DNA of 35,282 bases from an uncultured Acidimicrobiales bacterium. GTDB lineage: Bacteria > Actinomycetota > Acidimicrobiia > Acidimicrobiales > SHLQ01. Below the pieces are notes generated by a model. It did not search any database. It worked only from the letters and a program-made list of their open reading frames with translations, and had not been told where the DNA came from. This document shows, in pieces, positions 1 to 35,282 of this stretch. Location of the stretch: positions 1-35,282 of the forward strand of contig CALHTB010000110.1 in assembly GCA_938038785.1 (NCBI GenBank), in the 5' to 3' direction. Position numbers and translations under genes: made by a program. Within the stretch, counting starts at the first letter, position 1. Every line of letters begins with the position of its first letter.

Positions 1-577
1 CACCAATCCCCATGGGCTGACAGTTCGCTCCCAGGCTCGTCCAGTCGTCCGACGAGTTAACTCCAGCGTAGAAATCGATCCACCCCTGCTCGTCAATCAC
101 GAATTCTCCCGATAGTGGGCACAATCCGTTCGGGTAGAACGGCGTTATCGACATTCTGGATACTTCGTACCCGCGCATATCGACGGCATTGACGGTCTCG
201 ATATCAAACGAATCAGGTATGGCTATCTCGACCTGGTCGCGCCAGTCGACCGACAGAAACCATGGGTACGGCTCGCTGACCACGAAGGACTCCGGTTCGA
301 CCAGCTCATAGACCGTAGAGTTGTCGAATCGTGGCTCGAGCCAGCGTCGAAGGTCTTGCATGACCTGTACCTCGGACTGCGTCATGGCCGGTAGCTTGCC
401 CTGTGCAATTGGATCATGTTCAGGGTAGGGAAACTCTGACTCAGTTCCTGTTTGGGTATCCGCATCCTGCCCAACTGCTTCCATGCTCCCGCACGCGCTC
501 ACTACCAAGAGAGCGAAGGCAACGAGCATGCGTCGGCGGGGATTTTGAGTTTCGTCGGACGTTCGAGACTTTTTCAT
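1..577 (-). CDS. Putative lipoprotein, partial (C-terminus beyond window)
   Basis: An open frame on the minus strand starts with ATG at 577 and runs off the left edge without a stop, so about 192 codons are visible. The N-terminus has a basic stretch (KKSR..NPRRR), a hydrophobic core (MLVAFALLVVSACGS) and a lipobox VSAC, which predicts a lipid-anchored secreted protein with the modified Cys near residue 29. The rest is rich in Asp/Glu, Pro and Trp, with no domain I recognise. It lies just downstream of the protease stump that ends at 636 and may have been co-transcribed with it before the IS insertion. An alternative start is the internal ATG directly before the hydrophobic core. Seen: the frame and lipobox. 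Inferred: surface location. Function unknown. Confidence 0.72.
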   Translation of the reverse strand, partial: MKKSRTSDETQNPRRRMLVAFALLVVSACGSMEAVGQDADTQTGTESEFPYPEHDPIAQGKLPAMTQSEVQVMQDLRRWLEPRFDNSTVYELVEPESFVVSEPYPWFLSVDWRDQVEIAIPDSFDIETVNAVDMRGYEVSRMSITPFYPNGLCPLSGEFVIDEQGWIDFYAGVNSSDDWTSLGANCQPMGIG

Positions 578-635
578 CAACAAGGTCAATATCGCATAGA
601 TTGCTGTGAGGCTGCGTTCGCTATCGGCAAGCTGG

Positions 636-889
636 CTATCCAGTCTTTAGTGTGGCCCCTAGAGCGTCGAGAGCAGGTTCCATCGGTGTCATAGCAAGTC
701 GTATCTTGGTAGTACCGGGGCGGACTTGTTCTTTCGTCGTGACAAGGCAAAGCGAAGCCGAGCCGATAGCGATCTTGCCGGTGTCATCGGTTACCGGCCC
801 TCCGCTGCTTCCAGCGATAATTCGTGTGGCAGTTGGATTGTCCCGACGAGAACAGCCCCATTGATCAGGGTTCCCAGGAAGAAACGGCA
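636..889 (-). pseudogene. 3' remnant of a chymotrypsin/V8-like serine protease gene, cut by the IS element
   Basis: The last ~84 codons of a gene remain on the minus strand. They contain IIAGSSGGPV, matching the catalytic-serine motif G-x-S-G-G-P of S1-fold peptidases, followed by the usual DDTGKIAIGSAS strand. The His and Asp parts of the triad are absent. The frame continues into the IS end at 889/890, showing that the element interrupts the gene. I could not find the missing 5' part on the other side of the IS (minus strand beyond 2262). Either insertion was followed by an adjacent deletion, or that part diverged. The stump has no start of its own and should be inactive. The lipoprotein gene follows 58 bp downstream. 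Confidence 0.6.
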
Positions 890-917
890 GAGTCCCGTGG
901 AGTGGTGGGGTTCCGAG
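890..917 (+). repeat. IS256-family left terminal inverted repeat
   Basis: Begins GAGTCCCGTGGAGTGGTGGG and pairs with the reverse complement of 2234-2261 at 24 of 28 positions. It marks the boundary between the element and the protease remnant. Confidence 0.8.
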
Positions 918-933
918 TGTGATGCTCGGTGTG

Positions 934-2157
934 TTAGCCCTCGAGTTGGGGCTGGTTTGTAGTGTCGCACATGGCGGCGAGGTCGGCCATTGAGTTGTTC
1001 GACATGTAGCGCCGAGCAATGGCCCATTCTTCGTGCTGGTCAGAAAGCACAGCGCCGATCAATCTGATGGCTGCCCGGTCGTTGGGGAAGATCCCGATGA
1101 CGTTGGTGCGCCGTTTGATCTCTTTGTTCAAGCGTTCGAGCGGGTTGTTCGACCAGATTTTGCGCCAATGCGAATCGGGAAACGCGGTGAACGCGAGCAC
1201 GTCAGTGTTGGCGTCGTTCATGAGCTCTGCGGCCTTTGGGAACCGGCCGGTGAGCATGTCGGCAACTTCGTCCCACCGGGCTCGAACTTGTTCAGCGGTG
1301 TTGAGAGCGAAGATCGATCGGAACGCGGCAGCAACAAAGTCGGATTCGGCTTTTGGTATACGGGCGAGCAGGTTTCGTATGAAGTGCACGCGGCATCGCT
1401 GCCAAGAGCTTCCCGAGAAGCACGTGGTGATGGCTTTCTTCAATCCTTCATGAGCGTCAGAAATCACCAACCGCACACCAGACAATCCTCGGGCCTTGAG
1501 CGAGCGCAGGAACGCGATCCAGAACGTTGCGTCCTCGGAGTCGCCGATATCGACACCCAGGATCTCGCGTGACCCCTCGCTAGTGATCCCGGTTGCGACA
1601 ACAACTGCCCGAGATACGACCTGGCCCAATGCGTCGTCGCGGACATGGACATAGGTCGCGTCCAAATAGACGTACGGAAAGTTCGTATGACCCAAGGTGC
1701 GGTTCCGGAACGCTGCGACTCGTTCATCCAAAGCAGCACAGATTCGGGACACCTCCGATTTGGATATTCCGGTGTTGACTCCAAGCGCGGCGACGAGTTT
1801 GTCAACGCCGCGTGTGGAAACGCCGTTCACGTAGGCCTCCATCACGACTGCGTGCATGGCTTGATCGATCCGCCGGCGAGGTTCGAGGACTTCGGGAAAG
1901 AACGAACCCCGGTCGAACTTGGGGATCTTCAAGCTCAGATCGCCGGCAGTGGTCGACAGGGTTCTCGGCCGGTGGCCGTTGCGATGCGCGATCCGGTCGA
2001 TCGTTCGTTCCCAACGCTCGGCCCCGATCTCCTCGGTGGCTTCGGCTTCGATCAGTTCCTGCATCCCGAACTGGGACAGCTGACGGACAAGATCGGCTCC
2101 GTTTCCGTTTTCGAGCGCGAACATGATTTCGTTGATGGCAGACTCAGACAGAGTCAT
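934..2157 (-). CDS. IS256-family (Mutator-like) DDE transposase
   Basis: Encodes 407 residues, the normal length for this family. The start is ATG at 2157 because AAGGAGA (2165-2171) lies at ideal distance; an upstream in-frame start at 2193 has no such site. The DDE triad is visible: Asp166 in VYLDATYVHV, Asp234 in VISDAHEGL and Glu341 in NPLERLNKEIKRR. The family signature Cys-x2-His (WQRCRVHFIRN, residues 255-258) lies between the second Asp and the Glu. Upstream residues 1-150 carry the helical DNA-binding part. No frameshift or stop is seen, so the element may still be active. It moves the IS by a copy-out mechanism typical of the family. Confidence 0.95.
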   Translation of the reverse strand: MTLSESAINEIMFALENGNGADLVRQLSQFGMQELIEAEATEEIGAERWERTIDRIAHRNGHRPRTLSTTAGDLSLKIPKFDRGSFFPEVLEPRRRIDQAMHAVVMEAYVNGVSTRGVDKLVAALGVNTGISKSEVSRICAALDERVAAFRNRTLGHTNFPYVYLDATYVHVRDDALGQVVSRAVVVATGITSEGSREILGVDIGDSEDATFWIAFLRSLKARGLSGVRLVISDAHEGLKKAITTCFSGSSWQRCRVHFIRNLLARIPKAESDFVAAAFRSIFALNTAEQVRARWDEVADMLTGRFPKAAELMNDANTDVLAFTAFPDSHWRKIWSNNPLERLNKEIKRRTNVIGIFPNDRAAIRLIGAVLSDQHEEWAIARRYMSNNSMADLAAMCDTTNQPQLEG

Positions 2158-2233
2158 CGGCGTATCTCCTTGTGCAATTTTGTCGTTACACAACGAGCCT
2201 CACGCCGGTGACTCACCTAACGGTGGACCCCCG

Positions 2234-2261
2234 CCCGAAACCCCACCACGCCAAGGGACTC
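2234..2261 (-). repeat. IS256-family right terminal inverted repeat
   Basis: Read on the minus strand it begins GAGTCCCTTGGCGTGGTGGG, matching the other end. It lies about 77 bp upstream of the transposase start, leaving room for the transposase promoter between repeat and gene. Confidence 0.8.
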
Positions 2262-2502
2262 ATACGTCGGAGTGCGTGAACAACACCGGATGTAGGGCCA
2301 AGACAGGGATTGGGCGACACGTGCGCAAATCAACCTTCTCGTCCGAAACAGTGACACGAGAATAACGCCTACGCCGCAAGACAGCTTGGTACAACTCATA
2401 GTTCGGCTAAGTCAGTCAGCCGGGGCGATACCCCAAGCTCGATGGTCTTACAACACAACACGATGGGCGAGTGCTGGTCACTCTATTGACCGGAGGAAAC
2501 CT

Positions 2503-3405
2503 TTGAAAGGGAAGCGGCAAAGACCACAGGGCTTCGGGGTAGACGACCGAGGCCTGAAAGAATGCGGTTTATGCGGTGAGCGGGTTTCTGGAAAGTTGAG
2601 CAAGACTCATGTCCCGCCGCAATGCGCTGGGAACACGGGTGAAGCGATTCTGCGCTATCGGCTTGAAGTAGTCGATGGCCGTATGGTTCCAGGTAGGCGC
2701 GATAAGGGTGGAATCTGGTTCCGTGGACTCTGCGGGACCTGCAACTCGGCAGCGGGGCATTTCGACGACGCATATGGGGCGTTCGTCAAGCTCTTGCCCG
2801 TGCCAGACGAAGTGCATCAAGATTTGTGGCTACCAGGCAACAAAGTAGATGTTCTCAACGGTCCGATTCGGCCCGGAGCTATCGCTCGATCGATTTTGTT
2901 CGGAGCGTTTGCCCTCAATCCACTGCTACGGACCGCGATACCCGCCATTGCTTCGAATTTGCTCAACGACAAACCAATCCATTTGGCATCTCATTGCCAA
3001 CGGCTGTCGATAGCGAACGCCGTTGGCTCAGCTTGCCGCGTTCATGGTCTCGTTAGTTACCTCGACCCCTATGGGCAGCAGGTCCACGGGAAGGCTCCGA
3101 GCACTATCTCTTCGGCCGCAGTCCATCTTCGTCCCTTGGCCTGGATGCTTGATACGGATGACTCGTATGGGCTGCCAGATACCCAAGGGTGGATCAACAT
3201 CTCGTCTTGGCTTCTTGCCGATCCGGACGAAGTCTTACCAGCCCCACTCGCTGTACCTAGACTCCCGCCTGTTGATCTAGAGATGGCCGATTCGTGGATT
3301 CTTGGCGTATCCGACGAGGCAACCCTCATGGTCGAAGGCGTCGCGTCCTTCATTGGGGCGAGAAGCTTCACGCTCGGAGGGATTCCAGTGGCACCGTCCT
3401 CATGA
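2503..3405 (+). CDS. HNH-like zinc-finger protein, function unknown
   Basis: A 300-residue product. The start is set at TTG 2503 because GGAGG at 2492-2496 lies 6 nt upstream; an in-frame ATG at 2386 has no ribosome site. Residues 21-41 read CGLCGERVSGKLSKTHVPPQ followed by Cys, and residues 77-81 read CGTCN. The CxxC / HVPP / CxxCN layout is typical of small HNH or treble-clef nucleases, where the His before PP serves catalysis or zinc binding. The remaining ~210 residues match nothing I know. It stands alone beside an IS and an orphan ATPase, in a region that looks acquired, so a defence or mobile-element role is possible but unproven. No signal peptide or TM segment. Confidence 0.72.
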   Translation: MKGKRQRPQGFGVDDRGLKECGLCGERVSGKLSKTHVPPQCAGNTGEAILRYRLEVVDGRMVPGRRDKGGIWFRGLCGTCNSAAGHFDDAYGAFVKLLPVPDEVHQDLWLPGNKVDVLNGPIRPGAIARSILFGAFALNPLLRTAIPAIASNLLNDKPIHLASHCQRLSIANAVGSACRVHGLVSYLDPYGQQVHGKAPSTISSAAVHLRPLAWMLDTDDSYGLPDTQGWINISSWLLADPDEVLPAPLAVPRLPPVDLEMADSWILGVSDEATLMVEGVASFIGARSFTLGGIPVAPSS

Positions 3406-3551
3406 CGATCGTTTTGTATCAAGGCGGAGGAACTCGTCGCTGCAGACTTGAGATCTATCTCGCAGCAAAATCAATACTTCGCAAGCAGTGTGGGCTGCAG
3501 GCGCTTTTGTGTGTGGGCTGGCCAAAACCGTGGCAAATTCGGCCCTTCCAG

Positions 3552-3577
3552 CTCAACGAAGACGGCCAGGTGGTAAA
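3552..3577 (+). repeat. Direct repeat, left copy, flanking the AAA ATPase gene
   Basis: The 26-bp segment around GGCCAGGTGGTAAA agrees at 22 of 26 positions with 4925-4950, in the same orientation. The two copies bracket the ATPase gene. They may be the traces of an insertion or of a duplicated gene end. Confidence 0.4.
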
Positions 3578-3584
3578 TCCCCCA

Positions 3585-3614
3585 CAGACAGACAGACAGA
3601 ACAGACAGACAGAC
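3585..3614 (+). repeat. CAGA tetranucleotide microsatellite
   Basis: About seven CAGA units in 30 bp, broken once by an extra A (CAGACAGACAGACAGA, then ACAGACAGACAGAC). It lies in the intergenic stretch 3406-3625, just past the 3' end of the ATPase gene. No other function is visible there. Confidence 0.85.
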
Positions 3615-3625
3615 TTACGCACAAC

Positions 3626-4798
3626 TCACTCACCGGTGATGTCGCTAGTGAGCTTTCGTTGGAACTCCTCGAATTGGGGAGTTGTTCGTAGATGGTCTCG
3701 AATGGCGGTATCGGTGAAAGAGACTCGCTTCGTGCCGTTGGCGAAGATGACGTCAGCCGCGATGAGCTTGTGTCGGTACTGGTACGCGTAGTTGAGGTCG
3801 CGGCCCATTCGTTCAGCGATGTCGTCGATTTTTGAAACGTCGCCAGCGTCGACGGCCATAGCCATGAGAAACGTTCTTTCGACGGGGGTCATGTCGTTCA
3901 GGAGTGTGTCAGCAACGGTCCGCCCGAAGATGGCGTATGCCTTTTCGGCCGCCGAGGCGACGGCGGTTTCGCTCACGTTCGCCGAGGGACTCTTACGAAG
4001 GTGCTTCCAGAGTTGGAAGCCGAGCAGTTGAGCGAAGTACGGAGCTCCTCGTGTTTCTACGACTATCTGGTTTTTGGCGTCGTGAGAGAATGTGACGCCA
4101 TGCTTGGCGAATGGTTCAGTAACCGCCCTGAGGGTGTCTTCGGTGTTGAGCCTGCCAAGTGTTCGGCGGTCCATTCGTTGGAGGAACGTGGCTTTGATGT
4201 TGTCGGCTTCTAGTTCGGCTGCAAGCGAGGGCAGCGACGCGACGGCGATCACGACGGGGAGCTGTTCGCTTTCGGCGATTATCTGATGGTCGTCGCCTAG
4301 CGCTCGCAGCGTGTCGACGTTCGCGGTTTGGATTTCATCGATGATGAGCGCGACTCCCGTTTGGTGTTCGGCCAAGGTTGTGGCGTAGGCGCGGAGAGCG
4401 TCACGAAAACGAATTGTTGGTTGCTCGTCGGAGTCGTTCACTTCGGCTGTGACGCCGACCCCGAAGGCGCTTACTCCTGTGATGGTTCGTTTGGCGTCAG
4501 CACCGACGAACTCTGCGTGATCTGCAATAACCGCTTCGGTAAGGGCTTGGAGCCAGTCTCCTTGAACTGCCGAGGTGCGAACGGTCTTCCAGCCTTGCGT
4601 TCGGGCGATGTCTCGTAGCCGGTCGAGGGCGACGGTTTTCCCGATGCCTCGTGGTCCTAACAGCAGGAGTGCTGTTGACGGATGTTGAGGCGATTCGAGC
4701 GCATCTTCGAAGTCTTCGAAGATGTCTTCGCGTCCGACGAGTACGGGCGGTTGTTTGCCGTATCCGGGTGCGAACGGGTTTCGCCGCGGAAGTTCCAT
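3626..4798 (-). CDS. Orphan AAA+ ATPase (ORC/Cdc6-like AAA_16 type) with winged-helix-like C-terminus
   Basis: A 390-residue protein starting with MELPRRNPFAPGYG. After the typical VGRE entry motif (residues 21-24) comes Walker A GPRGIGKT (48-55) and Walker B LIIDEIQ (151-157). An arginine-containing sensor region lies near LQRMDRRTLG. The last ~100 residues look like a winged-helix DNA-binding domain (DDIAERMGRDLNYAYQYRHKL then VSFTDTAIRDHL). Proteins of this build bind DNA or partner enzymes through ATP-dependent switching; the client is unknown. The start at 4798 is preferred over an in-frame ATG at 4825 because a good promoter overlaps the latter. The gene stands alone; short direct repeats flank it. 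Confidence 0.8.
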   Translation of the reverse strand: MELPRRNPFAPGYGKQPPVLVGREDIFEDFEDALESPQHPSTALLLLGPRGIGKTVALDRLRDIARTQGWKTVRTSAVQGDWLQALTEAVIADHAEFVGADAKRTITGVSAFGVGVTAEVNDSDEQPTIRFRDALRAYATTLAEHQTGVALIIDEIQTANVDTLRALGDDHQIIAESEQLPVVIAVASLPSLAAELEADNIKATFLQRMDRRTLGRLNTEDTLRAVTEPFAKHGVTFSHDAKNQIVVETRGAPYFAQLLGFQLWKHLRKSPSANVSETAVASAAEKAYAIFGRTVADTLLNDMTPVERTFLMAMAVDAGDVSKIDDIAERMGRDLNYAYQYRHKLIAADVIFANGTKRVSFTDTAIRDHLRTTPQFEEFQRKLTSDITGE

Positions 4799-4804
4799 AC
4801 CTTC

Positions 4805-4833
4805 ATTAAGACGAATTAAATGCATTAAGTCAA
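4805..4833 (-). promoter_or_regulatory. Candidate leaderless promoter of the AAA ATPase gene
   Basis: On the minus strand TTGACT (4833-4828), a 17-bp spacer and CTTAAT (4810-4805) are followed 6 nt later by the ATG at 4798. That spacing puts the transcript start on the first base of the start codon, a pattern common in Actinobacteria. The spacer also contains the near-palindrome TTAATGCATTTAA, a possible operator. No Shine-Dalgarno site is seen before the ATG, consistent with leaderless translation. Confidence 0.4.
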
Positions 4834-4924
4834 GTAAGAACGTTAAGAACCGCTGCGATCAGGTACTGAACAGGCCGAAATCCGTGTGGGCTGCCCTTCG
4901 AGGCCACCGAACCGATGCTGAATT

Positions 4925-4950
4925 CTCAACGCTGAAGGCCAGGTGGTCAA
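4925..4950 (+). repeat. Direct repeat, right copy, flanking the AAA ATPase gene
   Basis: Contains GGCCAGGTGGTCAA and matches 3552-3577 at 22 of 26 positions. It lies upstream of the ATPase gene. The surrounding stretch 4834-5124 has no convincing gene; it holds this repeat and the two hairpins at 4991-5014 and 5070-5097. Confidence 0.4.
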
Positions 4951-4990
4951 AACTACACACACAGAACAAACTCATTCGAGAGTCAGAACG

Positions 4991-5014
4991 AACCCGAACC
5001 CAACGGTTCGGGTT
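4991..5014. terminator. Strong hairpin, likely terminator
   Basis: Perfect 10-bp stem AACCCGAACC / GGTTCGGGTT with a CAAC loop. On the plus strand it is followed by TGTGCGTTTT. It lies past the end of the minus-strand cluster 5125-6439 and before the ATPase promoter, so it most likely insulates these units. Confidence 0.5.
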
Positions 5015-5069
5015 TGTGCGTTTTCGACCTACGACAAGCGACCGCCATACAAAGGCCCACATTTGTACC

Positions 5070-5097
5070 CTGACCCCTTTTTGCGAAAAGGGGTCAG
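5070..5097. repeat. Perfect 12-bp inverted repeat (REP-like hairpin)
   Basis: CTGACCCCTTTT and AAAAGGGGTCAG enclose a 4-base TGCG loop. It lies 28 bp downstream of the small TM reading frame on the minus strand. It may act as a terminator or be a copy of a dispersed palindromic repeat; only one copy is seen in this window. Confidence 0.7.
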
Positions 5098-5124
5098 ACC
5101 CTCTCGCGCTCATCTCAAACTTCG

Positions 5125-5208
5125 CTAGTAGGCCAAATAGATGAAAACGACAATGCCCCCGAAGAGCAAAATGAACATGAGGAAGCCGAGGCGCTGAGAC
5201 ACGCGCAA
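5125..5208 (-). CDS. Possible 27-residue single-TM peptide, or read-through tail of the preceding gene
   Basis: A TTG start at 5208 would give MRVSQRLGFLMF followed by a strongly hydrophobic helix (ILLFGGIVVFIYLAY) and a TAG stop. The frame is the same as the gene that ends with TGA at 5214-5212, with only one codon (GAT) between TGA and TTG. It could be a separate membrane peptide made by re-initiation, a tail reached by TGA read-through, or the end of a longer gene broken by a nonsense mutation. No clear ribosome site is seen. The hydrophobic profile is real; its expression is a guess. Confidence 0.3.
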   Translation of the reverse strand: MRVSQRLGFLMFILLFGGIVVFIYLAY

Positions 5209-5211
5209 ATC

Positions 5212-5532
5212 TCATCTCGGCTCGCGCCTTCTGCGAACCCATTGTCCGGCCACCCAACCAAGCGTAAGTAGTCTGTCGTCCATGAGCGGCTTGGCGATGA
5301 TTGGCAGGGTTGGGATGGCGTGCGCTCCTGGCGCTCGATCGAGGACGACCTCCACATCGCTGCTGAACATAACGGGTTGGGCAAGATTGCACTCCGCTTC
5401 GAGCTTCGCCAGGGTCCGCACCCCGAGCACTGGCGAGCAAGTGTCTCGATCACGATCGCGGCGGGTGAACAACTCAGTGCACTTGTCGCTGACGTCGCGC
5501 AATTCTGCGGATAAGGCGCCACTGCGGAACAC
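5212..5532 (-). CDS. Hypothetical protein, possibly truncated by an in-frame TGA
   Basis: A 106-residue product from GTG 5532. No family recognised. The first half is charged (ELRDVSDKCTELFTRRDRD), the second ends in WVAGQWVRRRREPR. The same frame stays open upstream past the stop of the preceding gene, but no ATG, GTG or TTG with a ribosome site is available there, so the start is uncertain. Directly after its TGA the frame continues into a TM helix (5125-5208). The basic RRRREPR end followed by that helix looks like the normal border of a tail-anchored protein, which makes a recent nonsense mutation or read-through worth considering. It lies 50 bp behind the two-TM protein gene. Confidence 0.45.
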   Translation of the reverse strand: MFRSGALSAELRDVSDKCTELFTRRDRDRDTCSPVLGVRTLAKLEAECNLAQPVMFSSDVEVVLDRAPGAHAIPTLPIIAKPLMDDRLLTLGWVAGQWVRRRREPR

Positions 5533-5582
5533 CAGCAGCTGGTCGGCAATGTGACGGACTGAAAGACCAACGAACCGACGGT

Positions 5583-5990
5583 CTAACCGGTCGCTCCTAG
5601 GGAGTCGGCCACGTTTCGGACAAACTCGGTTTCCCGCTCCGTTAGCTCACCACCTCGGGCCAAGTCGTAACCCGACTCCGCGACGAACATGAGGCGCCCG
5701 ACTTCAGCGGACTCGATCAACCTTCCGTCAAGTCGGATCTCAGAGATCCTCTCGCGTCGAACAAGCGGGAATCCGAAGCGAGCGGACCTCCAAATGAACT
5801 TGCGCGAGATGAGCATGTAGTACGGCGAACTCGCGAGGATGAGCAGAATCGCAGCTGCCAGCCCGGCAGAGACGCTTCGCCCGAAGGCATCTAGCCCCCC
5901 GAAACCGAAAACCGCCGCGGCAAGCAACACGACAGCCAGCCAGAAGAAGACGGCAACAAGGAACGGTGTCCATTTGCTGAGTGCGATCAT
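5583..5990 (-). CDS. Small two-TM membrane protein
   Basis: A 135-residue product. The ATG at 5990 lies only 5 nt after the TAA of the lipoprotein gene (5998-5996), so the two are probably translationally coupled; upstream in-frame starts would overlap that gene for 87 bp. Two hydrophobic helices (TPFLVAVFFWLAVVLLAAAV and a second at about residues 42-62) are followed by a ~70-residue cytosolic part rich in charged residues (RRERISEIRLDGRLI, GGELTERETEFVRNVADSLG). The tail resembles the short beta-rich PH-like modules found behind paired TMs in other bacteria, but I cannot confirm this. Function unknown; with the upstream lipoprotein it may form a small envelope complex. Confidence 0.65.
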   Translation of the reverse strand: MIALSKWTPFLVAVFFWLAVVLLAAAVFGFGGLDAFGRSVSAGLAAAILLILASSPYYMLISRKFIWRSARFGFPLVRRERISEIRLDGRLIESAEVGRLMFVAESGYDLARGGELTERETEFVRNVADSLGATG

Positions 5991-5995
5991 CAGGA

Positions 5996-6439
5996 TTACG
6001 GGTAGTTTCCGTCGGCACCGACTAGGGAACAGGGGTCCTCGGCGCAGAACGGCCAAGGATCTTCGGGACCAAGCCAAATTGGCTCTAGGAGTCCGAGCGC
6101 CAGCACGCGAGACTTCAGAACCTCCCGGTCCGCAGTATCGACCACTGGCTGGAAGATCACCTGAACGTAGATCGCGTCCGAAGGCCCCCCTTGGGTTTTC
6201 ACAGACACCGAACGGGCATTGAAGTCTTCAGAAAGGCGTTCACCGTTCTCGACTGAAATATCCTTGATGATCGTCAGTTGCCGATCGGCCTCTAACCTAT
6301 CGCCGTCGAGCACAAGCACCGCCGCTCGCGCATTCTCCACCGATGCGCTACCTCTCTCAGGGAGGTCGTCAGCCTGTGTGAAGGCACAACCCGAAAGGCA
6401 GACGCTAAGAATCATTACGCAAAGCCCGTACGTTCTCAC
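5996..6439 (-). CDS. Putative lipoprotein, function unknown
   Basis: A 147-residue product beginning MRTYGLCVMILSVCLSGCAF, a typical lipoprotein signal with lipobox LSGC (Cys18). GTG 6439 is chosen because it gives the cleanest signal peptide; TTG 6466 in the same frame is possible and adds nine residues. The mature part contains a beta-rich stretch (AAVLVLDGDRLEADRQLTII, DAIYVQVIFQPVV) and ends with two Cys (FCAEDPCSLVG) that could form a disulfide outside the cell. The downstream two-TM gene starts 5 nt after its stop. No domain assigned. Confidence 0.68.
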   Translation of the reverse strand: MRTYGLCVMILSVCLSGCAFTQADDLPERGSASVENARAAVLVLDGDRLEADRQLTIIKDISVENGERLSEDFNARSVSVKTQGGPSDAIYVQVIFQPVVDTADREVLKSRVLALGLLEPIWLGPEDPWPFCAEDPCSLVGADGNYP

Positions 6440-6545
6440 TGGCCCGCGACCCAACCACCCAGCCAAGCGATAAGGGTGAGATTCTTGCGATCCTGCATGC
6501 TGTTGAGTCGGTGGCCTTCGAGTCGCTCTTTAGCGCAATGACGTA

Positions 6546-9044
6546 CTAGGCAGCGAGGAAGTCCTCATCCTCACGACCAAAGCGCATCAAGAGCGCTCCG
6601 GTAAAGATGAGCCCGAGTGCAAACCAAACAGCCGTCGTTCGTGAGCCGGTGAACGCCAGCGTCGGAATCTGCGAGTTCACACGAAGGACGAGGTCTCCCT
6701 CAGCTGCTGGATTGAGCGTTTGCGTCGAAAGAACCTCGGCGCCGTTCAGCGACGCTGATATTGCAACATCGCCCGCTGGCAGTGAGTTCGATGCATCGAA
6801 CTCGAACGCATAGGTTCCATCGGCCGCAGTTGTGGCCGTGTACACCGTGCCATCGCTGGCGACGAGGGTGACCGTCGCTCCAGCGATGGGTTGATTGGTG
6901 ATTGCGTCAAGTACGACGCCACCTACCACGGTCGGAACCTCAGGTGCGGTTGTCGTGGTCGTGGTTGGAGCCGCAGTCGTAGTCGTCGTCGGAGCGACCG
7001 TTGTCGTCGTCGTGGTCGGCGCCGCGACCGTCGTGGTCGTCGGAGCGACCGTTGTCGTCGTCGTGGTAGTCGTCGGAGCGACCGTTGTGGTCGTCGTAGT
7101 CGGCGCCACAGTCGTCGTAGTGGTAGTCGTCGGGGCGACCGTCGTGGTCGTGGTCGTCGGGGCGACCGTCGTGGTCGTGGTCGTCGGAGCGACCGTTGTC
7201 GTCGTCGTGGTCGGCGCCACAGTCGTCGTAGTCGGAGCGACCGTCGTAGTCGTCGTCGGAGCGACCGTCGTAGTCGTCGTCGGAGCGACCGTCGTCGTCG
7301 TAGTCGTCGGGGCCACAGTCGTCGTCGTCGTAGTCGGCGGGGCCACAGTCGTCGTCGTCGTAGTCGGCGCCACGGTCGTCGTCGTAGTCGGAGCGACCGT
7401 CGTAGTCGTCGTAGTCGGCGCCACAGTCGTCGTCGTGGTAGCCGTCGGGGCGACAGTCGTCGTGGTAGTCGTCGGGGCGACAGTCGTCGTAGTAGTCGTT
7501 GGCGCCACGGTCGTCGTCGTGGTAGTCGTCGGGGCGACAGTCGTCGTAATAGTCGTTGGCGCCACAGTCGTTGTCGTGGTCGGAGCGACCGTAGTTGTCG
7601 TGGTCGGAGCGACCGTAGTGGTCGTCGTCGTGGTAGTCGTCGGGGCGACAGTCGTCGTAGTAGTTGGCGCCACAGTAGTTGTCGTGGTCGGAGCGACAGT
7701 CGTAGTCGGAGCGACCGTAGTCGTCGTTGGTGGCACCGGATCTTCCACCGTGACCGTTGCTGTCGCCGGAGCGTCGTCGGCGACATCGAGCGTCGTATCG
7801 ATCTGGGTCGAGCCAATGTTGCCGATGGCGGTGTTGACATAGTCGCCAGGAGTGCCCGGCACTAGGACGTCATATGTGAGGGTCGCCGTGTCGCCGGCCG
7901 GCACGATGAATGGGCCAACGAACGTCGCCGTGTCGCCAGTAACCGAAGCCGTAGTAGACGATCCTTCGAATGCTGCATTGCCCACATAGGTCGTTCCAAC
8001 AGGAAGAACGTCCACAATGTCGCTGACTGCTACCGCGTTTGGCCCGCTATTCGTGAGCGTCACGCTGTACGTAACCGTCCCGCCATCGGTTGTGAGAAGT
8101 GTGTCGCTGACAGATTTCTCCAACGTCACGGTGTTCGTAGGTGGAGCGATTGGGGGCAACGAAGCAAGGCTTCCACTCGAGGTGTGCTTGACGAGGTTGC
8201 CCGACGAAATCCACGTCACTGGTGACACTGAGGTTGGCGCACCGGTAGTACCAGTCGCGATGAACGTGTAGACGATGGTGTAATCGGTCTTGGAGACACC
8301 CTCGAAGTAAAGATCATCCACGACGGTAGTTCCCGTCGCATCGAAGGTGATCTGCGTCTCGATGAGCTGAAACGAGTCAGCTGGCCAATCGGGGTACGCG
8401 GCAGCGGTAGCCGAGAAGATCCCATCAGAGCCGACCTTGCCGGTTTCACCGCTCACGGTGACGGTGACTACGCCGCCGAGCGATGCTGGTGATGGCCCGC
8501 TCACTACCGTCAATACCTTGTTCGCATTCGCGCCAATCACCGAACCGATCTCGGTGAAGTCATCGCTCGTCTCACAAAGCTCGGTCGACCCGGGAAGGTC
8601 GGGGCGCGATTCGAAGAGGTTCACATCGAAGGTCTGCAACACGGTGCTGTCGTCTGTCGCAGATGTCTCCAGATAGAAGTAGACAACCGTCGATTCGCCA
8701 GGCCCAAGAGAGCCAACTTGCACAAGTCCATCTTCGTTCGGGGCGAGACCAACAAGGCCTCCAGCGAAGTTGTCGAGCGACACCCAAAGATCATCGATGG
8801 CAGCACCCGAGTCGTTGGAGATCTCGTAGCCGACATACATACCGGTGAGATTTGAGCCCGAGTCTGAGTAGAAGGTGTCACCGTGGATTGGGGATACAGT
8901 GAAGTCGCTGCCCGACGCGCATGTCGCGGCGTAGGCAGGATCAGCAAGCGTGACTTGGCTCAGCAAAGCCGCAATAAGTGCTGAAATACCCACCATCGCG
9001 AGTGCCGTCTTCGATTCGGCAAACCGTCCGCGTTGGGTTGTCAT
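6546..9044 (-). CDS. Large LAXTG-anchored surface protein with Thr-rich stalk
   Basis: An 832-residue protein. ATG 9044 is preferred over the adjacent in-frame TTG 9047. A signal peptide ends near DPAYA-ATC (about residue 45). A beta-rich N-terminal part is followed by a DUF11-type adhesin module (about 305-435: VTYSVTLTNSGPNAVAVSDI, then VPAGDTATLTYDVLVPGTPG). Then comes a stalk of about 265 residues made of TTTTTVAP-like repeats, and a CarboxypepD_reg-like B domain (about 711-790: NQPIAGATVTLVASDGT, AADGTYAFEFD). It ends with LAFTG (796-800), a hydrophobic helix and the acidic/basic tail RFGREDEDFLAA. LAXTG is the signal for class E sortases, so the protein is predicted to be covalently fixed to the wall. 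No sortase gene lies in the window. Confidence 0.88.
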   Translation of the reverse strand: MTTQRGRFAESKTALAMVGISALIAALLSQVTLADPAYAATCASGSDFTVSPIHGDTFYSDSGSNLTGMYVGYEISNDSGAAIDDLWVSLDNFAGGLVGLAPNEDGLVQVGSLGPGESTVVYFYLETSATDDSTVLQTFDVNLFESRPDLPGSTELCETSDDFTEIGSVIGANANKVLTVVSGPSPASLGGVVTVTVSGETGKVGSDGIFSATAAAYPDWPADSFQLIETQITFDATGTTVVDDLYFEGVSKTDYTIVYTFIATGTTGAPTSVSPVTWISSGNLVKHTSSGSLASLPPIAPPTNTVTLEKSVSDTLLTTDGGTVTYSVTLTNSGPNAVAVSDIVDVLPVGTTYVGNAAFEGSSTTASVTGDTATFVGPFIVPAGDTATLTYDVLVPGTPGDYVNTAIGNIGSTQIDTTLDVADDAPATATVTVEDPVPPTTTTVAPTTTVAPTTTTTVAPTTTTTVAPTTTTTTTTTVAPTTTTTVAPTTTTTVAPTTITTTVAPTTTTTTTVAPTTTTTTVAPTTTTTTVAPTATTTTTVAPTTTTTTVAPTTTTTVAPTTTTTTVAPPTTTTTTVAPTTTTTTVAPTTTTTVAPTTTTTVAPTTTTVAPTTTTTTVAPTTTTTTVAPTTTTTTVAPTTTTTTTVAPTTTTTTVAPTTTTTTTTVAPTTTTVAAPTTTTTTVAPTTTTTAAPTTTTTTAPEVPTVVGGVVLDAITNQPIAGATVTLVASDGTVYTATTAADGTYAFEFDASNSLPAGDVAISASLNGAEVLSTQTLNPAAEGDLVLRVNSQIPTLAFTGSRTTAVWFALGLIFTGALLMRFGREDEDFLAA
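6945..7732 (-). repeat. Low-complexity tandem repeat coding the TTTTTVAP stalk
   Basis: About 790 bp of degenerate repeats of ACG/ACC/ACT codons alternating with GTCGCCCC-like segments, encoding Thr runs separated by Val-Ala-Pro. Unit length varies (7-11 residues), a sign of slippage and recombination. The antisense strand carries an open frame of Val runs, an artefact of the composition. The region is prone to assembly collapse, so its true length may differ. Confidence 0.9.
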
Positions 9045-9261
9045 CAATGCTCGCTTTCACCCCGCCTAGGGTGTCATCACCTGAGGTATCGGCTCGTTCG
9101 CTTCAAAAGCGCATAGTTCGCCTGACCCTTGAGATGCCTGTCAATTCAGGTAGTGACCCCACCAGCATTCGAGTCAGACCAGCTCGACTGTGCGTTTGGC
9201 TTCTGTGGTCCGTGGTCACGAACGGTCGGGAGGGCGTACCACCGATGAGGTCTCCAGCAGA

Positions 9262-10281
9262 TCAGTTCCCAAGATTTCGAACGATGTAGGCCACTGCTGA
9301 TTCCGGGTATGGCGAGACGCTGCTTACGTTGATCTCGCACAACACGTAGGTGTCTGCTCCGGTGGCGTCGGGTGGGCCGAGTAGGAAGTCGCAGTCCCAT
9401 AGAAGCGGGAGGTCTTGGGTGCTGAGGTCGAAGAGCTCCTGCATCTGCGGAACCCACTCTGTCTCGAGCTTGGCTTTGAGCTGCTGGAACTCGGGCTTGG
9501 TTTCGGGGAAGTAGTTCCGCGTCGTCGGCGTCGGCGGACTCTCGCCTGGTGCTGCGGGCAGCAATGCGTTGGTCTGTTGGAACCCGAACCCGGCTACCTG
9601 GTCCTTCACGAGATAGCAGCGGATCATTCCTTCTGCGAGCCTCGGTTGGAACGCTTGGTCGAACACCGGGCCGTACTCAAAGTGCTCGGCCATCTGTTCG
9701 CAGAAGGCAGCGAACGTCACGTACTCGTCTTCCGAGCCACGCTTGGCATGGCGCACGACGAGTTGAGAGTCGGCGACTAGGGGGAGGTCTGAATCGAGCG
9801 ACACGCTCCACACGCCGTCGCCCGAACTGCCGCGCTGGCGCTTGAGCACACGAGGCCCGGTGGCGAGGGTTGCGGCAAGACCTTCTACTAGGTCAATGCC
9901 CGACCGGTAGATGTGGGTGTCACTTCCCAGTCCAAGCTCGCGCACGTCGTAGAGCACCTGCTTGGTGCCAAGCAACTGGATCACGTCAGGGTGCGTGCTC
10001 ACGAGTACACCGGCGTCGGCCACCTCTCGAAGCAGTTCATCGAGATCGCTGCGGTCTCGCCCCTGGTCGATGGGGTTTACCCACACCATGGCGACGTCGA
10101 CTTCGAGTAGCTGCTCGCGCACTTCTTCTGAGAACGTCTCGTCGTAGATCGCCAAGGCAACGTCGTGGCCTTTCGCGCTGAGCGCCTCGAACAAGTTGGC
10201 AAACCGACCACTCGCCGCCTCGGCTTCGTCGCGTGCCGCACGATCGCCTCGAGTAACAAGGGCGATGCGCAGCGACGTCAT
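9262..10281 (-). CDS. ATP-grasp fold protein (Cj0069-like)
   Basis: A 339-residue cytosolic protein starting MTSLRIALVTRGDRAARDE. The N-terminal ~110 residues form a Rossmann-like pre-ATP-grasp part. The central part contains the nucleotide loop (GPRVLKRQRGSSGDGVWSV) and the end carries the metal ligands (LLWDCDFLLGPP and VLCEINVSSVSPYPESA). These are the usual ATP-grasp features, so it should join a carboxylate to an amine or thiol with ATP. The overall layout recalls the Cj0069/DUF6815 family, whose substrate is unknown to me. It sits between two surface-protein genes in the same orientation, but gaps of 61 and 217 bp leave an operon unclear. Confidence 0.72.
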   Translation of the reverse strand: MTSLRIALVTRGDRAARDEAEAASGRFANLFEALSAKGHDVALAIYDETFSEEVREQLLEVDVAMVWVNPIDQGRDRSDLDELLREVADAGVLVSTHPDVIQLLGTKQVLYDVRELGLGSDTHIYRSGIDLVEGLAATLATGPRVLKRQRGSSGDGVWSVSLDSDLPLVADSQLVVRHAKRGSEDEYVTFAAFCEQMAEHFEYGPVFDQAFQPRLAEGMIRCYLVKDQVAGFGFQQTNALLPAAPGESPPTPTTRNYFPETKPEFQQLKAKLETEWVPQMQELFDLSTQDLPLLWDCDFLLGPPDATGADTYVLCEINVSSVSPYPESAVAYIVRNLGN

Positions 10282-10342
10282 GACGCGAACTTAGGTTTGT
10301 AACCGCGGTTGCACAAGTGGTGTGGTGGCCAACTACAGCGAC

Positions 10343-11344
10343 CTAAGAACCTCGACGCTCGTCGAAAGCCTTGAGCTCTTCACCAGCCATGATTCCGCAA
10401 CCCACAGCGATCAACGCAAGGGCAATGAGCACGAGGGTCTCGGTCAATGTTGGCCCGGTCAGTGCGAGCACGGGAATCTCTTCCACCTGGGCGGCGCTGA
10501 GTGGCTTGGTTTCTGGTGCACTTCGGGTTTGATCGGTGCGTGCCGTGTCAGCAGCCGAGGAAGCTTGTCGAAGTTGCTCGATGGCATCTCCCGGGAGCTC
10601 GACGATGCCCTCGACCTCGGCGATGATGTCGGCGGGGTCAGTGACCTGGGCGTCACCAGGTCGGACGGGGTCAACCGCCGGAGCGGTCGACGCGAAGTCT
10701 GCGTCGTCAGGTTCGGTCGCAGCCGACGTGGTGTCGATAGCGTCCGCGGGGTCTTCGGCGATGAGATCGGCTGCGTCAGGCTCATCGGCGATCTGGTCGT
10801 CGGTGGCCGGATCGTCAGAGGCCGCCACGGTCGTAGCTGGGTCAGGCAGCTCAGAATCGATACGGACAAAACCAATGCACACGGGGTCAACCGAGTTCAC
10901 GCCGCCAGCTCCGCGGTGAACCAACTTGAGCGAGGTCGCGCCATCAATCTGCTGGCCGCCCCACGTCGAGGTCGACCAATCGCTCGAGTCAGCAATGTCA
11001 GCGGTAAGCGGAGACTGATAGCCCGAGTCAAGAACGAACGACCACTGCTCCATCGACTGATCACCGCCGGTTACCACGGTCGAGTGTGCGTCGTAGGAGA
11101 TTGCGGTTACGTCATAGGTGCCGGCTGCAAGGTTCACCTGGAACGGACCGGCAACGTTGGCAACGCCGTCGTTGAGCAAACGTGACCCCGAAAGATCGAC
11201 GCTTGTGCCGCCACAGCCCCCCTGGGCCGCGACAACGCCGGCACCAACTACGAAGGTGGCGCCCAGTACTAGCGACGCTCCGGATACAACAGCGATCATC
11301 TTTCGACGAACGCCCCGCGCACGAAGAAGCTGTTTCTCGAACAT
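10343..11344 (-). CDS. Second LAXTG-anchored surface protein
   Basis: A 333-residue protein from ATG 11344. The N-terminus RKMIAVVSGASLVLGATFVV is a signal peptide with cleavage after VVAA-QGG. The globular part (about 45-175) looks like a beta-sandwich (AAGTYDVTAISYDAHSTVV). An acidic Asp/Ala/Pro-rich linker (about 175-285, many DPAD/DDAD units) follows. It ends with LALTG (293-297), a hydrophobic helix and the tail ELKAFDERRGS. This matches the class E sortase signal and parallels the larger protein at 6546-9044. The linker replaces the Thr stalk of the larger protein with an acidic one. Ligand unknown. Confidence 0.82.
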   Translation of the reverse strand: MFEKQLLRARGVRRKMIAVVSGASLVLGATFVVGAGVVAAQGGCGGTSVDLSGSRLLNDGVANVAGPFQVNLAAGTYDVTAISYDAHSTVVTGGDQSMEQWSFVLDSGYQSPLTADIADSSDWSTSTWGGQQIDGATSLKLVHRGAGGVNSVDPVCIGFVRIDSELPDPATTVAASDDPATDDQIADEPDAADLIAEDPADAIDTTSAATEPDDADFASTAPAVDPVRPGDAQVTDPADIIAEVEGIVELPGDAIEQLRQASSAADTARTDQTRSAPETKPLSAAQVEEIPVLALTGPTLTETLVLIALALIAVGCGIMAGEELKAFDERRGS

Positions 11345-11423
11345 GCTCGACCATCGGCGGATGAATTCACCTCACAAGACGATTCTTTCAACAACCCTCA
11401 CATTGGGGCTGGGGATATCTCGA

Positions 11424-11789
11424 CTACACCGCGTCGAAAATTGACCGTGCCATTGCGGGAGCGCCACAGAACTGGCAGGTCAGCCGTGCTGGTGGGATCT
11501 TCGCCCCACACTCACACGGCGAGGCAACGCGCTGTCGTCGGAAGTTGCGGGTGCCGTCCTCATCATCAACCTCAGCGACCTTGCGGACAAGATCTTCCTC
11601 GGTCAGGTCTGTCTCTTCCTGGACCAGCCGCCACAGCGCCTCGCACAGCAACGACAGTCGGTCAACTCGGGTATCGACGCCGTCGAGCTCGCGATGTGTA
11701 CGAGTGTTGACGGTGACAACCTCGTCGGTAACGGTGCGCGCAACGAAAGTGTCCGCCTTCATGTTCATTCGATGCAGGTAGAACGACAT
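11424..11789 (-). CDS. Small zinc-ribbon protein
   Basis: A 121-residue protein starting 35 bp behind the putA stop and in the same direction, so likely co-transcribed. Residues 1-75 look alpha/beta and charged. The C-terminal part has Cys92, Cys94, Cys105 and Cys108 in PCECGAKIPPARLTCQFCG, a rubredoxin-like zinc ribbon. No enzyme motif is visible. A regulatory or protein-interaction role is possible. Alternative starts at Met8 and Met10 cannot be excluded, since no clear ribosome site precedes any of them. Confidence 0.65.
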   Translation of the reverse strand: MSFYLHRMNMKADTFVARTVTDEVVTVNTRTHRELDGVDTRVDRLSLLCEALWRLVQEETDLTEEDLVRKVAEVDDEDGTRNFRRQRVASPCECGAKIPPARLTCQFCGAPAMARSIFDAV

Positions 11790-11824
11790 ACCTAGGTGTC
11801 GACACGCTGGTCGAAGCGCTTGAG

Positions 11825-14800
11825 TCAGACGAGGTTGCCGAAGCGATGCAGCGTCTTGCTCATCGCTTGCTCGCGGACGTAGTGCTGCAGCTCGATGCGT
11901 CCGAGCGGTTGGACCGTGGCGTCGGCGATATGGATTCCTACAGCCGCCGCTGCGTGGCGAAGTTCGTCGCTCGCACGTTCACCAACCAGCCGCACCCGCT
12001 CGATACCGACTCCGACGAACCGTTCGATGCACGCCTCTTCGGTTTCGGTGGTTGCGTCAGATTCCATCAGCGAAGTACCCGCTACGGCAGCCGCCTGTCG
12101 CACGAGCTGAAGCTCACGATCGGTTGCGTTTGGTTGAATGCGAAGCCCCACCGCGGGCAGCGTCCGATAGCGGAAGATGTTCGCTTCGCAGAACAGCCCG
12201 GTCGGGTCGTGCTCGACCGCGAAGTGCTTCGACCACTGTTCGTCGTAGTCGTTAGCCGCGTCGATATCGCTGCTCCACGTGCCGAGCTGGGCCACGTAGT
12301 TCGGGCCTCCTGCCTTTGCACCCGGCCCTACCGACGACCGCTTCCAACCACCAAAGGGCTGGCGTTGCACGATCGCCCCGGTGATCACACGGTTGATATA
12401 GCCATTGCCAATTTCGACCTTGTCCATCCACCGATCGATTTCCCCCGGATCGAGCGAGTGGATGCCACCGGTCAGTCCGAAGTCGCTCGAGTTCTGAATG
12501 GCAAGCGCATGGTCGAGGTCGCGGGCGTGCACCAATCCCAAGACCGGCCCGAAGCACTCGGTGGCGTGGAACCATGAATCCTCGGTGACACCAGTGCGCA
12601 CACCTGGTGACCACAGCGTCTTGCCGTGGAGCTCGTGCTGACGAGGCTTCACCAGCCAACGCTCCCCAACGTCGAGCTTGGTCAGGCCGCGGAGCAAACG
12701 TTCATTGGCCTCGCCAATAAGCGGTGACATGGTGGTTTCGATTGCGGTCGCCGCGCCGACGTCGATGCTCTCAACCGCGTCGATGAGCTGGCGTTTGAAA
12801 CGGGGCGAGTCGTACACATCGCCTACGAGGATGCCGAGGCTGGCCGCCGAACATTTCTGACCACTATGACCAAACGCCGAATCCACGAGGTCGGAAACGG
12901 CCAGGTCGATGTCGGCATTGGGGGTGATGATCAACGCGTTCTTGCCGCTGGTCTCAGCGAACAAGGCCATGTCGGGTTTCCATGAGCGGAACAGGTCTGC
13001 GGTTTCCGACGCTCCGGTGAGAATCACCGCGTTGGCTGACGTGATGAGGTGTTGTCCAACGGCGTTCTCGGGCACTGGCGTGAACTGCACAAAGTGCTCG
13101 GGCACGCCCGCGGCCCAGCAGGCCTCGGCCACCAACTCGGCACACCGTGGAGTCTCGGGTGCGGGCTTGAAGAGCACGGCGTTGCCTGCTGCGATGCTCG
13201 AAAGAACACCACCCGCCGGGATAGCCACGGGGAAGTTCCATGGCGGCACGACCGCAACTACGCCAAGAGGTGTGAAGTTGGCTCCGAACGATTCGAGCTC
13301 GACCGCGGCATCGCCGTAGTAGCGAGCAAAGTCGATGGCCTCGGCCACTTCGCCGTCGGCTTGGACGAACGTCTTGTTGGCTTCGTGCACCATCGTGGCG
13401 ATGAGGTCGCCGCGGCGAACGGCAAGCTCATGGGCAACACGATGGAGAACGGCCTGGCGTTCGCTGGCCGGGGTCTGACGCCAGCGTGCCTGAGCCGTAC
13501 GAGCTCGGGCCAGCGCCTCGTCCACCTCAGCAACAGATGTGAGCATCGGACGCTGCACAGGAAGTGGCTGGCGTGACATGACGTCGGAGATCCAGGGCCG
13601 GTTGGCCGCCAGGGTCGGGTCGGTCTCGGGCTCGTTGCGAAACGGCTCGCCGATGGCATAGGGAGCGACCGGTGGCTGCGTCCGATCTTGGGTTCGCCGA
13701 GGTCCGCTGCTCACCTCATGTCGGGCCGCCAGCGACGTCCGGAAGATGTTGGCCTGCTCGATAAAGCTCTCGCTGTCGGGCGCAAGGTCGAACAGGTGAC
13801 GCAGAAAGTTGTCATCCGACGCCGTCTCTTCAAGTCGGCGGAACAGGTAGCTGATGGCCACATCAAAATCGGCGTCAGCAACAGCGGGGGTGTACAGCAA
13901 CATCGCGCTCGAACCGGCGCCACCTTCGGTAGTCTCCCGAACGGTCAAAGCTTCGGCGGGGGCCATGCCTTGGAGCATCTCGAATTGCACCCGATCGCTC
14001 ACATCACGTTCGTCCGCAAGCAGATGGGCCCAAGCAACATCGAACAAGTTGTGACTGGCGAGCCCCAACCGCACCCCGGTCATCCGCTCCGGGCGAAGCA
14101 ACCAATCGAGGCAGCGTTTGTAGTTGGCGTCAGCGTCGATCTTCGTGGCGTACGGAGCTTGCTCCCACCCGTGCATCGCCGCGTCGACACGTTCCATCGC
14201 CAGGTTCGCGCCCTTCACCAAGCGCACTTTGACCTGCCCGCCCGACGTGCTGTGTCGGTCGTTGGCCCACTCGGTCAAGGTCTGCAGGGCCCCGTAGGCA
14301 TCGGGCAGGTACGCCTGCAGCACGATGCCTGCATCGACCCCTACCAAGTGCGGTTCGCCCAGCACGGACATGAATGCCTCGAGGGTGAGGTCGAGGTCGT
14401 GGTACTCCTCCATGTCGAAGTTGATGAACGTGGGCGTGCTGGCGTTGGCCGCGGTCTCGACCAGCAGGCGAAGCTTCTCGGTGACGCGACGCAGGCTGTC
14501 TTCGTGGGCGAAGTGGTTGAGCTGAGATGCCACCGCCGAGATCTTCACCGACACGTAGTCGATGTCGGGTTGGCCAACGAGCGCAAGCAATTCGTCTAGC
14601 CGACGCTTCGCCTCGCGCTCGCCCAGCACCGCTTCGCCAAGCAGGTTCACGTTGAGCGCAAACCCTTCGCGTCGGTTGCGGGTCAGGTGGGCAGCAAGCT
14701 TCGTTTCCTCGGCAGGAGCAACCAGGTGCCCCACGATTGACCGCATACGACGACGGGCCAATGGCATCACAACTGCCGGCATCACCGGGCCAAGCTTGGC

Positions 14801-15091
14801 CCCACTGCGAAGCAGGGTTTTGTCGAGGGGTGTTAGGAAGTTCGGAAGGGGACGCTCGGCGACGACGGCCGCGAGCTGTTGCGCGGCGATGGCATTGTCG
14901 TCGGGTCGAATCACCCGATCGACGAACTGCATAACAAAGCCGACGCCATCGTCGTTGGTGACGATGCCCTCGAGTTGGGCCATCGTCTCTCGGCTCTCGC
15001 TGGTCTCGTGGCTTGGAGCGGTGCGCAGCCACTCTTTAACGAGCGCTACAGCATCTTCAGCTAGATCATCCGCCGCAGAATCGATATCCAT
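11825..15091 (-). CDS. putA: Bifunctional proline dehydrogenase / L-glutamate gamma-semialdehyde dehydrogenase
   Basis: A 1088-residue fusion that oxidises proline to pyrroline-5-carboxylate (FAD) and then to glutamate (NAD). The proline dehydrogenase barrel lies at about 60-440, with DMEEYHDLDLTLEAF, VRLVKGANLAMERVDA and SDRVQFEMLQGMAP. The aldehyde dehydrogenase part lies at about 500-950, with WNFPVAIPAGGVLSSIAAGN, the general base region FAETSGKNALI (Glu ~713) and the catalytic Cys ~747 in GHSGQKCSAASLGI. A further ~130-residue C-terminal segment is present, as in longer type B PutAs; no DNA-binding N-terminus is seen. A PAS-AraC regulator starts divergently only ~40 bp away, suggesting control of this gene. 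Confidence 0.95.
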   Translation of the reverse strand: MDIDSAADDLAEDAVALVKEWLRTAPSHETSESRETMAQLEGIVTNDDGVGFVMQFVDRVIRPDDNAIAAQQLAAVVAERPLPNFLTPLDKTLLRSGAKLGPVMPAVVMPLARRRMRSIVGHLVAPAEETKLAAHLTRNRREGFALNVNLLGEAVLGEREAKRRLDELLALVGQPDIDYVSVKISAVASQLNHFAHEDSLRRVTEKLRLLVETAANASTPTFINFDMEEYHDLDLTLEAFMSVLGEPHLVGVDAGIVLQAYLPDAYGALQTLTEWANDRHSTSGGQVKVRLVKGANLAMERVDAAMHGWEQAPYATKIDADANYKRCLDWLLRPERMTGVRLGLASHNLFDVAWAHLLADERDVSDRVQFEMLQGMAPAEALTVRETTEGGAGSSAMLLYTPAVADADFDVAISYLFRRLEETASDDNFLRHLFDLAPDSESFIEQANIFRTSLAARHEVSSGPRRTQDRTQPPVAPYAIGEPFRNEPETDPTLAANRPWISDVMSRQPLPVQRPMLTSVAEVDEALARARTAQARWRQTPASERQAVLHRVAHELAVRRGDLIATMVHEANKTFVQADGEVAEAIDFARYYGDAAVELESFGANFTPLGVVAVVPPWNFPVAIPAGGVLSSIAAGNAVLFKPAPETPRCAELVAEACWAAGVPEHFVQFTPVPENAVGQHLITSANAVILTGASETADLFRSWKPDMALFAETSGKNALIITPNADIDLAVSDLVDSAFGHSGQKCSAASLGILVGDVYDSPRFKRQLIDAVESIDVGAATAIETTMSPLIGEANERLLRGLTKLDVGERWLVKPRQHELHGKTLWSPGVRTGVTEDSWFHATECFGPVLGLVHARDLDHALAIQNSSDFGLTGGIHSLDPGEIDRWMDKVEIGNGYINRVITGAIVQRQPFGGWKRSSVGPGAKAGGPNYVAQLGTWSSDIDAANDYDEQWSKHFAVEHDPTGLFCEANIFRYRTLPAVGLRIQPNATDRELQLVRQAAAVAGTSLMESDATTETEEACIERFVGVGIERVRLVGERASDELRHAAAAVGIHIADATVQPLGRIELQHYVREQAMSKTLHRFGNLV

Positions 15092-15132
15092 ACCAACAAT
15101 CGTGACAAGTCATGCCCTGGTGGTCTTGTACG

Positions 15133-15876
15133 ATGCCGACCATCATGGCGAGCGTTTCCTCCAATCGACTGTTCTCGTGCCAACCTGAGCTCGTCGCCCT
15201 CTACGAAACCCTCGTCGATGTGATGTTCTGCGCCAAGAGCCTCGACGGTGCATACGTCGAGGTGAACTCGGCGTTTGTGCGCAGAACCGGGCGCACCTCG
15301 AAGCGCGAGGTCATCGGCGCCCACGCAAGCGAACTGTTCATCCCCGAGCTCGCCGAACGTTACGAAGAGCAAGACGGCAAGGTCTTTGCGACCGGAGAGC
15401 CGGTGCGTGACCAACTCGAGGTGATCCGCCGCCCAAACAACGAGCTCGGCTGGTACCTCACCACAAAGTTGCCCGTCCGCGATGACGAGGGCGACCACGT
15501 CATCGGGCTGGTGTCGGTAAGCCGCGACCTGCGCACACCCAGCGCCGAGAACATTACGTTCGAGGGTCTGCAGAACGTCGTTGCCCACGCGAGGAACAAC
15601 CTGGCGTCGCCAATTCGAGTAGGCGAGTTGGCCGACATCGCCGACTGCTCAGAGGGTCAGTTGGAACGTCGGATGCGCAAGGTCTTCGGCGTGACTCCCG
15701 CGCAGTACTTGTTGCGGGTCCGCGTTGAGCATGCCGCCGCCATGTTGCGAGACACCGACGAACCGCTCGCCGAAATCGCCACCGCCTGCGGCTTCTACGA
15801 CCAACCCGATTTCACGCGCCGCTTTGCTCGGCTCACCAACGAAACCCCCGCGCAGTTCCGAGGCGGCCGTTCGTAG
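15133..15876 (+). CDS. PAS domain - AraC-family transcriptional regulator
   Basis: A 247-residue protein. An N-terminal PAS fold (about 15-130: ELVALYETLVDVMFCAKSLD, AYVEVNSAFVRRTGR, LPVRDDEGDHVIGLVSVSRD) is joined to an AraC-type double helix-turn-helix (about 150-247: IRVGELADIADCSEGQLERR, RVFG-like VFGVTPAQYLL, then EPLAEIATACGFYDQPDFTR and FARLTNETPAQFRG). ATG 15133 is preferred; a second ATG at 15145 is possible. It is transcribed away from putA with ~40 bp between starts, so it most likely senses a small molecule (proline or a redox/ligand cue) and controls putA. That link is inferred from position only. Confidence 0.85.
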   Translation: MPTIMASVSSNRLFSCQPELVALYETLVDVMFCAKSLDGAYVEVNSAFVRRTGRTSKREVIGAHASELFIPELAERYEEQDGKVFATGEPVRDQLEVIRRPNNELGWYLTTKLPVRDDEGDHVIGLVSVSRDLRTPSAENITFEGLQNVVAHARNNLASPIRVGELADIADCSEGQLERRMRKVFGVTPAQYLLRVRVEHAAAMLRDTDEPLAEIATACGFYDQPDFTRRFARLTNETPAQFRGGRS

Positions 15877-15885
15877 ATCAGCGTG

Positions 15886-16650
15886 TCAGCTCGGTCCTGC
15901 GGCCTCGAGCGCAACCATCCACGCCGTCCGATGTGCTTCGGCCGTTGCCTCCGCATCGTCGCCGTAGAGGTAAAGCCACAGCGAAACTGCTGATATGCCC
16001 TGATCTTCAGCGGTGATGAAGCCGGTGCCAAGCGCTGGCTCGGATGTGGTGAAGATGATGCGCGTCGGACCAACCGTGGTCACCGTCCCAACAACACGTG
16101 GAGCCTCGGGCGCCGAGATCTCGACCTTGTCACCAGGTGCCGGCGCACTGTCAAAACCAAAGGCTGCCGACGCACGCGCCCACGCCTCCGTGGGACGCTC
16201 TTCCCACATGGCAATCGGCAACGAAGCCGACGCGACCCGACCAGCGAAGTGTTCACAGTGAAGCTGCAGGTTGGCGAGGAACATCGTCCACCCGTTCACC
16301 ATGGCGTCGTAATGCCCGTCCCATTCGGTGCCGGTGCCAAACCCTCCATTGACCAGCCGCACCGTGCTTGTGGTGTCGGTCAACGGTTCGACGAACCACT
16401 CGAAGGTGAGTCCGGGTCCGTCCTCGACACCTTCCAAGCGGAGCCATCGGGGCGGGTCCCAACCGGTGACCTTCCCCGGCACATCCATACCCGGGCCGAA
16501 CGACGCCGAAGCAGCACCACCCTCACGCTCTTCGATCGTGTGCGGCACGTACCAAGAACCAATTCCTGGCCCGGTCCCTACCGCTATCCATGCCTGGTCG
16601 GCCGGCACCGCAACCTCGACCGACATATCGATTGCCCGCACGTCACTCAT
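15886..16650 (-). CDS. SRPBCC / AHSA1-like ligand-binding protein
   Basis: A 254-residue cytosolic protein beginning MSDVRAIDMSVEVAVPADQA. The first ~140 residues form a START/Bet v1-like pocket typical of AHSA1-type proteins (DQAWIAVGTGPGIGSWYVP, LTFEWFVEP, WDGHYDAMVNGWTMFLANL). The last ~100 residues appear to be a second, shorter copy of the fold or a cap (PTEAWARASAAFGF, HRTAWMVALEAAG). Such proteins bind hydrophobic ligands or assist folding; the ligand is unknown. It converges on the PAS-AraC gene with a 9-bp gap. Confidence 0.8.
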   Translation of the reverse strand: MSDVRAIDMSVEVAVPADQAWIAVGTGPGIGSWYVPHTIEEREGGAASASFGPGMDVPGKVTGWDPPRWLRLEGVEDGPGLTFEWFVEPLTDTTSTVRLVNGGFGTGTEWDGHYDAMVNGWTMFLANLQLHCEHFAGRVASASLPIAMWEERPTEAWARASAAFGFDSAPAPGDKVEISAPEAPRVVGTVTTVGPTRIIFTTSEPALGTGFITAEDQGISAVSLWLYLYGDDAEATAEAHRTAWMVALEAAGPS

Positions 16651-16685
16651 GATTCCCCCCTTGAAGCCAACTTAGAGGAATCTGT

Positions 16686-16720
16686 GATGGATGGTGGGCG
16701 GTACACGCCCACCACCCATC
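16686..16720. terminator. Strong hairpin terminator between dodecin and SRPBCC genes
   Basis: Arms GATGGATGGTGGGCG and CGCCCACCACCCATC pair over 15 bp with one mismatch around a GTACA loop. It lies 18 bp downstream of the dodecin stop. No U-run follows on the minus strand, as is common for actinobacterial terminators. Confidence 0.6.
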
Positions 16721-16738
16721 AAAATTCGACAGAGATGG

Positions 16739-16942
16739 CTAGTCGTTGAGAATGAAGGTGATCTTCATCGTCACGCGCCATTCGGTGATCTTGCCGTCGG
16801 TCACCTGGCACTTGTGGTCCTTGACCCATGCACCGGTGATGTTCTGCAACGTCTTGCTAGCCCGGGTGACGCCGGCCTGTACTGCGTCGTCAAAGCTCTT
16901 ATCCGATGAGGCAATGACCTCGGTTACTCGTGCAACTGACAT
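16739..16942 (-). CDS. Dodecin family flavin-storage protein
   Basis: A 67-residue protein of the standard dodecin length. The sequence MSVARVTEVIASSDKSFDDA, then VTRASKTLQNITGAWV and DGKITEWRVTMKITF fits the family, which forms a hollow dodecamer that binds flavins (or CoA) and protects the cell from free flavin. The conserved aromatic Trp39 and the beta strand ITEWRV that lines the ligand site are present. AGGAG lies about 8 nt before the ATG. It forms its own unit with a hairpin terminator behind it. The proximity to FAD-dependent PutA is probably incidental. Confidence 0.92.
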   Translation of the reverse strand: MSVARVTEVIASSDKSFDDAVQAGVTRASKTLQNITGAWVKDHKCQVTDGKITEWRVTMKITFILND

Positions 16943-17100
16943 TTCTGTCTCCTGTGTCGTGATTACTTTCTGCTGTTCGACCGTAGCTCTCGGACGTTAA
17001 GGCCGACCACTAGCTTTGGGAGAATGGCAATACCGGTTGTCGGCCTGGCCATTATTGGGCTTTGGGCTTAGGCGCGCCCCGCTCAGGTCGACAGTAACGA

Positions 17101-19032
17101 ATGCGCCCAGTGGAACAATCCCTCATGCGCGAGCGATACCGGCTCGGCATTGATGAGGCGCTGATCTTTACGTACATCCTGATTGCTGTGACCGTCGCCG
17201 TTGTGTCGCCGGGAACCCCGACGACCGGCACGATCATCTGGGCCGTGCTGCTCGGCTCGGTCGCTCCGCTACCGCGTATCGTCCACCAACTCAACACGTC
17301 GTTCTCGTACTGGCTTCGTTACGCCTTTGCCGCCGAGCTGCTTGGAGGCATTGCTTGGGGTTCGGTGACGTGGCTTGCCCTGCCTGACAGCGAAGTTCGT
17401 CAAGCACTGCTGTGCACAGTGCTCACTGGAGTCATGGTCGCCGCGTCAATCTCTGCAGCGCAGTTTCGCAGGCTCAACCTCGCCTTCCTCATCCCGTATG
17501 CCGGGCTGTCGATCACCGGCTATCTCTTCACTTCAAACGCTCTCTCCATCGCGTCATTGTTTCTCGCAATCGCGTTCGCGTTCAGCGTGGTCATGGCTTC
17601 TGAACACCGTGAGGTACACCTCAGTCTCATCAGGCTCATCGTCGCCAACGATGAACTGGTCAACGAACTCGAGGAAGAACATGAGGCACTCAGCAATGCG
17701 AACCGTCTCCTCGACGACCAGGCGTGGACCGACTCACTGACCGGTCTGGCCAACCGTCCTGCACTGGCGAACGAACTCGCCCATCGCCTGGACCACCTGA
17801 AAACAAATCCAGACGAATCCGACCCTGTAACCGTGGCCTATCTCGACCTCAACGGTTTCAAACAGATCAATGACGTGTGGGGACACCACACCGGCGATCT
17901 CTTGCTGATCGCCGTCGCCAATCGCCTCCGCAAGACCATCGAAACAAGCACACTTCCAAACAACTCGCTCGCCGCTCGGCTGGGCGGTGACGAGTTCGTC
18001 GTGATCTCTTCAGAAGATCCTGAGACCCTCGCGGGCGTGATCGCCGGTGCATTCACCAAGACGCTCCGAGTCGGCGACCGACGACTGCCTGTTCGCGCCA
18101 GCTTGGGAGTCGCCGCTGCAACCTGGACGACCGACCCCGATGAACTGCTTCGCTACGCAGACAGGGCTCTCTACCGACACAAGAACACCCCCGGCCGCTC
18201 AGCAGACTGGCGGATCTTCGATGACGCTATGCAACACGAGCTCGCCGTACGTCGAGATCTCGAGCACCGGGTTCATGCCGCCTTCGAAAGCGGCGACATT
18301 CAGGCTTGGTATCAGCCGATCGTCACCCTCGCCACGGGTGCAATCGTCGGAGCCGAAGCGCTCGTCCGCTGGTCTGACGGCAACGAAGTCCACCAAGCCG
18401 GCGCCTTCCTCGACGTGCTAACCGAAGAGGGTTTGCTCGACGATCTCACCGAGCGAACCTTTGTCCATGCCGACGCCTTGCAGACCGAAGTCGAAGATGC
18501 AGGGCATCCGCGTCCCCGCATCAGCATCAACGTCGCACCCCAGCAACTCGAGCAGGTTCTCACCAATCGATCCTCGGCTGGCGACCTCGCGTCCATTGCC
18601 ATTGAAATAACTGAGGAGGCAGCCATTCCAAACCCCGAGCGAGTAGGTGCACTGCTGAGAAAAGCACGTGAACTCGGCGCCGAAGTATTGGTCGACGACT
18701 TTGGCACCGGCTATTCCTCGCTCGCTCGCACCGCTGCCCTTCCGATCGACGTCTTGAAGATCGACCGTTCTTTTGTGACGACACTACTGACGAGCAAACA
18801 GTCCACCGCGGTCGTCTCAACCGTGGTTGATCTCGCCGACAAGCTCGACCTGGACGTCATTGCCGAGGGCGTGGAGACCATCGAACAAGCAGAGAAGCTA
18901 CTCAAACTCGGTGTAACCGTTGGGCAAGGGTTTCTGTTCTCCCCAGCAGTGCCCGCATCTCAGCTCATCAAATGGCTTTGTGAAGATCATCGTTTCGTCG
19001 ACGACACCGATGACATGGCGAAAGCTGCTTAG
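17101..19032 (+). CDS. Membrane GGDEF-EAL cyclic-di-GMP enzyme
   Basis: A 643-residue protein. Residues ~20-180 hold about five to six TM helices (ALIFTYILIAVTVAVVSPG and following), a short coiled coil follows (NDELVNELEEEHEALSNANR), then a GGDEF domain (~205-370) with an intact GGDEF at 295-299 and an EAL domain (~390-635). The inhibitory RxxD I-site before GGDEF is absent. EAL active-site parts are present: EALVRW (419-424), ISINVAPQQLE, IAIEITEE, VDDFGTGYSS, VLKIDRSF and AEGVET. Both synthesis and breakdown of c-di-GMP are therefore possible. The input signal is probably sensed by the membrane part. It stands alone, 135 bp before the acidic membrane protein gene. Confidence 0.93.
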   Translation: MRPVEQSLMRERYRLGIDEALIFTYILIAVTVAVVSPGTPTTGTIIWAVLLGSVAPLPRIVHQLNTSFSYWLRYAFAAELLGGIAWGSVTWLALPDSEVRQALLCTVLTGVMVAASISAAQFRRLNLAFLIPYAGLSITGYLFTSNALSIASLFLAIAFAFSVVMASEHREVHLSLIRLIVANDELVNELEEEHEALSNANRLLDDQAWTDSLTGLANRPALANELAHRLDHLKTNPDESDPVTVAYLDLNGFKQINDVWGHHTGDLLLIAVANRLRKTIETSTLPNNSLAARLGGDEFVVISSEDPETLAGVIAGAFTKTLRVGDRRLPVRASLGVAAATWTTDPDELLRYADRALYRHKNTPGRSADWRIFDDAMQHELAVRRDLEHRVHAAFESGDIQAWYQPIVTLATGAIVGAEALVRWSDGNEVHQAGAFLDVLTEEGLLDDLTERTFVHADALQTEVEDAGHPRPRISINVAPQQLEQVLTNRSSAGDLASIAIEITEEAAIPNPERVGALLRKARELGAEVLVDDFGTGYSSLARTAALPIDVLKIDRSFVTTLLTSKQSTAVVSTVVDLADKLDLDVIAEGVETIEQAEKLLKLGVTVGQGFLFSPAVPASQLIKWLCEDHRFVDDTDDMAKAA

Positions 19033-19166
19033 CCACCTTTCAAAAAACTCGGCACACAGGTCACACAGGGCCTCGTACAACCGATAGGTGAGCAAGCACT
19101 AGCGGCCTTCACCGGTGGGCTAGCGTTCGTGGTTGGTGCTATCTGCCAGTGAGGTTGAGGCAAGCA

Positions 19167-21671
19167 ATGACTGAACAAAATACGGGTAACAACATCGAGA
19201 CCCTTGCCGAACGCGCCAAGGACATGCTTGAGCGTGTTCGAGGAGCGGCTGGCCCTGATGCTCTGACGCCACCGCCGCTTCCCTTGTCAACTATGCGCGA
19301 CAAGCGTGCAGAGGCTGACTCGGCCAATAGTTCCAATACTGATGACGCGACCGCTGATGCCGACGTCGATATCGATGCCGACGTCGAAATCGAGGACGTT
19401 GAGCTCCCAGAAGCCGAAGCGGACATCGAGGACACTGCGGCTGAAGTCGCTGATGTTGAGCTCGAACATGCCAAGCCCGAACTCATCGAAATCGAAGGCG
19501 TGCCTGCCGACGATGAGATTGTCATCCCTGAAGTTGAACTCGCTGAAACCCCGTCCTTCGACGTCGAGGATGTCGAAATCGACGAAGTCGTGTCCGATGC
19601 CGACGTCGAAATCGAGGACCTTGAAGTCGAAGCCGAAGTGGAGCTCGAGATCGAGGACAGTGCGGTCGAGGACAGTGCGGTCGAGGGCGTCGTGTCCGAT
19701 GCCGAGGTTGCTGACGTCGAAGCTGATGCAGCTGATGACGTTCACCAAGAGGCTCTTGTGGACGAGCCGATCGCCGAAGACATCGTCGATGAGCTCGACG
19801 TGCCAATTATCGATGAAGACGCCGACCTTGAGTCGCTCGAGGATCCATTTATCGACGACATCCAGACCGACACAGATTCCGACAGCGACTCCGATGCGAG
19901 CGAAGATCCCGGGTTGCTGAACCTGTTTGGCCGCAAAGACGAACGAGGCGACTCCACCGTCGAAGCAGATAGCAGTCCTGACGATTCCACTTCCTACGAC
20001 ACCGACGGTGACATAGAAGAAGCCGTCGTCGTCGATGACGTCGACGCTGAGCCTGAGGTCGAGGTCGAAGAGCCCGCAACCGAGCCGATCGATGCTGACA
20101 TGGTCATCGCAGAACTCGAAAGCCTCGACGATACGCCGATCGACGGACCCATTGAACTGATCGACCTCGAAGACTCCACCGAAGTAGAAGGTGTCGGATA
20201 TCTCGGCGATGTTGACGTCGCTCACTCCGGATCGATGTCAACCGAAGATCTCATCGTCGAGCCCGACGATGAGACAAATGATCGCATCGAAAGCGTCGTC
20301 GGCCTCGATCTCGATGACGACCACAATGCAGCCCAAGACGTCGAGGCCGATCTCGACGATTCAGGCGTCGTCAGTGGTTCGACGATCGTCGCAGGCAGCG
20401 CTGCGGCAGCAGGAGCGGTCGCCGCCTCGGTTACTGACAGCGCACGCGAAGGTGCCGACATCCCAAACGATGCAGTTCGCCGACGCGGTCGCCTCTCCGA
20501 TCTGGGTCCCAAGGCCGAGCCGACGCCGGCACCACAACCAAAGGGCCGTTTCTCAAGCCGACGTCGCCCCGCGGTCGACCACGATCTCAACGAGTTGTTC
20601 CTCAAGCCTGGCTCCCCTGACCAAGCGGCAACCAAGCGAAGCTTCCCGTGGATCGTGCCTGTCGGCGCTATCGCGTTTGCGGTTCTGGCTATCGCGCTGT
20701 TGTTCCTCTCGTGGTTCTGGGCCGGTAACGGTGACGACGGCTCTGACACCAACGACAACGACAACGCTCAGGTAGTTACCGAGGACACCGCCCCCGAAGA
20801 CACGACCGCCGTTACCGTCGCCAGCACTACGGCAACAACCGTTGCAGCCACCGCTGCACCAACGACCGAAGCTGTCGAGGAAGACGGGCCACAGTTCGAA
20901 AGCGCCGCTGACCTTATTGGTGTTGGGTCGAACACGGCTGATTTCGCTCAGCTCGGTGCCCCACTCGGACTTCAACAGGCACTCGAACAACTGAAGGTCG
21001 ACGAGAACGGCGACCCGATGCCGTTCACCCTCCTCGCCCCTTCAGACGACGCCATCGCCAAGTTGACCGAAGCACAGCTCGACGAGCTCGCCGCCGACCC
21101 AAATGCGGCACGTGACCTCATCTTCTACCACTTTGTCGACCAACCGCTCACCCCCGAGTTCCTTCAGGAAAGCGTTGGCGGACAGATCATGACCCGATCT
21201 GGCGTACCGATCTTTGTCGAGCTAGACGGCGACGACTATGTGTTCAACGGCAACACGCGGGTAGAAATCGCAGGTCTCGAAGCCGAGAACGGCTCGGTCA
21301 TCGTGATCGATTCTGTGCTCACCCCGCCAACGATCAACAAGTTGCTCGACATCGGCAACATCCAGTTCAAGGTCATTTCCGCAATCATCACCGACGAAGG
21401 TAAGACGGAACTGCAGAAGGCCGTCACCTACTTCACCGAGAACCCCGAGGCCGAGGCCTTGATTGCTGGACACACCGACACCGACGGCGAAGCTGAAGCC
21501 AACCGTCGCCTGTCACAACGTCGCGCCGACGCTGTTCGTCAGTTCCTGATCGATGCGGGAATCGACGGCGCACGCCTCGAATCCCAAGGCTTCGGCGAAG
21601 ACGAGCCAGTCCTCGTCAATGGCGTCGAAGACAAAAACCTCAGCCGGCGCATCGAGTTCGTTCTCAAGTAA
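19167..21671 (+). CDS. Acidic single-TM protein with fasciclin and OmpA-like domains
   Basis: An 834-residue protein; ATG 19167 gives MTEQNTGNNIETLAERAKDM with GAGG upstream, while an in-frame start at 19149 is less likely. Residues ~50-430 are a highly acidic, repeat-rich disordered segment (DADVEIEDVE, DSAVEDSAVE, many DID/EIE units). A short basic patch (KGRFSSRRRP, about 460-470) precedes one TM helix (about 492-519, IVPVGAIAFAVLAIALLFLS). A Thr/Ala linker leads to a fasciclin-like domain (about 577-715: FTLLAPSDDAIAKL, DLIFYHFVDQPLTPE) and an OmpA C-terminal-like domain (about 730-834: ALIAGHTDTDGEAEANRRLS, ADAVRQFLIDAGIDGARLES). Without a signal peptide it should be N-in, C-out, with the outer part touching peptidoglycan. 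The acidic inner part is unexplained. Confidence 0.85.
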   Translation: MTEQNTGNNIETLAERAKDMLERVRGAAGPDALTPPPLPLSTMRDKRAEADSANSSNTDDATADADVDIDADVEIEDVELPEAEADIEDTAAEVADVELEHAKPELIEIEGVPADDEIVIPEVELAETPSFDVEDVEIDEVVSDADVEIEDLEVEAEVELEIEDSAVEDSAVEGVVSDAEVADVEADAADDVHQEALVDEPIAEDIVDELDVPIIDEDADLESLEDPFIDDIQTDTDSDSDSDASEDPGLLNLFGRKDERGDSTVEADSSPDDSTSYDTDGDIEEAVVVDDVDAEPEVEVEEPATEPIDADMVIAELESLDDTPIDGPIELIDLEDSTEVEGVGYLGDVDVAHSGSMSTEDLIVEPDDETNDRIESVVGLDLDDDHNAAQDVEADLDDSGVVSGSTIVAGSAAAAGAVAASVTDSAREGADIPNDAVRRRGRLSDLGPKAEPTPAPQPKGRFSSRRRPAVDHDLNELFLKPGSPDQAATKRSFPWIVPVGAIAFAVLAIALLFLSWFWAGNGDDGSDTNDNDNAQVVTEDTAPEDTTAVTVASTTATTVAATAAPTTEAVEEDGPQFESAADLIGVGSNTADFAQLGAPLGLQQALEQLKVDENGDPMPFTLLAPSDDAIAKLTEAQLDELAADPNAARDLIFYHFVDQPLTPEFLQESVGGQIMTRSGVPIFVELDGDDYVFNGNTRVEIAGLEAENGSVIVIDSVLTPPTINKLLDIGNIQFKVISAIITDEGKTELQKAVTYFTENPEAEALIAGHTDTDGEAEANRRLSQRRADAVRQFLIDAGIDGARLESQGFGEDEPVLVNGVEDKNLSRRIEFVLK
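19652..19685 (+). repeat. 15-bp tandem repeat in the acidic segment
   Basis: GAGGACAGTGCGGTC is repeated twice in a row and followed by GAGG, encoding EDSAVEDSAVEG. It shows recent slippage expansion in the acidic region. Confidence 0.7.
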
Positions 21672-21675
21672 CCCC

Positions 21676-21696
21676 GGGCTTCGCCCTCCAGGGCGA
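21676..21696. terminator. Weak hairpin after the fasciclin-OmpA gene
   Basis: Overlapping stems GGGC-ttc-GCCC and TCGCCCT-cc-AGGGCGA start 5 bp past the stop of the gene ending at 21671. No U-run follows. It may be a terminator; the remaining intergenic part to 21825 shows nothing else. Confidence 0.35.
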
Positions 21697-21825
21697 GGAT
21701 CCGTACGCAAGGACTCGCTGCGCTCGTAGGGGCTCCCTGGCCTCGCGCACGCGGCAAGCAGTCCTCAATGCGTATAAGCGACGGAGCAGGGGGAACCCGC
21801 CGAACGCTCCACTCGACGGCGGGAA

Positions 21826-22170
21826 TTACTGGCGAAGCATCCAGTCGCGAGAGCGATCTGGTTCGAACTCGTTCGACAGGTATTCGTCGAGACGTTCGTC
21901 GAGCGATGGGTCTGTTGTGGCCCATGAGGAGTACAACGCAGTCCGGTCAGACTGTGTTGGAGCCGCCTCGGCGGCCATGATCTGTGCCTTTACTTGAGCG
22001 GCGCGTGATTCGAGCTGCTTTTTCTTGAACGCTCGAACCGCCAGATGAACCCGGCGGAGTTGCTCCTCAGCAACTACGGCGCGCTCTTGAGCCACGCGAA
22101 GCTCGGCTTCGAGCTGTTCAATGCGCGAGGTTGGCGTCTGCAAGTCAATCGGTGTTTGCACTCCTCCCAA
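21826..22170 (-). CDS. Small coiled-coil protein, function unknown
   Basis: About 114 residues. Residues ~15-65 form a clear coiled coil (SRIEQLEAELRVAQERAVVA, EEQLRRVHLAVRAFKKKQLE). The C-terminal part is acidic with conserved-looking DPSLDERLDEYLSNEFEPDR. A GGGAGGAG ribosome site (near 22158-22165) exists, but no ATG lies at the right distance. Candidate starts are TTG 22170, GTG 22161 or an ATT at 22152, so the 5' end is uncertain. It is divergent from the acidic zinc-ribbon gene and convergent with the fasciclin-OmpA gene, so it may work with these as a local scaffold or adaptor; this is inference. Confidence 0.6.
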   Translation of the reverse strand: MGGVQTPIDLQTPTSRIEQLEAELRVAQERAVVAEEQLRRVHLAVRAFKKKQLESRAAQVKAQIMAAEAAPTQSDRTALYSSWATTDPSLDERLDEYLSNEFEPDRSRDWMLRQ

Positions 22171-22227
22171 TCGGACACTTTCGGTGATTTCGTGAGCTGA
22201 AAATCAAACTTCTTCACACGCGTCGCC

Positions 22228-22326
22228 GATTGCGAAATTCGGGTCAAATGGCTCAGTTTCACGCACAGTGATCCGATAGTTCTGAGCGAGCCTATTTGCT
22301 CGTGTCGGATAGCGAAATCCGTCAAT
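22228..22326. promoter_or_regulatory. Paired palindromes in the divergent control region
   Basis: Two similar sites, CCGATTGCGAAATTCGG (from 22226) and CGGATAGCGAAATCCG (from 22306), share the core GCGAAAT inside inverted arms and lie 80 bp apart. Between them is a smaller hairpin CGAGC-ctattt-GCTCG. The sites lie between the divergent coiled-coil and acidic zinc-ribbon genes, so they may be operators for one regulator. Confidence 0.35.
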
Positions 22327-22347
22327 TCTGGAGAGATCACGAACTAC

Positions 22348-24609
22348 ATGCCGCATCAGGAACACAACGATTGGCCGTCTTTCGAGACGGTTCTTCGCGA
22401 CGTTGCGCCAGACAGCCCCGCTGCCCGGTCGCTCGCGTCCGCTGATCGTCGCGCCAAGTATGCCGAAAGTGCTTCGGCGATTCGGGCGTCTCGAGCGACT
22501 GTTGTTGGTACCGAGACTTCTCCCCCACCGGCGACACAAGAACGCGACTCCAGCTCGTTCAGTGTGGTTCGGCAAACATCTTCGAACCTCTCGTCGACAA
22601 CGGACTTTCCCGCACCCTTAGAGCCACTTGAGATCGACACCAGTTCGATTCGAGCTCTGATCGAACCACAAGGCGGCCCATCCCCCGCTCTTGATGATCC
22701 GGCTCTCGATGCACTCGCACCGTTGCCTGCTCTCGAAGTCGAGCTGTACGAAGAACTTGAACCCGACCTGTTGGACACGGTCATCGATCAAGATTCGGCG
22801 CTAGATCTCTTTGAGGATCGCGAACCTGCAGTCTTCACCGAAGATGCGACGTTCGATTCGGTTGAGCCCCAAGAGACCTTCGAAGCAATTCAAGTCGAAG
22901 GGGCCAACGACGTTGAACCCGAAGAGACCGCCCACGAATACGTTCAAGACGAACTTGCCTATGACGAACCGGTCGGGGCTATCGCTGACAACGAACCTGT
23001 TGCAGCACACGTCGAGGTCCGGTCTGACCAGATCGAGTTCACCGAGGCCAGCACGTTCGATACCGATTTCTCATTCGATGCCGATGCTGATGCTTCGGTA
23101 GTCGAATTCGAGACGCTCACCTTCGACGAACCGTTTGATTCGCCCGCCCCATCGTTTGACACCGCCGTCGAGGCCGTCGAAAACACCGAGGACGATCCTG
23201 GTACCTCGGCAATTGATCCCGATACGCCGGCATTCGACCCAGTGGCCGACGGAATCGAGTTTGGCAGCAGCACGCCATGGGCAACCGAGGCCGACTTTGG
23301 CGATGACGACTCGCTCGTCTTCGAGCTCGACGATTCCACCATTACTGAAGTCGACGCCGCCTTCGCCGCTGGATCTCAAGCATCCGAGCTTGCCGACCCC
23401 TTCTTCGATGCTGGTGGCGAACCTGACGCAGCAGCTGATGATCTCGTCTTCTCGACCACCGATGTTCCCAAGTTGCCCGAACCGAACCTGTTGGACGACC
23501 CCTTTGGCGGCGTATCTACCGACTTGTCACCCGACCCGATTGTGCCGGGCCCAGCATTCGTCACCAACGAACCAGCTGAGGACGCAAACGGATCCCTCTG
23601 GGGCCTTGACCTCGGCGACGAACCCTCGGTTGTCGATGTTGACGAGCTCGCAGTCGACGACCTTGAGACGATCGAGATTCCCGACGTCACGACGATCTCT
23701 TACGGAGGTTCCGAGTCTGACATCGAGCTTCCCGACACGTCCTACGCCGCCGAGTCATTTGACGACCTCGCCCCGATGGCCGACGAACAGCTCGATCTCT
23801 CGAACCTCGGTGAAACCGACGAAGTTGATGACCGGCGAGTCCTCGACCCTGACGAAATCGATCAGCGCAAAGCTGACCTGTTCGATTTCTCCGGAGCCGA
23901 CACGATCGAGCTTCCCGGAGACGCAACGGAATTTGATTCGGTCGCTACAGCAGAGGAAATCGAGAACCATCTCGACTCACTTCTCAACTACGAAGAGCAA
24001 GCGTCGGCCGACCTCGACAATGTCATCCCACTTCGTCGCGACGTCGATCTTCAGGCCGACTTCCACAACGAGCTCGCTAAGACCACCGCTGAGGGCAATG
24101 GCTCGAGCGACCTCTTTGGCAACGACGCCTTTGCCGACAACACGCTCGAAGACAACACGCTCCAGGACAACACGCTCCAGGACAATGTCGAGCAGTTCAA
24201 TATCGAACTCGCAGCTGACAACAGCGATGCCCCCGACAACACTAGTGTCGCCCCGTCCCACGGTGGATGGGTATCACTTCCACCAGAGGTCAAGACGAAG
24301 TCTCCCGACCCTTGGGCGCACATGCGTCCAACCGAAGAACCGAAGAAGAAGGGCTTTTGGGCGAACCGGCCGAAGTTCTTCGGTGGCGAGGAGCGGCGCC
24401 GGGCCAGGGCCCAGCGGACGCCGGATGCTGAGAGCGCTCTGGACGACAACGTTGTCGGAATTTCCTACGACAAGGCATGCCCGAACTGCAGCACCGAGTG
24501 TCAGGTTGATCTCGACGACCCGATTGGCCGTCGAGTACACGTCAGCTGCCCGTCATGTCAGCACATGTGGCACACCCCGTACATTCTCGAGGACAGCCAA
24601 GCCGGCTAA
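22348..24609 (+). CDS. Acidic disordered protein with C-terminal zinc ribbon
   Basis: A 753-residue protein starting MPHQEHNDWPSFETVLRDVA, with GGAGAG 12 nt before the ATG. A short ordered N-terminus (1-60, RSLASADRRAKYAESASAIR) is followed by about 580 residues of strongly acidic, low-complexity sequence rich in Asp, Glu, Pro, Thr and Phe. A basic patch (EEPKKKGFWANRPKFFGGEE, then RRRARAQR) precedes a zinc ribbon at about 711-735: ACPNCSTECQVDL and HVSCPSCQHMW, with two CxxC pairs, like the MJ0042/zinc-ribbon type usually found at N-termini. No TM or signal. Its composition matches the cytoplasmic part of the fasciclin-OmpA protein. It may form a scaffold or condensate; function unknown. Confidence 0.82.
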   Translation: MPHQEHNDWPSFETVLRDVAPDSPAARSLASADRRAKYAESASAIRASRATVVGTETSPPPATQERDSSSFSVVRQTSSNLSSTTDFPAPLEPLEIDTSSIRALIEPQGGPSPALDDPALDALAPLPALEVELYEELEPDLLDTVIDQDSALDLFEDREPAVFTEDATFDSVEPQETFEAIQVEGANDVEPEETAHEYVQDELAYDEPVGAIADNEPVAAHVEVRSDQIEFTEASTFDTDFSFDADADASVVEFETLTFDEPFDSPAPSFDTAVEAVENTEDDPGTSAIDPDTPAFDPVADGIEFGSSTPWATEADFGDDDSLVFELDDSTITEVDAAFAAGSQASELADPFFDAGGEPDAAADDLVFSTTDVPKLPEPNLLDDPFGGVSTDLSPDPIVPGPAFVTNEPAEDANGSLWGLDLGDEPSVVDVDELAVDDLETIEIPDVTTISYGGSESDIELPDTSYAAESFDDLAPMADEQLDLSNLGETDEVDDRRVLDPDEIDQRKADLFDFSGADTIELPGDATEFDSVATAEEIENHLDSLLNYEEQASADLDNVIPLRRDVDLQADFHNELAKTTAEGNGSSDLFGNDAFADNTLEDNTLQDNTLQDNVEQFNIELAADNSDAPDNTSVAPSHGGWVSLPPEVKTKSPDPWAHMRPTEEPKKKGFWANRPKFFGGEERRRARAQRTPDAESALDDNVVGISYDKACPNCSTECQVDLDDPIGRRVHVSCPSCQHMWHTPYILEDSQAG
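24136..24186 (+). repeat. 15-bp tandem repeat coding DNTLQ units
   Basis: Three consecutive copies of GACAACACGCTCCAG (the first ends GAA) encode DNTLE-DNTLQ-DNTLQ, followed by DN. It lies within the acidic zinc-ribbon gene and indicates recent expansion. Confidence 0.85.
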
Positions 24610-25319
24610 CCGAACATCGACATCCACTGTTCGGCGGTCTTGGGAACGAACACCATGTTTTGCGCCCGGGTTTCGCCCATCGTCGCCGATGGTGCTGGAG
24701 AGTACTGATGCCCAGGGAAGAGCACCGCGTCATCGGGGACCTTGCTGAGCACCTTCGTGAGGCTGTGGTACAGCTGTTCGGGGTCTCCACCGGGAAGATC
24801 GGTTCGACCACAACCCTGCAAGAAGAGGGTGTCACCGGCGATCAGACGATTGTCGACAAGAAACGACTGTGATCCGGGCGTGTGCCCTGGTGTGTGCAGA
24901 AGCTCGATCGAGATCGCTCCGACGTCGAGCGATTGACTACCGTCGTGCTGGACCAAGTCGTCGTTCGTCAGTCCGGTCACCTTCTTCACGTACTCGGCCT
25001 CGGCGGTTTGAATGTGCAGCGGCACGCTGGTCTCGCCGAGCAGCTCGGCAGCACCCGACACTGACAACCCCATCATGGAGCCACCAACATGGTCGGCGTG
25101 ATAGTGGGTGCCGAGCATGCCCACGCAGTTCATGCCATCAGCTTCGAGGATGCCGAGAATCCCAGCGGGGTCGTAGGCCGGGTCGACAATGACCGCTTCG
25201 TTCGTTTCGCGATCACCGATCAGGTAGACGAAGTTCACCATCTGTTGGGCAAACGGGTCGTCTTGAGCGAAGTCTCGGCCCGAGAGCAATTGGCGGAAGT
25301 ACAGGCGTTCGTCAGACAT
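24606..25319 (-). CDS. MBL-fold metallo-hydrolase (glyoxalase II / persulfide dioxygenase-like)
   Basis: A 237-residue enzyme starting MSDERLYFRQLLSGRDFAQD. Metal motifs are complete: THYHADHVGG (HxHxDH), HTPGHTPGS, AGDTLFLQG and LFPGHQYS. The set fits the glyoxalase II/ETHE1 branch, which cleaves thioesters or oxidises persulfides; the substrate cannot be told here. ATG 25319 overlaps the end of larC by 8 bp, so it is probably made as the third product of the larBC unit. An upstream in-frame start at 25370 would lie deep inside larC. Its stop overlaps by 4 bp the 3' end of the convergent acidic zinc-ribbon gene. Confidence 0.88.
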   Translation of the reverse strand: MSDERLYFRQLLSGRDFAQDDPFAQQMVNFVYLIGDRETNEAVIVDPAYDPAGILGILEADGMNCVGMLGTHYHADHVGGSMMGLSVSGAAELLGETSVPLHIQTAEAEYVKKVTGLTNDDLVQHDGSQSLDVGAISIELLHTPGHTPGSQSFLVDNRLIAGDTLFLQGCGRTDLPGGDPEQLYHSLTKVLSKVPDDAVLFPGHQYSPAPSATMGETRAQNMVFVPKTAEQWMSMFG

Positions 25320-26466
25320 CCTTCGACCGTACCTCGGCTTCGCGGGCAATGTCGCGGGCTGGCCGACCAAGCGCAGCAGCGGCTGTGGCTACGTCGTCGT
25401 ATTCGGCTTTGGTGGTGAGTTCGGTCTGTTTCACTCGGATCTGATGCCCATCGACATCTACGGTCACGACCTTGCGCTCGATAGCCGCCCGAGATACGCC
25501 ATGAGCGCGAAAACCAAGTGATCCCGTCTCGGCGAGCAGTAGCGCACCGAGACGACTCGCATCGACCGGCTCGACGAGAGCCGACACGGTTGCCGCCGGA
25601 CGGTCCTTCTTCATTTCGATCGGGGTGATCCACGCATCGAGAGCCCCAGCCGACATCAGCTGAGCGACAGCATGAGAAAGGTACTCGCCGCTCAGGTCGT
25701 CGACGTTTGTCTCGATCACGATGAGCTGTTCGGTGGACGTCGCCTCGGCCTCGCCAACGACCACGTGCAGCAGGTTTGGATGCTCGTCGAGTTCGCTGTC
25801 TCCCGCACCAAAGCCTGACGCTGTGATGGACATTGCGGGCATCGGCCCGAAACTATCGGCGAGCGCCCGCACCAGAGCAGCGCCGGTCGGGGTCGTGAGT
25901 TCAACTTGCACATCGAGGCCGCGAACCGGCACACCCTCGAGCAGTTGCATCGTTGCTGGCGCGGGGTTCGGGATAACACCATGGGCGCTCTTGGCCATAC
26001 CTCGACCAACGGTGACCGGGGCAACGACGATGCGGTCGATACCTAGCTGCTCGAGCGCAAGGCACGACCCGACCACATCGACGATGGCGTCGATGCCACC
26101 GACCTCATGGAAATGGACCGTGTCGGGGTCGGTGCGGTGCACGTGGCCTTCGGCCTGGGCCAAGGCTTCGAATACGGCGGTCGAACGTGCGACCACCCGT
26201 TCGTTGAGGCCGGCGGCCGAGACCAGTTCGATGATGTCCCGAGCAGTGCGATGCACATGCCCCTCGTCAGCGTCGACGGTGAGGTTGACCGCGCCGATGC
26301 CGTTTCGAAAGACCTCGGCGGTGTTCAACTCCCAACCGTCAACGCTCAGCTTGTGCAGATCAGCACGAATCTCGTCGGCATCAGCGCCCGCATCGATCAA
26401 CGCGCCAAGGGTCATGTCGCCAGCGATGCCGTTGAACGGATGGATCCAGAGGGTTGTAACGGTCAT
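25312..26466 (-). CDS. larC: Nickel-pincer nucleotide synthase LarC
   Basis: A 384-residue protein that inserts nickel into the pyridinium pincer cofactor of lactate racemase-type enzymes. The family N-terminus (TTLWIHPFNGIAGDMTLGAL) and the motif HFHEVGGIDAIVDVVGS are present, as is the C-terminal half (ETNVDDLSGEYLSHAVAQLM, ITPIEMKKDRPA). The start is ATG 26466, overlapping the larB stop as ATGA; a longer in-frame start at 26643 lies inside larB. It is a single continuous gene, unlike the Lactiplantibacillus version that needs a ribosomal frameshift. The MBL hydrolase follows with an 8-bp overlap. Confidence 0.92.
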   Translation of the reverse strand: MTVTTLWIHPFNGIAGDMTLGALIDAGADADEIRADLHKLSVDGWELNTAEVFRNGIGAVNLTVDADEGHVHRTARDIIELVSAAGLNERVVARSTAVFEALAQAEGHVHRTDPDTVHFHEVGGIDAIVDVVGSCLALEQLGIDRIVVAPVTVGRGMAKSAHGVIPNPAPATMQLLEGVPVRGLDVQVELTTPTGAALVRALADSFGPMPAMSITASGFGAGDSELDEHPNLLHVVVGEAEATSTEQLIVIETNVDDLSGEYLSHAVAQLMSAGALDAWITPIEMKKDRPAATVSALVEPVDASRLGALLLAETGSLGFRAHGVSRAAIERKVVTVDVDGHQIRVKQTELTTKAEYDDVATAAAALGRPARDIAREAEVRSKDV

Positions 26467-27221
26467 GAATCTCGCAGCTGCGCAATTCGCATTGCGCTGA
26501 CCGCAGCGCCATAACCATTGTCGATACCGACGACGGAGATACCAGCGGCACACGACGCCAACATTCCTAGCAATGCCGTGACCCCTTCGAGACCCGCGCC
26601 GTACCCAACGCTCGTTGGTACCGCGATGACCGGTTGGGCGCACAAGCCACCAAGCACCGACGCAAGCGCGCCCTCCATGCCCGCAATGACGATCACGATG
26701 TCGGCTTCCGCGATGCGGTCGACTTCGGCCAGCAACCGGTGAAGACCGGCGACCCCAACATCGCTAATCCGGTCGGCCGCGATGCCGTACGAGCGAAGGG
26801 TGGCAGCACACTCATCGGCGACGGGTGTATCGGCGGTTCCGGCGGTGACAACTGCAATGCGATGGCTGTGGTCGACCTCGGGCACTCGCCAGGTCAGCAC
26901 CCCGCCCATCTCGGTCATGCCAGCGTGGGCAGTCTCCAGCGCCGAGCGTTGCGCTTCGGTCGTACGGGTGACGATCACCGGGCCGCGGCCGTTGGTCAAC
27001 AACTCCTCGACGATGGCGACGCATTGCTCGGGAGACTTCCCAGGCCCGTACACCGCCTCTGGGAGGCCTTGTCGCAGTAGGCGATGATGGTCGATCTTTG
27101 CATTGGCGTCGCCGGGGAGCTCGACGAAGGGCAGCCGCCGCAATTGGGCGACCGCCTCGTCGGCTGAGGTCTCCCCCGACTGAATCTGCTCGATCAGGGA
27201 GCGCAGTGACGATTCATCCAC
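26463..27221 (-). CDS. larB: Pyridinium-3,5-biscarboxylate synthase LarB
   Basis: A 252-residue protein with an AIR-carboxylase-like C-terminal half. It carboxylates and hydrolyses nicotinate adenine dinucleotide, the first step of the nickel-pincer cofactor. Family motifs are VIVTRTTEAQRSA, VVTAGTADTPVADECA, VIAGMEGALASVLGGL, VIAVPTSVGYGAG and GIDNGYGAAV. GTG 27221 (MDESSLRSLIEQIQSGE) gives the normal length; the longer frame to 27335 would overlap divergent pheA. It is the first gene of the larB-larC-MBL unit. larE and larA are not in the window and must lie elsewhere if the cofactor is made. Confidence 0.92.
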   Translation of the reverse strand: MDESSLRSLIEQIQSGETSADEAVAQLRRLPFVELPGDANAKIDHHRLLRQGLPEAVYGPGKSPEQCVAIVEELLTNGRGPVIVTRTTEAQRSALETAHAGMTEMGGVLTWRVPEVDHSHRIAVVTAGTADTPVADECAATLRSYGIAADRISDVGVAGLHRLLAEVDRIAEADIVIVIAGMEGALASVLGGLCAQPVIAVPTSVGYGAGLEGVTALLGMLASCAAGISVVGIDNGYGAAVSAMRIAQLRDS

Positions 27222-27274
27222 AGCCCCATCGTGGCAAGATTCCCGAAGTTTTCCTCTCTGGGTATGGTTGTCGG

Positions 27275-28120
27275 GTGACTTCTCGATCTCGTATTGCATT
27301 TCAGGGCGTTCCTGGCGCTTATTCACATATGGCATGCGCAGCTGCGTACCCCGACATGGAAGCCGTCGGCCACGGGACCTTTGCCGAGTGTTTTGCCGCA
27401 GTAGAGGCGGGCGGCTGTGAGTTGGCGATGATCCCCATCGAGAACACCCTCGGCGGCCGGGTTGCCGACATGCATCACCTGCTTCCTGAGTCGAGCCTCT
27501 ACATCATTGGTGAGCACTACCAGCCGGTGCGCCATCAGCTGCTCGCTCCGCACGGGGCCACCCTCGACTCACTCAAGACCATCGCGTCGCACGAGCAAGG
27601 CCTTGCCCAATGCCGCGAGCTGTTCCGCGAGCTCGGTGTCGAAGCGCTCGACTTTGGCGACACCGCCGGTGCAGCGAAGGAAGCAGCCGAGCGAAACGAC
27701 CCAACCTTTGGCGCAATTGCCAGCGAGCTTGCCGCCGAGACCTACGGTCTACAGATTCTTCGTAGCCGCATCGAAGACCGTCTTGGGAACACCACCCGCA
27801 TGGTGGTGATGTCTCGCACGTCTGTCGAACCAGACCCACTCGACGGAGCCGCAATGACCAGCTTGGTTTTCGAGACTCGAAGCGTTCCCGGCGCGTTGTA
27901 CAAGGCCCTCGGTGGGTTTGCGACCAACGGCGTCAATATCACCAAGCTCGAGAGCTACATCATCGACCAGAGCTTCACCGCCGCGCAGTTCTACATCGAA
28001 GTCGAGGGACACCCATCAGACCCTGCGGTGTCGAACGCGTTCGAAGAGCTGCAGTTCTTCTCAGCGAAAATGAAGCGCCTGGGTACCTACCCGAAGTCTG
28101 ACTGGCGCTCGCAGCCATAA
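27275..28120 (+). CDS. pheA: Prephenate dehydratase
   Basis: A 282-residue enzyme that converts prephenate to phenylpyruvate in phenylalanine synthesis. The catalytic part (1-180) begins RIAFQGVPGAYSHMACAAAY and contains MIPIENTLGGRVADMHHLL and the GNTTRMVV loop (TRM in place of the common TRF). A C-terminal ACT domain (about 190-265: TSLVFETRSVPGALYKALGG, GVNITKLESYIID) should sense phenylalanine. Its LESYI replaces the classic ESRP, as in some other bacterial branches. GTG 27275 is the start that matches the family; upstream sequence overlaps larB on the other strand. There are 53 bp between the divergent pheA and larB starts. Confidence 0.93.
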   Translation: MTSRSRIAFQGVPGAYSHMACAAAYPDMEAVGHGTFAECFAAVEAGGCELAMIPIENTLGGRVADMHHLLPESSLYIIGEHYQPVRHQLLAPHGATLDSLKTIASHEQGLAQCRELFRELGVEALDFGDTAGAAKEAAERNDPTFGAIASELAAETYGLQILRSRIEDRLGNTTRMVVMSRTSVEPDPLDGAAMTSLVFETRSVPGALYKALGGFATNGVNITKLESYIIDQSFTAAQFYIEVEGHPSDPAVSNAFEELQFFSAKMKRLGTYPKSDWRSQP

Positions 28121-28141
28121 GGGTTGTGCTTGGCGGACGGG

Positions 28142-29047
28142 CTACTTGCCAAGTCGCTCGGCGGCAACGCCAACAAGGGTTCGGCTCACTCGAACGAGAT
28201 CGCTTGGTTGGCTGATAACCCTCGCCTGCCAAAGTCTGCGCAGCACTGGCCCCAAGCCTTCGCTGCGGAGCTGGCGCGATGCCACCCACCACAACACGGT
28301 TTCGTCGGAGACTCGAACGTCCTCGGCAGACCGGTGGTTTCCGTACCGTTCACGGAACCCAACCAGCGCGTCCCAACCCTCGCTGAGGTCTTTGGTCATC
28401 TGCCCTTCGTGCTGGACGTAGTCGACGAGTGGAGCATCAACGAGCGCTGGGTCGCCATGGGCGGCCAGGCGGATGTAGAGATCCCAGTCGGCGAAGAGCG
28501 GAACCGAGGGGTTGAACGAACCGACGCTCTCAAACACTGACCTCCTCACGACGAGTGACGAGCCAGGCCCAGGCACTTGATTCGTGGTGAGAAAAAGCCG
28601 GAGCGTCTCGCGCTGTTGGACCGCGGTCTGTATTCGCTCGACGGAACCTTTACCCAGCAACTGTCCCGACGGGGTCACGATTCGAGCTCCGCACACCGAC
28701 CAGTCCGCATTTGCCGACGCCAACGCCTCAAGTTGGCGGTGCAACTTCGTTGGCGCCCATCGATCGTCGTCGTCGAGGAAGGCAAGAATGTCGTAGCTAG
28801 CCGCCTGAGCTCCGGTATTGCGCGCCTGCGGCTCACCGTGGTCTTTGTCGCGACGAACCACGACGAGGCGTGGGTCGTCGAGAGCAGCAAGCACCCCTGG
28901 CGTCTCGTCCGACGACCCATCGTCTACCACGACTACCTCGACGCGAATATTGGTCTGCTCCAACGCTGACCGGATCGCCAGTGGCGCCAGATGAGCTCGA
29001 TTCCGGGTGGGAATCACCACACTCACGGGCATCGACGCGGTGGTCAA
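28142..29047 (-). CDS. Family 2 glycosyltransferase
   Basis: A 301-residue GT-A enzyme. The N-terminus MPVSVVIPTRNRAHLAPLAI, the nucleotide-binding VEVVVVDDGSSDET and the DxD-type ILAFLDDDDRW are typical of GT2. Residues ~150-215 (RETLRLFLTTNQVPGPGSSL, FADWDLYIRLAAHGD) form the acceptor part. No TM segment. TTG 29047 or ATG 29032 may be the start. It lies 12 bp behind the SDR-aminotransferase fusion gene, so the two are probably one transcript. It would transfer a sugar, perhaps the aminosugar made by its partner; the exact substrate cannot be told. It converges on pheA, with a 21-bp gap. Confidence 0.88.
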   Translation of the reverse strand: MTTASMPVSVVIPTRNRAHLAPLAIRSALEQTNIRVEVVVVDDGSSDETPGVLAALDDPRLVVVRRDKDHGEPQARNTGAQAASYDILAFLDDDDRWAPTKLHRQLEALASANADWSVCGARIVTPSGQLLGKGSVERIQTAVQQRETLRLFLTTNQVPGPGSSLVVRRSVFESVGSFNPSVPLFADWDLYIRLAAHGDPALVDAPLVDYVQHEGQMTKDLSEGWDALVGFRERYGNHRSAEDVRVSDETVLWWVASRQLRSEGLGPVLRRLWQARVISQPSDLVRVSRTLVGVAAERLGK

Positions 29048-29059
29048 GAACCTTGGTCC

Positions 29060-31150
29060 TTAGCCTTTGGCTACGTCATCGACAGCACCGAGGAATCGCT
29101 CTGCGACCTCGGGGATGATCGCCGGGTCGAGGCCCGCGCCGCTCGGCAGGGACACCACCCGACGGTCGACATCAGCAGAAACCGGTGGCGGTTCGCCGAT
29201 ACCGAGGAGCAGTGATTGTGACGGGAACTGCGGGCGTGCCTGGACGCCCGCTTTATCCGCTGCGGCCAAAATGTCGTCTCGCCGATCGGCCAACTCGTTC
29301 GGCAGCAAGAACGGGGCGTGGATGCGAGTGCTCACCCCAACTTCTTCTTGAGCTTGGAAACCGCGAGGCTCGAGGATCGCTCGGTAAGCCCCGTAGATCG
29401 ACCGGAGGTGGTCGACATTTCGATGTAGTGATGGCCAGGCCTCGCAGAGGTAGGCCGCGTTGAGTTCTGGCAACCTTGCCTGTCGCACAAGTTGCGATGG
29501 TACGGCTTCTACCCGTTCGATCTCACCGGCGGGAGCGCACAGCGCGCCGCCCATACCGGCTGCGTGAATGGGTTTGGTGAAGCTGAAGCTCATCGCGATG
29601 TAGTCAGCGTGATCTCCCACCGAGCTGTCAGACCGGCTTGCCCCGAGGCTCTCGCAGGCGTCAATGATCAGGGGCACCCCTGCGGCGCGACACACCGCGC
29701 CAAGGCCGGCCCAGTCAGCGGGAGTTCCAAAGTTGTCGACCGCAACCACGGCGGCCACATCGTGTTGGGCGAGCTGCTGCTCGACAAGCGCAGGGTCGAG
29801 GTTCCAGGTGTCTGTCGTGATATCGGTGATCAGCGGCGTTGCTCCAGTTGCCATCACCGTGGCTGCAACCGCGTGAAAGGCCAGGTCGGGAACGATTACT
29901 GACTTCCCTGCGCGAACTCCGGCGAGCCACAACGCCCGGGAAAGCGAGTCGGTTCCTGACCGCATTGCTAAGACGTCCCACCCGTCGGGCAGGCCAAGTT
30001 CGTCAGAGAGCAGCTGTTCGACCTTGGTCGAGTAGGCGCCGGTCAACCGATAGCGCGACTGTGACATGACCTGGCGTTGCATGCCACCAACACGATCGAG
30101 TGTTGCCGTGTCGACACCGGCAGGCGTGACAAGCGGTGCATGCAGGTCGCCCGAGGGAGCGTCCCCGGGAGTTGTTCGGCGTAGGTCGTCGCCAAGCTGT
30201 CCGGATTCATGCAGCACCAATAATCGAGAGCATCGTTCGACTCCAGCGTCGGTGTTGAACACCCGAAGTCGGGTTACAAGATCGGCCACTCCATCAGCGA
30301 TCGACCAACGTGGCGCAAAGCCCGCCGCAGCGAACTTCGCCCCGTCGATCATGTATGTACGCGGATCAACAGCGGGTTTGGCATCGACCACTGCGACCTC
30401 AACGCCCGACCCACCCAACGCGGAGACGATGGCGTCTAGGGCGTTCGCTACCGAGAGGTTGCAACCATCTCCAACAACGTTGTGAATGTCGAACGCAGCA
30501 AGCTCCAGCTCAGCGGCGAGCAATAGCGCAGCGGCAGCATCCTCGACATGGACAAATGGCCGCGAAGAATCGCCGTTTGACGACAGCTGAAGATGTTCGC
30601 CACGGATTGCCCGCGAGGTCATGCGGTTCACCAACAGGTCCGGTCGAAGCATTGAGGCCCAGCCAAAGCAGCTCGCCAGCCGCACGACCGACACCGTGAA
30701 GTCGGCCGTTGCGTGCTGTCGCAAGGACTGCTCCATTTCGTACTTTGCCTTGGCATAGATCGACACCGGGGCAACCGGGTCGGTTTCTTTGCAGGGCGTG
30801 TCACCGTTGTTGTACACCGCCGCGCTCGACGAGAACACAAATCGGCTGACACCCGCTGCCGATGCTGCCTGAGCAAACCTGGTAACAGCAGCTACTTCGT
30901 CGGTCATCGGGAACCGTTTTGCCACCGCGTCGTTCGACAATCCAGCGAGGTGAAACACCGTGTCGATGTTGGCCAGGTCTCCCGTCGTGAGATCGCGAAA
31001 ATCGCGCCCGCCAGATAGCGGTTCCTTAGCAAACCAGTTCGTGTCCCAGAGCTCTAGCGGGACGCCTTGCTGCAACAAGAGCGGGACGAGCGCGCTTCCG
31101 ACGTATCCGGCATGGCCGGTCACCAACACATTGCCGAGCTTGCGCCTCAC
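29060..31150 (-). CDS. Fusion of SDR sugar epimerase/dehydratase and DegT-type aminotransferase
   Basis: A 696-residue two-enzyme fusion. Residues 1-~300 are an extended SDR: Rossmann GHAGYVGS near the start, SSSAAVYNN, and the catalytic YAKAK (Tyr-x3-Lys). Residues ~355-696 are a DegT/DnrJ/EryC1 PLP aminotransferase: LAMRSGTDSLSRALWLAG, VPDLAFHAVAATVMATGATP, LIIDACESLGASRSD and the PLP lysine in SFSFTKPIHAAGMGG. A ~55-residue linker joins them. The usual pathway order, sugar oxidation/epimerisation then transamination, fits one protein making an amino-sugar nucleotide. GTG 31150 has AAGGGG 4-5 nt upstream. It heads the unit with GT2 and is divergent from the Alg14-like gene. Confidence 0.9.
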   Translation of the reverse strand: MRRKLGNVLVTGHAGYVGSALVPLLLQQGVPLELWDTNWFAKEPLSGGRDFRDLTTGDLANIDTVFHLAGLSNDAVAKRFPMTDEVAAVTRFAQAASAAGVSRFVFSSSAAVYNNGDTPCKETDPVAPVSIYAKAKYEMEQSLRQHATADFTVSVVRLASCFGWASMLRPDLLVNRMTSRAIRGEHLQLSSNGDSSRPFVHVEDAAAALLLAAELELAAFDIHNVVGDGCNLSVANALDAIVSALGGSGVEVAVVDAKPAVDPRTYMIDGAKFAAAGFAPRWSIADGVADLVTRLRVFNTDAGVERCSRLLVLHESGQLGDDLRRTTPGDAPSGDLHAPLVTPAGVDTATLDRVGGMQRQVMSQSRYRLTGAYSTKVEQLLSDELGLPDGWDVLAMRSGTDSLSRALWLAGVRAGKSVIVPDLAFHAVAATVMATGATPLITDITTDTWNLDPALVEQQLAQHDVAAVVAVDNFGTPADWAGLGAVCRAAGVPLIIDACESLGASRSDSSVGDHADYIAMSFSFTKPIHAAGMGGALCAPAGEIERVEAVPSQLVRQARLPELNAAYLCEAWPSLHRNVDHLRSIYGAYRAILEPRGFQAQEEVGVSTRIHAPFLLPNELADRRDDILAAADKAGVQARPQFPSQSLLLGIGEPPPVSADVDRRVVSLPSGAGLDPAIIPEVAERFLGAVDDVAKG

Positions 31151-31255
31151 ACGACCCCTTCGATAGATGGAGTGCAAGCATCACGCTTGTCAACCCACCC
31201 GCCGTGTACCACTTTAGATACCGTGAACGTGAAGAGTACGAGAGGGGCGGAAATT
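31151..31255. promoter_or_regulatory. Divergent promoter region of the glycan locus
   Basis: The 105 bp between the fusion gene and the Alg14-like gene must hold both promoters. On the minus strand a good -35 TTGACA lies at 31193-31188 with only a weak -10. On the plus strand a -10-like TAGATA lies at 31215-31220 with no clear -35. Divergent layout suggests joint control of both arms. Confidence 0.35.
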
Positions 31256-31717
31256 GTGTCGGGCGCCGTCGCTGTCGCGTTCGTCTCGAGCTCCGGTGGC
31301 GTTCTCCCAGACGTGCTGACGGTGGCGAACAACTGGCCGGTCCCGATCAGCGAACTATGGATCGCTCCCAAGACGGTCGATACCGAATCGAAACTCGGCG
31401 GCCGAGACGTGCTCTGGCTCGATGAGCCAGACGGACGACCAGCCTCGATGATTCGAGCCACGGCTGCAGCCCGCGCAACACTGCAGTCGCGCAACATCGA
31501 TTGGGTTGCGTCTGCGGGAACCGCGATCGCGTTGCCGTTCTTCGTGGCCGCCCAAAGCCTTGGGGTGTCGACCTTGTGGATCGAGACCCTCAATATTCAT
31601 GGCGGCCATGGTCGGGTGGCTGAGATTTGTAGTCGGTTGGCGACACGCACGCTCGTGCAGAGCCCTGACCGGATGCTCGCCCATCGGCGAGCGTTGCTCA
31701 TTGGTGAACTGCAATGA
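31256..31717 (+). CDS. Alg14/PssD/CpsF-like glycosyltransferase subunit
   Basis: A 153-residue protein of the usual Alg14-like length. GTG 31256 follows GAGGGG by about 8 nt; longer in-frame starts lack such a site. Features are the SSSGGVLPDVL loop near the N-terminus, IDWVASAGTAIALPFFVAAQ, STLWIETLNIHGG and the end SRLATRTLVQSPDRM. In this family the Alg14-like part holds the membrane and acceptor side and recruits the Alg13-like catalytic partner, here the next gene, overlapping as ATGA. Together they add a sugar to a polyprenol-linked acceptor at the inner membrane face. A clear TM helix is not obvious in this copy. Confidence 0.8.
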   Translation: MSGAVAVAFVSSSGGVLPDVLTVANNWPVPISELWIAPKTVDTESKLGGRDVLWLDEPDGRPASMIRATAAARATLQSRNIDWVASAGTAIALPFFVAAQSLGVSTLWIETLNIHGGHGRVAEICSRLATRTLVQSPDRMLAHRRALLIGELQ

Positions 31718-32970
31718 CCACACCAGCGACGACACCGCTGAACATTTTCGTCACCGTTGGGATGAGCCAGTTTCCGTTCGACCGCCTCATGGGGGCCCTC
31801 GAATCGATCGTCGATGACCACAGCGTGTTCGCACAGATCGGCGCTTCGAACATCGAGCCTCGATGTGAGTTCGCTCGGTACATCGACCCCGACGAACTCG
31901 AACTTCGAATTAGTCAAGCCGACGTCATCATCACCCACGCTGGTAACACGGTGCGACAAGTACAGCGATGGGGCAAGGCGCCGATTGTCGTTCCTCGCCG
32001 AGAGGCGCTCGGTGAGATGTCGAACGATCATCAAAAGCGATTTGTCGAGTTCGAGGCGCACAAGGCACCAATGGTGGTCCTCGATGACGATCTGCAAGGT
32101 CTGTCCGAAGCGGTATCGGCTCACGCTCAACGAGAGGCCCGCCTTCTCGAGGAACGGGTCGTGCCTCCCGCTACCCAGGCCGACGATTTTGACGGTCTCC
32201 TCCGCCCGGTGATCACCGACACGTCGGCAAACCCGCTGGCCAACCACCCAACCCGACGTTTCTCGTGGGCCTTCGCACAACTCGCCCATCTCGCAGGAAC
32301 GCACCTCGATCTTGGAGGCGGGTACGGCGACTTCGCAGCTGCACTTGAGGAGCACAGCCCGCGGTCGGTTATCTGCGCCGATGTAGCCACCGACAAAGTC
32401 CACGACAATGGAGTTCAGCTGCGTTCACGGGTTGAGCTCGGTAACAAGATGTCACTACCGCTTCGCGATGCCGCAGTGAGCTCGGTGTCAATGCTCGATG
32501 TCCTCGAACATGTGTGGGACGAAGACGCCGTTTTGCAAGAGGTGCATCGGGTACTCGAATCAGGCGGCTCGCTCGTGGTGACGGTGCCTCGCCACCACTG
32601 GCTCAGCATCCTCGACCCAGACAACGTGAAGTATCGGGCCCCGCGATTTCACAAGGCGGTGTACTCAGCCCGCTTCGGCAAAGCGCGCTACTACGAACGC
32701 TTTGGTGATACCACTGATGGGATGCAAGGCGACTTGGCAACCGAGCGAGGCTGGCACACGAACTATCGCGCCGACGATCTGTTCGCCACTCTTGAGCGAA
32801 ACGGGTTTGACGTCGTCGAGCACGACGCCGCCAATTTGTTCTGGCGGTTCTTCGACATCCCTCGGCTCTTTTTGCCCGAGAAGTGGGAGTGGATCACCCA
32901 CGGAGCGCTTCGTCTCGACGCCAAGCTGTTCCATCAGGCCAACCTCTTCGTGCGCGCCGAACGCCGATGA
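31714..32970 (+). CDS. Fusion of Alg13/PssE-like glycosyltransferase and SAM methyltransferase
   Basis: A 418-residue fusion. Residues 1-~160 are Alg13-like: IFVTVGMSQFPFDRLMGALE, VFAQIGASNIEP, ADVIITHAGNTVRQV and APIVVPRREALGEMSNDHQK, which form the nucleotide-sugar site. Residues ~185-418 are a class I methyltransferase: THLDLGGGYGDFAAAL (motif I), VICADVATD (motif II) and SMLDVLEHVWDEDAVLQEVH. The partner Alg14-like gene ends 4 bp into this gene (ATGA). The fusion suggests that the sugar is methylated on, or just after, transfer. The next gene again overlaps as ATGA at 32967-32970. This domain pair is not one I know as standard. Confidence 0.87.
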   Translation: MTTPATTPLNIFVTVGMSQFPFDRLMGALESIVDDHSVFAQIGASNIEPRCEFARYIDPDELELRISQADVIITHAGNTVRQVQRWGKAPIVVPRREALGEMSNDHQKRFVEFEAHKAPMVVLDDDLQGLSEAVSAHAQREARLLEERVVPPATQADDFDGLLRPVITDTSANPLANHPTRRFSWAFAQLAHLAGTHLDLGGGYGDFAAALEEHSPRSVICADVATDKVHDNGVQLRSRVELGNKMSLPLRDAAVSSVSMLDVLEHVWDEDAVLQEVHRVLESGGSLVVTVPRHHWLSILDPDNVKYRAPRFHKAVYSARFGKARYYERFGDTTDGMQGDLATERGWHTNYRADDLFATLERNGFDVVEHDAANLFWRFFDIPRLFLPEKWEWITHGALRLDAKLFHQANLFVRAERR

Positions 32971-34145
32971 GCACACCAGTCCAGATCGGCCGCAAGGGTG
33001 ACGGCCCACGAGTGCCCGAGTTCGTTCACGTGCCACGCGAACCAATGTCGGCTGCCACTCGGACTGCCCGTCTCGGACGCTTCGTCGCAAGTACCTGGAT
33101 CAAGCGACATATAAAGCCCGATCTCCACATTCAACCGATCGCCGCCGAGCTCTTCCTCACCGACAACTGCAACCTGAAGTGCATCAGCTGTACCTGCTGG
33201 CATGAAAGCACGTTGGGCGAACTGTCGACCGAAGAGTGGTTGAGCGTGGTCGACCAACTCGCGCAACTCGGGTTCATCAAGTTGAACTTCACCGGCGGCG
33301 AATCGCTGATCCGTCGTGATGCCGTGCGAATCATCGCTCACGCACGCGATGCGGGCATCACCGACCTGCACGTGAACACGAACGGTCTGCTGCTCACGCC
33401 CGAACGTGCCGAGGAACTTGTGCAGGCGGGGGTTCGCAGCTTCAACATTTCGATCGATGGGCCAACGTCGGATGTGCACGACCCAATTCGCGGCCAGGAA
33501 GGTGCCTACGACACCACGATCAAGCACCTGAAGCTGGTGAAGCAGCGCCCCGATGCTGACTCGCTTGCTGTGCGCATGAACTTCACCGTGTTGAAGGACA
33601 ACCATCACCACCTGCCCGCAATGGCCGCGCTGGCCAAGGAGCTTGGTGTCGACTTGTATCTCAACCTCGGCACCGACACGACCTTCATGTTCAGAAGCCA
33701 GTCGATTTCCGAACAGACCGAGATCGATGGCGACAGTTTGCGGGCTGTCCTCGCCAAGATGACCGCACTTGTCGAACAAGACCCCACGCATCTTCCACCC
33801 CAGCGCGAGCTCGACTACATCCCCGGCCACTTCGAGCTCGAGCCCAAGGTTGACGTGCCGTGTGTCGAGTCGCAACTGAAGTTGATGATTCGCTCGACTG
33901 GCGAGACCGGTGGGTGCTGGGGTCACGATGCCGTGGTCAATGTACGCAACATGCTCATCGCCGACATCATCGACACGGCCCACTACCGAAAAGAGCACGA
34001 GCGGCTCTTCGCCAAAGACTGCGTCGAGTGCGGATCGAACTATGCCGTGAACCTGCGAACTCAGCCGGCCACCGCAGCGTCGGTGACCGTGAAGTCGATT
34101 CTGCAAAAGACCGGGCGGGTCCGCCGAGAACGAGGCCGTACATGA
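32967..34145 (+). CDS. Radical SAM enzyme with twitch/SPASM-like C-terminus
   Basis: A 392-residue enzyme starting MSTPVQIGRKGDGPRVPE; an upstream in-frame start at 32883 lies inside the previous gene. The iron-sulfur motif CNLKCISC (CX3CX2C) lies at about residues 69-76, followed by LNFTGGESLIRRD (GGE SAM-binding motif) and the barrel strands VNTNGLLLTPERAEEL and RSFNISIDGPTSDVHDP. The C-terminal part has Cys residues in CVESQLKL, GGCWGHD and KDCVECGSNY, suggesting one auxiliary cluster (twitch/SPASM). Such enzymes perform radical epimerisation, dehydration, methylation or peptide/sugar modification. Context points to sugar or glycolipid tailoring. Both ends overlap neighbours by ATGA, so production is coupled. 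Confidence 0.92.
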   Translation: MSTPVQIGRKGDGPRVPEFVHVPREPMSAATRTARLGRFVASTWIKRHIKPDLHIQPIAAELFLTDNCNLKCISCTCWHESTLGELSTEEWLSVVDQLAQLGFIKLNFTGGESLIRRDAVRIIAHARDAGITDLHVNTNGLLLTPERAEELVQAGVRSFNISIDGPTSDVHDPIRGQEGAYDTTIKHLKLVKQRPDADSLAVRMNFTVLKDNHHHLPAMAALAKELGVDLYLNLGTDTTFMFRSQSISEQTEIDGDSLRAVLAKMTALVEQDPTHLPPQRELDYIPGHFELEPKVDVPCVESQLKLMIRSTGETGGCWGHDAVVNVRNMLIADIIDTAHYRKEHERLFAKDCVECGSNYAVNLRTQPATAASVTVKSILQKTGRVRRERGRT

Positions 34146-34924
34146 CATCGATCGACCCCGCCGCCTTCTACGACGGCATGGCCGAGAACTACGAGGCCGA
34201 GTTCGATGCGCCGCATCGTCGGGCCTACGACGACCTCTGCTGGGAGTACGTCGACGCACTGATCGGCGACCGCGCCGACTTGTTGATCGTCGATGTTGGT
34301 TGTGGTGTTGGCCGTTGGGCCCGGCCACTCGTCGAACGCGGCCATCGGGTCCTCGGTATCGAACCGAGTGCCGACATGTGTGCCGGTGCCCGCGCGTTGA
34401 ACCTCGGTGACCGATTCGAGCTGCAGCACGCAACAGCGGACGACGCAGTTGTCGCGACAGCGACTGCCGATCTCGTGGTTGCGATGGGGTCGATCCAGTA
34501 CTCCCCCGACCCAACGGCATCGATTGCGACAATGGCATCGTGGTTGAAGCCCGGCGGACACATGGGCGTGCTGGTCGATTCGCTCATGGGGCTCGTAACC
34601 GAGCTCATCCGCAACGACGACCCCGACCAAGCACTAGAGCGGGTGACGGGACGGCGAGCACGGTTTACGTCAACTCCGGGCACCGTCGAGCATCACCTTT
34701 TTGACGCGGCCGAACTTCGGGCAGCGTTCGAAGCCGCAGGGCTCGCCGACGTGTCGGTTCGTGGGCTCTTGGTCGACTGGACCAGCCGACCACGCGAGCA
34801 GGCGATGCAACGAATGATCGACAACCCCGCGAACGGGCTCGATCTGGAGCGCCGACTTTCCGAGCTCGAACGGCTCGCCGACATGGGCAAGCAGCTGCTC
34901 GCCATAGGCCAACGGCCCGCATAG
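34142..34924 (+). CDS. Class I SAM-dependent methyltransferase
   Basis: A 260-residue enzyme starting MTSIDPAAFYDGMAENYEAE, with ATGA overlap to the radical SAM gene. The SAM-binding motif LIVDVGCGVGRWARPLVERG is followed by the acidic VLGIEPSADM and by DLVVAMGSIQYSPDPTASIA and the post-motif WLKPGGHMGVLVDSL. The C-terminal ~70 residues (AELRAAFEAAGLADVSVRGL) fit Methyltransf_11/25 types. It is the last gene of the four-gene unit. It probably methylates the sugar or lipid product, or a radical-SAM-made intermediate. It runs toward tRNA-Arg on the opposite strand, with no clear terminator between. Confidence 0.9.
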   Translation: MTSIDPAAFYDGMAENYEAEFDAPHRRAYDDLCWEYVDALIGDRADLLIVDVGCGVGRWARPLVERGHRVLGIEPSADMCAGARALNLGDRFELQHATADDAVVATATADLVVAMGSIQYSPDPTASIATMASWLKPGGHMGVLVDSLMGLVTELIRNDDPDQALERVTGRRARFTSTPGTVEHHLFDAAELRAAFEAAGLADVSVRGLLVDWTSRPREQAMQRMIDNPANGLDLERRLSELERLADMGKQLLAIGQRPA

Positions 34925-34958
34925 CCGCCGGCTAAAGAATTCCGCCTGATCTATTCTG

Positions 34959-35032
34959 CGCGCCCGTAGGGACTCGAACCCCAAACCTTCTGTTCCGTAG
35001 ACAGATGCTCTATCCAATTGAGCTACGGGCGC
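34959..35032 (-). tRNA. tRNA-Arg (anticodon ACG)
   Basis: Full cloverleaf on the minus strand: acceptor GCGCCCG/CGGGCGC, D arm GCTC/GAGC, anticodon stem TCTGT/ACAGA with loop CTACGGA (anticodon ACG, read as ICG), and T arm TGGGG-TTCGAGT-CCCTA. The discriminator is G. CCA is not encoded. Confidence 0.97.
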
Positions 35033-35147
35033 TAGCTGTATTTGCTACGTCGTGAGTCTAGACCCATCGCTCACGTGCCCCACCTGTTACGCGCAAGTCG
35101 CGAGAATAAGGGCAGCGACCGAGGTATTGCCAGCTATCCTTATGAGT

Positions 35148-35237
35148 GGAGAGATGGCAGAGCGGACGATTGCGTCGGTCTTGAAAACCGTTGAACCTTT
35201 ACGGGTTCCGGGGGTTCGAATCCCCCTCTCTCCGCCA
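35148..35237 (+). tRNA. tRNA-Ser (anticodon TGA)
   Basis: Class II tRNA with acceptor GGAGAGA/TCTCTCC, anticodon loop CTTGAAA (anticodon TGA), a long variable arm (around GAACCTTTACGGGTTC) and T arm GGGGG-TTCGAAT-CCCCC. Discriminator G and an encoded CCA (35235-35237) follow. Confidence 0.97.
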
Positions 35238-35282
35238 CAAAGGCCCTGGTAGGCTTGCTAAGCGAAGCAATTCGCGGCAAGA

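Follow-up and report, generated by a model that had tools for sequence, protein, structure and literature searches.

The window, that is the whole stretch of 35,282 nucleotides analysed here, carries five neighboring genes (A–E) encoding a PssD/PssE-like glycosyltransferase pair, a radical SAM enzyme, two methyltransferase domains and a fused SDR-aminotransferase. The same five genes are found at a different genomic position in a second genome of the genus, and they probably constitute a dedicated module, equipped to make one amino sugar, transfer it and tailor it. When the workings proposed for the module below are included, we regard the whole statement as evenly poised between right and wrong.

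Organization of the five-gene block

Four co-directional ORFs (A, B, C and D) lie on the + strand, and ATGA is read at each of the three junctions between them (31714-31717, 32967-32970 and 34142-34145; Table 1), so that the four genes and three 4-bp overlaps described in the initial annotation are borne out by both the ORF and the sequence reading. That four-gene set stands as far as it goes, but a fifth gene, E, which runs the other way at 29060-31150, had been overlooked, and hence the amino-sugar logic of the locus was invisible. The overlaps offer a potential for translational coupling and no more, the tight stoichiometry previously read from them being something that can only be inferred, and co-expression of E with A–D is likewise assumed, E being divergently transcribed. 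Gene A likely starts at GTG 31256, with AGGGG ending 8 bases upstream in our reading of the sequence, an alternative in-frame GTG at 31223 being possible; the ORF of E is listed from TTG 31177, and the start at GTG 31150 gives a protein of 696 aa. The spacers around the block are short (E to A, 105 bp; E to GT2, 12 bp; GT2 to pheA, 21 bp; D to tRNA, 33 bp). No sigma-70-type promoter was matched in the divergent region between E and A (31151-31255), and promoter and terminator scans found nothing.

Table 1. Features of the insert and of the five-gene block in the window
Feature	Coordinates	Strand	Details
Gene A, PssD/Alg14-like glycosyltransferase subunit	31256..31717	+	153 aa from GTG 31256
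Gene B, PssE/Alg13-like domain fused to class I methyltransferase	31714..32970	+	418 aa
Gene C, radical SAM enzyme, four-cysteine Twitch-type C-terminal motif	32967..34145	+	392 aa
Gene D, class I SAM-dependent methyltransferase	34142..34924	+	260 aa; Pfam, G011 identity
Gene E, SDR epimerase/dehydratase fused to DegT-type aminotransferase	29060..31150	-	696 aa from GTG 31150
Divergent intergenic region, E to A	31151..31255	.	105 bp
GT2 glycosyltransferase gene, 12 bp after E	28142..29047	-	Pfam; inside insert, outside conserved block
Insert, 6.8-kb, between pheA and tRNA-Arg(ACG); holds GT2, E, A, B, C, D	28121..34957

The initial assignments of C as a radical SAM enzyme (Radical_SAM, 83.7 bits, cut-off 29.5) and of D as a methyltransferase (Methyltransf_23, Methyltransf_25 and Methyltransf_11) agree with Pfam matches above cut-off. 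In E both Epimerase and DegT exceed their Pfam cut-offs, and the solved chains closest to it belong to sugar enzymes (MoeE5 and WbpE and, lower, 2-deoxy-scyllo-inosose aminotransferase).

Recurrence of the block at a second genomic position

In the same-genus genome G011 the genes recur as E-A-B-C-D in the same arrangement; each of the three ATGA junctions is retained there, and so are the two fusions. Protein identity to the window is 53-63% over the block (A 57.1%, B 60.5%, D 56.4% and E 52.9%, the last at full length), and the SDR, PLP-lysine, radical SAM and SAM-binding motifs are kept in both copies. Changes are concentrated at third codon positions, 54-61% of which differ as against 23-35% of first and second positions, and together with the recurrence of genes, order, overlaps and fusions this places the pattern first seen in the window beyond chance. 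The G011 block lies elsewhere in its genome than the window site, the equivalent of which is empty (pheA, about 45 bp and tRNA-Arg). Because E-A-B-C-D recurs elsewhere and the window-equivalent site holds nothing, the five genes behave as a unit, a conclusion that is well supported by an arrangement kept at two genomic positions.

The block is also rare. C was found in 2 of 298 genomes of the order at E<=1e-40, and two block copies only were found; the neighborhood check met the genes together, with E, in G011 rather than scattered, in keeping with the dedicated system that had been proposed. A search of genome contigs by exact short-pattern seeding, from which close relatives only are expected, gave two weak relatives of C, and viral contigs gave none; plasmids gave 487 records, all below 60% identity, with 2 covering at least 80% of C. 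In the WOR-3 locus L005 a SPASM radical SAM gene lies amid glycosyltransferases and methyltransferases; it was rejected as an orthologous block, since its radical SAM protein is 26% identical and carries a complete SPASM domain, and since relatives of A, B, D and E were not found there at E<=1e-5. The relatives of E in G031, G042, G120 and G215 comprise the SDR half alone and have no A–D relatives nearby at E<=1e-4, and were not accepted as block copies. After D in G011 come arylmalonate-decarboxylase-type, sulfotransferase and FrhB-type genes, which are absent from the window's insert and so are unsupported as core members. FrhB and decarboxylase relatives (60% and 43%, respectively) occur on other contigs of G000 and are found in 8/11 and 7/11 genus genomes, respectively; the flanks of the G011 FrhB gene are not common to three other genus loci.

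At the insertion site, the spacing between pheA and tRNA-Arg is about 45-260 bp in 4 of the 7 readable genus relatives. The insert has a G+C content of about 0.60-0.64, resembling the left flank, so that there is no support for a recent acquisition from a donor of different composition. Pfam identified no integrase among its genes (GT2, E, A, B, C and D), 20 bases of the tRNA-Arg 3' end have a single occurrence in the window at <=3 mismatches, leaving no far-end copy, and the repeats found within 27900-35282 do not flank the insert. With neither integrase nor att repeat, an integrase-type tRNA-targeted island was rejected.

A probable two-part glycosyltransferase with a fused tailoring domain

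Alg14 and Alg13 are the eukaryotic counterpart of such two-part glycosyltransferases, and the Alg14/Alg13-like pair first proposed for A and B is upheld in PssD/PssE-like form. The first half of B matches Glyco_tran_28_C (residues 12-146; 32.6 bits, Pfam cut-off 22), and the claimed methyltransferase fusion is confirmed by Methyltransf_11 in the second half (residues 198-289; 46.5 bits, Pfam cut-off 21.2) and by its retention in G011. A PssE-like ORF adjoins or is fused to the A-like part in 27 of the 28 other A-like loci (L033-L060; for L033-L035 the wider loci L063-L065 were used), L053 being the sole exception. A scores 26.9 bits against the PssD model NF041549 (cut-off 110, not reached) and 17.3 bits against Pfam Glyco_transf_28 (below the cut-off of 26.2), and B scores 65.5 bits against the PssE model NF041548 (cut-off 120, not reached); since neither protein reaches the NCBIfam threshold of its model, the pair is named PssD/PssE-like only. 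A and the first domain of B match the PssD/PssE (Cps14F/Cps14G) models in order and adjacency, whereas they differ from that system in scoring below the NCBIfam cut-offs, in the methyltransferase borne by B and in the presence of C, D and E alongside.

A PssD-like gene with a PssE-sulfotransferase fusion is encoded at further loci of the same genus (G000 C26, G011 C4, G016, G017 and G018), and the fusion is present also in L089 and L098. As in the block, the PssE-like domain of the genus loci carries a C-terminal tailoring domain and adjoins an A-like gene, but the tailoring domain is a sulfotransferase where that of B is a methyltransferase. These fusions indicate that tailoring domains on the PssE subunit recur. 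A is only 30-32% identical to the copies at the genus loci, leaving the idea that the block is a recent copy of one of them unsupported, and C, D, E and the methyltransferase half of B have no relative there at E<=1e-5.

Gene C has a four-cysteine Twitch-type motif

The radical SAM CxxxCxxC triad of C is formed by C68, C72 and C75. Its auxiliary cysteines (C299-x12-G312-x4-C317 and C352-x2-C355), beyond which the window protein has no cysteine, are all kept in G011. Compared with the start of the SPASM motif, CX9-15GX4C-gap-CX2C, as given in PMC6231123, they correspond exactly to the first half (four cysteines), the second half being absent. The layout fits complete ligation of a Twitch cluster, as seen in BtrN, an enzyme of butirosin biosynthesis that oxidizes an aminocyclitol and whose Twitch cluster has four Cys ligands (PMC9012708). 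C resembles BtrN in having the triad and, beyond it, four cysteines ordered as in a Twitch domain, and in a sugar-type gene context with a DegT aminotransferase; it differs in lacking a sequence match to BtrN, in lying within a glycosyltransferase block and in having an activity that is predicted. As BtrN is absent among the solved chains matched by C (12 in one search and 17 in another, in the core only), C is not filed as a BtrN relative but only as perhaps working alike. Function is described as hard to predict from sequence in this radical SAM subfamily (PMC6231123), and by analogy we tentatively suggest, at clearly less than even confidence, that C oxidizes a sugar alcohol as BtrN does.

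No NCBIfam cut-off was reached by C among the best 25 of 61 matches, the top one being heme b synthase; several of these 25 are RiPP enzymes, matching the radical SAM core only. The top solved chain by sequence, the RiPP enzyme SkfB, is similarly limited to the core. By the unreached cut-offs and the heme b synthase match C does not group tightly with RiPP enzymes, consistent with the earlier reading, although its matches to RiPP enzymes point the other way. About 60 residues lie ahead of the radical SAM core, and there is no Pfam match before residue 64 at E<=0.01, hence none to a peptide-binding domain, although Pfam can miss RREs; nor does C have a cobalamin-binding Pfam match.

Proposed working of the module and alternative readings

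In the proposed module the SDR half of E would reshape a nucleotide sugar, the presumed donor, and the DegT half would aminate a keto carbon. Together, A and the PssE-like domain of B would assemble as one two-part glycosyltransferase that passes a sugar to an acceptor of other origin, either lipid-linked or a glycan, with methyl groups added by the methyltransferase half of B and by D. C would most likely carry out a two-electron oxidation of a sugar alcohol, yielding a ketone, and in this putative order of steps the ketone would be aminated by the aminotransferase half of E and then N-methylated by a methyltransferase. The polyprenol carrier of the initial annotation, and its sequence of transfer, then radical chemistry and methylation, are conjectural. 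Butirosin provides a precedent for this oxidation and amination logic, as does gentamicin with a non-radical dehydrogenase. In gentamicin tailoring GenD2, GenS2, GenN and GenD1 (dehydrogenase, PLP aminotransferase, N-methyltransferase and radical SAM enzyme) act on one sugar ring (PMC4340712), a set of enzyme types like that of the block; unlike C, however, GenD1 is a cobalamin-dependent methylase, and gentamicin is a soluble antibiotic. Counting against the proposal, the genes examined beside the block included no flippase, polymerase or lipid-priming gene.

The strongest alternative, which we consider unlikely but deserving of serious weight, is a surface-polysaccharide cassette, variable among strains, with genes directed at different residues of one polymer; C would epimerize or decarboxylate a uronic acid rather than prepare an amine, and E would supply an unrelated sugar. 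B also gives 41.1 bits with the glucuronosyltransferase model WelK (cut-off 400), the core of C matches cytosylglucuronate decarboxylase among the solved chains (PMC3715490), relatives have other genes at the pheA-tRNA site (G010 and G015, MBOAT acyltransferases; G013, a methyltransferase), and the WOR-3 locus likewise combines a SPASM radical SAM gene with glycosyltransferases and methyltransferases. The keeping of the five-gene arrangement at two positions nevertheless favors one joint task, and the GT2 gene next to E does not travel with the five genes, being found in 1/11 genus genomes (its own) at E<=1e-25.

Distinctly improbable is a small-molecule pathway in which A/B would glycosylate a metabolite or lipid and the product would be a secreted aminoglycoside-like or glycolipid natural product: the gentamicin combination of oxidation, transamination, methylation and radical SAM chemistry on one ring and the Twitch radical SAM oxidation of butirosin (PMC4340712 and PMC9012708) speak for it, but Pfam finds no scaffold-forming, resistance or transport gene in the insert, and PssD/PssE-type transferases are annotated as polysaccharide enzymes. 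Finally, a RiPP-type system, with C modifying a ribosomal peptide and the sugar genes decorating it, is very improbable: SkfB, the best solved match to the core of C, is a sactipeptide enzyme of the Twitch type, but C, unlike SkfB, CteB and SuiB with their N-terminal RRE domains (PMC6231123), has no peptide-binding Pfam match ahead of its core and reached no RiPP family cut-off among the 25 best of its 61 NCBIfam matches, and because A–D overlap and the spacers are so small no usual precursor gene fits anywhere from GT2 to tRNA-Arg.

Implications

The dedicated amino-sugar module may further represent an undescribed class of glycan module, in which a PssE/Alg13-type subunit carries its own tailoring enzyme, so that the sugar would be modified at delivery, and a Twitch radical SAM dehydrogenase would act on a membrane-linked glycan; this broader claim we rate as rather unlikely. 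Twitch radical SAM dehydrogenases are a type familiar from antibiotic sugars. As first supposed, no described pathway with this gene set was found in the literature searched, which takes in only a minority of subscription journals.

If the proposal is correct, bacteria would bring together in one portable block the genes needed to make an unusual sugar, attach it and decorate it. The fusion of PssE-type subunits with tailoring enzymes, whether methyltransferase or sulfotransferase, would then provide one experimental handle on such systems, and the presence of a Twitch radical SAM enzyme away from antibiotic pathways another. Since to our knowledge characterized radical SAM enzymes that act on structural glycans are few, the five-gene block may serve as a small test system.

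Gene content and conservation of the block

ORFs, junction sequence and domain assignments bear out the initial annotation in its description of four co-directional genes (A-D) connected by ATGA overlaps at the A/B, B/C and C/D junctions, an arrangement that suggests translational coupling. The gene set it gave was incomplete, with gene E on the opposite strand overlooked. A scores 26.9 bits against the NCBIfam PssD model (cut-off 110) and B 65.5 bits against the PssE model (cut-off 120), and since both fall under their cut-offs "PssD/PssE-like" is used as a label. The PssD/Alg14-like type of A is supported by the other A-like loci (L033-L060), because in 27 of 28 the A-like part is adjacent to, or fused with, a PssE-like ORF (exception L053; L033-L035 scored on the wider loci L063-L065).

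Coordinates of the block, its flanking genes and related PssE-like fusions
Feature	Position	Strand	Basis or remark
pheA	27098-28120		
GT2 gene	28142-29047		12 bp after E
E, SDR epimerase/dehydratase fused to DegT aminotransferase	29060-31150	-	both above Pfam cut-offs
A, PssD/Alg14-like subunit	31256-31717	+	NCBIfam models below cut-off, context
B, PssE/Alg13-like domain (residues 12-146) and class I methyltransferase (from ~residue 194)	31714-32970	+	
C, radical SAM enzyme	32967-34145	+	
D, second methyltransferase	34142-34924	+	
tRNA-Arg(ACG)	34958-35032		
PssE-like-sulfotransferase fusions, genus	L061:6540-8153 (window genome, contig C26); L062:6759-8381; L063:7351-8874; L064:8584-10125; L065:4258-5874		

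The same five genes are arranged alike in G011, a genome of the same genus, where the three junctions are again ATGA and both fusions (in B and in E) are retained. Between the two copies the proteins are identical at 52.9% of positions for E, 57.1% for A, 60.5% for B, 62.8% for C and 56.4% for D, and codons differ at 54–61% of third positions and 23–35% of first and second positions. Both copies contain the E motifs TGxxGxxG, YxxxK and SFSFTK, the C motifs CxxxCxxC and GGE, and the glycine-rich SAM motifs of B and D. In G011, D is followed on the same strand by closely spaced arylmalonate-decarboxylase-type, sulfotransferase and FrhB-type genes (L007:13330-16192), a trio absent from the window insert.

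Genomic site

In the window, 6.8 kb separate pheA from tRNA-Arg(ACG), a stretch occupied by GT2, E and A-D. pheA was detected in 9 of 11 genus genomes, and in the seven relatives with both genes on the fetched stretch (L127-L133; G017 was excluded as its contig ends too early) the distance, counted from where the match or ORF ends, is ~53 bp (G014), ~933 bp (G013), ~256 bp (G012), ~45 bp (G011, therefore counted as empty), ~88 bp (G009, tRNA on the opposite strand), ~4,976 bp (G010) and ~1,539 bp (G015). The gap is a variable site within the genus: four of these relatives have almost nothing in it, and the other three have insertions of 0.9, 1.5 and 5 kb. The G010 and G015 insertions each carry an MBOAT gene, and that of G013 a methyltransferase. 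A Pfam scan of GT2, E and A-D found no integrase, no att repeat flanking the insert was found in the window, and the G+C of the insert is on par with the left flank.

In G011 the block sits on another contig (C31). The E-A-B-C-D arrangement is kept at these two unrelated genomic positions and behaves as a unit. This strengthens the earlier proposal of a dedicated block, though the case is built on two copies. GT2 is not carried along: at 1e-25 only the window genome, out of 11 in the genus, has it. The block proteins (53–63% identity) diverge more between the two genomes than pheA (75%; 81% over 280 residues in a second comparison), which fits either separate acquisition or faster change.

Elsewhere in the window, the nickel-pincer cofactor biosynthesis genes LarC and LarB adjoin pheA (25312-27335), followed by a metallo-beta-lactamase-fold gene (24606-25370). 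A Mutator-family transposase (934-2193) lies near the left contig end, an 840-aa ORF (19149-21671) carries a Fasciclin and then an OmpA domain, and predicted ORFs at 6546-9047 (833 aa) and 22348-24609 (753 aa) have no Pfam match above cut-off.

Rarity of the block genes

Absences of block genes are approximate, because completeness is 73% for the window genome and other genomes in the draws also fall short of it; the draws overlap, and all counts for C, B, E and GT2 include the window genome. At E<=1e-40 a search of 298 order genomes found C in 2 (the window genome and G011). At 1e-20, 3 of 19 family genomes match; in G017, the third of them, the 36% match is confined to the radical SAM core. 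In a draw of 345 class genomes without G011, a two-sequence C profile hit 20 at 1e-20, and all except the window genome match only inside the first 234 of 400 positions; core relatives within the class have 22–28% identity. Among 396 phylum genomes, B was found at 1e-25 in the window genome alone, and at 1e-10, where 50 of 316 genomes match, only the window genome spans both domains. Six of 248 order genomes match E at 1e-40, full length only in the window genome and G011, and in the SDR half in the other four.

Radical SAM enzyme and proposed chemistry

The window C has eight cysteines, of which C68, C72 and C75 form the radical SAM triad and C77 follows. The remaining four (C299-x12-G312-x4-C317 ... 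C352-x2-C355) coincide with the SPASM motif's first half, CX9-15GX4C-gap-CX2C, as given in an extract of PMC6231123; the second half, as that extract describes it, is absent from C, and the layout is therefore of the Twitch type. According to an excerpt of PMC9012708, BtrN, which oxidises the aminocyclitol DOIA, binds its Twitch cluster through four cysteines, while the MoaA cluster has three cysteine ligands and one site free for substrate; the four-cysteine pattern of C fits the BtrN type. We hypothesize only that C may have a BtrN-like role, because solved enzymes match its core alone (best SkfB, a RiPP enzyme, then MoaA, cytosylglucuronate decarboxylase and PqqE) and BtrN is not among the matched chains (12 in one search, 17 in another), none of the 25 NCBIfam matches listed, out of 61, reaches its cut-off, and the extract of PMC6231123 cautions that function in this subfamily is hard to predict from sequence.

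The nearest solved chains of E are MoeE5 for the first half and, for the second, WbpE and, lower, 2-deoxy-scyllo-inosose aminotransferase. We infer a scheme in which E would produce an amino sugar, A and B would transfer a sugar, the second domain of B and D would methylate, and C would carry out a radical step, supplying a ketone for the aminotransferase half of E. The last proposal draws on the Twitch radical SAM oxidation of the butirosin pathway (PMC9012708, in part) and on gentamicin, where one ring undergoes oxidation, transamination, N-methylation and radical SAM C-methylation (PMC4340712, in part). A uronic-acid version of the chemistry is a live alternative, with weak matches of B to the WelK model and of the core of C to cytosylglucuronate decarboxylase.

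Tailoring domains on the PssE-like subunit

The window genome (contig C26), G011 (contig C4), G016, G017 and G018 have a second A-like gene, next to which a PssE-like domain is joined to a sulfotransferase. The same fusion occurs in two genomes from other families of the phylum (L089, L098), and in a third (L086) the sulfotransferase match is under its cut-off. In all, 53 of the loci fetched carry a PssE-like ORF (each overlapping locus counted on its own), and among them the methyltransferase version is found only at the block loci of the window genome and G011. With sulfotransferase fusions in the genus and in other families and a methyltransferase in the block, a tailoring enzyme joined to the PssE subunit is a recurring design, in which the block has a different partner.
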